Positions 1 through 47,247 of a stretch of DNA of 47,247 nt are shown piece by piece; the first letter of the stretch is position 1; each line of letters opens with the position of its first letter. The translations under genes and the position numbers were made by a program. The notes under the pieces were generated by a model that saw only the letters and a program-made list of their open reading frames with translations, had not been told where the DNA came from and did no database searches. This DNA is from Marivita sp. XM-24bin2 (GTDB lineage Bacteria > Pseudomonadota > Alphaproteobacteria > Rhodobacterales > Rhodobacteraceae): assembly GCA_003149565.1 (NCBI GenBank), contig QCWH01000029.1, positions 1 to 47,247 on the forward strand. Direction: 5' to 3'.

Positions 1-3
1 CAT
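1..3 (-). CDS. start codon of next flagellar gene, truncated by window edge (probably flgH)
   Basis: An ATG on the minus strand lies one base past the TGA of flgA, in the tightly packed flagellar operon. In related flagellar clusters the L-ring gene flgH commonly follows flgA, so this is probably its start. Only the start codon is visible, so the identity is inferred from gene order. Confidence 0.3.
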
Positions 4-4
4 T

Positions 5-424
5 TCAGGGGAGTACCTTCAAGCTGCCGTCCTCGAGCACTTCTGTTCGAAGTATGCTTTTTGAGGACAGATTCATTGCGCGGATTACATCCCCAACGGC
101 CCCACGCTCCAAAGCGCGCGCTTCCGTGGTGATTGTCAGTCCGTTCAGGACAAATATGGCAGTGGCAATCTGATTTCGCTCAATGAGCGCAGCCTTTACG
201 AGGTTGCTGCTCAGGACGGGCCGTCCAGCATAGACCGCGTGTTTGACCTCGGAGCCGATGACATCTTCAAGCGTGTTCGCACCTCCAGCGACTTGGACGT
301 CCTGCAAGTGGATCGCCTCGGCTGTGATCACTTCACGCGGCCGAATGGTCTTTTGCGCAAATACCGTCTCTGCCAGAACGGGTCCCGCCCCAAGTGCGAA
401 ACATAAGGCTATCACACCCCGCAT
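5..424 (-). CDS. flgA: FlgA, flagellar basal body P-ring formation chaperone
   Basis: This is a 139-residue periplasmic protein with a short N-terminal signal peptide (hydrophobic stretch from about residue 4, likely cleavage after GPVLA near residue 18). The rest matches the SAF/FlgA C-terminal domain, with the pattern IRPREVITAEAI followed by V..G...R.A..AGRPV.. and a final V.A.N..S...L...V..DG. FlgA is the periplasmic chaperone for assembly of the P ring from FlgI. The start overlaps the flgG stop in an ATGA junction, so the two genes are probably translationally coupled. It is shorter than the roughly 220 residues of enterobacterial FlgA, in line with the compact alphaproteobacterial form. 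Confidence 0.9.
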   Translation of the reverse strand: MRGVIALCFALGAGPVLAETVFAQKTIRPREVITAEAIHLQDVQVAGGANTLEDVIGSEVKHAVYAGRPVLSSNLVKAALIERNQIATAIFVLNGLTITTEARALERGAVGDVIRAMNLSSKSILRTEVLEDGSLKVLP

Positions 425-1209
425 CAGCGCACCTGTGTGGTGGCGCCAAGCATCTGATCCACGGCCGAGATGACTTTCGCATTGAGTTCGTAGCCTCGCT
501 GAGCTTCGATCAATTCAGTCAACTCGCGGACGGGATCGACAGAACTGTCTTCCAAGTATCCCTGCCGCAGCGTGCCAAGCCCGTCTTGACCTGGCGTGGC
601 GAGCAACGGTCCGCCCGAGGCCTCGGTCTCGGCGAACAGGTTGCCGCCCAGCGCTTCAAGACCCTTTGCGTTGGCGAATCCCACGAGGTGCAACTGACCG
701 AGCACCTGAGGCTCTGCCGTTTCGGCGAAATACGCGTAGACCTCGCCTTCGGGGTTGATCGAGATACTACGGGCATCTTGGGGAATGACGATCTCGGGTG
801 CGACGGGAAATCCCTCGGACGTGACAATCAAGCCTTCTGCGTTGCGCTTGAGTGATCCATCGCGTGTATAACCAGCCTGCCCGGAGGGCATTGTGACCTC
901 AAGATAGCCATTGCCGTCGATCGCAACGTCGAGATCAGAATTGGTTTGGCTCAGCGACCCTTGAGCGAGGTGTACGGACACCGCAGCGGGACGAACCCCG
1001 AGGCCCACTTGAACACCAGTCGGCAAGACAGTGCCATCTGAGGCATTGACTGTCCCGGCTCGTGCGATCTGTTGATAATGCAGATCCGAAAACTCTGCGC
1101 GGCGTGCGTTGTAGCCGGTTGTGTTCATGTTCGACAGGTTGTTGGAAATGATCTCGACCCGCATTTGCTGAGCGGTCATTCCCGTTGCCGCAATCTTGAG
1201 CGCGCGCAT
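424..1209 (-). CDS. flgG: FlgG, flagellar distal rod protein
   Basis: This 261-residue protein is of normal FlgG length. The N-terminal rod signature is clear (MRALKIAATGMTAQQMRVE, then ISNNLSNMNTTGY with the ANNLANxxTxGF-type motif). So is the core DLDVAIDGNGYLEV and the C-terminal helix ELTELIEAQRGYELNAKVI that flagellar rod and hook proteins share. FlgG polymerises into the distal rod that crosses the periplasm inside the P and L rings. It lies 10 bases after flgF and overlaps flgA by one base, within one operon. Confidence 0.96.
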   Translation of the reverse strand: MRALKIAATGMTAQQMRVEIISNNLSNMNTTGYNARRAEFSDLHYQQIARAGTVNASDGTVLPTGVQVGLGVRPAAVSVHLAQGSLSQTNSDLDVAIDGNGYLEVTMPSGQAGYTRDGSLKRNAEGLIVTSEGFPVAPEIVIPQDARSISINPEGEVYAYFAETAEPQVLGQLHLVGFANAKGLEALGGNLFAETEASGGPLLATPGQDGLGTLRQGYLEDSSVDPVRELTELIEAQRGYELNAKVISAVDQMLGATTQVR

Positions 1210-1219
1210 GGTTTTTCCT

Positions 1220-1933
1220 TTATTTTATGAGTGTTTGTAGGGCCGAAGTTGCCCGTTCATGATCCATGTCGAGCAGTTTCTGACCCATTTCATAGGCACG
1301 CTGGACTTCGATCATCCGGGTAAGCTGAGATATTGCATCCACGTTCGACCCTTCGAGATGCCCCTGAAGAACAAGGCTTGTAGCCGCGGGCTCCAAGACG
1401 CCATCGGTTTTGAAAAGCACTCCTGACTCGCGCGTCAGATTTATGTCAGAACCAGGCTGAACGATGCCGATTTGGCCAAGCAGAATGCCTTCAAGGCTGA
1501 TTGTGCCGTCAGCCGCGATTTCAACATGGGCTTCGCCGGGAGGCACATTGATGGGGGCCCCACCAACATCAAGGACGCGATGGCCATCCGTTGACACGAT
1601 GTCGCCAACTGAATTGACATTGAAAGCCCCGGCGCGCGTCAACCGGACACCGTTTGGCGTCTCGAGCTGAAAATAGCCGTTGCCCTCGATCGCAAGGTCC
1701 AGTGCGTTACCAGTTTGTGTCAGGATTCCCTGTGCGACAGATGTTTTTCTCACCCGCGCTGCAGCCATCGAGAGGCTCTCGCCGTTATCCACGGACTGCA
1801 CATATTCGGAGAAAACAAGCCCTTGCTGCCGAAATCCGGTTGTGGCCGCATTGGCGATGTTGTGCGCAATAATCTCCATCTCGCGCATCAGCCCTGATTG
1901 CCGTGTTAGTGTAACGTATCCGGCGTTTTCCAT
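1220..1933 (-). CDS. flgF: FlgF, flagellar proximal rod protein
   Basis: A 237-residue rod protein with the N-terminal MENAGYVTLTRQSGL and the HNIANAATTGFRQQ motif, the central ALDLAIEGNGYFQL, and the C-terminal helix QLTRMIEVQRAYEMGQKLLD. FlgF is a proximal rod subunit between FlgB/FlgC and FlgG. I place the start at 1933, where the ATG follows the fliQ TGA by one base (TGACATG). An in-frame start 15 bases upstream would lie inside fliQ and adds five residues that do not look like rod protein. It sits directly before flgG. Confidence 0.94.
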   Translation of the reverse strand: MENAGYVTLTRQSGLMREMEIIAHNIANAATTGFRQQGLVFSEYVQSVDNGESLSMAAARVRKTSVAQGILTQTGNALDLAIEGNGYFQLETPNGVRLTRAGAFNVNSVGDIVSTDGHRVLDVGGAPINVPPGEAHVEIAADGTISLEGILLGQIGIVQPGSDINLTRESGVLFKTDGVLEPAATSLVLQGHLEGSNVDAISQLTRMIEVQRAYEMGQKLLDMDHERATSALQTLIK

Positions 1934-1934
1934 G

Positions 1935-2204
1935 TCAGCCTCCTGCAATCGACGGAATGATGGTACGTTGGAAGAAGTCGATCAGGCTTTGGGTCATGAA
2001 GTTCATCGAAGCCCAAAAGACCGACAGCATGGCGATCAGTTTTGGCACAAAGGTCAGCGTCATTTCCTGGATTGACGTGAGTGCCTGAAACAAGCCGATC
2101 GATACCCCTGTAACCAAGGCGACCAGCAAGACCGGTGCAGAAATCAGCACAGCGATGCGTAAGGCCTCGCGTAGAACGTCGTATATGTAGCCTTCGCTCA
2201 GCAT
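1935..2204 (-). CDS. fliQ: FliQ, flagellar type III export gate protein
   Basis: An 89-residue inner-membrane protein with two hydrophobic helices, about residues 17-38 (the AVLISAPVLLVALVTGVSIG region) and 52-75. The between-helix motif FQALTSIQEMTLTFVPK is the hallmark of the FliQ/SctS family. FliQ forms the export gate with FliP and FliR in the flagellar type III secretion apparatus. Length and topology are exactly those expected. The gene is packed between fliE (5 bases upstream) and flgF (1 base downstream). Confidence 0.96.
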   Translation of the reverse strand: MLSEGYIYDVLREALRIAVLISAPVLLVALVTGVSIGLFQALTSIQEMTLTFVPKLIAMLSVFWASMNFMTQSLIDFFQRTIIPSIAGG

Positions 2205-2209
2205 TGCAG

Positions 2210-2497
2210 TCAGACCGGCATGCGAAGGATTTCCTGATATGCTTCAACAACCCGATTTCGAACGGTCACGGCTGTTTCGACTGCCAACTGCGACTGTGAC
2301 AGGGCCTCGACCAGGGCATGTGGGTCTGCGTCTCCATACATTGATGCCATCGCGGTGGATTCCGTCGATGTCAGGTTCTGTGCGAAATCTTCGGTGATTT
2401 TGGCGAAGCTTTCGGCGATGGCCGTTTGGGGGTCGGGCTCGGTCGCCGGTTTCAGGGCTGCGTATTGTTGCGAAGCAAAAAGCGATTTTACGTCCAT
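2210..2497 (-). CDS. fliE: FliE, flagellar MS ring-rod junction protein
   Basis: A 95-residue protein matching FliE. It has a low-complexity N-terminus, a middle helix ending in SMYGDADPHALVEALSQSQ, and the conserved C-terminal block VRNRVVEAYQEILRMPV. FliE links the MS ring protein FliF to the proximal rod and is exported early. It sits between flgC (23 bases upstream) and fliQ, as in many alphaproteobacterial flagellar clusters. Confidence 0.95.
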   Translation of the reverse strand: MDVKSLFASQQYAALKPATEPDPQTAIAESFAKITEDFAQNLTSTESTAMASMYGDADPHALVEALSQSQLAVETAVTVRNRVVEAYQEILRMPV

Positions 2498-2520
2498 GAT
2501 TATTCTCCGTTCTGGAAAGA

Positions 2521-2910
2521 TTATTTGCGCAGCAGATCCATCAGCCCCGACGACATCTGTCGGACCTGATCGAACATTTTAAGGTTGGCCTCGTAGCTGC
2601 GCTGCGCCTCGCGTGCGTCCGCGATCTCGACCACCAGATCGACGTTTGAGCCTGCATAATGGCCAGATTGATCCGCCATCGGATGGCTGGGGTCGTAAAT
2701 CTGTTCGCCAGCGCGCTGATCGAGCGAGATGGGCTCAAGAGTGACTTGCGCCAAGCCAGAGGATTCGATGTTGTCAGAAAAGGTCATGATCTTCCTGCGA
2801 TATCCCGGCGTGTCCGTATTCGCGACGTTCTCGGCAACTATTCGAAGCCGCTGAGATTGCGCTTTGAGGCCGCTTGAGGACACCCCGAGTGCATCTGAAA
2901 ATGCTGACAT
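2521..2910 (-). CDS. flgC: FlgC, flagellar proximal rod protein
   Basis: A 129-residue protein with the FlgC N-terminus (LGVSSSGLKAQSQRLRIVAENVANTDTPGYRRK), a central YDPSHPMADQSGHYAGSNVDLVVE-like segment and the C-terminal helix REAQRSYEANLKMFDQVRQM. FlgC builds the proximal rod with FlgB and FlgF. Compared with the roughly 135-residue enterobacterial protein it is near full length. It follows flgB by 10 bases in the same operon. Confidence 0.95.
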   Translation of the reverse strand: MSAFSDALGVSSSGLKAQSQRLRIVAENVANTDTPGYRRKIMTFSDNIESSGLAQVTLEPISLDQRAGEQIYDPSHPMADQSGHYAGSNVDLVVEIADAREAQRSYEANLKMFDQVRQMSSGLMDLLRK

Positions 2911-2920
2911 TGCCGGCCTC

Positions 2921-3304
2921 CTACTGCTTGCTCAGAGCGCTGCGCAGAATGCCAAGCGATGCCCGGTAGATCGCCAGCGCCCGATCGTGACCGCGCTTTG
3001 CGTCTACTGAATTCAGAATCTCCGTTTCCAGATTCACGCTGTTACCATTGGGGTCGCTTTGTGTGCGTGCCTCAGCAGTAACATGGCCGAACTGAGTATA
3101 CGGACCTACGTGCGACGGTCTTGTTGTTCGGAGCGTAAACGCGTCTGTCGTCCTTGGGACGAGGTCTTCAAACGGCGTGACGGATTTTGCCCGATAGCCG
3201 GGCGTGTCGGCATTGGCGACGTTCTGCGATGTGATCGCTTGTTTGAGCCCGGAGTGCCGGGCCATCGATATCGCGGTTTTGAACAGATCCAAATTCTGGA
3301 ACAT
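2921..3304 (-). CDS. flgB: FlgB, flagellar proximal rod protein
   Basis: A 127-residue proximal rod subunit, first gene of the minus-strand flagellar operon in this window. The N-terminal half carries ITSQNVANADTPGYRAKSV, the FlgB rod motif. The middle contains DPNGNSVNLETEI, the typical G-N-x-V-x-x-E pattern, and the C-terminus is the helix region RALAIYRASLGILRSAL. It starts 86 bases from the divergently transcribed fliI, so both operons share a short promoter region. Confidence 0.95.
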   Translation of the reverse strand: MFQNLDLFKTAISMARHSGLKQAITSQNVANADTPGYRAKSVTPFEDLVPRTTDAFTLRTTRPSHVGPYTQFGHVTAEARTQSDPNGNSVNLETEILNSVDAKRGHDRALAIYRASLGILRSALSKQ

Positions 3305-3390
3305 GACAGGGCTTCTCCCTCGTTGCGTTCAACGAAGGCTTAACCCTGATTCCTTTAGAAAGGGTTTTCACAAGCTGAATGGAGCGTTCG
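3305..3390. promoter_or_regulatory. divergent promoter region between flgB and fliI
   Basis: This 86-base gap must hold the promoters of both flagellar units. It contains TTAACCCT at 3340-3347, close to a CtrA half-site of the form TTAACCAT known from alphaproteobacteria. It also has an inverted repeat AACCCT (3342-3347) / AGGGTT (3361-3366) and a short inverted repeat CGTTG (3321-3325) / CAACG (3330-3334). The promoter role is implied by gene orientation; the CtrA reading is speculative. Confidence 0.45.
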
Positions 3391-4728
3391 ATGCAACAGC
3401 CCGCGTTGACCCATCTCAAGAGCAAACTCTCTGACATTGCACAGGCGTGTTCAGTCGGCAGGGTGGTCTCGACCGATGGTCATACGATCAAGGTAACGGG
3501 ACTCGAGGAGGAGGTGCGCCTTGGGGATCGTCTGCGCCTGATGCGCCGGGATGGGACAAACTTGATGGGAGATGTGCTGTGTCTGTCCGACGAATATGTG
3601 ACGATGCTGCCCGATACCCAACCGCAACAGGTTGCGCTCTCGGACCGAGTGACCAATGACGGGCCTTCGCGGATCAGACCGGATCAATGCTGGCTGGGCC
3701 GCGTGATCGATCCGTATGGCCGACCGCTGGATGACAAGCCTCTCATTGCTGGTGATCGTTCTTTCGACATTTTCAACGATCCGCCCCCGCCGGTACGCCG
3801 CAAGCCACTGGGGGACCGGTTGAGCACCGGTTTTCATCTGTTCAACACGATGCTGCCCATCGTTCGGGGCCAGCGCCTCGGTGTGTTCGCTGGTTCCGGG
3901 GTTGGAAAGTCGATGCTCTTGGCAGATATGATTCAGGCGATGCAGGCTGACGTCATCGTTTTGGCGCTGGTTGGAGAGCGAGGGCGTGAAATCAATGATT
4001 TTACGCAAAGCGTGATCGGCGAAGCTGGGATGTCGCGAACGATTGTCATTGCGGCGAGCGCCGATGCTGCTTCCACAGCTCGAATGCGGTGTCCAATAAC
4101 TGCTATGCGGGTTGCAGAGTATTTTAGGGATGCCGGTCTTCATGTCTTACTGTTTGTCGACTCGATAACTCGCTTTGCAGAGGCGCATCGAGAAGTCGCA
4201 GTTTCTGCGGGCGAGTTTCCCAGTCTGAGGGGCTTTCCGCCCTCTACGCCAGCGCAGATCACCAAACTGGCAGAACGGGCGGGTTCCGGAGCCAAGGGCT
4301 CCGGCGACATTACGGCAGTATTCAGTGTGCTTGTTGCTGCCTCGGACATGAACGAACCCGTTGCAGATATGCTGCGCGGCGTTCTTGACGGGCACGTGGT
4401 TCTTGATCGATCTCTGGCTGATCAGGGTCATTTCCCGGCGGTTGACGTGCTAAAATCGGTGTCTCGATCATTACCGCGCGCGGCGACGGTTCATGAAAAC
4501 GAAATGATATCCCGGGCGCGGCGGCTGGCATCCAAATACCAAGAGTCGTCAGCTTTGATAGAGGCAGGTCTCTATACCGAAGGCACCGACCCGGACCTTG
4601 ATCAGGCAATAGCTTTCAAACGCCACTTTGTCGAATTCTGTGTAACCCGCACGAACCGAACCATCGGGGAGAGTTTTGACGCGCTGCGACTGTGTCTGTT
4701 GCGATCTGGTGCGCTGAAAGACACATAG
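3391..4728 (+). CDS. fliI: FliI, flagellum-specific ATPase of the type III export apparatus
   Basis: A F1-beta-like ATPase that energises export of flagellar rod, hook and filament subunits. The Walker A motif GSGVGKS is at residues 168-174, followed by VGERGREINDF and the Walker B-like strand HVLLFVDSITRFAEAHREV. The later GFPPSTPAQITKLAERAG and GSGDITAVFSVLV blocks are also typical of FliI/SctN. Length is 445 residues, normal for the family. I chose the ATG at 3391 because GGAG (3381-3384) sits six bases upstream. The in-frame ATG at 3379 lacks a clear ribosome binding site. It is divergent from flgB and convergent with urtE, with only five bases between the stops. Confidence 0.93.
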   Translation: MQQPALTHLKSKLSDIAQACSVGRVVSTDGHTIKVTGLEEEVRLGDRLRLMRRDGTNLMGDVLCLSDEYVTMLPDTQPQQVALSDRVTNDGPSRIRPDQCWLGRVIDPYGRPLDDKPLIAGDRSFDIFNDPPPPVRRKPLGDRLSTGFHLFNTMLPIVRGQRLGVFAGSGVGKSMLLADMIQAMQADVIVLALVGERGREINDFTQSVIGEAGMSRTIVIAASADAASTARMRCPITAMRVAEYFRDAGLHVLLFVDSITRFAEAHREVAVSAGEFPSLRGFPPSTPAQITKLAERAGSGAKGSGDITAVFSVLVAASDMNEPVADMLRGVLDGHVVLDRSLADQGHFPAVDVLKSVSRSLPRAATVHENEMISRARRLASKYQESSALIEAGLYTEGTDPDLDQAIAFKRHFVEFCVTRTNRTIGESFDALRLCLLRSGALKDT

Positions 4729-4733
4729 CCTTT

Positions 4734-5441
4734 TTATACCGAAACCCCTGCAAGCAATTCGGCGCGATCAATCTCAGCCTTCGCACCGCTCAATTTGACT
4801 GCGCCGCGCTCCAGAACGTAGAAGCGATCCCCGAGATCATAGGCAAAGCTGAAGTACTGCTCAACAAGTACAATCGCCATCTCCGCTTGTTCACGGAGCA
4901 GGGAAATAACCCGACCAATCTGTTGAATGATATTTGGCTGAATGCCTTCTGTCGGTTCATCCAACAGCAAGAGTTTGGGCTTTGTAATAAGCGCACGTGC
5001 AATCGCCAGTTGCTGTTGCTGACCGCCCGACAGGTCGCCGCCACGACGGTTGAGAAACTCTTTCAGGATCGGGAACAGATCAAAAATATGATCAGGGACA
5101 TGATGCTCTGACTTCGGCAGACAGGCGAAACCGGTCTCGAGGTTTTCACGGACGGTCAGCAAGGGAAAAATATCCCGCCCCTGGGGCACGTAGGCAACGC
5201 CTTTCTGCGCCAAAGCATGAGCCGTCGCGGATTTGATGTCCTCGCCATGCAGCGTCAGGTTTCCGCCCGAGAAGGCGTGTGTGCCCGAGATCGCTTTGAG
5301 CAAAGATGTCTTTCCGACACCGTTTGTGCCCATCACGCAGGTGATCTCACCTTTGGCGGCTTCCATGTCGATCCCGTTTAGAATCTGGCTCCCGCCGTAA
5401 TGCAGGGTCAGCCCACGTGTGCGGAGGATTTCATCGGCCAA
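4734..5441 (-). CDS. urtE: UrtE, urea ABC transporter ATP-binding protein
   Basis: A 235-residue ABC ATPase of the LivF/UrtE branch. It has Walker A GTNGVGKT (with Thr where most have Pro), the Q-loop region YVPQGRDIFPLLTVREN, ABC signature LSGGQQQQLAIARAL and Walker B LLLLDEPTEGIQPNI. The EGIQPNII and DIFPLLTVRENL phrases are typical of UrtE. It pairs with UrtD to drive urea import through UrtB/UrtC. It is the last gene of the urtABCDE operon and overlaps urtD by 11 bases, so coupling is likely. Confidence 0.93.
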   Translation of the reverse strand: MADEILRTRGLTLHYGGSQILNGIDMEAAKGEITCVMGTNGVGKTSLLKAISGTHAFSGGNLTLHGEDIKSATAHALAQKGVAYVPQGRDIFPLLTVRENLETGFACLPKSEHHVPDHIFDLFPILKEFLNRRGGDLSGGQQQQLAIARALITKPKLLLLDEPTEGIQPNIIQQIGRVISLLREQAEMAIVLVEQYFSFAYDLGDRFYVLERGAVKLSGAKAEIDRAELLAGVSV

Positions 5442-6171
5442 GATACACCTCGATCACTTGTTCGTTCTTTGTCACATGGTCCAGCGACCCTTCAGCCAAG
5501 ACAGATCCCTCGTGCAAAACTGTCACTTTGCAGTTCAGTCGTCTGACGAATTCCATGTCATGTTCCACAACCACAACGGCGCGGGTTTTGGCCGCCTCGC
5601 GTAGTATATCGGTCGTGTGCTCGCGTTCCGTTGGCGTCATGCCAGCGGCGGGTTCATCCACCAGAAGCAAGCGAGGATCTTGCGCCAGTAGCATTCCGAT
5701 CTCCAGCCATTGCTTTTGCCCGTGGCTCAATTCGCCGGACTTCCGGTGCAGAGCGCCTGACAAGCCGATCTGTTCGGCAAGATCAGTAACTTTGTCGACG
5801 TCCTCCTGAGACGGTTTGAAAAATAACACGGCCAGGGGACCGCGCGTCTTTTTCAGAGCCATCATAAGGTTGTCGAAAACGCTTTGATCCTCGAAAACGG
5901 TGGGCCTCTGAAACTTTCGTCCGACGCCGGCCTGAGCAATCTTGCTCTCTGACATCTTCAAAAGCGACTCGCCTTTGTCGCCGTATATCACGCGGCCCTC
6001 ATCGGGTTTCGTTTTTCCTGTGATGATGTCCATGAAGGTGGTTTTGCCAGCGCCGTTCGGTCCGATCACTGCGCGCAGCTCAGCGTCGGCGATCTGAAAG
6101 GACAGGTTGTTTATTGCCTTAAACCCGTCAAAGGACACGGAAACGCCGGAGACCTCTAAAAGCGTGCTCAT
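5431..6171 (-). CDS. urtD: UrtD, urea ABC transporter ATP-binding protein
   Basis: A 246-residue ABC ATPase of the LivG/UrtD branch. It has Walker A GPNGAGKTTFMDIITGKT, followed by the family-typical GRKFQRPTVFEDQSVFDNL, ABC signature LSHGQKQWLEIGMLL, Walker B LLLVDEPAAGMTPTE and H-loop VVVEHDMEFV. The SHGQKQWLEIG signature with Trp is characteristic of UrtD. It overlaps urtC by four bases and urtE by eleven, supporting a single urt transcript. Confidence 0.94.
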   Translation of the reverse strand: MSTLLEVSGVSVSFDGFKAINNLSFQIADAELRAVIGPNGAGKTTFMDIITGKTKPDEGRVIYGDKGESLLKMSESKIAQAGVGRKFQRPTVFEDQSVFDNLMMALKKTRGPLAVLFFKPSQEDVDKVTDLAEQIGLSGALHRKSGELSHGQKQWLEIGMLLAQDPRLLLVDEPAAGMTPTEREHTTDILREAAKTRAVVVVEHDMEFVRRLNCKVTVLHEGSVLAEGSLDHVTKNEQVIEVYLGR

Positions 6172-7421
6172 TTGTCGGCCTCCTGCTCGCGCAATGCGCC
6201 TTGGTCTGGTCCAAGATCTGCGCCGTGGCGGTTGGGGCTCTTCTGGTCAATCAGAATGTCGACCAAGCCGCCTATGCCCTTGGGTGCAAACAGCGTGACA
6301 CCCACGAACGAAAGGCCAAGAAGGACAGTCCACCAATCCACCCAACTGATCGTGTAGAAACCAAGATTGATATCGGGTGCTTGCCCCCCGGTGAACCATG
6401 TCGACAGCAGCGAAACAAAGGCCGCACCGATCACCGCGCCATATAGCCTGCCGCGTCCGCCGATGGCGACCCAGACAGCCAGATAGATCGAGGCGATCGG
6501 CGCGATTTCGGCCGGATTGATGATACCGGCCTGCGGATAGTAGAGCGCTCCTGCTATGCCAGCGATCACCGCCGTCAGGGTAAAGATGACCAGCTTGAAT
6601 GTCTCAACGGGATACCCCAGGAAACGCACGCGCGCTTCGTCATCGCGGATTGCCCGGATAACCGAGCCGAACTTGCCCGAGACCACCCAGGCACAAAGAA
6701 TGTATCCCAGCGCCAAAGCCAAGGCTGAACCCCAGAAGAACCACATCGACACGATGGATTGCGGTACCTCAGAAAGCCCGGGCAGGTTCTGAAGACCGGA
6801 CAACCCGTTGTTGCCGCGAAGTCCGCTGTCATTTTGGAAAAGGTGAAGCGATAGCGCCAGTGTCATCGCCTGTGTCAGGATTGACAGGTAAACACCTGTG
6901 ACGCGGCTGCGGAACGCCAGCCATCCGAAAACCAGTGCGAGCAGACCGGGCACAATGACCACCGCAGCCAATTGCAGCGGAAGCGAATGAGCAAACGCCC
7001 AGATTGGCGGGAACTCTGATGCACCGACAACTCCGAAAATCTGCGTGGCAATCCCGTCTGAGACCTCCTGCGGCGTTGGTGGAAGAGGCGCTGCGGCAAG
7101 ACTTTCCAGCACGATGATTTCGGTCCGGGCGTACATAAGCCACATACCGATCGCGTAGCCTCCGAGCCCAAAAAAGGCCATGTGCCCAAGACTGAGAATA
7201 CCGCAATACCCCCAGACCAGATCCATCGCCAAGGCCACGAGGCACAAGCACAGCGTTTTGCCCAAAGTTTTGACGAAACTGGTCGAGATCACGCCAATTC
7301 CGAACCCTTCAGAAAGGATCGTTACACCGACGGTGAACAGCGCAAGAATCGCCAGAAAAACCATCACCGAGGGAAAGCGCAGCGCGAAAGGCTGGCGGCG
7401 GGGAAGAGCAACTTCAGTCAT
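6168..7421 (-). CDS. urtC: UrtC, urea ABC transporter permease
   Basis: A 417-residue LivM-type inner-membrane permease with around nine to ten hydrophobic segments. Diagnostic stretches are DLVWGYCGILSLGHMAFFGLGGYAIGM, the cytoplasmic loop SGKFGSVIRAIRDDEARVRFLGYPVE that contacts the ATPases, and AVWVAIGGRGRLYGAVIGA. It forms the membrane channel with UrtB. A periplasmic insert of about 50 residues after the early helices (around residues 100-150) is usual in UrtC. The start lies three bases after the urtB stop and the end overlaps urtD by four. Confidence 0.93.
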   Translation of the reverse strand: MTEVALPRRQPFALRFPSVMVFLAILALFTVGVTILSEGFGIGVISTSFVKTLGKTLCLCLVALAMDLVWGYCGILSLGHMAFFGLGGYAIGMWLMYARTEIIVLESLAAAPLPPTPQEVSDGIATQIFGVVGASEFPPIWAFAHSLPLQLAAVVIVPGLLALVFGWLAFRSRVTGVYLSILTQAMTLALSLHLFQNDSGLRGNNGLSGLQNLPGLSEVPQSIVSMWFFWGSALALALGYILCAWVVSGKFGSVIRAIRDDEARVRFLGYPVETFKLVIFTLTAVIAGIAGALYYPQAGIINPAEIAPIASIYLAVWVAIGGRGRLYGAVIGAAFVSLLSTWFTGGQAPDINLGFYTISWVDWWTVLLGLSFVGVTLFAPKGIGGLVDILIDQKSPNRHGADLGPDQGALREQEADK

Positions 7422-7424
7422 GTC

Positions 7425-9398
7425 TCAGGCCTCCGCCGCACGGCCCTTGAGGGCGATGATACCCTTTGGCCGGAACTGGATGAATAGAATGATGAACAGG
7501 ATCATGTAGGTCTGAGCTGCAAGCGTGTTTGACGGATTGAACCATTCGATCCCTTTTTGAAGGAAGCCGACCATCGTGGCCCCCAGAAGCGTGCCCCAGA
7601 TGTTGCCGACACCACCAACCACAACGGTCATGAAGGATTGCACGATGTAGTCGCTGCCCATCTCGGACGTCACTTTGGCGTAAAGCCCGATGGCGACACC
7701 TGCGATGCCGGCGATGCCCGAGCCGAAGCCAAAGGTCAGCATGTTGATCTTGTCAGGATTGATGCCCATCGACGCCGCCATGCGCGGGTTCTGAGTGACG
7801 GCGCGCACCTCAAGCCCCAAGCGGGTGCGGTTCATGACGAAAAGGAACAGCGCGAGGAAAAGCAGGGCAAGAACGAAGATCGCGATACGGATATAGCTGA
7901 TCGAGACAATATCATTGATCACCAGAGAGCCATCCAACCAGCCCGGCGCTGTCAGAGGCCGTGCCTGCGTGCCGAATATGTTCTTCGCGATTTGTTGCAG
8001 AGCGATGGAAATGCCGAAAGTGGCAAGCAATGTTTCCAGCGGACGGTGATAGAGCCAGCGGATCACCAACCGCTCCATTGCCACGCCGGCACCGAACGTG
8101 ACAGCGAAAGCAAGCGGGATCGCAACGAGGATCGACAGGGTGTAGTCAGGGATAAAGAGCTGTACGACATAGCCAGTATAAGCGCCCATCATGATGAACT
8201 CGCCATGCGCCATGTTGATAACGCCCATGACCCCAAATGTGATCGCAAGCCCGATGGCGGCGAGAAAGTAAATTGATGCAAGAGAGAGCGCGTCCAGCGA
8301 CAGATCGAAGGTCTGGTTCAGCGCGACCTTGTTCTCGATGGACTTCAGCGCAAGCTGTGCGGCGACCACGACCTCGGGTGGCGCGCCGATATAGCGTTCG
8401 TAAAAAACATGGTTTGCCAGCCGCTCGTCCACTTCGGCTTCTGTCGCAACTGGTGTAACGGTGCCCTGATCCGCAAGCGCGGCATAGGCCATATCCCGGG
8501 CGCTCTGGCTGTCCAGCATGGCAACCTGAATGCCAGCCACCTGACCGTCCGAAATATTTTCGATCAACGCGTTGCGCTGGTCTTCAAGACTGATGCGCGG
8601 CTTGGCCAGATCAGCGCGAACAAGCAACTCGTAGGCTTCATCCCGGGAGAGCACCTCTGAGCCGGGCTCCAGAACGCGACCGATATCGTCCGCCTCTGGC
8701 AAGGTCTCGGCAGCTTCCACCCGGACGGCCAACAGAGGGTTGAGTGCTGCACGCACATCGACGCCAAGGTCTCCACCAAAGCTTTGGATCGCCTCGATCC
8801 GTTCTTGGTTTGTGGCGCCGTAGGCAATGGTCAGAAGCCGTTCGAGGCGCTTTTTCCGCGCCAGGATCGTCTCGTCTGTCTCAGAGGCGAGGCTGGCACG
8901 CAAAGCCGCGAGATGGCTCTCTTCGGCGCCGCGTTCAATCGCATCCAGCGCACGTTGACGTGTCTCGGGGTTTGGATCGCTCAGCTGAAACTGAACCAAG
9001 GCTGTGCCGATCAGACCCCGGATGCCGGAGTTCGGTTTGATCTGATCGAACCCGTCATCTGAAACGACGCCGATCTCGCTGCCGTCAGCAAAGTCAAAGA
9101 TGCGCAGAGTGTCGCGATCAATCTCTTCGGCATAAACAAACAGGCCTGTTTCTTCGTTCACCCACATCTCTCGGGTCTGCCACTTGTCGAGCACGACCTG
9201 CGCCTCGGGAAGGCCACTGTTGGCAAGCGCGTCAATGGCAGGACCGATAGAGCGGCGTGAGCTTTTGAGGATCAGGTCGCTTTGTGACTGAATAAGTTGC
9301 TGGATCGGTGCGTCGGCTTGTTGGGCCGAGCTGGGAGCTGCCAGCATCAGGCACACAGAGATTAGGGCGGCAAAGCGCAGCATTGGGATATCCGTCAT
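7425..9398 (-). CDS. urtB: UrtB, urea ABC transporter permease with long N-terminal periplasmic extension
   Basis: A 657-residue protein in two parts. Residues 1-26 look like a signal peptide (MTDIPMLRFAALISVCLMLA). About residues 30-340 are a soluble, helix-rich region with HEAT-like repeats (for example DPNPETRQRALDAIERGAEE). From about 365 a LivH-type permease follows, with GVMGVINMAHGEFIMMGAY, the VRAVTQNPRMAASMGINPDK ATPase-contact loop, and GGVGNIWGTLLGA. Proteobacterial UrtB proteins are known to carry such an extension; its role is not clear to me. The start was placed at 9398 so that the signal peptide begins the protein; the ATG at 9455 would add 19 uncharacteristic residues. Confidence 0.9.
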   Translation of the reverse strand: MTDIPMLRFAALISVCLMLAAPSSAQQADAPIQQLIQSQSDLILKSSRRSIGPAIDALANSGLPEAQVVLDKWQTREMWVNEETGLFVYAEEIDRDTLRIFDFADGSEIGVVSDDGFDQIKPNSGIRGLIGTALVQFQLSDPNPETRQRALDAIERGAEESHLAALRASLASETDETILARKKRLERLLTIAYGATNQERIEAIQSFGGDLGVDVRAALNPLLAVRVEAAETLPEADDIGRVLEPGSEVLSRDEAYELLVRADLAKPRISLEDQRNALIENISDGQVAGIQVAMLDSQSARDMAYAALADQGTVTPVATEAEVDERLANHVFYERYIGAPPEVVVAAQLALKSIENKVALNQTFDLSLDALSLASIYFLAAIGLAITFGVMGVINMAHGEFIMMGAYTGYVVQLFIPDYTLSILVAIPLAFAVTFGAGVAMERLVIRWLYHRPLETLLATFGISIALQQIAKNIFGTQARPLTAPGWLDGSLVINDIVSISYIRIAIFVLALLFLALFLFVMNRTRLGLEVRAVTQNPRMAASMGINPDKINMLTFGFGSGIAGIAGVAIGLYAKVTSEMGSDYIVQSFMTVVVGGVGNIWGTLLGATMVGFLQKGIEWFNPSNTLAAQTYMILFIILFIQFRPKGIIALKGRAAEA

Positions 9399-9436
9399 GA
9401 TCGGTGCAGAGCGAGCGCACCTTTCGGGAAAGGGAT

Positions 9437-9462
9437 GCGGCGCGTGGTATCCCACGCACCGC
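9437..9462 (-). other. intercistronic stem-loop between urtA and urtB
   Basis: On the transcribed strand the arms 9462-9452 and 9447-9437 pair over 11 positions, ten Watson-Crick and one G-U, around a four-base loop. A long T-run does not follow. Such hairpins after binding-protein genes often protect the upstream mRNA or reduce read-through, giving more binding protein than permease. The effect here is inferred. Confidence 0.6.
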
Positions 9463-9473
9463 GGATTGTTGTC

Positions 9474-10760
9474 TTAGTAGTTCGACTTGATCTGGACGCA
9501 GGTCTCGGTTTCGGTGTTGTACATACCGCAGCCGAGCTCCTTCCAATCCGATTTGAGAACTGCCGATTCCGGCAGGTAATCGGTCCAGGCGTCGCCCGGT
9601 ACTTCGTCGGTCTGGCTGATGATGTCGAACTGGCCGTCTTCCTGAATTTCACCAATCAGCACCGGCTTCGCGAGGTGGTGGTTCGGCAGCATCACGGCTG
9701 TGCCGCCGGTCAGGTTCGGGAACTCCTGGCCGTACATCGCGGTGCGCACGGCGTCGACATCGGTGGTGCCAGCATCTTCAACCGCATTCACCCACATGTT
9801 GAAGCCAATATAGTGGGCTTCCATCGGGTCATTTGTGACCCGCTCTTCGCCCATGCGCTCTTTCCACGAGGCAACCCACTCTTCGTTCGCTTCGGTGTCC
9901 GCCGATTGGAAGTAGTTCCACGCTGCAAGATGTCCGACGAGGTTTGTTGTATCGAGGCCGGAAAGCTCTTCTTCACCAACCGAGAATGCCACAACCGGGA
10001 TGTCGTCTGCCGAAATACCGGCAGCAGCAAGTTCCTTGTAGAAACCGATGTTCGCGTCGCCGTTGATGGTCGAAATCACACCGACCTTTTTGCCATCGGC
10101 ACCCAGCGCAACAACGTCAGAGACGATTTTCGACCAGTCCGAATGACCGAAAGGCGTATAGTTTACGAAGATATCTTCTTCCGCGATGCCCTTGTCCTTC
10201 AGGTAGGCTTCAAGGATGTTGTTCGTGGTGCGCGGGTAGACATAGTCGGTTCCGAGCAGCGCGAACTTCTCAACGCCCAGTTCTTCGAGGAAGTAATCCG
10301 TCGCCGGGATCGCCTGTTGGTTCGGCGCGGCACCTGTATAGAAGACATTCTTCGAGCTTTCTTCGCCCTCATACTGCACCGGATAGAACATCAGACCATT
10401 GAGTTCTTCCAGAACTGGCAGCGCTGACTTGCGCGACACCGAGGTCCAGGACCCAAAGATCACGTCCACATTCTGAACCGTCAGGAGCTCGCGTGCCTTT
10501 TCGGCAAAGAGCGGCCAATCGGAGGCAGGGTCGACGACAACCGCTTCAAGCTCGCATCCCAGAAGACCACCTTTGTCGTTCTGGATGTCAACCAACATCT
10601 CCATTGTGTCTTTCAACGTGGTTTCAGAGATGGCCATTGTGCCTGAGAGAGAGTGCAGAACACCCACCTTGATCGGGCAGCTCACGTCCTGCGCGAAGGC
10701 CGGGAGCGTGGTGACCAGTAGAGCGGCAGCCGCTGTTGTGCTGAGAAATTTCATCGACAT
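9474..10760 (-). CDS. urtA: UrtA, urea ABC transporter periplasmic substrate-binding protein
   Basis: A 428-residue Leu/Ile/Val-type binding protein with a signal peptide (MSMKFLSTTAAAALLV, cleavage near AFA-QD). The mature start CPIKVGVLHSLSGTMAISE and the phrases FGSWTSVSRKSALPVLEE, LMFYPVQYEGEE and PNQQAIPATDYFLEE are typical of UrtA. It captures urea in the periplasm and delivers it to UrtBC. The ATG at 10760 has AAAGGA about ten bases upstream; the longer reading frame adds 21 residues before the signal peptide. It is first in the operon and separated from urtB by a hairpin. Confidence 0.95.
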   Translation of the reverse strand: MSMKFLSTTAAAALLVTTLPAFAQDVSCPIKVGVLHSLSGTMAISETTLKDTMEMLVDIQNDKGGLLGCELEAVVVDPASDWPLFAEKARELLTVQNVDVIFGSWTSVSRKSALPVLEELNGLMFYPVQYEGEESSKNVFYTGAAPNQQAIPATDYFLEELGVEKFALLGTDYVYPRTTNNILEAYLKDKGIAEEDIFVNYTPFGHSDWSKIVSDVVALGADGKKVGVISTINGDANIGFYKELAAAGISADDIPVVAFSVGEEELSGLDTTNLVGHLAAWNYFQSADTEANEEWVASWKERMGEERVTNDPMEAHYIGFNMWVNAVEDAGTTDVDAVRTAMYGQEFPNLTGGTAVMLPNHHLAKPVLIGEIQEDGQFDIISQTDEVPGDAWTDYLPESAVLKSDWKELGCGMYNTETETCVQIKSNY

Positions 10761-11057
10761 TTTGCAAACGTCCTTTGTACGTTTTGCGCCGCGAAGGTTG
10801 CCAAGAGCAGAGCCAGGCCCCAATTATCGCCAACGCAATTCTATTGCGGAGTGCGGTGGAGCTTGGAATTGAACGGCCGGCTCCATCGCACGTGATCAAC
10901 TGATGTTGGTTATCAGCCGCCGGTATCTAGGCGGCAGTTCTTCTGGTCAGGAAACGCGTCGTTCGCGAGGAGTGCGCTGAGCGGAGGAAACGCACAAGTT
11001 TTAAGCGCAATTTAAGTGATCGCCTTCAAATTAGGCAGATTGCCCCGTGTGATCGAG
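10761..11057. promoter_or_regulatory. urtA leader and promoter region, about 300 bases without a gene
   Basis: I see no credible gene here. It holds a 15-base inverted repeat CGCAAT-TCT-ATTGCG at 10834-10848 and a GC-rich hairpin GCCGCC (10916-10921) / GGCGGC (10930-10935) with an eight-base loop. The second lies between the upstream gene and urtA and may help termination, although no T-run follows. I found no convincing NtrC or sigma-54 site by eye. Confidence 0.4.
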
Positions 11058-11543
11058 CTACTGTGACGCGCGCCACGTTTCCTGATTCACTGGTTCAATG
11101 GCCGAGACTTGATCTGTATCGCCCGCAACCGGGCTTTCTGCAGCGGGTTGTGGGAGCATAAGGCTGCAGAGCGCGAGCTCCTGCTTCGCGCGTTTCTCGG
11201 CCCAGGTCGCGCGGCGCGTGTCGTTCGAGAATGCAGCTTGGGTTAACAAAGACGCGTGTGCCAACTTTGCGTCGATCCGATTGGCAAGTGCCCGTGTTGC
11301 CACCTCGGCGGTGACCAGCGCATCGAGGATATCCAGCATATGCGCACGCTGCGTCTCAATACCTTTTGTGGGTTGATTTGACATCAGCCAGTGATGTTCG
11401 ATCTGCGCTGAGAGGCGGCCCACGCAGCTCGCCACCCGAAGCAAAAGGTCCGGTTCGGGCTTCGCTGCGGTAGCAGCGAGGCAGGTCAAGAGTGCGGCAT
11501 ATCGGAAAGTTTTCAAAACGCCCATATTTTGAGCGTGTAGCAC
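11058..11543 (-). CDS. hypothetical exported protein, unknown function
   Basis: I do not recognise this 161-residue protein. It has a hydrophobic N-terminal segment (MGVLKTFRYAALLTCLAATAA) that looks like a signal peptide, then a mostly helical body with two cysteines (in ASCVGRL and LALCSLM), followed by a low-complexity acidic tail. The GTG start at 11543 has GGA five bases upstream; an ATG at 11525 would begin right at the signal peptide and is an equal option. It stands alone between the urt operon and oxyR on the same strand, so no function can be taken from its neighbours. Confidence 0.6.
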   Translation of the reverse strand: MLHAQNMGVLKTFRYAALLTCLAATAAKPEPDLLLRVASCVGRLSAQIEHHWLMSNQPTKGIETQRAHMLDILDALVTAEVATRALANRIDAKLAHASLLTQAAFSNDTRRATWAEKRAKQELALCSLMLPQPAAESPVAGDTDQVSAIEPVNQETWRASQ

Positions 11544-11622
11544 GATTTTCCATCTCGCAAGTTAACACGACTGCGAAATCCGCTTTTTACAGAAGTGAGT
11601 CTTTGTTGCAGCAGGGCTTGCG

Positions 11623-12522
11623 TCAGCCCGTCATCCGTTGCCCAACGCCACGGACAATCGCGCCGACATCCATCAACTGATCAGCCAGCGGGTTGGATTT
11701 TCGCCATACCATGCCGATCGTGCGGTTAGGCCTTGGCGGGTCGAAGGTTGCTACTGAAACCTGGGCCGAGCGTGTCTCCAAAGGCACCGCCATCTCTGGG
11801 ATCAGCGTCACGCCCATACCGGAACCTACCATCTGCACCAATGTGGATAGGGAACTACCCTCCATTAATTGCCGTGGCTGGGTCTTGGTGATGTCACAGA
11901 ACGAGAGGGCCTGATCGCGAAAACAATGCCCCTCTTCCAAAAGAAGCAGCCGCATAGAGCGCAGCATTTGCGGGCTCGGGATAGGCTTGCCTGCGTCGGC
12001 CTGTGGTCTCACCAGAACAAAGTCTTCCTGAAACAGTGCGAACTCGCGAAGCGCGGGCTCCGAGATTGGCAGGGCCACGATCGCCGCATCGAGACGGGAC
12101 TCCAGCAAATCGGCGACAAGCGACTTGGTCACTGACTCACGTAGCTCAAGGTCGATATCGGGAAAGCGATTGGTCAGGGCAGTGATTGTTGCGGGGAGTA
12201 GGTAAGGTGCAACCGTTGGAATCACCCCAAGGCGAAAGCGTCCGGCAAACGGCCCTTGTGACGCACGCATCAAATCTTCCAATTCATCAACTGCTAGAAG
12301 CACCTCGCGTGCCTTGGCAACAAAGTCCTCGCCGATGGGAGTCAGTCGAACAATCCGCGCACCTCGCTCAACCAACAATACACCCGCCGCAGTCTCCAAT
12401 TCCTTGATCTGCAACGACAAGGCAGGCTGAGAAATCGCGCAGGCTTCCGCGGCCCGTCCAAAGTGTTGATGGCGAGCCAAAGCGTCGAAATACCGTAGTT
12501 GCTTGAAGGTCACTCCAGTCAT
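11623..12522 (-). CDS. oxyR: OxyR-type LysR transcriptional regulator
   Basis: A 299-residue LysR regulator with an N-terminal winged helix-turn-helix (FKQLRYFDALARHQHFGRAA and SQPALSLQIKELE) and a ligand domain from about residue 90. Residues 198-209 read GHCFRDQALSFC. This places Cys200 and Cys209 exactly where the peroxide-sensing Cys199/Cys208 pair of E. coli OxyR lies, so redox control is strongly indicated. It is divergent from katG, the classic OxyR target, with about 118 bases between start codons. No strong ribosome binding site precedes the chosen ATG. Confidence 0.93.
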   Translation of the reverse strand: MTGVTFKQLRYFDALARHQHFGRAAEACAISQPALSLQIKELETAAGVLLVERGARIVRLTPIGEDFVAKAREVLLAVDELEDLMRASQGPFAGRFRLGVIPTVAPYLLPATITALTNRFPDIDLELRESVTKSLVADLLESRLDAAIVALPISEPALREFALFQEDFVLVRPQADAGKPIPSPQMLRSMRLLLLEEGHCFRDQALSFCDITKTQPRQLMEGSSLSTLVQMVGSGMGVTLIPEMAVPLETRSAQVSVATFDPPRPNRTIGMVWRKSNPLADQLMDVGAIVRGVGQRMTG

Positions 12523-14821
<2,299 letters not shown>

Positions 14822-14834
14822 TCATGTAGATACC

Positions 14835-14861
14835 CTCCCGGGCGGCAGCGCTGCCCGGGAG
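14835..14861 (+). terminator. katG rho-independent-like terminator
   Basis: CTCCCGGGC at 14835-14843 pairs perfectly with GCCCGGGAG at 14853-14861 around a nine-base loop, followed by TTTCG. It begins 13 bases after the katG stop. The inner bases 14844-14855 are themselves a perfect palindrome that could form an alternative stem. It lies between convergent genes and may also stop transcription of the histidine kinase gene. Confidence 0.75.
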
Positions 14862-14900
14862 TTTCGTCCAGCGTTCATAGCTGGCGTGTCTTTCGAAGAC

Positions 14901-16196
14901 TTAAGCGTCCAAAGCTTGTGGCAAAAGAATCCGCACCTGTGCGCCTTGCGTGGCTGTCTCATCAATGATGATCTGACCACCCATCGCCGTCGCGAAGTTC
15001 TGCGCCATTGGCAGACCAACCCCAATGCCCGATGTCGTTCCCGTCTCGTGCCCCAAACGCTCAAATGCATCGAATGCGTTTTTGCTTGTGCCTAAGGGAA
15101 AACCGGGTCCGTCGTCTTTGAACAGGATTTCCAACATCCCGCCCTCAACAGGGCGCGCGCTGACGTCGATGGTCCCTTCCTGATGTGAGTATTTCACAGC
15201 ATTGTCCAGAACCTGCTTGAATACGGATGCCGCCCAAACCGGATTGGCTTCCACGCGTAGGTCGCGGTCAATGCGAGTGTTCAGGGTCAGCCCCTTGTTG
15301 CGGATCGCGTCGAGAAACCGGCTTTTTACGGTCTCAAAGATCTCAAGTACTGGCACCGTTACACTGGCGGATGCCCCATTTTCGCTCTGCCAGTTAGCAA
15401 AATCGAAGATATTCTCAATAATCTGGCGCAGCGTCTGTGAAGACGTCAGAATCTGTTGTGAGTGCCTTTCAACCTGCTCTGAGTTCAAGGCGAGCCCCGA
15501 TCTGGCATCTGTGTTCAACAGTTCCGCGTACCCTGAAATCGCATGCAATGGTGTCAGCATCTCGTGACTGACGCTCCGCATCAGCGCGCTCTTCGCCTCG
15601 CTCGATTTCAAGGCCTGTTGCTGGGCATCGACAAGCCATCTCGAATGCAATCGCGTTTGGCGCACGAAATAGCCAACGACGAAAAGGATCGTTCCGAAAA
15701 CCGTAATGGCGCTTGCCGGTGCCAGTACCTTCGCCGCGACGTCTGGCGTCAACTGGAACTCGCGCGTCGACCCGATATTCATTCCCCAACTGACAAGCCA
15801 GAGCAGGACCGGAACACTTACCATGAAAATGAGCAAGGACCGGTGCGTTCGTGCAGAGAACATCGCAAATGGTGCGGTTGCGGTTGCAATTAACAAAATC
15901 GAGACGTTGCCCTCGGGCGGCGTCCAATAGCACCCAAGTGCCACAGCAAGATTGACGGCGTTCAACCATATAACGGCTGCAACGAGGTGTTTTCCGAAAT
16001 GATGAAGGACAATGCCCGCAAAAATACCGGACGTCGCAATCGCTGCCGCGACCGTTAGCATCGGGGCATTCAGATAGTACGCTGTGGCCATCCACGCCAA
16101 GGCAAAAGCAATGACATACCGTACAAGGACGGTTGAATACCGGACCCGCATTTCCTCGCTGCTGCCAACGCCGGCCTGCTGTGTGATGGGCGCCAT
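14901..16196 (-). CDS. membrane-bound sensor histidine kinase, orphan
   Basis: A 431-residue histidine kinase. The N-terminal 190 residues hold about six hydrophobic segments with short loops, so sensing is probably within or near the membrane. Next come the dimerisation/phosphoacceptor helix with SHEMLTPLHAISGY (His211), the N box LDNAVKYS, G1 box DDGPGF and G2 box GIGVGLPMA. It autophosphorylates on His211 and should pass phosphate to a response regulator, but no receiver gene lies in this window. AAGG about seven bases upstream supports the start. The signal it senses is unknown; it sits between katG and the Mrp operon. Confidence 0.9.
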   Translation of the reverse strand: MAPITQQAGVGSSEEMRVRYSTVLVRYVIAFALAWMATAYYLNAPMLTVAAAIATSGIFAGIVLHHFGKHLVAAVIWLNAVNLAVALGCYWTPPEGNVSILLIATATAPFAMFSARTHRSLLIFMVSVPVLLWLVSWGMNIGSTREFQLTPDVAAKVLAPASAITVFGTILFVVGYFVRQTRLHSRWLVDAQQQALKSSEAKSALMRSVSHEMLTPLHAISGYAELLNTDARSGLALNSEQVERHSQQILTSSQTLRQIIENIFDFANWQSENGASASVTVPVLEIFETVKSRFLDAIRNKGLTLNTRIDRDLRVEANPVWAASVFKQVLDNAVKYSHQEGTIDVSARPVEGGMLEILFKDDGPGFPLGTSKNAFDAFERLGHETGTTSGIGVGLPMAQNFATAMGGQIIIDETATQGAQVRILLPQALDA

Positions 16197-16594
16197 TATT
16201 TGCCTTGATGCCTTTCTCGGATCCGCTTCTTGCTGGACCGGTTTGCCTTCACTTGCCCGCTACTGTGTCGTTCTAACCAGCATAATAAAGGGCACAGTGC
16301 CCAAATGGTCGCTGTGCCGCGCTATTCGTCTATCATTAGCGGGCAAATCGGTCTGATAGACAATGCGCGGTCACTAAAGATAGCTGTTTTTGCAAGTATT
16401 CTTTGCTAGAGCTTCGTGAGGCTGAAATTTTGCATCCACCTCGATCACAAAGCTCAACGTTCCGCATTGTCAAAAAGTGCATTTGCACGCGTTTCTGACT
16501 CGCTCTGCAGACGAATCCCGCACCGAGGCTTTTACAACGCGCACGTTTGAGGATATTGCGCTCCGAGGCAATTCGAGTTGGACTGACGGTTGAT
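16197..16594. promoter_or_regulatory. intergenic region between histidine kinase and mrpA, about 400 bases without a gene
   Basis: I see no credible gene. The region holds three inverted repeats: GGGCAC-A-GTGCCC at 16290-16302; GTCTATCA (16328-16335) with TGATAGAC (16354-16361), eight perfect pairs and an 18-base spacer; and GTGCA-TT-TGCAC at 16477-16488. It must contain the kinase promoter (minus) and the mrp promoter (plus). The repeats are candidate operators or RNA hairpins; none is assigned to a known regulator. Confidence 0.45.
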
Positions 16595-19456
16595 ATGAGC
16601 ACTTCGAGCAATCTTCTATTTTTGATCGCCTTGTTGCCGTTTCTTGGTGCCCTCGTTCCTGGGGTGATGATCCGCGCAGGTCGCAACGCTGCGGCTACCT
16701 TTACTGCTGTGCCGACCGCAATCGCGCTGATTCTTTTGCTAACCTTTGCGCCAGCCGTGATGGAGGGCGAAGTCATTCAAGCCGAGCTCAATTGGCTTCC
16801 CCAATTGGGACTGTCTGCATCGTTCTTCCTCGATGGCTTGGGTCTGCTGTTTGCCTGCATGATCTTGGGTGTAGGTTTGCTCATCACGCTCTACGCGCGC
16901 TTCTACCTGTCGGGCGAGGACCCGGTCGGCCAGTTCTACACCTACCTCCTGCTATTCCAAGGCGCGATGCTGGGTATCGTGATATCCGACAATATCCTGC
17001 TGCTTCTTGTCTTCTGGGAGCTGACGTCGCTCTCGTCCTTTCTGCTGATTGGTTATTGGAAACACTTGCCCGAAGGCCGTCAGGGCGCGCGCATGGCCCT
17101 GACCGTCACCGGGGCAGGGGGGCTTGCCATGATCGGGGGTATGCTCATCCTTGGCAATATCGCCGGCAGCTACAACCTGACCGACATTTTGCAGGCGGGT
17201 GATGCGATCCGTGCGTCTGACTGGTACATGCCCGCTCTTATTCTGATCCTGCTGGGCGCCTTTACCAAGTCGGCGCAGTTTCCGTTTCACTTCTGGCTGC
17301 CGCACGCGATGGCCGCTCCGACACCCGTCTCTGCCTACCTGCACTCGGCCACGATGGTCAAAGCAGGTGTGTTCCTCTTGGCCCGCATGTGGCCGGTGCT
17401 CTCTGGAACCGATGCGTGGTTTTACATCGTCGGGACAATCGGCCTCATCACTATGGTGCTTGGCGCGCTCATTGCTTTGTTCAAAGACGATCTCAAGGCG
17501 CTGCTGGCGTTCTCCACCGTAAGCCACCTTGGCCTGCTTACCATGCTGTTGGGATTTGGAACCGAGGCCGCAGCGGTGGCGGCTGTCTTTCACATCATCA
17601 ACCACCTGACGTTCAAAGCCGCGCTCTTTATGACGGCAGGGATCATCGACCACGAGACCCACACCCGCGACATCAAACGGCTTGGCGGATTGCGCCATCT
17701 TATGCCGCTGACGTTCTTCATCGGGACAGTGGCCGCACTGTCGATGGCGGGTATCCCGCTTTTCAACGGATTCCTGTCCAAGGAAATGATGCTTGAAGAG
17801 GCGTCACATACCTATTGGGCTGGGAACCAATACGTTGTGCCTGTGCTCGCTACTATCGGCGCTTTGCTGTCCGTCGCCTATTCGCTTCGGTTCATCAGTC
17901 ATGTTTTCCTTGGCCCGGTACGCGATGATTATCCGTCAAAGCCACACGATCCGCCGTTTGGACTATGGGCCGCCCCGGCGTTGCTTGTGATCCTTGTTAT
18001 CCTGATCGGCGTTATGCCGTTTTTGGCAGAGGGTATCGTCACAGCGGCGGCCAGCGCAGTCACAGGCGCTGATCTGCATCCTCACCTCAAGATCTGGCAC
18101 GGTGTTACCCCTGCGCTTTACATGTCGATCATTGCGGTGATCGGCGGCGCGATCCTGCTTGCTTTGCACGCGCCGCTCGACAAAGTGTGGATCAAAGCCC
18201 CGCGCCCCGAGGCCAAAGCGATCTTCGACCGTTTGATTGCTGCCGTTGTCGGACTTACACAGCGTATCACCTACGGCACGCATAATGGCGCCATCAGCCG
18301 CTATCTTGCGATCTTCACCGTCGCCTCGGTGCTGCTCGGGGCGGTTGCCTTCATGGGTGGCGGTCTGTCTGCCCCAACCCGCGAGATGCTACCCGTTCCA
18401 GCCGTTATCGCGGTGGGATGGATCATGCTGATCGTGGCCACCATCTCTGTTGTGACCATGCATCATCACCGGTTCCGAGCGCTTGTGCTGATCGGCATCA
18501 TCGGGCTGACCATCTCGGCCGGATTTGTCTACATGTCTGCGCCGGACCTGGCTCTGACCCAGATCTCCGTGGAAACCGTAACGATCATGCTGCTCCTGCT
18601 GGCGCTGCACTTCCTGCCCAAGGAAACTCCCAAGGAAAGCTCCTTCGGTCGCAAGATGCGCGACGGCATCATCGCACTGGCTGCCGGTGGTGGCGTCGGG
18701 GGTCTTGCATTTGCGTTCATGCAGCGCGACGTCTCGACGATCTCGTCCTACCATGTCGAGAACAGCTACGAGGGCGGCGGCGGCACCAATGTGGTGAACG
18801 TGATCCTGGTCGACTTCCGGGGTTACGACACTTACGGCGAAATCATCGTTCTGGGAATCGCGGGTTTGCTGATCTACGCGTTGATGCATGCCTTGCTTGA
18901 TGGTCCTGCTGCGCGGCGTCTGCGCAATACTGACTATTCGCAGGACCGGTCCAAAGACCGCCACCCCCTGATGATGGTGGTCGTCACCCGCGTTCTGATG
19001 CCCATCGCGTTGATGGTCGGTCTCTACATCTTCCTGCGCGGCCACAACCAGCCGGGCGGCGGTTTTGTGGCGGGACTCGTTGTCGCGATTGCGTTGCTGA
19101 TGCAGTACATGGCCTCTGGATTTGCCTGGACACAAGATCGCCAGCGTATTGAGTACCACACGCTGATCGGGTTCGGTGTCATTATCGCCGGGATCACGGG
19201 CGCTGGCGCCTGGGTGTTCGGAGCACCCTTCCTCACCAGCTCATACACATATGTCCATCTACCTCCGATCGAAGAATTCGAGTTGGCAACCGCCATGCTG
19301 TTTGACCTTGGTGTTTTCCTGACGGTTCTCGGAGCGGTGATGCTGATGCTATACAGCCTGTCCCGCATCGCGCGCTTTGCAGGTGAGACAGTGAACGTCG
19401 AGGCAATGGACTACGACCCGGCCAGCCGGGTCGATGCCGGAACGGAGGAGCGCTGA
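16595..19456 (+). CDS. mrpA: MrpA-MrpB fused subunit of the multisubunit Na+/H+ antiporter
   Basis: A 953-residue membrane protein with many hydrophobic segments. The first part is a proton-pumping NuoL-like module (FWELTSLSSFLLIGYW with Glu142, HFWLPHAMAAPTPVSAYLHSATMVKAG, and LLAFSTVSHLGLL). After the MrpA C-terminal DUF4040/MbeD-like helices (MSAPDLALTQISVE), a full MnhB domain follows from about residue 790 (GHNQPGGGFVAGLVVA). This fusion is the form called PhaA/PhaAB in rhizobia. The complex exchanges cytoplasmic Na+ or K+ for H+. The ATG at 16595 starts at the first hydrophobic helix; an upstream TTG is less likely. First gene of a seven-function, six-gene operon. Confidence 0.95.
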   Translation: MSTSSNLLFLIALLPFLGALVPGVMIRAGRNAAATFTAVPTAIALILLLTFAPAVMEGEVIQAELNWLPQLGLSASFFLDGLGLLFACMILGVGLLITLYARFYLSGEDPVGQFYTYLLLFQGAMLGIVISDNILLLLVFWELTSLSSFLLIGYWKHLPEGRQGARMALTVTGAGGLAMIGGMLILGNIAGSYNLTDILQAGDAIRASDWYMPALILILLGAFTKSAQFPFHFWLPHAMAAPTPVSAYLHSATMVKAGVFLLARMWPVLSGTDAWFYIVGTIGLITMVLGALIALFKDDLKALLAFSTVSHLGLLTMLLGFGTEAAAVAAVFHIINHLTFKAALFMTAGIIDHETHTRDIKRLGGLRHLMPLTFFIGTVAALSMAGIPLFNGFLSKEMMLEEASHTYWAGNQYVVPVLATIGALLSVAYSLRFISHVFLGPVRDDYPSKPHDPPFGLWAAPALLVILVILIGVMPFLAEGIVTAAASAVTGADLHPHLKIWHGVTPALYMSIIAVIGGAILLALHAPLDKVWIKAPRPEAKAIFDRLIAAVVGLTQRITYGTHNGAISRYLAIFTVASVLLGAVAFMGGGLSAPTREMLPVPAVIAVGWIMLIVATISVVTMHHHRFRALVLIGIIGLTISAGFVYMSAPDLALTQISVETVTIMLLLLALHFLPKETPKESSFGRKMRDGIIALAAGGGVGGLAFAFMQRDVSTISSYHVENSYEGGGGTNVVNVILVDFRGYDTYGEIIVLGIAGLLIYALMHALLDGPAARRLRNTDYSQDRSKDRHPLMMVVVTRVLMPIALMVGLYIFLRGHNQPGGGFVAGLVVAIALLMQYMASGFAWTQDRQRIEYHTLIGFGVIIAGITGAGAWVFGAPFLTSSYTYVHLPPIEEFELATAMLFDLGVFLTVLGAVMLMLYSLSRIARFAGETVNVEAMDYDPASRVDAGTEER

Positions 19457-19457
19457 C

Positions 19458-19811
19458 ATGGAATTTCTTGTTGCAAGCGCCATCGGAGCGATGACCGCAG
19501 GGGGTGTCTACCTGCTTTTGCGGCTGCGCACGTTCCCGGTGATCCTGGGCCTTGCGCTCCTGTCTTACGCCGTGAACGTCTTTTTGTTCTCCAGCGGCCG
19601 CCTTGCCATCGACATGTCGCCGATCCTGTCGAAATACGGAGAGGCCAGCTATACCGATCCATTGCCGCAGGCGCTCGTGCTCACCGCCATTGTGATTTCC
19701 TTCGGCATGACTGCTGTTCTGGTCATGATCTCACTCGGCGCGTATCTCGAAGCGGATAGCGACGAGATCGACATTGACCAAGCCGACCTCGATGAGGATG
19801 CCGCGAAATGA
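19458..19811 (+). CDS. mrpC: MrpC, Na+/H+ antiporter subunit C
   Basis: A 117-residue NuoK-like protein with three hydrophobic helices. Diagnostic phrases are AIGAMTAGGVYLLLRLRTFPVILGLALLSYAVNVFLF, then DPLPQALVLTAIVISFGMTA, which is highly conserved in MrpC. The C-terminal tail is strongly acidic (SDEIDIDQADLDED). The ATG lies one base after the mrpA stop with GGAGG-like sequence upstream inside mrpA. It overlaps mrpD by four bases. Confidence 0.95.
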   Translation: MEFLVASAIGAMTAGGVYLLLRLRTFPVILGLALLSYAVNVFLFSSGRLAIDMSPILSKYGEASYTDPLPQALVLTAIVISFGMTAVLVMISLGAYLEADSDEIDIDQADLDEDAAK

Positions 19812-21340
19812 GCCATTGGATTATACTTCCTGTCGTTCTGCCCGCGATGCTCGCGCCGATTATCGGCTTCGTCATGCGCTACGACATCGTGCTCGCACGG
19901 ATCGCATCGACCGTCGGAACAGCGCTCCTGCTTGCGATTTCCATTGTTCTTCTCGTCATGGCAATGGACGGAACCACACATATCTACCGTCTCGGTGACT
20001 GGCCTGCGCCATTCGGCATCGTTCTGGTTCTCGATCGCCTTTCCGCCCTGATGGTGTTGTTGACGTCCCTTCTGGCCATGATGGTGCTTTTGCACGCGAT
20101 GGCCACGGGCTGGGACAAACGCGGACGGCATTTCCACGCCCTGTTCCAATTTCAGCTCATGGGCATTTGTGGCGCATTCCTCACAGGTGACATATTTAAC
20201 CTGTTCGTGTTCTTCGAAATTCTTCTCATCGCATCCTACGGCCTGATGATCCACTCCGGTGGCCGCGAGCGCATGCGCGCCGGGTTACAATATGTGGTGA
20301 TGAACCTCGCAGGATCGACGCTCTTCCTCTTTGCGCTGGGCACGCTCTATGCGAGCACCGGTACGCTCAATATCGCTGATCTGGCGGCCAAGATTCCGGA
20401 CATACCCGCAGACGAAGCCGGGCTTGTCCGCGTTGCAGCGATGCTCTTGATGATCGTCTTTGCGGTCAAGGCTGCGCTCTTCCCGGTTCAGTTCTGGTTG
20501 CCGGCGACCTACGCCAACGCGCCTGCACCGGTGGCGGCACTGTTTGCGATCATGACGAAGGTCGGTGCCTATGCCATCCTGCGCGTGCACACCGTTGTCT
20601 TTGGTCCGGGCGTGCCCGGAACCGACGGCATGATCGACGCGTGGCTGTTCCCGGCAGCCATCGTAACCATCGCGCTGGGCGCATTCGGCGTTCTGGGTGC
20701 CAAGCGCCTGATGCCGTTGATCGGCTTCTCCGTCGTCGGGTCAATGGGCACACTTCTGGTGGCCGTCGCGGCATTCTCACCCGTCGCAACCACGGCCGCG
20801 CTTTACTACATGGTGCACTCGACCTTTGCTGCAGCGTGTCTGTTCCTGATCGCTGATCTTGTGATAAGCCGCCGGAATGGTGACAGCCTTACACCGAAGG
20901 CGGCCACGGTGCAGAATGGCCTGTTTGCTGCGATTTTCTTTGCAGCCGTCATCGCAATGGCGGGCATGCCGCCGCTCAGTGGTTTCCTTGGCAAGCTCTT
21001 GGTACTGGATGCCCTGAGGGACCCCGATGTCATCGTCTGGGCGTGGACGGCCATCCTCGCAGGTTCGTTGCTGACCATCGTCGGATTTGCTCGCGCAGGA
21101 AGCGTGCTTTTCTGGAAATCGACCGCGATTGAATCCTCTGTTCTCGAGGTTGAGGCGGTCGCGCAACCCGATGTCGCAACACCTGCACAGGTGACACCTG
21201 TCATGCTCGCACTGTCGGCGCTCGTGGTTCTGTCGGTCTTTGCCGGCCCGGTTGCGGGGTATCTGGAGCAAACCTCCGAGCAATTGTTTGACCGCGCGGG
21301 GTACATCTCGGCGGTTCTGGCACCGGGCGAGGAGGGCTGA
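19808..21340 (+). CDS. mrpD: MrpD, Na+/H+ antiporter subunit D
   Basis: A 510-residue NuoM/NuoN-like subunit with about 14 hydrophobic segments. Glu137 in LFVFFEILLIASYGLM matches the functionally required glutamate of Bacillus MrpD. QFWLPATYANAPAPVAALFA and GMPPLSGFLGKLLVL are also typical. It provides one of the proton pathways of the complex. It starts inside the mrpC stop (ATGA overlap) and is followed after four bases by mrpE. Confidence 0.95.
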   Translation: MSHWIILPVVLPAMLAPIIGFVMRYDIVLARIASTVGTALLLAISIVLLVMAMDGTTHIYRLGDWPAPFGIVLVLDRLSALMVLLTSLLAMMVLLHAMATGWDKRGRHFHALFQFQLMGICGAFLTGDIFNLFVFFEILLIASYGLMIHSGGRERMRAGLQYVVMNLAGSTLFLFALGTLYASTGTLNIADLAAKIPDIPADEAGLVRVAAMLLMIVFAVKAALFPVQFWLPATYANAPAPVAALFAIMTKVGAYAILRVHTVVFGPGVPGTDGMIDAWLFPAAIVTIALGAFGVLGAKRLMPLIGFSVVGSMGTLLVAVAAFSPVATTAALYYMVHSTFAAACLFLIADLVISRRNGDSLTPKAATVQNGLFAAIFFAAVIAMAGMPPLSGFLGKLLVLDALRDPDVIVWAWTAILAGSLLTIVGFARAGSVLFWKSTAIESSVLEVEAVAQPDVATPAQVTPVMLALSALVVLSVFAGPVAGYLEQTSEQLFDRAGYISAVLAPGEEG

Positions 21341-21344
21341 CACC

Positions 21345-21836
21345 ATGTTGAAGCGTCTCATCCCTCATCCGCTGCTCAGCCTCACACTGGTCTTTGTCTG
21401 GCTCGGTCTGGTGAACAAATTCACCTTGGGCAATCTGCTGCTTGGTATATTGTTCGCAGTGATCATCCCCATGCTTACCGCGCCTTATTGGCCCGATCGT
21501 CCCAAGATCAGCCGGCCGTTCAAGGGGCTCGAATACGTGCTCGTGGTGATTTGGGACATTATTGTCGCCAACGTTGAAGTCGCCATGATCATCCTGTTCA
21601 AGCGGGAGCGGAACATTCGTTCGCAATGGATCGTTGTTCCGCTTGAGTTGACCTCTGCCGAGGCAATTACCGTGCTTGCGGGAACGATCACCATGACGCC
21701 TGGCACGGTCTCAACCATGCTGGCTGCAGACGGCGGAAGTATCCTCGTGCATTGTCTGCACACCGATGATGGAGACGCCGTGCGGGATGAGATTAAGAAC
21801 AGATATGAACGGCGGTTGAAGGAGATATTCGAATGA
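21345..21836 (+). CDS. mrpE: MrpE, Na+/H+ antiporter subunit E
   Basis: A 163-residue subunit with two to three N-terminal hydrophobic helices (LLSLTLVFVWLGLVNKF, LLLGILFAVIIPMLTA) and a cytoplasmic domain. The phrase AGTITMTPGTVSTMLAADGGSILVHCLHTDD is a hallmark of the MrpE/MnhE family. The start at 21345 was preferred to an earlier in-frame ATG inside mrpD because it begins at the first helix and follows GGAGGAGG. It overlaps mrpF by four bases. Confidence 0.95.
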   Translation: MLKRLIPHPLLSLTLVFVWLGLVNKFTLGNLLLGILFAVIIPMLTAPYWPDRPKISRPFKGLEYVLVVIWDIIVANVEVAMIILFKRERNIRSQWIVVPLELTSAEAITVLAGTITMTPGTVSTMLAADGGSILVHCLHTDDGDAVRDEIKNRYERRLKEIFE

Positions 21837-22102
21837 TCGAAGCAGCAATCCTGTTCGCTGCCGGATGCTATGGCGTTGCTCTCTTGCTTGACCTGTGGCG
21901 CATTGCACAGGGTCCTGATGCCGCCGATCGCATTCTGGCGCTCGATACGATGGTCATCAACGTGATCGCTCTACTGGTGCTCTACGGCGTGTGGCGCGGC
22001 ACAGCGATTTATTTTGAAGCGGCCATGCTTGTGGCGATGGTCGGGTTTGTCTCCACCGTCGCCTACTGCCGCTTCCTGCTGCGCGGCGATATCATCGAGT
22101 GA
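21833..22102 (+). CDS. mrpF: MrpF, Na+/H+ antiporter subunit F
   Basis: An 89-residue membrane protein with three hydrophobic helices. RIAQGPDAADRILALDTMVIN is the conserved MrpF loop (R-x-x-x-G-P-x-x-x-D-R-x-x-x-x-D). The subunit is structural within the antiporter complex. It overlaps mrpE by four bases and precedes mrpG by nine. Confidence 0.95.
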   Translation: MIEAAILFAAGCYGVALLLDLWRIAQGPDAADRILALDTMVINVIALLVLYGVWRGTAIYFEAAMLVAMVGFVSTVAYCRFLLRGDIIE

Positions 22103-22111
22103 GGGCGGAAC

Positions 22112-22498
22112 ATGAACGTCATCGTTGAACTTATGATCGCCATTTCCCTCATTGTCAGCGGGATCTTTGGGCTTGTTGGCTCGTATGGTCTGGTCAAACT
22201 CAAGGACAGTCTCCAGCGACTTCATGCGCCGACAAAGGCAACGACATTGGGTGTCGGTGGCGTGCTGGTGGCGTCAATGCTCTATTTCTATGCCAAAACC
22301 GGCCACCTTTCGGTCCACGAATTGCTGATTTCTGTTTTCCTGTTGCTGACCGCGCCCATCACGGCAAACTTTATCGCGAAGACCTATATGGCCCGCAATC
22401 TCAAGAGATCAGATCTGCCAGACAGCCAGTCCAGCTGCGGTTGGTCGATCTATGACGAGCCGCCGGAATCGCGCCCTGTTTCGGTTGAGACAGACTAA
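22112..22498 (+). CDS. mrpG: MrpG, Na+/H+ antiporter subunit G
   Basis: A 128-residue protein with three hydrophobic helices and the MrpG signature LVGSYGLVKLKDSLQRLHAPTKATTLG. It closes the mrp operon. The stop codon TAA (22496-22498) interlocks with the stop of the convergent MarR gene (TAG on the other strand, 22495-22497). There is therefore no room for a terminator between them. Confidence 0.95.
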   Translation: MNVIVELMIAISLIVSGIFGLVGSYGLVKLKDSLQRLHAPTKATTLGVGGVLVASMLYFYAKTGHLSVHELLISVFLLLTAPITANFIAKTYMARNLKRSDLPDSQSSCGWSIYDEPPESRPVSVETD

Positions 22499-22992
22499 GG
22501 CTTTTTGCTGGCCCTGATCTCACCCGTCGTCAGGACCGGTGAGGCGTCCAATCCTTTCGCATCCAGCATGTCGGCCACACGTTCCAGTGTGGCGACAAGT
22601 TGGGCCTGCTCCCAGTCAGCCATCTCTAGAAACTTGCGCACATAGCGCTGCTGCAAGGCGTCAGGCGCGTTCTCAAGCCGGGTATGCCCATCCGTGGTTA
22701 CGGTGACATTGGTCTGTCGACGATCCTGCAGGGACGGCACCCTTTCGACCAGACCCTGTGCGACCAGCTTATCCACCAGCGCAGACACAGTGGCTTGACT
22801 GACACCCATCTGGGTTGCCAATGCCTTGGGTGTCACACTGTCGCGATCGTCCACAATCTGAAGGACCCTCAATTGCGCAGGCGTCAATCCAACCGAACCC
22901 GCAAGGTCCCGCGCATAGAGCTCTGTCGCACGCAAAATGCGTCGCAAGGCAATGAGGCTGTCATCCATGCGGGCGTTGGCATCAGTGGTCAT
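22495..22992 (-). CDS. MarR-family regulator, candidate ectoine-operon repressor (EctR-like)
   Basis: A MarR-type protein, 165 residues from the ATG at 22992; an ATG at 23025 would add 11 residues. The winged helix-turn-helix is clear: LTPAQLRVLQIVDD, ALATQMGVSQATVSALVDKLVAQGLVER, then the wing SLQDRRQTNVTVTTDG. It is divergent from ectA with 230 bases between, the same arrangement as EctR/EctR1 regulators of ectoine genes in other proteobacteria. A palindrome upstream of ectA is a likely target. The MarR family assignment is firm, the ectoine role is inferred from position. Confidence 0.88.
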   Translation of the reverse strand: MTTDANARMDDSLIALRRILRATELYARDLAGSVGLTPAQLRVLQIVDDRDSVTPKALATQMGVSQATVSALVDKLVAQGLVERVPSLQDRRQTNVTVTTDGHTRLENAPDALQQRYVRKFLEMADWEQAQLVATLERVADMLDAKGLDASPVLTTGEIRASKKP

Positions 22993-23117
22993 TCTTATCT
23001 CATCGCATGAAAACTCGAAGCGCATCAATTGGCTTGATCGCACATGAAATTTGCAAAGCTAAGTAATTTCGGAACCAAGCCGTAGCTTCGAAGTTAAGTT
23101 TACCAGTAGCTCGTTAC

Positions 23118-23131
23118 AGCGAAAGGTCGCT
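23118..23131. promoter_or_regulatory. short inverted repeat in the ect control region
   Basis: AGCGA-AAGG-TCGCT forms five perfect pairs around four bases, between the MarR-type gene and ectA. It could be part of the regulator's own control region. Its short length means chance cannot be excluded. Confidence 0.25.
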
Positions 23132-23189
23132 TATAGCGGCATATTGAACGCTTCTCTTTAGTGTTGAAATGTAGATCGCTATGTACTAA

Positions 23190-23206
23190 TTAGTTAGACG
23201 AACTAA
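23190..23206. promoter_or_regulatory. candidate operator for the ectoine operon
   Basis: TTAGTT-AGACG-AACTAA is a perfect 6-base dyad with a five-base spacer, ending 16 bases before the ectA start. A shifted second dyad, GTTAG-ACGAA-CTAAC, overlaps it. A TTGAAA box at 23164-23169 could be a -35 element, which would put the dyad at or just after the -10 region, where a MarR repressor would block transcription. The -10 match itself is weak. Confidence 0.55.
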
Positions 23207-23222
23207 CAAAGGGTCAAGAAAG

Positions 23223-23756
23223 ATGCCAAAAAACAGTGACATTCCCCGAACGCGCACGCCCCGTCTGCGCAAACCTGAAGCGACGGACGGGGCTGCCATC
23301 TGGGAGCTTGTGAAAGACTGCAAGCCTCTCGACGAGAATTCTATGTACTGTAATTTGGTTCAGGCTGATCATTTCCGGGACACTTGTGTTGTCGCGGAGC
23401 TTGATGGCGAAATTGTTGGTTGGATCTCCGGCTACATGATCCCAGACCAAAACGCTCTGTTCGTGTGGCAGGTCGCTGTAGGTGAAAAAGCACGCGGTCT
23501 TGGTCTTGGTAAGAAGATGCTGCTTGAGTTGATCGAACGCGATGCGTGCGACGACGCGACCACCCTGAAGACCACCATCACACGTGACAACGCCGCGTCA
23601 TGGGCGCTGTTCCGCAGCTTTGCACGCAGCATCGGTGGTGATCTGTCGGATGAGCCACATTTCACTCGTGATGAGCACTTTGAAGGTCGGCACGCGACCG
23701 AACACATGGTGTCTATCTCCCTGCCTGCGGTTGGTGACCTCAAGCGTGCAGCCTAA
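23223..23756 (+). CDS. ectA: EctA, L-2,4-diaminobutyrate acetyltransferase
   Basis: A 177-residue GNAT acetyltransferase that converts L-2,4-diaminobutyrate to N-gamma-acetyl-diaminobutyrate with acetyl-CoA, the second step of ectoine synthesis. Family phrases include LRKPEATDGAAIWELVKDC, LDENSMYCNLV and FVWQVAVGEKARGLGLGKKML. The acetyl-CoA motif R-G-L-G-L-G is at residues 91-96. AAAGGG about nine bases before the ATG supports the start. It is first in ectABC-ask. Confidence 0.97.
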   Translation: MPKNSDIPRTRTPRLRKPEATDGAAIWELVKDCKPLDENSMYCNLVQADHFRDTCVVAELDGEIVGWISGYMIPDQNALFVWQVAVGEKARGLGLGKKMLLELIERDACDDATTLKTTITRDNAASWALFRSFARSIGGDLSDEPHFTRDEHFEGRHATEHMVSISLPAVGDLKRAA

Positions 23757-23816
23757 CCGCTGCACCACACCTCTCCCCCCAGAAATTTAATTCCGAATGC
23801 CTTGAAAGGACACACG

Positions 23817-25106
23817 ATGCCCAAGGACATGAATACTGTTTCCATCTTCGAACGTCGCGAAAGCGAAGCCCGCTCTTACTGCCGTGGCATGCCCGCGACC
23901 TTCGCCACAGCCAGCGGGTCCGAAATCACAGACGACACCGGCAAGACTTACATCGACTTTCTCGCCGGGTGCTCTTCACTCAACTACGGTCACAACGACC
24001 CCGACATGAAAACGGCGTTGATTGAGCACATCTCGAACGACGGGATTGCGCATGGTCTTGATCTGCACACTGACACCAAAGCCGCTTTTCTTGAGGCATT
24101 TGAAGAGCACATTCTCGAACCGCGTGCCATGGATCACCGCGTGATGTTCACTGGACCGACCGGCGCAAACGCGGTCGAGGCCGCAATGAAGATCGCGCGC
24201 AAGGTGACAGGCAGGACCAACGTCATCGCCTTCACAAATGGCTTTCATGGCGTGACGACTGGCGCCCTATCGGCAACCGGCAACAGCTACCACCGTGGTG
24301 GCGCGGGTATGTCGCTCAATGGCGTGACACGCATGCCGTTCGATGGTTTCTTCCCTGGAGAAACTGATACGGCTGAGTTCCTTGATGCGATGCTCAAGGA
24401 CAAATCTGGTGGTGTCGATGCACCCGCTGCGATCCTGCTCGAAACCGTGCAGGGCGAAGGTGGACTGAACGCGGCCAGCCCCGAATGGGTCAAGCGGATT
24501 GAAGAGCTCGCGAAGGAACATGGCGCGCTGCTCATCATTGACGATATTCAAGCCGGTTGTGGCCGTTGTGGCACGTTCTTCTCGTTCGAAGAGATGGGTG
24601 TCATGCCCGACATCGTGACGATGGCGAAATCCGTGTCCGGCTTTGGCCTGCCGATGGCTATGCTTTTGGTGCGCCCGGAATATGACATCTTTGGCCCTGC
24701 CGAGCACAACGGGACCTTCCGGGGCAACACCCATGCTTTCATTACCGCCAAAGTTGCAGTCGAAAAATTCTGGTCCGACGACAGTTTCCAGAAGGAGCTG
24801 TCTGAGAAATCCCAGCTCATCCACGATGCGTTGGCTGATCTGGCTGCAATGGTGCCGGATGCATACCTCAAGGGCCGCGGTCTGATGCAGGGTGTAGATG
24901 TTGGCTCTGGTGATCTGGCGGGCGAGATCTGCGCGCGCGCCTACGACAAGGGTCTCATCATCGAAACATCGGGCAGCGAAGACCAGGTTATCAAGGTGCT
25001 CGCACCTCTGACCACGTCCAAGGATACGCTGCGTAAAGGGTTCAACATCCTTCTCGACGCCGCGAACGACGTCCTGTCCGCGCCCAACAAAATTGCTGCG
25101 GAGTAA
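23817..25106 (+). CDS. ectB: EctB, L-2,4-diaminobutyrate transaminase
   Basis: A 429-residue class III PLP aminotransferase that makes L-2,4-diaminobutyrate from aspartate semialdehyde and glutamate, the first committed step of ectoine synthesis. [16 protein letters not shown] at the N-terminus, [15 protein letters not shown], and [18 protein letters not shown] are typical of EctB. The PLP-binding lysine is Lys271 in [13 protein letters not shown]. The ATG at 23817 is preceded by GAAAGGA with six-base spacing. A 60-base gap separates it from ectA. Confidence 0.97.
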
Positions 25107-25111
25107 CAGAC

Positions 25112-25513
25112 ATGATCGTCAGAGACTTCAACAAGATCGTCGAACACGAAAAAGACCGCGTCGTATCGGACGCCAACTGGACAAGCGTCCGCATGCTTCT
25201 GGCTGACGACAATATGGGCTTTTCGTTCCATGTTACCTTCCTCGAAGAAGGATCGGAGCACACATTCGAGTACAAAAACCACTTTGAAAGTGTGTACTGC
25301 ATGAAGGGCAAAGGTTCGATCACCGATCTGGCCACCGGTGAAACGCACGAGATCGTGCCGGGGGTGATGTACGCGCTCGACAAGCACGACCGCCATGTCC
25401 TGCGCGCCGAGGAAGAACTTGTGATGGCCTGTTGCTTCAACCCACCAGTGACCGGCAATGAGGTTCACCGCGAAGACGGGTCTTATGCCGCGCCGGAGAC
25501 CGAGGACGCTTAA
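25112..25513 (+). CDS. ectC: EctC, L-ectoine synthase
   Basis: A 133-residue cupin enzyme that closes N-gamma-acetyl-diaminobutyrate to ectoine. The N-terminus [19 protein letters not shown], the core [17 protein letters not shown] and [17 protein letters not shown] are all EctC signatures. The cupin metal-binding Glu, Tyr and His are present in these blocks. Length is normal for the family. It begins five bases after ectB and ends one base before ask. No ectD (hydroxylase) follows in this window. Confidence 0.97.
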
Positions 25514-25514
25514 G

Positions 25515-26939
25515 ATGACACACACTGTCGAAAAAATCGGCGGGACGTCCATGTCCCGCCTCGCGGAACTGCGCGACACGCTCTTCATCGGCGACCGCGC
25601 GAAAGCCGACGTTTACAATCGCGTCTTCGTGGTGTCTGCCTTCGGCGGCATCACGAACCTGCTGTTGGAGCACAAGAAATCCGGTGAGCCGGGTGTCTAC
25701 GGCCTCTTTAGCAACGACGACAGCAACCACAAATGGCAGGATGCGCTCGACCGTGTGGCTGAGGCGATGAAAGAGGCGCACGGAAAAATCCTAGACAAGC
25801 CGGCAGACATTCAACAGGCCGACAGCTTTGTGGACGAACGCATCCTTGGCGCGCGCAATTGCCTGATCGACCTTCAGCGCCTGTGTTCCTACGGCCACTT
25901 CCGCCTGCCCGAACACATGAGTCACACCCGTGAACTGCTCTCCGGTCTGGGCGAGGCGCACTCCGCCTTTGTCACGACCTTGATGCTTCAGCGGGCCGGT
26001 GTTGAAGCGCGATTTGTTGACCTTTCGGGCTGGAGAGATCAGGGGGATGTTTGTCTGGAAAAGCGCATCACCCAAGCGTTTGAAGGTATCGACCCCGCCA
26101 CCGAGATGCCCATCGTCACCGGCTATGCGCAATGTGTCGAAGGTCTGATGAACGAATTTGACCGAGGTTATTCCGAAGTCACGTTCTCACACCTCGCTGC
26201 CCTGACCGGCGCACGCGAGGCGATCATCCACAAGGAGTTTCACCTCTCCTCTGCCGATCCAAATCTGGTTGGTGAAGGGGCCGTGCGTAAACTGGGTCGC
26301 ACGAATTATGATGTCGCCGATCAACTGTCGAACATGGGGATGGAGGCAATCCACCCCAAAGCGGCCAAGACCTTGCGACAGGCGGGTGTGCCTCTCCGTG
26401 TAACCAACGCCTTTGACCCCGGCGATCCGGGCACGCTGATCGACGATCAGCCGGCCGACGAAGCAGCGGCCGAGATTGTCACCGGTCTCGACATCGTGAC
26501 GCTCGAAGTGTTCGAACAGGACATGGTCGGTGTGAAGGGCTACGATTCCGGCATCCTCGACATCCTGACCCGTCACAACGTGCGCATCGTGTCCAAGACG
26601 TCAAATGCCAACACGATCACGCACTATCTGGACGCCTCGCTCAAGACGATGCGTCGGGTCGAACGCGACATCGCCAAGATGTTCCCCGCCGCCGAGATCA
26701 CCAGCCGCCGTCTGGCCATGGTGTCGGTCATCGGGCGAGACCTCAACGGCCTGTCGGTTCTCACCCGTGGCCTGCAGGCGATCGCCAACGCTGGCTGCGA
26801 AGCCATTGGCGCGAGCCAAGGCCCACGCAATGTTGATGTGCAATTCGTGATGGATCGCGCCTCAGCCGACACCGTGATCAAGGCGCTGCATGAAGAGCTG
26901 ATCGAAAACGCGCCCACGCGGTTATCCCGCGCGGCCTGA
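25515..26939 (+). CDS. ask: Ask_Ect, ectoine-specific aspartate kinase
   Basis: A 474-residue aspartokinase with an amino-acid kinase domain (N-terminal VEKIGGTSMSRLAELRD, where most aspartokinases have KFGGTS) and C-terminal ACT domains (ISKTSNANTITHYLD region and the VIGRDLNGLSVLTRGL repeat). The middle has LTGAREAIIHKEFHLSSADP and MGMEAIHPKAAKTLRQAGVPLRV, a typical aspartokinase block. Ask_Ect enzymes are dedicated to ectoine and less sensitive to threonine feedback in studied bacteria. The start one base after ectC is preferred to an in-frame start inside it. Confidence 0.95.
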   Translation: MTHTVEKIGGTSMSRLAELRDTLFIGDRAKADVYNRVFVVSAFGGITNLLLEHKKSGEPGVYGLFSNDDSNHKWQDALDRVAEAMKEAHGKILDKPADIQQADSFVDERILGARNCLIDLQRLCSYGHFRLPEHMSHTRELLSGLGEAHSAFVTTLMLQRAGVEARFVDLSGWRDQGDVCLEKRITQAFEGIDPATEMPIVTGYAQCVEGLMNEFDRGYSEVTFSHLAALTGAREAIIHKEFHLSSADPNLVGEGAVRKLGRTNYDVADQLSNMGMEAIHPKAAKTLRQAGVPLRVTNAFDPGDPGTLIDDQPADEAAAEIVTGLDIVTLEVFEQDMVGVKGYDSGILDILTRHNVRIVSKTSNANTITHYLDASLKTMRRVERDIAKMFPAAEITSRRLAMVSVIGRDLNGLSVLTRGLQAIANAGCEAIGASQGPRNVDVQFVMDRASADTVIKALHEELIENAPTRLSRAA

Positions 26940-26941
26940 GC

Positions 26942-26976
26942 CCAAAAAACTCCGATGCCCGGTTCAGGGCATCGGA
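26942..26976 (-). terminator. terminator of the glutathione transferase gene, built partly from its last codons
   Basis: TCCGATGCCC (26951-26960) and GGGCATCGGA (26967-26976) form a perfect 10-pair stem with a six-base loop. On the minus strand it is followed by GTTTTTTGGG, a good rho-independent terminator. The right arm encodes the last residues of the transferase and the stop codon is in the loop. It also faces the end of ask, but there is no T-run in that direction. Confidence 0.85.
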
Positions 26977-27590
26977 ATATCCGTCACAAACTTTGGAACC
27001 TGATAGCCCTTCTGCACCGCAGGACGCTCTGCAATTCGCAGATACCAGTCTCTGACATTGGGAAACTCGTTCAGGTCAATCTCCTGCCATTCATACCGCG
27101 CGGCCCAGGGAAAGATCGCCATATCGGCGATCGTGTACGCTCCAGTGACAAAATCGCGCCCGTCCAACTGCGTGTTCAGCACGGTATAGAGCCGCAGCGC
27201 CTCTTTCCCATACCGCGCCTCGGCATAGTCCGACGTGCCCTTGTTGAACTTCAGGAAATGATGCGCCTGGCCCAGCATCGGGCCAAAGCCGCCCATCTGC
27301 CACATCAGCCATTCCATCATCTGCCAATACGCATCGCCTTCCGCCAGAAAGCGCCCATGCTTCTGCGCAAGGTAAAGCAGGATCGCCCCGCTCTCCATCA
27401 GGGACAGGCCATTGTCCTGATCGACAATTGCGGGGATCTTGTTGTTGGGCGAAATCTTCAGGAACTCCGGCGCGAACTGGTCATCCTTGCCGATGTCGAT
27501 GGAATGCACATTGTAGGGCACACCCAGCTCCTCCAGCAGGATGGACACCTTGCGCCCGTTCGGTGTGGTCCATGTGTATAGGTCGATCAT
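26964..27590 (-). CDS. glutathione S-transferase family protein, YfcG-like
   Basis: A 208-residue glutathione transferase closely resembling E. coli YfcG, a nu-class disulfide-bond oxidoreductase. The thioredoxin-fold domain holds DLYTWTTPNGRKVSILLEE (Thr9/Asn11 in place of a catalytic Ser or Tyr), ISPNNKIPAIVD and SLMESGAILLYLAQK. The C-terminal helical domain has MEWLMWQMGGFGPMLGQAHHF and YTIADMAIFPW. AGGA five bases before the ATG supports the start. It lies 24 bases after the ABC ATPase gene on the same strand, so it may be the last gene of that operon. Its substrate is unknown. Confidence 0.9.
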   Translation of the reverse strand: MIDLYTWTTPNGRKVSILLEELGVPYNVHSIDIGKDDQFAPEFLKISPNNKIPAIVDQDNGLSLMESGAILLYLAQKHGRFLAEGDAYWQMMEWLMWQMGGFGPMLGQAHHFLKFNKGTSDYAEARYGKEALRLYTVLNTQLDGRDFVTGAYTIADMAIFPWAARYEWQEIDLNEFPNVRDWYLRIAERPAVQKGYQVPKFVTDIPMP

Positions 27591-27614
27591 TCTGTCCTGC
27601 CTGTTTTACCGGGT

Positions 27615-28670
27615 TCACCGCAGCGCATTTCCCGTCGCCGCATCAAAGACGTGCAATGTGTCGAGCGCAGCCGTCAAGGTCACCTCCTCGCCTACCTCGG
27701 GCGGGGTCCGACCATCGGCCTTGGCGATCACCTCTTGCCCCTCGGCCCCGACATAGATCAGAGTTTCATGCCCCAGAGGTTCGCGTACTGTCACCGGCCC
27801 CCGCACCAGCGCAGGCCCATCGCCGGGATGCAGGTCTTCGGGTCGGACGCCCACCGTAACCGGATACCCGTCTGCTGCGTCCAGCCTCAGATCCAGAACT
27901 TCCCCCGACCCAAGCCGCAATCCGCCCTGCGCCACCGTTCCTGACAGCATGTTCATCGACGGCGCCCCGATAAACCGCGCTACAAAGGTGTTCGCGGGCT
28001 TGTGATAAACCTCAGCCGGGGTACCCACCTGCTGGATATGCCCGTCCTTCATGATCACGATCCGATCCGCCATCGTCATCGCCTCGACCTGATCATGGGT
28101 CACGAAGATGATCGTGTTGCCGACCCGCTGGTGCAGCTTCTTGATCTCCAGCCGCATCTGCGTCCGTAGCTGCGCATCAAGGTTCGACAAAGGTTCATCG
28201 AACAGGAACACCGCCGGATCCCGTACCATCGCCCGACCAATGGCAACCCGCTGCCGCTGACCGCCGGACAATTGGCTGGGCTTGCGCGCCAACAGGTCAG
28301 TCATTCCCAGAATACCTGCCACCTCGTCGATCCTCGCGTCCTTGTCGGCCTTAGACATCTTGGAGGTCCGCAGCCCGAAGCCGATATTCTTGCGCACGGT
28401 CATATGCGGATAGATCGCGTAGTTCTGGAACACCATCGCGATGTCCCGGTCCTTGGGTTCGAGGTTGTTGACCACCCGCCCGCCGATCACGATCTCCCCG
28501 CTGGTCGCGTCCTCCAGCCCCGCGATAAGCCGCAGCGTCGTCGATTTACCGCAGCCAGATGGTCCGACAAACACCACGAACTCCCCGTCTTCGACATCAA
28601 GGCTGATGCCATGCAGCACCTCGGTCTTGTCGTAGCGTTTGACCAGATTTCGAATCGCAAGATCGGCCAT
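27615..28670 (-). CDS. UgpC/MalK-type sugar ABC transporter ATP-binding protein
   Basis: A 351-residue ABC ATPase. It has Walker A GPSGCGKSTTLRLIAG, Q-loop MVFQNYAIYPHMTVR, ABC signature LSGGQRQRVAIGRAM, Walker B VFLFDEPLSNLDAQLR and H-loop FVTHDQVEAMTMADR. From about residue 235 an OB-fold TOBE domain follows, as in MalK and UgpC. It energises import through the two permeases encoded upstream. It starts two bases after the lyase-like gene. ATPases of this class are sometimes shared between sugar systems. Confidence 0.93.
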   Translation of the reverse strand: MADLAIRNLVKRYDKTEVLHGISLDVEDGEFVVFVGPSGCGKSTTLRLIAGLEDATSGEIVIGGRVVNNLEPKDRDIAMVFQNYAIYPHMTVRKNIGFGLRTSKMSKADKDARIDEVAGILGMTDLLARKPSQLSGGQRQRVAIGRAMVRDPAVFLFDEPLSNLDAQLRTQMRLEIKKLHQRVGNTIIFVTHDQVEAMTMADRIVIMKDGHIQQVGTPAEVYHKPANTFVARFIGAPSMNMLSGTVAQGGLRLGSGEVLDLRLDAADGYPVTVGVRPEDLHPGDGPALVRGPVTVREPLGHETLIYVGAEGQEVIAKADGRTPPEVGEEVTLTAALDTLHVFDAATGNALR

Positions 28671-28672
28671 GC

Positions 28673-30160
28673 TCAGTCCTTCATCAGCAGCGCAGCAAAC
28701 GCCGATTTCAGTCTCTGTTCCGCGGCTTCATGTCTGGTTTTGCGAGTGTCACACTTAGCCCGCGCCGCCTCCGCCTCCGCCGCGTACCCCGCCAAAGCCT
28801 CGCGCAACGCCGCCTCTCCCGGTCCACCAATCCGATCCCGTCGTGCAACAAATGTCTCCGGGGCAACCGCTGTCCGAAAGGCCGACTCGTCCAAGCCCGG
28901 CGCACGCCCGGTCTGCGCCTCGAACGCCGCCGAGAACGCCGCATACCCGTCGCCCAGAGCCGCCCCTTCGACAATCACCGCCTTCGCCGTCATTGCCGCT
29001 ACCTCATGCGCCGCGCGGAACGTTAGCCCTTCGTCCCGCACCAATGTGTCCGCCAATTCGGTGATGGTGATGCAAGCTGCATCCGTCGTTCGCCGCACCC
29101 GCTCCGCATTCACCCGACAGGCTGGAACCAGCGCCGTCAGCAATTGCAACACTCGGGCACCCCGTTCAAAGGCGGCATAACCCAACTGCTGCACCTCGCC
29201 TTCGCTGTCATTCATGTCGGTGAACGGCGTGTTCTGCATCACGCCCACGATGGCATCGCATTGCCCGACCGTCGCACTGGCGAGATGGCGCAAGTGTTCG
29301 ATCGGCACGGGATTGCGCTTTTGCGGCATGATCGAACTGATCTGCACAAGGCTGTTCGGGACATAAAGCTGCCCCACCTCGAACGCGGTCCAGAACTGCA
29401 TGTCCTGAATGACCCGCCCCAGATGCAGGAACATCAGCTTCATCGCCGAATAAAGCCCGGTCACGTAATCGACTGACGCGATGCAGCCATAGGAATTGAC
29501 CAGCGGCCCCTCGAACCCCAACAACTCCGCAACGCGTGCCCGATCAATCGGAAACCCGCTGGTTGTGATCGCTGCAGCCCCCATCGGGCAATGCTCAAGA
29601 CCATCCGCCGCCGCATTGAGCCGCCCGATGTCGCGCAATAGCACCTCGATCACTGCGCCAAGATAGTGCCCCCACGTCGTCGGTTGCGCCGGTTGCCCGT
29701 GCGTATAAGCGACAACCAACGTCGCCTTCTCCGACTCCGCCTTGGCAATCAGCGCCTCCGTTAAGGTTAACGCCTGCTCCAGAAGCACTGACACACGCCC
29801 ACGTAAGGCCAGTTTGAACAGCGTATGGTCCATGTCATTGCGCGACCGCGCTGTGTGCAAGGCGCCGCCCAGATCGCCCAAGCGGCGCTTCAACTCCGCT
29901 TCGACCAGAAAGAAGTAATCCTCGAACTCGCCGGTGTAACTCAGCGCATCAAGGTTCACTTCGACGTCAATATCTCGCAACGCCCCGGCAATCGCGCCAG
30001 CGTCCCCCAAATCCAAAATCCCGGTCTCCGCCAGCATCACCAGATGGGCCCGGTTGATCGCCGCCATGTGCTCCGAGTAATGCGCCTTCACCCCGTCAAA
30101 AAGCGGCGCCAGCACCGTGTCCCGATAGGTCGGGTCCGGAAACACGCTCTGGTCCGTCAT
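28673..30160 (-). CDS. argininosuccinate lyase-like enzyme (fumarase/aspartase superfamily), substrate uncertain
   Basis: A 495-residue member of the superfamily that splits N-substituted aspartates into fumarate and an amine. HTARSRND (His102 on), YTHGQPAQPTT (His154) and the mobile-loop signature SSIMPQKRNP (275-284) keep all catalytic residues. However, canonical argininosuccinate lyases continue as MPQKKNPD..E, whereas this reads MPQKRNPVPIEHLRHL, so the substrate is probably not argininosuccinate. It is also about 30 residues longer. It lies inside a sugar-type ABC operon, not with arg genes. EDDS-lyase-like enzymes are one related group to compare. AGGGGG upstream supports the start. 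Confidence 0.8.
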   Translation of the reverse strand: MTDQSVFPDPTYRDTVLAPLFDGVKAHYSEHMAAINRAHLVMLAETGILDLGDAGAIAGALRDIDVEVNLDALSYTGEFEDYFFLVEAELKRRLGDLGGALHTARSRNDMDHTLFKLALRGRVSVLLEQALTLTEALIAKAESEKATLVVAYTHGQPAQPTTWGHYLGAVIEVLLRDIGRLNAAADGLEHCPMGAAAITTSGFPIDRARVAELLGFEGPLVNSYGCIASVDYVTGLYSAMKLMFLHLGRVIQDMQFWTAFEVGQLYVPNSLVQISSIMPQKRNPVPIEHLRHLASATVGQCDAIVGVMQNTPFTDMNDSEGEVQQLGYAAFERGARVLQLLTALVPACRVNAERVRRTTDAACITITELADTLVRDEGLTFRAAHEVAAMTAKAVIVEGAALGDGYAAFSAAFEAQTGRAPGLDESAFRTAVAPETFVARRDRIGGPGEAALREALAGYAAEAEAARAKCDTRKTRHEAAEQRLKSAFAALLMKD

Positions 30161-30224
30161 GCACCGCCCCCTGCTTCTTCTTTTTCCAAATATGCAAACG
30201 CAACGACTACCAAAGAGATCACAC

Positions 30225-31103
30225 TCATCCCTTCAAGCCCGCCATCACCACACCCTGAATGATATACCGCTGGAAGATCAGGAACACGATCAGCGTCGGA
30301 ATGGTCGAAATCGCCGCCCCCGTCATGATCAACTCCCACGCCACATCGGCCTCGTCGCCAAAGGACGACAGGCCCACGGGCAGGGTATACATCTCGACAG
30401 AATTGGTCACGATCAGCGGCCAGATGAACGCGGTCCAGTTGCCGAGGAACACAAAGATCGCCAGGGCCGCCAGCGCCGGTTTCACCAAAGGCATCGCCAC
30501 GGTCCACCAGATCTGCAACTCGTTCAATCCGTCGATCCGTGCCGCTTCGATGAAATCATCAGGTACAGTCTCGAAAAATTGCTTCATCAGGAAGGTGCCG
30601 AAGGCCGTCATCAACCCCGGAAACATGATCCCCCAATAGGTGTCGAGCCACCCGAACTGCTGGCTCATCAGATACCACGGGATCACCAGCATTTCCGTCG
30701 GGATCATCAGTGTCGACAGGATCGCGATGAAGATGATGTAGCGACCCGGGAAGCGGAATTTGCACAGCGTGTAGCCGACGAGGCTGTCAAAGATCACATT
30801 ACAAACCGTCGTGATTACCGCGATGATCATCGAATTGACGAACCACCAGTAGAAACGTCCATCCTCGAGCACATAAGTATAATTCTCGATGTGTGGCTCA
30901 TCCGGGATCAGCTTGAGGTTATAGACCTCATGCGGCCATTTCAGCGACGTCGAGATCATGTAGGCGATGGGCATCACCATAGCCACACCGCCCAGGAACA
31001 GCAGCATCCAGCGTAGGATTTGTCCCATATTTGTGGGTTTCTTAGGCGCGTCGGTTTTGAGCAGCGCGTCAGTGGTCGGACGGATCTCTTCAGCGATTGA
31101 CAT
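30225..31103 (-). CDS. carbohydrate ABC transporter permease, MalG/UgpE type
   Basis: A 292-residue inner-membrane permease with six hydrophobic helices. The cytoplasmic EAA loop reads FIEAARIDGLNELQIWWTVAMPLVKP, the ATPase contact in MalG-type permeases, and the C-terminus VVMAGLKG is typical. Together with the other permease it forms the channel. The start at 31103 has GGAG eight bases upstream and is preferred to one 18 bases earlier. A pair of perfect palindromes lies just before it. Confidence 0.92.
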   Translation of the reverse strand: MSIAEEIRPTTDALLKTDAPKKPTNMGQILRWMLLFLGGVAMVMPIAYMISTSLKWPHEVYNLKLIPDEPHIENYTYVLEDGRFYWWFVNSMIIAVITTVCNVIFDSLVGYTLCKFRFPGRYIIFIAILSTLMIPTEMLVIPWYLMSQQFGWLDTYWGIMFPGLMTAFGTFLMKQFFETVPDDFIEAARIDGLNELQIWWTVAMPLVKPALAALAIFVFLGNWTAFIWPLIVTNSVEMYTLPVGLSSFGDEADVAWELIMTGAAISTIPTLIVFLIFQRYIIQGVVMAGLKG

Positions 31104-31121
31104 CAGCCCATCTCCGCGCAA

Positions 31122-31141
31122 AAGCGGTTTCGAAACCGCTT
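31122..31141. repeat. perfect 20-bp palindrome, copy 1
   Basis: AAGCGGTTTCGAAACCGCTT is identical to its reverse complement. It shares the core GTTTCGAAAC with a second palindrome 24 bases away centre to centre. It sits in the 83-base gap between the two permease genes, 18 bases upstream of the MalG-type start codon. Confidence 0.9.
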
Positions 31142-31145
31142 GATC

Positions 31146-31165
31146 AAGGCGTTTCGAAACGCCTT
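31146..31165. repeat. perfect 20-bp palindrome, copy 2
   Basis: AAGGCGTTTCGAAACGCCTT is also identical to its reverse complement and is a variant of copy 1 with the outer arms changed from AAGCGG to AAGGCG. Covarying arms with a fixed core point to a structured or protein-bound element. LacI-type operators of this general form are known, but no LacI gene is in the window. Confidence 0.9.
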
Positions 31166-31186
31166 CTCGCCAAGCCCAACCCGCAT

Positions 31187-32074
31187 CTAGCTGTCCCTCA
31201 GAATGCGCAGCTGGATCAGGCTCACCACCAGCAAGACAAGGAACAACACTACAGTCTGCGCCGCAGCGTATCCCATGTCAAAGGCGCTGAATGCGGTCTC
31301 GTAGATCATGAGAACCAGCGGTTTCGTAGAATTCAAAGGCCCACCGGGATTGTTCGTCGTCATGTTGAACACATGGTCGAAAATCCGCAGGAACCCGATG
31401 GAGGAGAACACGACGATAAACACGATGGTCGGCTTCAACAGTGGCAACGTGATTTCCCACAGCACTGTCCAGCTTGACACACCGTCAATCCGCGCCGCCT
31501 CGTAATAGCTGCGCGGTATGGCGCGCAGACCGGCCATGAAGATGATCACCTGAAATCCCAGCCCCGCCCAGACCGCAGGAGCCAGTACCGAGGGCAGCGC
31601 CCATGTCGTGGATTGCAGGAACGGGAACTGCGGGATGCCGATGCTCGCCAGCGCGTTGTTGAACAACCCTACCGGGACCGGCTGATAGAACCAGCGCCAG
31701 ACCCATGCCATCGCTACAGCGCTGGTCATGAAAGGCAGGAAATAGAGCATCCGCAGAAAGCCATGCATGAACCGCGTCTTGTCGAGGTGGTAGGCGATCA
31801 CGAACGAGATCACGAGGCTGATCGGTGTGCCCAGGAGAAGATAGACAAACGTGTTCTTGAACACCTTCCAGAACACCGGATCTGCAAAGAGCTTGTGGTA
31901 ATTGTCAAACCCGGTCCAGGTCCGGTCGCCCAGCAGGTTCCACTCCTGAAAGCTGATCAGGATGGCGTTGCCGGTGGGATAGAACCGGATGACCCCATAG
32001 AACAGAATCGGAATGGCAAGGAAGGCCCACGCCCAGACGATCTGTTTCTGCCGGATGGTCAGATTGCGATACAT
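31187..32074 (-). CDS. carbohydrate ABC transporter permease, MalF/UgpA type
   Basis: A 295-residue permease with six hydrophobic helices. The EAA loop is SYYEAARIDGVSSWTVLWEITLP, typical of MalF/UgpA-type permeases without the large periplasmic insert of E. coli MalF. It follows the binding-protein gene after a hairpin at 32095 and precedes the MalG-type permease by 83 bases. The substrate cannot be read from the sequence. Confidence 0.92.
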   Translation of the reverse strand: MYRNLTIRQKQIVWAWAFLAIPILFYGVIRFYPTGNAILISFQEWNLLGDRTWTGFDNYHKLFADPVFWKVFKNTFVYLLLGTPISLVISFVIAYHLDKTRFMHGFLRMLYFLPFMTSAVAMAWVWRWFYQPVPVGLFNNALASIGIPQFPFLQSTTWALPSVLAPAVWAGLGFQVIIFMAGLRAIPRSYYEAARIDGVSSWTVLWEITLPLLKPTIVFIVVFSSIGFLRIFDHVFNMTTNNPGGPLNSTKPLVLMIYETAFSAFDMGYAAAQTVVLFLVLLVVSLIQLRILRDS

Positions 32075-32084
32075 GCCTCAGCCC

Positions 32085-32123
32085 GAAAAAGGTGACGCCC
32101 CGGCCGGGAGAGAACCGGGGCGT
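32085..32123 (-). terminator. attenuator-like stem-loop after the solute-binding-protein gene
   Basis: ACGCCCCGG (32095-32103) and CCGGGGCGT (32115-32123) form a perfect nine-pair stem with an 11-base loop. On the minus strand CACCTTTTTCGGG follows, giving a T-run soon after the stem. It lies between the binding-protein stop and the first permease start. Partial termination here would lower permease expression relative to binding protein. Confidence 0.65.
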
Positions 32124-32136
32124 CCGTGCCGCGCGC

Positions 32137-33405
32137 TTAGTTGGACGCGCTGTTGTAGTATTCGTCGAGGATCTTCTGCTCGGCCTCTGCCGCAATGGCG
32201 AGGCTTTCTTCGGCGCTCATGCCTTGCAGTGTCATGCGCTCGACCATCTCCACCATCAGCTGACGCTGGCCGCTTTCATTCGCGAACTTGGTGGTGTTGG
32301 CATAAGCCAGACCTTTGATGAACGGACCAAACACCGGATCGCTCGAATTTTCCTCGGTCAGACCAACCGACGGTTTCGCCGGCAATTCGCCCACAACATC
32401 GAGCCAAATCTGCATCGCCTCATCGCTGGTGATGTAGTCCATGAACTTGACCGCCGCGTCGTACTTCTCGCCCTCGGCCTTGGTGGTGATCGCGTTCACC
32501 CAGTATGATGAATAGTTTGAACGCGTGCCGTCCGCCGTCGCAGGCAGCTCGGTCACACCCCATTTGAGCCCGCGCGTGTTGTTGAGCGAGCCGATGCGGA
32601 ACGATCCGTCGATATGCATGCCCGCACGACCTGCTTTGAACGCGGCCTGCGGCTCATCCATGAACCCGATCGCGGTCACGGCATCATCGCCGGTGAAGAG
32701 AGAGCTGTAGAAGTTCAGCGCCTCCAAGCCGGCCTCATTGTTGTAATTCACCGTCTGGTAGTCATCGACATAAGGCTCACCGCCGAACTGCCGGATCAGC
32801 CCTTCGCGCCACCAATGGTGGTCCTGTGCCGTCATCCCAGCGGTCATGCCAACCTGTGTCAGGTTTCCAGCACCATCGCGCTTTGTCATCGCCTTTGCTG
32901 CGGCAATCATCTCGTCCAGCGTGGTCGGCGGTTCTACACCGGCTTCTTCCAGCAGGCGCTCGTTGTAGAACAGGGCCAAGGATCGGACTGCGGTCGGCAG
33001 CGCCCAATAGGCGTCGCCATCCTTCATCGCCTGCACCATCGGAAAGAACTCTTCATCGATCTGGCTGGCCGGGAACACATCCGCTGGAAGAGGCTGGATG
33101 AGGTCAGCGGCGACGTAGTCATTCAGCCAGCCGTAGAACAACTGCACCACATCCGGGCCTTCGCCCGCCGGGATCGCTGCGGCGACCTTGGTGCGGTAAT
33201 CAGCATAGGGGAAATGGGTCATCTTGACGGTGATGTCCGGGTTCGCCTCCTGGAAGTTTTCGATGAGCGTTTCCATTGCCTGAACGCGGGCATCAAAGAA
33301 GTATTGCCAGTATTCGATTTCCACCGCCTGCGCGGCAGTGCTGAAAAGTGCAGCGGCGCTGGTTGCTGTCGCAACGGCCAGTGCCTTGACGTTGAAGAAT
33401 GCCAT
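32137..33405 (-). CDS. extracellular solute-binding protein, family 1 (sugar ABC type)
   Basis: A 422-residue periplasmic binding protein with a signal peptide (MAFFNVKALAVATATSAAALFS, cleavage near AQA-VE). The mature part starts VEIEYWQYFFDARVQAMETL and has the family pattern of MalE/UgpB-type proteins (AIPAGEGPDVVQLFYGWLND, ALPTAVRSLALFYNERLLEEAG, MHIDGSFRIG). It binds the transported ligand and docks on the permeases. AGGGAGAGG just before the ATG is a strong ribosome binding site. It is the first gene of the leftward operon and divergent from the ROK regulator. Confidence 0.93.
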   Translation of the reverse strand: MAFFNVKALAVATATSAAALFSTAAQAVEIEYWQYFFDARVQAMETLIENFQEANPDITVKMTHFPYADYRTKVAAAIPAGEGPDVVQLFYGWLNDYVAADLIQPLPADVFPASQIDEEFFPMVQAMKDGDAYWALPTAVRSLALFYNERLLEEAGVEPPTTLDEMIAAAKAMTKRDGAGNLTQVGMTAGMTAQDHHWWREGLIRQFGGEPYVDDYQTVNYNNEAGLEALNFYSSLFTGDDAVTAIGFMDEPQAAFKAGRAGMHIDGSFRIGSLNNTRGLKWGVTELPATADGTRSNYSSYWVNAITTKAEGEKYDAAVKFMDYITSDEAMQIWLDVVGELPAKPSVGLTEENSSDPVFGPFIKGLAYANTTKFANESGQRQLMVEMVERMTLQGMSAEESLAIAAEAEQKILDEYYNSASN

Positions 33406-33524
33406 GGACCTCTCCCTGTTGAGATCTGTTGAGTGTGCCAGCCTATTCTTGTTCGCGGCCGGTCATTCTCCAAGCGTTAACTCAACTTTCTTGAGTGTTC
33501 AAGTTTGGTGCGCTAAGCGAAAGC
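33406..33524. promoter_or_regulatory. divergent control region between binding-protein and ROK genes
   Basis: The octamer TTGAGTGT occurs twice in the same direction (33429-33436 and 33491-33498). The second copy is part of a dyad ACTCAA-CTTTC-TTGAGT at 33480-33496 and of an overlapping one, CTTGA-GTGT-TCAAG, at 33490-33503. A further TTGAG is at 33419-33423. These are candidate sites for the ROK regulator. The role is inferred from position. Confidence 0.5.
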
Positions 33525-34700
33525 ATGGTCACTACGCTGAAACCGCAACTCGGGGCCAACCCGGAACGTGCTCGCAGCCACAACAAACAGCTGGTTCTGC
33601 GCGCCATTCGGCATGTCGGAACGGCCGGTCGCGCCGAGATTGCGCGGGCCTCGGGCCTGTCCACGCAGGCGGTGTCGAACATTATTTCCGATCTGCTGCG
33701 CGAAGGCCTGCTGGTCGAACAGGGCGTGCGCAGCGCCGGGCGCGGATTGCCGGTCCAGCAATACGCGATCAAGCCCGACGGCGGTTATGCCTTCGGGGTC
33801 GAGGTGCGCCCGACAGCCGTGTTCATCGCCTTGGTTGATCTTGTCGGAACACCACTGCTGACCCAACGGACGCCCTTGGTCGATGCTCAAAAAGCCACCA
33901 TATTAGACACTGTTTCGGCCCAGCTCGACGACGCGCTGTCAAAAACGCACGTTCCGAAAGCGTTGCTGATGGGCGCGGGGATCGTCATGCCCGGTCCCTT
34001 CGGCGATACCGGTTTAACAGGAGCAGATTCCGAACTGCCCGGCTGGAATACCGGCGATCCGGCCGAGAGTTTTGCCAATGAGCTGGACCTGCCAGTCTTT
34101 GTTGAAAACGACGCCAACGCCGCAGCGATGGCCGAGCGGATGAACGGTGTCGCGCGTGGGTTGGATGATTTCGCCTATCTCTATTTCGGTCAAGGCCTTG
34201 GTCTCGGACTGGTTCAGAACGGTCAGGCGGTACAGGGCGCGTTCGGCAACGCAGGTGAGATCGGGCACATCACGGTGATCGTGCAGGACCGACCCGTGGA
34301 ACTCGAGACTGCGACCAGCCGTTTGTCTGTGCAGGCCTATCTGGCAGGGCAGGGAGTGACCGTGACCGATATGGACGATCTCAACAGTCTTTATTCCAGC
34401 GCAAACCGCCATTTGCTGGTGTGGTTGGATCAGGCCGCACAGGCCCTGTCCTCGGCCCTGTCGATCATCGAAAACCTGTTCGATCCGCAGACGGTGATCC
34501 TTGGCGGCGCGATGCCGGACGATCTCTTGGATCATATCATCGCCCACACCGTCTTGCCCGAACGCTCCGTCGCCAATCGACCCGACCGCACCCATCCACG
34601 TCTGATGCGCGGCACCTCTGGCCGCATGACGGCGACACTTGGGGCCGCCGCGCTGGTGCTGCACCAGGCCTTTACCCCCACCATCGCCGAAGCGAGGTAA
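33525..34700 (+). CDS. ROK-family transcriptional regulator
   Basis: A 391-residue protein with an N-terminal MarR-like helix-turn-helix (RAEIARASGLSTQAVSNIISDLLREGLLVE) and a ROK domain. The usual ATP-binding DxGGT near the domain start is replaced by VEVRPTAV. The zinc motif CxCGxxGCxE is absent after GEIGH (residues VIVQDRPVELE follow), so it is probably a sugar-sensing repressor without kinase activity. It is divergent from the binding-protein gene and two bases before the PIG-L gene. I take the ATG at 33525; a GTG 30 bases upstream would lie within the inverted repeat. Confidence 0.88.
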   Translation: MVTTLKPQLGANPERARSHNKQLVLRAIRHVGTAGRAEIARASGLSTQAVSNIISDLLREGLLVEQGVRSAGRGLPVQQYAIKPDGGYAFGVEVRPTAVFIALVDLVGTPLLTQRTPLVDAQKATILDTVSAQLDDALSKTHVPKALLMGAGIVMPGPFGDTGLTGADSELPGWNTGDPAESFANELDLPVFVENDANAAAMAERMNGVARGLDDFAYLYFGQGLGLGLVQNGQAVQGAFGNAGEIGHITVIVQDRPVELETATSRLSVQAYLAGQGVTVTDMDDLNSLYSSANRHLLVWLDQAAQALSSALSIIENLFDPQTVILGGAMPDDLLDHIIAHTVLPERSVANRPDRTHPRLMRGTSGRMTATLGAAALVLHQAFTPTIAEAR

Positions 34701-34702
34701 CC

Positions 34703-37036
34703 ATGCCGACTTCAGATCAGATCCGCCTTGAGCAGACCCGCATGCGCCCGCGTGTGCTTGACCTATGGTGGGCGCTGCGGCCGCTGCAATCGGTGGTGCG
34801 GCTGATGAACACCGGCGCGCATCCCGATGATGAGACCACCGCGCTGTTGGCCGCCATCAGCCTGCGTGATGGAATCAATCTTAGCTATGCCTGTTCGACG
34901 CGTGGCGAGGGCGGGCAGAACGACATCGGTACCGAAAGTGGCCCAGCGCTGGGTGCGCTGCGTACCCGCGAAATGGAGCGCGCCTGCGATCTGCTTAATA
35001 TGCGCCTCTATTGGCACGGCACCTCGCCCGACGATCCGATCCGCGATTTTCGCTTCTCCAAAAGTGGAGAGGAAACGATGGGCATCTGGGGTCATGATCG
35101 CCTGCTGCACCGCTTTGTCGAGATTGTGCGGACTGACCGCCCCGATATTATCCTGCCCACCTTCCTCGACGTGCCCGGCCAGCATGGCCACCACCGCGCC
35201 ATGACCCAAGCGGCACATGAGGTTATGGAGGCCGCCGCAAATCCCGATTTCCCGTCGAACCTGCCGCCGTGGCAGGTGTCGAAAATGTACCTGCCGGCAT
35301 GGTCCGGGGCAGGGCAGGCTTATGATGACGACCTGCCGCCGCCAGATGCCACGCTCACAATCGATGGTGCTGGCACAGACCCGATGTCGGGATGGAGTTA
35401 TGCCCGCATCGGCCAGATGTCCCGCGCCTATCACCGCACCCAAGGCATGGGGCGCTGGGTACCCGCGGGCCCCGGCAAGGATTGGCCGCTGCATCTGGCA
35501 GTCAGCCATGTTGACGGGCCAGACGATGCGCTGGACGCAGGCCTGCCGCAGACACTGGCCGATCTGGTCGAGATGGCACCGGATGTGAAACAAGACCTGT
35601 TGCTTGCGCATGGCTACATCACCGAAACCGTGTCTGCGTTTCCGCATGTGCGGCATATTGTGAAAACCGCAAAAAAGGCACTGCATCACCTGCAAAAGGC
35701 CCAAGCCGACGCACCCGAAAGCATTGCGCACCGCCTAGAGGCAAAACATCAACAACTCGCCCATGTTCTGCGTCTGGCGCTTGGCGTGGAGGTTGACGCC
35801 CGCACGCACCAAACTTGGCTCCGCCCCGGGGACATCACCGATGTCACGGTCGAGTTCGATGCCGGGGAGGCCAAAACCGCCAGCTACAGCCTCGCGCTCC
35901 CCTACGGCTGGTCCGAAGAAGACGGTCAGATCAAGATTTCCTCGAACGCCAATCAGACTGATCCCTATCGCGCCGAATATGATCCAGCCGATCCGCCACT
36001 GCCTCGGATCGAAATTCAGCTGGAGGCAACCACCGTGACGGTGCCGTTCGCCAAACCGCCGGTGATCTTGCCCGACCGAGCCGTGCTTATCGCGCCAGAT
36101 GTTGCTCTGATAAATCTCAAAACGCCCAAACGGTCGGTTTCCGTTGCTATCGCCGATGTCAGCCCCGCCGGGTCGCCTGTCAGCTTTGACCTGCCCGAGG
36201 GTTGGTCGATGGAGCAGGGCACCGGAGCGGTTGGAATCACCTTGCCGGACGACCCGGAACCGGGGCTCTATACCCTGCCGCTCTATGTCGGTGACGCCCC
36301 CGCGATGACTGAACAGCGCATTGCGTATGATCATGTCGACCCGACCGTCTACGCCCGCCCTGCTGCCCTGACCGTTCGGGTTTTGGATGTCGCGCTACCG
36401 CAGGCCAAGGTCGGCTATATCGGCAGCGGGCATGATGCGGTGGCCGACTGGCTAATGGCGCTCGGCGCAGACGTCACCGTGTTGACTGACGACCAAATCA
36501 CCAGCGACGACGCGCTAGCCGGGTTGGATACGATTGTCATCGGTATCTTTGCCCTTCGCTTCCGTGAGGGGTTGGTGACGGAAATGCCCCGTTTTCGCGA
36601 ATGGGTAGAACAAGGAGGCACGCTGGTGACCCTCTACCACCGCCCGTGGGACAACTGGGATCCAGACACTGTTCCGCCGCGTAGGCTGGAAATCGGCCAA
36701 CCCTCTCTGCGGTGGCGCGTGACCGATGCCGGAGCCGAGGTCACACATCTTGCCGACCACCCGCTGCTGTCGGAACCAAACCAGATCACCGCCGACGACT
36801 GGGAGGGCTGGGTCAAGGAACGCGGGCTCTACTTTGCCAAAAGCTGGGATGACGCCTACACGCCGCTGTTGTCCATGTCTGACCCCGGTGAAGACCCGCT
36901 GACCGGCGCGCTACTCACGGCCGACATCGGGAAAGGCCGTCACACCCATTGCAGCCTCGTCCTGCATCACCAGATGGCCAAGCTGGTGCCCGGTGCCTAT
37001 CGCCTGATGGCGAACCTGATTGCCCCTCGCCGATGA
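34703..37036 (+). CDS. large PIG-L deacetylase-type protein with C-terminal glutamine-amidotransferase-like domain
   Basis: A 777-residue protein in three parts. The N-terminal PIG-L/LmbE domain (about residues 30-270) has the zinc motif AHPDDE (His40, Asp42, Asp43) and a third ligand region GQHGHHRA (His161-His164), as in N-acetylglucosaminyl deacetylases. A middle region (about 290-550) looks like beta-sandwich repeats. The last 220 residues (KVGYIGSGHDAVADWL, then GLDTIVIGIFALRFRE and GGTLVTLYHRP) resemble a class I glutamine-amidotransferase fold without an evident catalytic Cys. It probably removes an acetyl group from an amino sugar or conjugate. There is no signal peptide, so it acts in the cytoplasm. 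It overlaps the EamA gene by four bases. Confidence 0.85.
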   Translation: MPTSDQIRLEQTRMRPRVLDLWWALRPLQSVVRLMNTGAHPDDETTALLAAISLRDGINLSYACSTRGEGGQNDIGTESGPALGALRTREMERACDLLNMRLYWHGTSPDDPIRDFRFSKSGEETMGIWGHDRLLHRFVEIVRTDRPDIILPTFLDVPGQHGHHRAMTQAAHEVMEAAANPDFPSNLPPWQVSKMYLPAWSGAGQAYDDDLPPPDATLTIDGAGTDPMSGWSYARIGQMSRAYHRTQGMGRWVPAGPGKDWPLHLAVSHVDGPDDALDAGLPQTLADLVEMAPDVKQDLLLAHGYITETVSAFPHVRHIVKTAKKALHHLQKAQADAPESIAHRLEAKHQQLAHVLRLALGVEVDARTHQTWLRPGDITDVTVEFDAGEAKTASYSLALPYGWSEEDGQIKISSNANQTDPYRAEYDPADPPLPRIEIQLEATTVTVPFAKPPVILPDRAVLIAPDVALINLKTPKRSVSVAIADVSPAGSPVSFDLPEGWSMEQGTGAVGITLPDDPEPGLYTLPLYVGDAPAMTEQRIAYDHVDPTVYARPAALTVRVLDVALPQAKVGYIGSGHDAVADWLMALGADVTVLTDDQITSDDALAGLDTIVIGIFALRFREGLVTEMPRFREWVEQGGTLVTLYHRPWDNWDPDTVPPRRLEIGQPSLRWRVTDAGAEVTHLADHPLLSEPNQITADDWEGWVKERGLYFAKSWDDAYTPLLSMSDPGEDPLTGALLTADIGKGRHTHCSLVLHHQMAKLVPGAYRLMANLIAPRR

Positions 37037-37911
37037 GCACAGACGCCCCCCGCGACAACCTCAAGGGGGGCGCGTGGCTGTTCGCCGACATGGCGCTGAA
37101 CATCTGGGCGCTGGGCATCGTCAAGGCGCTGGGCCTTGGCTATCCGGTGGCCCAGATCGTGTTCCTGCGGGCTGCCGTTGGCTTGTTCTTGCTGTCGCCA
37201 TGGATCTTCCGTAACCGCGCCGATTTCGCCCGCGTGCCGGACCTGCCGCTGCAGATCCTGCGCGTGGGGCTGAGCGTCGCCACCCTCACCGCCAGCTACT
37301 TCGCAATCGCACGCGTGCCGTTGGCTCTCTTCACGACGATGAACTTCACTCGTCCACTGGTGGTGATGGTGCTGGCCGCCCTCCTGCTGCGGGAACGGAT
37401 CGCACCGTCGCAATGGGGGGCTGCGGCGATAGCCATGATCGGTGTGATCATCGCCATTGATCCCGATGGCAAAGTACTTGGGCCGGGGTTGCTGGCCTTG
37501 GCGCTGGTCATCCTGACGGGTTCTGGTGCGGTGATCGTCACGCGGCGGTTGAGAGCGACGCCGACGATTGTGCTGATGACCGTCTACACCGTCGGTCTTG
37601 GCCTCTGCACCCTGCCATTCGCGTTCTGGTCATGGCAGCCGATCCCAACAGAGCACCTTGCCCCTCTGCTGGCCATCGGTGTGTTTGCACAAACCGCGCA
37701 GGCCTGTTTCCTGCGGGCGCATTACAACGGTGATGCCGGGGTTCTGTCAGTGCTTGGCTACATGAGCCTGCCTCTGTCAACGGCAGCCGGTTTCTTTGCG
37801 TTTGGCGAAACACCGACCATGCGGTTCTACGCAGGAAGTGCCATGGTTGTTCTGGCCGCCGCTTCGCTGACGGTGTCGCGGCGCAAGCGTCCTGTGATGC
37901 GGGTGCGGTGA
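37033..37911 (+). CDS. EamA/DMT-superfamily transporter
   Basis: A 292-residue protein with ten hydrophobic helices arranged as two EamA repeats. NIWALGIVKALGLGYPVAQIVFLRA and LFTTMNFTRPLVVMVLAALLL are typical first-repeat phrases; the second repeat starts near VLGPGLLALALVILTG. It is a drug/metabolite-type exporter or importer of unknown substrate. Its ATG overlaps the stop of the PIG-L gene (ATGA), so it probably serves the same pathway, perhaps to move a product. Confidence 0.88.
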   Translation: MSTDAPRDNLKGGAWLFADMALNIWALGIVKALGLGYPVAQIVFLRAAVGLFLLSPWIFRNRADFARVPDLPLQILRVGLSVATLTASYFAIARVPLALFTTMNFTRPLVVMVLAALLLRERIAPSQWGAAAIAMIGVIIAIDPDGKVLGPGLLALALVILTGSGAVIVTRRLRATPTIVLMTVYTVGLGLCTLPFAFWSWQPIPTEHLAPLLAIGVFAQTAQACFLRAHYNGDAGVLSVLGYMSLPLSTAAGFFAFGETPTMRFYAGSAMVVLAAASLTVSRRKRPVMRVR

Positions 37912-37919
37912 CGACATGG

Positions 37920-37938
37920 CCTGAACAGACTGTTCAGG
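37920..37938. repeat. perfect 19-bp palindrome downstream of the EamA gene
   Basis: CCTGAACAG-A-CTGTTCAGG has nine perfect pairs around one central base. It begins nine bases after the EamA stop and ends 76 bases before the GT4 gene. No T-run follows on either strand, so it could be an operator for the glycosyltransferase gene or a stabilising hairpin rather than a classic terminator. Confidence 0.85.
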
Positions 37939-38014
37939 AAAATTCGCTGGCTTAGGCGGCAATGCGCACCTATCGTCCCGGCCAATCGGAAGTTTGGGTA
38001 ACGTGTCAGCAGCA

Positions 38015-39229
38015 ATGTCGAACAGATCATTCGCGTACCTCGTGCCGCAGTTTCCCGGTCAGACCCACATCTTTTTCTGGCGCGAGATCGCCGCGCTTGA
38101 GGCGCAGGGCGTCACGCCGGTTCTCTACAGCACCACTGTGCCCCCCGCCGGTTTGATCTCGCACCACTGGTCCGACGACGCGATGGCGCGGACTACCTAC
38201 CTTGCTTCGCGCAATCCCGCGCTGCTTGCTGCGATCCTGCCCCGGCTGCCTTGGGGATCGATCCTGCGGGAAGCGCGTTTGATGCCCAAGGACGAGGCCA
38301 AGACCTTTCTCAAGGACGTCATCATCAGTGCTCCGGCTGCGGAAAAACTGGCGCGGGACTGCAAGCAGAAAGGCATCAGCCATATCCATGCGCATTCCTG
38401 TGGCCGTGCCGCGCTGATCGCGGCTCTGGCGCATCATGCGCATGGCCTGTCTTACAGCCTGACATTGCACGGTCCACTTCAGGACTATGGCGTCGGTCAG
38501 CGCTTCAAATGGCAGGGAGCCGCTTTCGCCAGCGTCATAACCCGCGCGCTTCTCGATCTGCTGCCCAACCAGCTGGGCGATGCGCTTCCCGCTCGTTTAC
38601 CGTTGCAGCCAATGGGCGTCGACACCAGCGCCTTCCGCCGCGACACGCCTTACCTGCCTCCTGGTCCCGGAGAACCGCTGCGCGTGTTCAGCTGCGGTCG
38701 TTTGAACGTGGTCAAAGGCCATCAGGATCTCATGCAGGCGGTGCGGCTGATGCTGGATCAGGGCCAGCCGGTCCAACTCGAGATCGCGGGTGAGGACGAT
38801 GCGGGCGGCACCGGGTATCGTGCCGAGCTGCAGCAGCACATAATTGAACTGGGGCTTGAGGCGCATGTAACGCTTTTGGGCGCGATCAGTGCCGTGGCTG
38901 TGAGGGAAAAGCTGATGGCCGCGCATGCATTTGTGCTTGCCAGTTGGTCAGAACCGCTGGGTGTCGCCTATATGGAGGCAATGAGCTGCGAGGTGCCGAC
39001 AATTGGCACAAACGCAGGTGGCGTTCCGGAGCTGATCACAAGCGGCAAAGACGGTGTCTTGGTGCCGCCCAAAGATCCAAAGGCGCTGGCCGCCGCACTG
39101 ATGCATCTGGCCAGCCACCCAGATGTCGCCGTGGCTCTCGCGCAGGCCGGACGTGCGCGCGTCGTTGCGGAATTCGACTCTAGTCGCGGCGCGGATATGC
39201 TCATCCGTGAGATCTGGCAGGAATCGTAA
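38015..39229 (+). CDS. GT4-family glycosyltransferase
   Basis: A 404-residue GT-B glycosyltransferase. The C-terminal half has the GT4 pattern RVFSCGRLNVVKGHQDLMQAV, LEIAGEDDAGG, and the E-x7-E motif Glu313/Glu321 in SEPLGVAYMEAMSCEVP that binds the donor sugar nucleotide, then TNAGGVPELI. The N-terminus (SFAYLVPQFPGQTHIFFWREI) is typical of exopolysaccharide-type enzymes. The start is uncertain: no good ribosome binding site precedes the ATG, and a TTG 21 bases earlier is also open. It ends 13 bases from the convergent GT2 gene. Confidence 0.9.
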   Translation: MSNRSFAYLVPQFPGQTHIFFWREIAALEAQGVTPVLYSTTVPPAGLISHHWSDDAMARTTYLASRNPALLAAILPRLPWGSILREARLMPKDEAKTFLKDVIISAPAAEKLARDCKQKGISHIHAHSCGRAALIAALAHHAHGLSYSLTLHGPLQDYGVGQRFKWQGAAFASVITRALLDLLPNQLGDALPARLPLQPMGVDTSAFRRDTPYLPPGPGEPLRVFSCGRLNVVKGHQDLMQAVRLMLDQGQPVQLEIAGEDDAGGTGYRAELQQHIIELGLEAHVTLLGAISAVAVREKLMAAHAFVLASWSEPLGVAYMEAMSCEVPTIGTNAGGVPELITSGKDGVLVPPKDPKALAAALMHLASHPDVAVALAQAGRARVVAEFDSSRGADMLIREIWQES

Positions 39230-39242
39230 CAGTGGCGTTGGA

Positions 39243-40295
39243 TCAGGATTTGTACCGATTGCCGTACATCCGCTCCTGCAGCTCGGTATACCACTGCTGA
39301 AAATTTTTCATGGGGAAGAACAAAAACACGGGAATCTGCGCAATGCCATAGGTGTAAGCGCGCACTGTCGGGAAGCTAAAGCGCTTTTGCGCCGCGTCGA
39401 TAGCCAGATAAAGACCTGCGAACTTTGCGAAAGACCCCAAACAGCGCAGTGCAGAGCGCATGTGATTGCTGCTGTGCACCGCGTGCAAAGCCAAGAGGTT
39501 GCGCACACGGATCGTGTTGATGCGAAAGCGGCTGGCGGTGCTGTCATTGCCATCAGCATGGAAAAAGCCCGCATCAGGTGCAACAACAAGCCGTCCAAAG
39601 CGAGAAAGTCGATAAGAGAAGTCGCTGTCTTCATGCGTGGCGTAGTAGCGGAGAAGTTCCGTCCAGCCCGAGTCTACGGCAAAGACCCGCCGGAATGTGG
39701 TGCGCCCGCCATTCACCAGACCGCTGGGGTGGACGTTCAGATGCTGGACCGATGCGGGGACCGGTCCCATGTCCACAGATTCGCCATACGGCACGAAATG
39801 GCTGTCGAGCGTCAGTTGGCTTTCAAACCATTCTCGGAGTTTCGAGCGATGCACTGGTACCGACGCTTGCGAGTCCTCGACTTTAGCTGACGGTTGGTAC
39901 GGCCCGTCAGTGAAATGTCCTGTCACCATCGCGATCTCGCTGTCCGAATCTGCATCGTAGACTGCCATCACTTTTTCCGCCGCATCGGGATAAAGATAAA
40001 TGTCATCATCCAATGAAAACACGATGTCAGATGTCGCAAGGCGCAGCGCCTGATTGCGCTGGAAGGTCAGGGACCGAACCTCTGCCGGAACATAGACCAG
40101 CGTCACGGTCTTCCATTCCGCCGCGAACTCTTCCAGCATCTGGTCGCGATGTTCTTCCCATGCGTCGGAAGCATCGACCACAACCACCTCAGAAGGGCGG
40201 CGGCTCTGGCCCAGTGCACAGCGCAGGGTTTCGACCAGAAAGTGTGGTCGATTATAGGTGCAGATCGTCAGTGTCCAGGTCAGTGGCATGAGCAT
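39243..40295 (-). CDS. GT2-family glycosyltransferase
   Basis: A 350-residue GT-A glycosyltransferase. The N-terminus has LTICTYNRPHFLVETLRCAL and EVVVVDASD. The metal-binding DxD is Asp96-Asp98 in VFSLDDDIYL, followed by a family-typical DSDFSYRLSRFG acceptor-side block. It transfers a sugar to an unknown acceptor, probably in surface-glycan synthesis. A second ATG two codons in gives an equally good start. It is divergent from galE. Confidence 0.9.
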   Translation of the reverse strand: MLMPLTWTLTICTYNRPHFLVETLRCALGQSRRPSEVVVVDASDAWEEHRDQMLEEFAAEWKTVTLVYVPAEVRSLTFQRNQALRLATSDIVFSLDDDIYLYPDAAEKVMAVYDADSDSEIAMVTGHFTDGPYQPSAKVEDSQASVPVHRSKLREWFESQLTLDSHFVPYGESVDMGPVPASVQHLNVHPSGLVNGGRTTFRRVFAVDSGWTELLRYYATHEDSDFSYRLSRFGRLVVAPDAGFFHADGNDSTASRFRINTIRVRNLLALHAVHSSNHMRSALRCLGSFAKFAGLYLAIDAAQKRFSFPTVRAYTYGIAQIPVFLFFPMKNFQQWYTELQERMYGNRYKS

Positions 40296-40349
40296 ACAGT
40301 AGTTACTAACATCGTAACGGCGAGATTACTGTGGTCTTAACAAGGTAAT

Positions 40350-40380
40350 TTGACAAAACTGCGGCGTCCTCGATTGTTAT
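40350..40380 (+). promoter_or_regulatory. possible sigma-70-type promoter for galE
   Basis: TTGACA at 40350-40355 is a perfect -35 hexamer. TGTTAT at 40375-40380 matches four of six -10 positions but with a long 19-base spacer. It would give a leader of about 130 bases before galE. The -10 assignment is weak. Confidence 0.35.
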
Positions 40381-40519
40381 GGAACCATCTTTGGCGCAGA
40401 AAGCTGGAATTCTCATCTCGAGATGCGCATTGCCGCCACATTTGCGCTATAGACGGCCTCCATCAACGCAAGGACGCCAATGGGGTAAATGCCTTGCAGA
40501 CAGAGCGGAAGGGGAACCT

Positions 40520-41536
40520 GTGAAACATCGTGTGCTACTAACGGGAGGGGCAGGATATATCGGCTCGCACACCTATGTGGCTTTGGTGGACGCAGGCTAT
40601 GACGTGGTGATCCTCGACAATTTCAGCAACGCCGCTGAGGACGTGCCCAAGCGCCTCAAAGACCTCACTGGCCAAGACACTACTGTGGTCAAAGCAGACG
40701 TCTTGGACCGGGCTGCGCTGGACCGCGTGTTCAAGGGCCACAAGATCGACGCAGTCATTCACTTCGCTGCGTATAAGTCGGTGGCTGAAAGCGTTCGGAA
40801 GCCGCTGGCTTATATGCAGAACAATGTTGTGGGCCTGATCAATCTCATGCAGGCAATGGACGACGCCGAGGTGCGACGGCTGGTCTTTTCGTCATCTGCC
40901 ACCGTCTATGGCGCACATGCAGAGCTTCCGATCCGAGAAGACGCAGCATTGAGCTATGCCAATCCATACGGTCATTCCAAACTGATCTGCGAGCAGATCA
41001 TCGAAGAGACCATTGCCTCGGACCCGCGTTGGTCTGTGGGGGTTTTGCGGTATTTCAATCCCGTGGGAGCCCATCCTTCGGGCCTGATCGGCGAAGACCC
41101 GGCTGGGGTGCCCGACAACCTGATGCCCTATGTTGCCAAGGTGGCAGCAGGCGAATTGCCGGTTCTGTCGGTGTTTGGGGATGACTACCCGACGCCGGAT
41201 GGAACGGGCGTGCGTGATTACATCCATGTGTTCGATCTGGCCCAGGGTCATGTGCAGTCGCTGAACGCGCTGGAGCGGGATGGCACGGGTCACATCGTCA
41301 ATCTGGGCACTGGGCGGGGGTATTCCGTGCTCGAACTGATCGCGACATATGCAAGGGCCAGCAATCGCGACATCCCGTACAAGATTGCTCCGCGCCGCGA
41401 AGGCGATGCTGCGTCGAGCTACGCGGACCCGAGCCTCGCAAAAGCCGTTCTGGGTTTTGAGGCGCAGTATGATCTCTTCGATATGTGCCGTACCAGTTGG
41501 GTCTGGATGCAGACTTCGACCCAGACGGCCGACTAA
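40520..41536 (+). CDS. galE: GalE, UDP-glucose 4-epimerase
   Basis: A 338-residue short-chain dehydrogenase-type epimerase, the same length as E. coli GalE. It has NAD-binding GGAGYIG at residues 9-15, SSSATVYG, and the catalytic Tyr150-x3-Lys154 in PYGHSK (Tyr149/Lys153 in E. coli). Further family blocks are YFNPVGAHPSGLIGEDP and GVRDYIHVFDLAQGH. It interconverts UDP-glucose and UDP-galactose and supplies donor sugars. I place the start at a GTG because AAGGGG lies five bases upstream; the open frame extends 47 codons further but without family similarity. It ends four bases from the convergent fusion gene. Confidence 0.96.
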   Translation: MKHRVLLTGGAGYIGSHTYVALVDAGYDVVILDNFSNAAEDVPKRLKDLTGQDTTVVKADVLDRAALDRVFKGHKIDAVIHFAAYKSVAESVRKPLAYMQNNVVGLINLMQAMDDAEVRRLVFSSSATVYGAHAELPIREDAALSYANPYGHSKLICEQIIEETIASDPRWSVGVLRYFNPVGAHPSGLIGEDPAGVPDNLMPYVAKVAAGELPVLSVFGDDYPTPDGTGVRDYIHVFDLAQGHVQSLNALERDGTGHIVNLGTGRGYSVLELIATYARASNRDIPYKIAPRREGDAASSYADPSLAKAVLGFEAQYDLFDMCRTSWVWMQTSTQTAD

Positions 41537-41540
41537 CGCG

Positions 41541-43757
41541 TCAGTCGGCCAATTCCTTCAGACCCATGCGAACAGCCCTGTTCGGGTTCTGTTTCAGAAT
41601 GTGTTCGCCAAGCGCTTTGGCGAGCGTCTTGTGCCCCTTTTCGACCGCGCGGTTGAACAACTCTCGTTGATAGCGCGGAAAGCTGCGGCGTTGGCGCAGC
41701 AGCCTGTAATACGCACTCTTGTCCAGAGTGCCATTCAGAGCACCAAGTATGATCGGGCTGAGAATGCCCATCTGATTCAGCGAACTGCCCAGCCGGTGCC
41801 CGAGCAGGGGCGCGCGCAGATGCTCGACGTTTTTGCCCGCGAACCGCGCCGCGTGCTGCGCGTCCAGAGGTTCATAAGGATCGTAGAGTATGGACACACG
41901 ATGTGCAGCTGCGCTCACTTTGGCGGCATCGCCATACTTGCCCGTGAAATCCCGGTCCCAGACGGTCTTGTAGCGCGTCTCCCAAGGCACAACGGATTTA
42001 TCGACTGTCGATTGCGGAGAGATCGCCACAACGTCGCAGCCGGGTGCGGCGGGCGAAAAGGCGCAAGCCGCGTATCCGCCCATTGAGGCGCCGTAGAACA
42101 CGACACGTTTGAACTTTTCGAAAAAGCCGTTTGCTTTCAGCTCGTCGAATTGCTCATAAACCCAAGGCTCGCGATACCAGGTCCAACCACCTGCCAGCAC
42201 ACCCAACATCGACCAGCCTTGGTCTTTGATAAAGCTATAGCCCCACGGGCGACGGTCCTCACGTTTTGTCATTGCGATGTCGAGGTTGTCGAAGGTGACG
42301 ACCAACGTGTCCGGGTCGCGTGGGATATAAAGAAAGCTATGCCCGTTCGTGCCAGGACGATACCATCCGTCTTTGCCTGCAAGCTGCTGTGCAATGTCAT
42401 CCCAGCTGTCATCGGTCACGGGCGCAGGTGGGTTCGGAGAGACGCGAATACGGGTCACCTGCTTGCCGTCATCCTCTCGTGTCGATAACGCCGTGTTCGC
42501 GCCGTAAGGCTTGAGAAACGGAAACGCGCCGGACCCGCGTCTGACATCCATAAAGACCCTTGTGTCGGAATGAATGCAGCGTTGCAGGAACGGTTCCAGA
42601 AACTGCGTTTTCCATTGATCGCCGAACCCTTGCAGGTTGCAGAGCACATCCACCGGACGCAGGTCTTTTTCCGCGCGGATCACCTTGATCCGGTCCGGAT
42701 GGACCTCGTTTTCAGTGAGGAAGGCGATGTACTCGGCCAGCCAGGGCATATCTTCGTTCTTGAACTTGGCCCGACGGTTGGTGTTCACCAACTGGATGTC
42801 GCAATCGAACTTGTGGTGCAGCGCCAAGACAAAGCTGCGCGCATGTCCGGTCAGATCGGCCACGCTGGCGACCTCATCAAGGTCCAGCTCGTCGATCAGA
42901 GCACCGTCGAATGTCGTGTTCCCCCGCCCCTTGATTGGCGCGAGCGCAGGGGTGATGCCATGCTCTTGCACCAGTTTTTCAAGGTACGACCCCTTGGGCG
43001 GCAAGCCATCGTGCAGGTTGCCCAACTGCCGTTTGTTCGAGGCCCAGAGGTGCAGAGCGGTTGTCTCGGACGTAATCAATCCTTCCGCGATGTCTGCGCG
43101 GCGCATGAACTTGAACCGTTCGCGAAAGGTGATCGGGTAGAAGGCGTTGAGCGGCTGCACATGCTCTTCCAGACCTAGCGCATGCACATAATGGGTCACC
43201 ATCATCGGTCCCCAGACGCCCCAAGGCTGTTCAGTGATGTGCACCGGTTTGCCCTTCTCGGCCTTCTTGCGCATCTCTTCCTTGCGCTTTTTCGGCAGGA
43301 AAGGCGCAATGGAAAATCGGTCGCTGGTGAAGTCGAGCATCTGGCGCAGCGCATCGCTGTCGGCTGGCAGGCCAAGAACGGCGTTGTTCACCCGGTGTTC
43401 GCCGGGAAGTTCGTAGCCGAAGACATAGTCGCTGTCATAGTCCATCGGACGGTAGCAATAGACATCCGTATCCACCCAGATCATGCCGGGGTTCTGGTGG
43501 ATCATGTGCAGGCGGAACCAGTCGGCAAACAGCGCATAGCTGTTCTTTTGTTCATACTTGATGAAATCGTCTGTATCGATGATCTCGCGCCCATCCCGGC
43601 GGATGACACCGTCCGGGACGTTGGGGATGTCCTCATAGCTGAACAGAGTGATCTTTTGCCCCTTGTCGACAAAGGATTTCAGGCACAGCTGTTCCAGCCA
43701 GCTGAGCGGCCCCCCGATCCAGAGCGTTCCAACCTCGCGCGTGCGTGGCATCTGCAT
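41541..43757 (-). CDS. glycosyltransferase fused to alpha/beta-hydrolase-like domain
   Basis: A 738-residue multidomain protein. The first 245 residues resemble GT32/TcdA-type capsular glycosyltransferases (TLWIGGPLSWLEQLCLKSF; metal-binding Asp96-x-Asp98 in IWVDTDVYCYRPMD; HLWASN). Residues about 285-440 look like a Rossmann-type domain with VDVLCNLQGFGDQWK and RVFMDVRRGSGAF, function unclear. From about 460 an alpha/beta-hydrolase-like part has a nucleophile elbow GASMGG with Ser558, a candidate acid Asp626 (LYDPYEP) and His654 (LLGHRL). The domain readings are mine; the triad is inferred. It could add and trim groups on the same glycan. Its neighbour galE supports a carbohydrate role. Confidence 0.75.
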   Translation of the reverse strand: MQMPRTREVGTLWIGGPLSWLEQLCLKSFVDKGQKITLFSYEDIPNVPDGVIRRDGREIIDTDDFIKYEQKNSYALFADWFRLHMIHQNPGMIWVDTDVYCYRPMDYDSDYVFGYELPGEHRVNNAVLGLPADSDALRQMLDFTSDRFSIAPFLPKKRKEEMRKKAEKGKPVHITEQPWGVWGPMMVTHYVHALGLEEHVQPLNAFYPITFRERFKFMRRADIAEGLITSETTALHLWASNKRQLGNLHDGLPPKGSYLEKLVQEHGITPALAPIKGRGNTTFDGALIDELDLDEVASVADLTGHARSFVLALHHKFDCDIQLVNTNRRAKFKNEDMPWLAEYIAFLTENEVHPDRIKVIRAEKDLRPVDVLCNLQGFGDQWKTQFLEPFLQRCIHSDTRVFMDVRRGSGAFPFLKPYGANTALSTREDDGKQVTRIRVSPNPPAPVTDDSWDDIAQQLAGKDGWYRPGTNGHSFLYIPRDPDTLVVTFDNLDIAMTKREDRRPWGYSFIKDQGWSMLGVLAGGWTWYREPWVYEQFDELKANGFFEKFKRVVFYGASMGGYAACAFSPAAPGCDVVAISPQSTVDKSVVPWETRYKTVWDRDFTGKYGDAAKVSAAAHRVSILYDPYEPLDAQHAARFAGKNVEHLRAPLLGHRLGSSLNQMGILSPIILGALNGTLDKSAYYRLLRQRRSFPRYQRELFNRAVEKGHKTLAKALGEHILKQNPNRAVRMGLKELAD

Positions 43758-43884
43758 GTCCTCATCCGCGCCTCTTGTTCATCTCGGGCGCCGTTGTTTT
43801 TTTTGGAATGCTAAGCGCAAAAGACCCGGTTGTGTAGCCTGCGTGAATTCTGACTCAGTTTTTGCGCCATTCGTGCTCCTGCTA

Positions 43885-43901
43885 CCATGCAGCTTGCATG
43901 G
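43885..43901. promoter_or_regulatory. 17-bp inverted repeat in the divergent gap before the GT92-like gene
   Basis: CCATGCA-GCT-TGCATGG has seven perfect pairs around three bases. It lies about midway in the 218-base gap between the divergent fusion gene (minus) and the GT92-like gene at 43976 (plus). It is a candidate operator or hairpin. The remaining bases of the gap show nothing I can name. Confidence 0.45.
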
Positions 43902-43975
43902 ACAGCCGACCGCACGCTACCTTTTGCAGAACATCAAAGATCGCAGGCGCGCAAAGATCTGCAAGGTGAGGCAAA

Positions 43976-44944
43976 ATGAGCGGTGACACCTACACGGTTG
44001 TCTCAACCATGAAGAACGAAGGCCCCTACATCATTGATTGGGTGGCCCACTACAAGACCCTGGGTTTCGACCATATTCTGGTCTGCACCAATGATTGCAC
44101 CGACACGACCGTCGATATCCTGCTGCGCCTTCAGGAAATGGGGTTGGTCACGCAGCACAATACCATTGTGCGTAAGGCCGGGATCCACCGTTCTGCACTG
44201 CGTCAGGCAAGCCGGCGCTATGATATAGTGAAAGATGCGAAATGGGTCTTTGTTTGCGACGTGGATGAATACCTGAACATCCACATGGGCGATGGATCGG
44301 TTCAGGCCCTCGTCGAAGGCTCCGGAGACGATGCGGATGTCATCTCTGTGCCGTGGCGTGTGTTTGGACCAGACGGCTTGGAAGCCTTTGCCGATGAGCC
44401 AGTGACGCAGCAATTCCAGATGGGCGAATACGAATGGGACGCAAAACTGCGCCCACAGACAGGAAAATTCGTTAAATCTCTGTATACCAATCAGCACAAG
44501 TTCCAAAGGATGGGACTGCACGCGCCAGTATCTCTTGAAGAGTACGTGGCAGAAACGCGCAGGGTGTTGCCGGGTGGGGCAGACTACATCGTCAACGGTG
44601 AGCGCACAGCCAATCCGCCGCTCTTCACCCATGCGCAGGTCAACCACTATGCCTTGCGGTCAATGGACAGTTTCCTGGTCAAGCGCGCACGCGGAAGAGC
44701 CAATCATTCGCATCATGTTCTCGGCATGGAATATTGGCAGCGCTTTAATTTGAATGACGAAAAAGATACGTCGATCGACCGTTACAAAACCAAGGCCACC
44801 AAGCTTGCCAAGGAGCTGAAATCGGATCCGGTGCTCAAAGACCTTCACGCGCGTGCTGTCGATTGGCACAAACGAAAAGCGGCATCGCTCAAGCTGGATC
44901 CGGATATGGATGACCTGGTCAATGGTCTGAAGGCAGCGCTGTGA
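43976..44944 (+). CDS. GT92-like glycosyltransferase (Glyco_tranf_2_4 type)
   Basis: A 322-residue GT-A enzyme. VSTMKNEGPYIIDWVAHYKT, LVCTNDCTD and the metal site DVDEY (Asp95-Glu98) in VFVCDVDEYLNIH are typical of the Glyco_tranf_2_4 family. NHYALRSMDSFLVKRARGR is the conserved C-terminal block. It likely transfers a sugar during surface-glycan assembly; donor and acceptor are unknown. AAGGTGAGG just upstream supports the start. The next gene, 44 bases on, encodes a protein whose second half is closely similar. Confidence 0.88.
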   Translation: MSGDTYTVVSTMKNEGPYIIDWVAHYKTLGFDHILVCTNDCTDTTVDILLRLQEMGLVTQHNTIVRKAGIHRSALRQASRRYDIVKDAKWVFVCDVDEYLNIHMGDGSVQALVEGSGDDADVISVPWRVFGPDGLEAFADEPVTQQFQMGEYEWDAKLRPQTGKFVKSLYTNQHKFQRMGLHAPVSLEEYVAETRRVLPGGADYIVNGERTANPPLFTHAQVNHYALRSMDSFLVKRARGRANHSHHVLGMEYWQRFNLNDEKDTSIDRYKTKATKLAKELKSDPVLKDLHARAVDWHKRKAASLKLDPDMDDLVNGLKAAL

Positions 44945-44988
44945 TTGGAGTGCGACCGTCCGGAGGTTGATCCGCAGGTAGGGAAGAC

Positions 44989-47238
44989 ATGGGACAGGTG
45001 ATCGAACGACGCTTGCTGGGTCTGAACCTTGGCCCGGTCACCCTGTTGGATGCGGTGGCGACCGAGCGGGATGGCGCATACCACACGACACTGTTTTTTG
45101 CTGCGGGCAGTGATCTGTCTGGCATGTTGCATGCCGACGGGATCGAAGCGGTATCAACGGTCAGTGTCGGTGGCGCGGTATGTGTGACATATCCTGTTGC
45201 GCCAGACGCGCGTCTGCGCCTGACGCTCGACGGCGCACCGCTTGAGGTTGCCCCTGCGGCATCGGAGCAAGACCAGTATGAAGGACTCAACTGCATTGCG
45301 GCAGTGCGCAACGGTGAAACTGCAGCCACTGTTGCAACTTGGCTGAAATATCATGTGGACACTCAGGCGCTACAGGTCGCGGTGATCGTCGACCGGGCGC
45401 GGCCAGGGACCGAAGAGCCCGGCTTTGCGACCCAACTGTCTGAGGAAATCGCCCGCCTGTCACTGCCCTGCAATGTGACCGTGGTAACAAGCGATCTGCC
45501 CTTGGGCCGTACCGATGTCCCGGCCGAAGCGCATCCGTTCTGCGTGCCTGAAGCGCCGGGCAAGGACCGGATGAAAGTGCCGCCCCCCTCGCCGTGGGAT
45601 GCGCCACTTGGCGCGATGTCGCTTTATGAAATTCTGCGCGCGCGGTTTCTCGGGCAGGCGCGGGCTGTTTGCAATATCGAGGTGCATGACCTCTTGCCCG
45701 TCGGCGCGCCCAATATCTTTGATAGCGCAGTAGAGGCAGAGGGCGGAGAGGTCGCGCTTTTTGGTCGGCATTGTTACCCGTGGCGGGTGCGCAAGTCTGA
45801 CCCGACCCGGTTTGCCGATCACATCTGTGTCCAGTTCGACGCCAAGGGCGGACGTCAGCGGTGGTGCATCGCGCCTGCCAAAGCCCCCGACGCCGCGATC
45901 TGGCGGATGATCCGTATCGGCAACGCGATACCGGACCGGGCCCGAACGCAGCTTTTCTACCGACACATGGCGCTGCGACATCCAACGCCGTCGATCTCCA
46001 AGATCGTGCCGAAAACCTCGCTGATCGAGCATCCACCGCTGCTCGAGCTGTCCCAGCACTATTGGGGCCACAAACCCGTGCGGATGCCCGAGATGGAGGC
46101 TGACGCGTTGCCCAAGGGCAAGGGCCGGCGGGTGATTGTGACCACGATGAAGAACGAAGGTCCGTTCATTCTCGAATGGTTGGCCTATCATCGCGCAATC
46201 GGGTTTGACGATATCCTTGTCTATACAAACGATTGTACCGACGGTACTGACACCATGCTGCAGATGCTCGAGCGAAAAGGGTTTGTGCAGCATCGCGAAA
46301 ATCCATTTCGGGAAAGCGGTCTCAAACCTCAGCACGCCGCGTTGCAGGCGTCTGACGATGAACCGGTGGTCAAGAACGCGGCCTGGCTGACCTGTATCGA
46401 CGTCGATGAGTTCGTGAACATCAAGGTCGGAGACGGCACGCTGGACGCTTTGTTTGAGGCTGTCCCGGACGCGAACATGATTGCAATGACATGGCGGCTC
46501 TTTGGCAATTGCGATGTGCATGAATACGAAGACCGCCCAATCACCGAACAATTCCTGCGCTGCGCCCCGGAGTTTGCCCGAAAACCGCATCAGGCTTGGG
46601 GGTTCAAGACGCTCTTCAAGAATATCGGCCTCTTCAAGAAAATGGGGGTGCACCGACCAAAAGGGCTCAACCCGCAGCTTTGGGAAGAGATCAACTGGGT
46701 CAATGGCTCCGGAAAACCGCTCCCGCGACAGATGTTCCGCAATGGCTGGCGTTCCACCACAGAGACCTATGGCTATGATCTTGTGCAACTGAACCACTAC
46801 GCCGTGCGCTCTGCCGAGAGCTTCCTCGTCAAACGCGATCGGGGGCGGGTGAACCACGTAGATCGGGATCAGGGGCTCGCTTATTGGTTTCGGATGAACA
46901 ACAATTTCGAGGAAGAGCTGTCGGTGCAATCGCGCGTTCCGATGATGCGGGCCGAACTCGAACGATTGCTGGCAGACCCCGAAATTCGAGCGGCGCACGA
47001 CAGCGCCGTGGCCGCGCATCGGGCCAAGATCGACGCTCTGCGCGCGACCGAGAACTATTCGAAATTTTATGCCGAATTGACCGGGGACAGGATGCAAAGC
47101 TTGGCGCGGTTGCATAATCATTTTGGCGCCAACGTGTTTCTGTCTGGGCCCGAAGTCGTGCCGGACGAGGTGTTGCGCAAAGACCCGGATGAGGATTGGT
47201 TCTTCACCGTCGAACAGACCGGCGAAACAGCGCATTGA
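44989..47238 (+). CDS. two-module GT92-like glycosyltransferase with degenerate N-terminal half
   Basis: A 749-residue protein. The C-terminal half (from about residue 380) is a complete module: VIVTTMKNEGPFILEWLAYH, LVYTNDCTD, and DVDEF at 471-475, ending with NHYAVRSAESFLVKRDRGR. The first 370 residues look like an eroded copy of the same fold: NCIAAVRNGETAATVATWLK (101-120) replaces the entry motif, and IEVHDLLPV (230-238) stands where DVDEF would be. The N-terminal half is therefore probably not catalytic and may bind substrate or partner. The module copy was noted by eye only. It is probably co-transcribed with the gene before it. Confidence 0.8.
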   Translation: MGQVIERRLLGLNLGPVTLLDAVATERDGAYHTTLFFAAGSDLSGMLHADGIEAVSTVSVGGAVCVTYPVAPDARLRLTLDGAPLEVAPAASEQDQYEGLNCIAAVRNGETAATVATWLKYHVDTQALQVAVIVDRARPGTEEPGFATQLSEEIARLSLPCNVTVVTSDLPLGRTDVPAEAHPFCVPEAPGKDRMKVPPPSPWDAPLGAMSLYEILRARFLGQARAVCNIEVHDLLPVGAPNIFDSAVEAEGGEVALFGRHCYPWRVRKSDPTRFADHICVQFDAKGGRQRWCIAPAKAPDAAIWRMIRIGNAIPDRARTQLFYRHMALRHPTPSISKIVPKTSLIEHPPLLELSQHYWGHKPVRMPEMEADALPKGKGRRVIVTTMKNEGPFILEWLAYHRAIGFDDILVYTNDCTDGTDTMLQMLERKGFVQHRENPFRESGLKPQHAALQASDDEPVVKNAAWLTCIDVDEFVNIKVGDGTLDALFEAVPDANMIAMTWRLFGNCDVHEYEDRPITEQFLRCAPEFARKPHQAWGFKTLFKNIGLFKKMGVHRPKGLNPQLWEEINWVNGSGKPLPRQMFRNGWRSTTETYGYDLVQLNHYAVRSAESFLVKRDRGRVNHVDRDQGLAYWFRMNNNFEEELSVQSRVPMMRAELERLLADPEIRAAHDSAVAAHRAKIDALRATENYSKFYAELTGDRMQSLARLHNHFGANVFLSGPEVVPDEVLRKDPDEDWFFTVEQTGETAH

Positions 47239-47247
47239 TTGTCCGCT

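Follow-up and report, generated by a model that had tools for sequence, protein, structure and literature searches.

In a 47,247-nucleotide stretch of DNA from Marivita sp. XM-24bin2 (contig QCWH01000029.1), hereafter called the window, eight of nine neighbouring genes constitute a conserved module of two divergent units, which encode notably a sugar-type ABC transporter, a PIG-L deacylase and a fumarase-superfamily lyase. At about even odds (probability of roughly 0.5), this module imports an N-acylglucosamine conjugated to a C4-dicarboxylate, deacylates it and cleaves it to fumarate and glucosamine.

Gene content and conservation of the module

ORF inspection and Pfam and NCBIfam searches confirmed the nine genes in two divergent units recognized in the initial annotation at positions 26964-37911, all of them present and each matching the family after which it had been named. 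Occurrences in the following list refer to homologous loci in other genera of the family.

26964..27590, minus strand: YfcG-like glutathione transferase (GST), lineage-specific rider (NCBIfam; 0/35 loci)
27615..28670, minus strand: ABC ATPase, UgpC/MalK subfamily (NCBIfam, 487.8 bits, cut-off 432; 35/35 loci)
28673..30160, minus strand: fumarase-superfamily lyase of 495 aa, Lyase_1 and ASL_C2, related to ArgH yet distinct from it (Pfam, NCBIfam)
30225..31103, minus strand: ABC permease 2, UgpE/MalG type, BPD_transp_1 (Pfam, NCBIfam; 35/35 loci)
31187..32074, minus strand: ABC permease 1, UgpA/MalF type, BPD_transp_1 (Pfam, NCBIfam; 35/35 loci)
32137..33405, minus strand: solute-binding protein (SBP), SBP_bac_8/1, first gene of its unit (Pfam, 140.9 bits; 35/35 loci)
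33477..33499, between the units, no strand: predicted operator dyad TTAACTCAA-CTTTC-TTGAGTGTT (3 of 18 dyad positions off consensus)
33525..34700, plus strand: ROK-family regulator (Pfam ROK, 108.2 bits; 28/35 loci)
34703..37036, plus strand: PIG-L (LmbE-like) deacylase of 777 aa (Pfam, 63.4 bits; 34/35 loci)
37033..37911, plus strand: EamA/DMT-family transporter, optional member (Pfam; 17/35 loci, 43/84 dereplicated untruncated loci)

The start of permease 2 is an ATG picked by inspection. Also by inspection, the ROK gene probably starts at ATG 33525, the PIG-L gene at 34703 (yielding 777 aa, vs 871 aa for the mechanical ORF) and the EamA gene at 37033, in an ATGA overlap with the PIG-L gene. 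The transporter has the components of a CUT1 sugar importer, namely a UgpC/MalK-type ATPase with a TOBE domain, two BPD permeases and an SBP, the best solved match of which is the acarbose/maltose-binding protein GacH.

A survey of 248 genera of the family yielded 35 other genera with the lyase, whose loci form the 35-locus set. The genes for the SBP, both permeases, the lyase and the ATPase are kept together in all of them. The initial annotation had proposed lyase/PIG-L co-occurrence as a test of its pathway, and the outcome supports it: the lyase and the large PIG-L protein occur together in 35 of the 248 genera and apart in two (the lyase alone in one, a PIG-L fragment alone in the other), and 211 genera have neither. 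This gene association exceeds chance. Of 84 dereplicated untruncated loci, 76 have a PIG-L gene, as do 76 of 80 named loci; the four named loci without one are stretches that end before the PIG-L side. All 21 plasmid records with PIG-L also have the lyase. Two observations count against the proposed amino-sugar conjugate: of the 27 plasmid records whose lyase reaches at least 52% identity, 6 gave no PIG-L match, and in loci L186-L187, where PIG-L adjoins an SBP_bac_5/Opp-type transporter, CUT1 genes were not found.

We clustered the 314 flanking ORFs of the 84 loci, using gene calls from a simple script, some of which are spurious. Eight groups recurred, with 3 to 6 loci apiece; ABC ATPases formed the largest (6 loci).

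The GST, which the initial annotation had included in the pathway set, falls outside the module. It is absent from all 35 homologous loci, and among the 80 named loci it is found in six (L071-L076, all Marivita-like, 92-96% identity), with an additional match at only 27% identity in L137. This protein of the YfcG disulfide-reductase type (199.6 bits on the NCBIfam YfcG model, cut-off 332) is encoded at the position that a sugar kinase gene takes in most relatives. We rejected it as a core part of the pathway, given its absence from the 35 loci, and retained it solely as a lineage-specific lead.

The regulator and its predicted operator

The regulator has the features of a ROK repressor, with a ROK domain, a predicted DNA-binding N-terminus (MarR_2, 24.9 bits, just below the Pfam cut-off of 27) and a conserved dyad alongside. 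It scores far below the NCBIfam cut-off for a NagC equivalog (87 vs 650 bits). The dyad, with at most 5 mismatches out of 18, was found in 82 of 87 inter-unit spacers vs 1 of 87 shuffled ones, and when up to 4 mismatches are allowed, 108 dereplicated loci contain 79 sites, 78 of which fall in the spacer between the divergent units. The mechanical ROK ORF begins at GTG 33495, inside the predicted operator.

A lyase distinct from argininosuccinate lyase

The lyase belongs to the same superfamily as ArgH and retains the RSRND, TH and SSIMPQKRNP segments of the fumarate side, which the two have in common (SSIMPQK-NP for the latter). However, its leaving-group motif, near-invariant across 109 sequences, differs from that of ArgH, and it has no arginine-pathway context. 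The window protein has F-T-D-M-N-D-S-E-G-E at the position of the motif YNKD(M/L)QEDKE of solved ArgH proteins; we take Y-N/S-K-D-M/L-Q-E-D-K to be the arginine-side motif. A second gene of the genome (G000:C27:45312-46385) harbours the canonical form, YSKDMQEDKE. The lyase family is also sharply delimited, with identities of 48-76% within it vs at most 36% outside among the matches listed. Judging from these sequence features, the window lyase is not the genome's ArgH, and its description as unlike canonical ArgH in the initial annotation holds.

The closest solved relatives of the lyase are ArgH and EDDS lyase, the latter a catabolic enzyme resembling ArgH; both cleave C-N bonds. EDDS lyase (PDB 6g3d and relatives) is the best fold match (E 1.6e-21, 28-30% identity) of our structural model, a single chain with poorly resolved active-site loops. 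EDDS lyase has YTQ where this lyase has YTH, and the Asp that follows KKNP in both wild-type ArgH and EDDS lyase is replaced by Val in 109 of 109 sequences of the lyase family.

The PIG-L deacylase

The PIG-L protein passes Pfam PF02585 (63.4 bits, cut-off 28.2). It consists of an N-terminal metallohydrolase domain (AHPDDE, HGHH) followed by helical, beta-sandwich and C-terminal alpha/beta regions, and its metal motifs, A39-H-P-D-D-E44 and G159-Q-H-G-H-H-R165, are invariant in 13 sequences. The fold of its model matches MshB, which ranks first, diacetylchitobiose deacetylase and BshB. It has the PIG-L domain and metal motifs in common with BshB, Bca, MshB and Mca but differs from them by its 777-residue length and extra domains, and it scores far below the NCBIfam cut-offs for BshB2 (26.0/195.25 bits), MshB (25.3/224.35) and Mca (26.6/277.15).

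Probable amino-sugar genes linked to the module

A sugar kinase gene directly follows the ABC ATPase gene in 28 of the 35 loci (PfkB in 23, ROK type in 5); kinases were counted by this position since the ROK-kinase query also matches ROK regulators. An SIS-domain, NagB-II-like protein adjoins PfkB in six of the 35 loci, and NagB occurs in three; among solved structures, the glucosamine-6-phosphate deaminase 8eol (E 1.2e-56) ranks third for the SIS protein. As in GlcNAc catabolic operons (ROK/NagC, NagK, NagA, NagB), there are a ROK regulator and a CUT1 transporter in the window and kinase and candidate deaminase types in relatives, but where those operons have NagA, the window module has PIG-L, and its transporter operon includes an ArgH-like lyase.

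PIG-L and NagA appear to be exchanged, in a pattern that rests on four genomes: each of the lyase genomes devoid of PIG-L (G026, G964, G476 and G471) carries NagA-like genes, and around the lyase operon of G471 lie NagA, NagK-type kinase and NagB-II genes. Ten of 46 lyase genomes lack NagA, and all ten have PIG-L; genomes lacking both number 0, which is close to the 0.9 expected by chance.

Other data weigh against an amino-sugar conjugate. The window locus has no kinase gene, and a search of the genome for PfkB yielded no orthologue (eight matches at 25-39% identity); seven of the 35 loci similarly have no kinase behind the ATPase. Scores in relatives are below the curated cut-offs for NagB-II (NF046059, 242-278 vs 430 bits), NagB (222.5 vs 236.9) and the NagK-type kinase (246.7 vs 370), although the NagB-II cut-off is passed by 0/46 lyase genomes. 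No deaminase was found in the module in 68 of the 84 dereplicated untruncated loci; a NagB-II homologue is encoded elsewhere in the Marivita genome.

Distant lineages

Deinococcus plasmids carry a much diverged lyase, and we count these loci as an independent lineage backing the amino-sugar reading: in four of seven, the genes for ROK, lyase, SBP, two permeases, PIG-L and a carbohydrate kinase form a single run. Four small Deinococcus PIG-L proteins score best on the MshB model (145-161 bits), then on Mca (106-124), below the cut-offs. Less in line with this reading, three loci encode a second, large PIG-L protein, whose signal-like N-terminal stretch and CBM9-like domain hint at an extracellular glycan, and three further loci have only the lyase and the transporter.

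A separate, distant lyase group is found on Cereibacter and Rhodobacter plasmids, beside asparaginase, FrlB-like and FrlD-like genes, and might possibly belong to a fructosyl-asparagine route. An Amadori route of this kind was considered for the window module and set aside; the plasmid group differs in its motif and its neighbours.

Proposed pathway and alternative substrates

We infer the substrate, the order of the reactions and each catalytic and regulatory step as follows. The module would comprise two catabolic operons with a regulator of their own. Its CUT1-type transporter would import an N-acylated glucosamine, most simply GlcNAc, bearing a malate-like C4-dicarboxylate substituent; in the cytoplasm, PIG-L would strip the N-acyl group, and the ArgH-like lyase would eliminate the C4 unit as fumarate, releasing glucosamine. 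A sugar kinase and a glucosamine-6-phosphate deaminase, whose genes some relatives have within or next to the operon, would then lead to fructose-6-phosphate. The ROK protein may sense the sugar and control both units from their one shared operator. GlcNAc-malate, the skeleton of bacillithiol, would be the best-fitting known natural candidate. It is a tentative proposal, and on balance a doubtful one, that the module scavenges bacillithiol-type compounds (bacillithiol, its conjugates or GlcNAc-malate), with the ArgH-like enzyme as a glucosaminyl-malate lyase that cuts a C-O bond.

The initial annotation had envisioned an acetylated amino-sugar conjugate carrying an N-linked aspartate or succinyl group. 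Uptake of an acetylated amino-sugar conjugate, its deacetylation and the release of fumarate are still plausible steps, and the kinases and deaminases linked to the module in relatives lend support to the amino sugar. Aspartate on the C2 nitrogen of the sugar is hard to reconcile with the PIG-L/NagA step, which needs that nitrogen acylated; the C4 acid would have to be O-linked (malate) or sit on another nitrogen. We consider C-N elimination from an N-linked aspartate unlikely, even though the closest solved relatives cleave such bonds and the Cereibacter/Rhodobacter lyase group has the neighbours described above, since the C4 unit must be elsewhere and Val replaces the Asp after KKNP. Examples of such a substrate are a Heyns product and an aspartate glycosylamine.

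A further alternative is scavenging of the thiol itself, with import of bacillithiol (Cys-GlcN-malate), its N-methyl form, a disulfide or an S-conjugate. PIG-L would then be a Bca-like amidase that frees cysteine, EamA would export the cysteine, the Marivita GST would reduce the disulfide and the lyase would cut GlcN-malate. Polaribacter sp. MED152 is a marine bacterium. A BSH-type thiol was found in this strain, and thiols of this type are predicted to occur very widely, according to one paper (PMC6282198). According to a review (PMC4101496), the LmbE-like enzymes known at the time have N-acylglucosamine cores as substrates, and recycling of the GlcN-malate part is presumably made possible by Bca. 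The MshB- and BshB-like folds among the matches of the PIG-L model, the scores of the small Deinococcus PIG-L proteins and the type of the GST are also consistent with a thiol substrate. However, the GST is confined to one lineage, thiol-looking families were absent by inspection from the eight recurrent flanking groups of the 84 loci, and an exact-phrase search of an open-access library found no paper on bacillithiol uptake or degradation. The presence of NagA in lyase genomes without PIG-L points to an N-acetyl rather than an N-cysteinyl substrate, and we regard thiol scavenging as quite improbable. Mycothiol was rejected as a substrate because its structure offers no C4 acid to the lyase.

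Lastly, a redundant ArgH that merely sits in a sugar operon is a far-fetched explanation: the lyase weakly passes the NCBIfam argH model TIGR00838 (288.3 bits, cut-off 279.5) and 22 of the 27 closest plasmid records label it argH or argininosuccinate lyase, but we rejected this reading given the separate ArgH-motif gene, the identity gap among the matches listed, the replaced leaving-group motif and the linkage to PIG-L.

Significance

For a sharply delimited lyase family, which occurs in Alphaproteobacteria from sea and soil and has a distant Deinococcus branch, the database name argH is replaced by a testable catabolic function, and the module suggests that an amino-sugar–C4 conjugate serves as a nutrient in nature. 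No description of a bacillithiol-type recycling route was among the matches listed from an open-access library. If the conjugate is GlcNAc-malate or bacillithiol, the module raises the question of a natural recycling route for the widespread bacillithiol thiols, and if the lyase is a glucosaminyl-malate lyase, a large gene family that mostly carries the annotation argH today would gain a function.

Gene content and conservation of the module

All nine genes named in the initial annotation are present as open frames of the families that it proposed, arranged in two divergent units:

26964-33405, minus strand: binding protein (SBP), permease, permease, lyase, ATPase, glutathione transferase (GST)
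33525-37911, plus strand: ROK regulator, PIG-L, EamA

From inspection, 34703 is the most likely start of the PIG-L gene, which overlaps the EamA gene by an ATGA at 37033. The host genome (4.43 Mb, 116 contigs) harbours the window in contig C29, and the lyase has Marivita sp. (94%) and an uncultured Marivita (91%) among its nearest named matches. Genes for a class-III aminotransferase (EctB-like), an ectoine synthase (187.7 bits) and an amino-acid kinase are found upstream, at 23802-26939; these ectoine genes are unrelated to the module.

We searched for the lyase and PIG-L in 248 genomes of the host's family, one per genus. Lyases of at least 48% identity were found in 36 of them (the host and 35 others), while the remaining matches, among those listed, showed at most 36% identity, as ArgH would give. 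The PIG-L search yielded 36 matches, of which 35 fall in lyase genomes and one is a fragment in genome G227. Co-occurrence of the two genes, which the initial annotation had proposed as a check, is thus borne out, as they are together in 35 genera and apart in only two, with the lyase alone in G026, the PIG-L fragment alone in G227 and neither in 211 genomes (Fisher p 2.6e-40, a value inflated by shared ancestry). The fragment, a 102-residue piece with 65% identity and an internal TAG (G227:C41:11146-11448) in a genome without a lyase orthologue, is likely the relic of a lost copy.

In the 35 other family loci, examined as stretches of up to 20 kb, the SBP, both permeases, the lyase and the ATPase are always found together, with PIG-L in 34, a divergent ROK gene in 28 and EamA in 17. 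The GST, initially counted as a member of the set, was found in none of the 35. Among 80 named loci, it is present at 92-96% identity in six Marivita-like ones (L071-L076), where no PfkB match was found within the stretch examined, and locus L137 has a match of 27% only. PIG-L is found in 76 of these 80 loci; in the other four (L084, L103, L107 and L122), the stretch stops short of the PIG-L side.

Dereplication at 90% lyase identity reduced 135 loci to 108, 84 of them untruncated; neither the short loci L152-L166 nor the distant groups from Deinococcus and Cereibacter were part of this set. PIG-L is present in 76 of the 84. The lyases of the other eight loci are 51-62% identical to that of the window, and one of the corresponding genomes (G281, locus L188) encodes PIG-L elsewhere. 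All 21 plasmid records with PIG-L also have the lyase, and 6 of the 27 records with a lyase of at least 52% identity have no PIG-L match. At higher rank the lyase is patchy, being found in 12/385 class and 6/398 phylum genomes, two samples that overlap in the host genome and G497.

A 38% GC stretch in a same-family genome (L070, G136:C14) harbours a full set of diverged module genes (lyase 44-48%, PIG-L 36%, NagB) and may represent a foreign contig or a transfer. In loci L185-L187 (genomes G595, G519 and G423), the lyase and PIG-L genes are divergent. L185 stops at its contig end; in L186-L187, the genes after PIG-L encode an SBP_bac_5/Opp-type ABC transporter, and none of CUT1 type was found.

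The SBP-ROK spacer contains a dyad, TTAACTCAA-N5-TTGAGTTAA, detected with at most 5/18 mismatches in 82 of 87 loci, the window included, a somewhat optimistic proportion since these spacers also served to derive the consensus. At the same limit, it was found in 1 of 87 composition-shuffled spacers. As a better control, the 108 dereplicated loci contain 79 sites with no more than 4 mismatches, and 78 of these are inside that spacer. The first 20 positions of the window dyad are exact at 33477-33496; chance alone would give 0.41 sites with up to 3 mismatches across the window.

The lyase and the PIG-L protein

The lyase had been described as unlike canonical ArgH, and its leaving-group motif does differ, with another gene of the host genome carrying the usual ArgH motif YSKDMQEDKE. 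An alignment of 109 sequences shows RSRND (105-109), T153, H154, S275, S276, K281 and N283 to be invariant, with the presumed leaving-group motif of ArgH replaced by N-T-P-F-T-D-M-N-D-S-E. N310, T311, P312, D315, M316, D318 and E320 of this motif are found in all sequences, and N317 (108/109), F313 (107), S319 (104) and T314 (103) are nearly invariant. V285, present in 109/109 sequences, aligns with an Asp residue in both wild-type EDDS lyase and ArgH. The lyase was modelled with AlphaFold (mean pLDDT 80, with weak active-site loops), and EDDS lyase is the best structural match of the model. The lyase passes the argH model narrowly (288.3 bits, cut-off 279.5), and this accounts for its systematic misannotation as argH or argininosuccinate lyase in 22 of the 27 nearest plasmid records (H1-H27).

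In the PIG-L model (mean pLDDT 84), the metallohydrolase domain precedes a helical region, beta-sandwiches and, at the C-terminus, an alpha/beta region. The solved structures that the model matches first are those of MshB, diacetylchitobiose deacetylase and a Thermus protein, with GalB, BC1534 and B. subtilis BshB coming later; by sequence, only diacetylchitobiose deacetylases were matched among solved proteins, with weak E-values (0.006-0.011). Inspection revealed no signal-like N-terminus.

Deacetylases, kinases and deaminases

At E 1e-6, PIG-L is missing from four of the eight lyase genomes checked whole (G026, G964, G476 and G471). All four harbour NagA-like genes, three above the model cut-off and that of G964 at 181.5 bits (cut-off 225.65). 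G471, a genome only 70% complete, has NagA on the opposite strand at C69:9754-10875, and around its lyase operon lie NagB-II and a NagK-type kinase, the latter adjoined by an EPSP_synthase-family gene (Pfam). NagA was not detected at E 1e-20 in 10 of 46 lyase genomes (G012, G014, G015, G040, G112, G136, G142, G211, G232 and G492), all of which have PIG-L. Not one of the 46 lacked both in these searches, with PIG-L in G595, G519 and G423 judged from their loci; because ~0.9 such genomes are expected by chance, this substitution pattern is only suggestive. If it is real, the group removed by PIG-L would be an N-acetyl, and that nitrogen could not carry the C4 unit.

In 28/35 family loci, the next gene after that of the ATPase, and in its orientation, encodes a sugar kinase, of PfkB type in 23 and of ROK type in 5 (L064, L065, L067, L068 and L069); PfkB is also present in 66/80 named loci. 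SIS proteins adjoin PfkB in 6/35 family loci and NagB is nearby in 3/35, one or the other occurring in 16/84 untruncated dereplicated loci. NagB-II was the best model for the two SIS proteins tested (242 and 278 bits), and the third-best solved match of one is GlcN-6-P deaminase; the NagB-II cut-off (430) is reached in none of the 46 lyase genomes. A BadF-type kinase further along in locus L190 scores 246.7 with the NagK model (cut-off 370). The sharing of one slot by differing kinase types and the occurrence of two deaminase families speak for an amino-sugar product. In the host genome, C16 carries NagA and, next to it, a NagB-II homologue (45%); no PfkB orthologue was found in this genome.

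Distant lineages

Seven Deinococcus plasmid records harbour a lyase relative (33-39% identity to the window lyase where listed), in all cases with an SBP and two permeases; three of the seven were read and show the motif H-N-V/T-P-F-G-D-I-N-D and KRNPV. In four (L210-L213), the same run includes ROK, a small PIG-L and a carbohydrate kinase, which is PfkB by Pfam in 3/3 tested. MshB is the best model for the four small PIG-Ls (145-161 bits, cut-off 224). L211-L213 encode an additional large PIG-L with NEW3 and CBM9-like domains, whose N-terminus resembles a signal peptide in L211; the other two have a similar stretch at or upstream of their annotated starts.

A separate ArgH-like lyase group is found in Cereibacter sphaeroides 2.4.1 pB (L206:1193-2050 and 5372-12549) and Rhodobacter capsulatus pRCB133 (L204:14431-15930, L205), next to an asparaginase, a polar amino-acid ABC transporter and an FrlB-like SIS protein (79.7 bits, cut-off 430), with an FrlD-like kinase (116.5 bits, cut-off 247) in Cereibacter. 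This group possibly mediates a fructosyl-asparagine route via an aspartate-type lyase. Other distant ArgH-like lyases are encoded beside peptide-like ABC permeases in an Agrobacterium vitis plasmid (L208:7920-11229) and beside an asparaginase and a tricarboxylate-type binding protein in Cupriavidus pinatubonensis p2 (L209:4125-9260).

Proposed function

BshA is described as making GlcNAc-malate, the bacillithiol intermediate, and BshB as deacetylating it (PMC4360819), a review presents N-acylglucosamine cores as the substrates of LmbE-like enzymes known up to its publication (PMC4101496), and a very wide distribution is predicted for BSH-type thiols, one of which is reported in a Polaribacter strain (PMC6282198). 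We infer that these facts apply to the window locus.

The CBM9-bearing PIG-L of Deinococcus and the SBP_bac_5/Opp-type transporter beside PIG-L in L186-L187 both count against small sugar conjugates in general; the transporter could also point to a pseudo-peptide. The presence of NagA in lyase genomes without PIG-L argues against bacillithiol proper, as does the fact that no thiol-looking family recurs among the module neighbours.

The most economical reading is that the module imports and breaks down an N-acylglucosamine with a malate-like group. The conjugate would be deacylated after import, fumarate would then be eliminated, and the resulting glucosamine would enter central metabolism.
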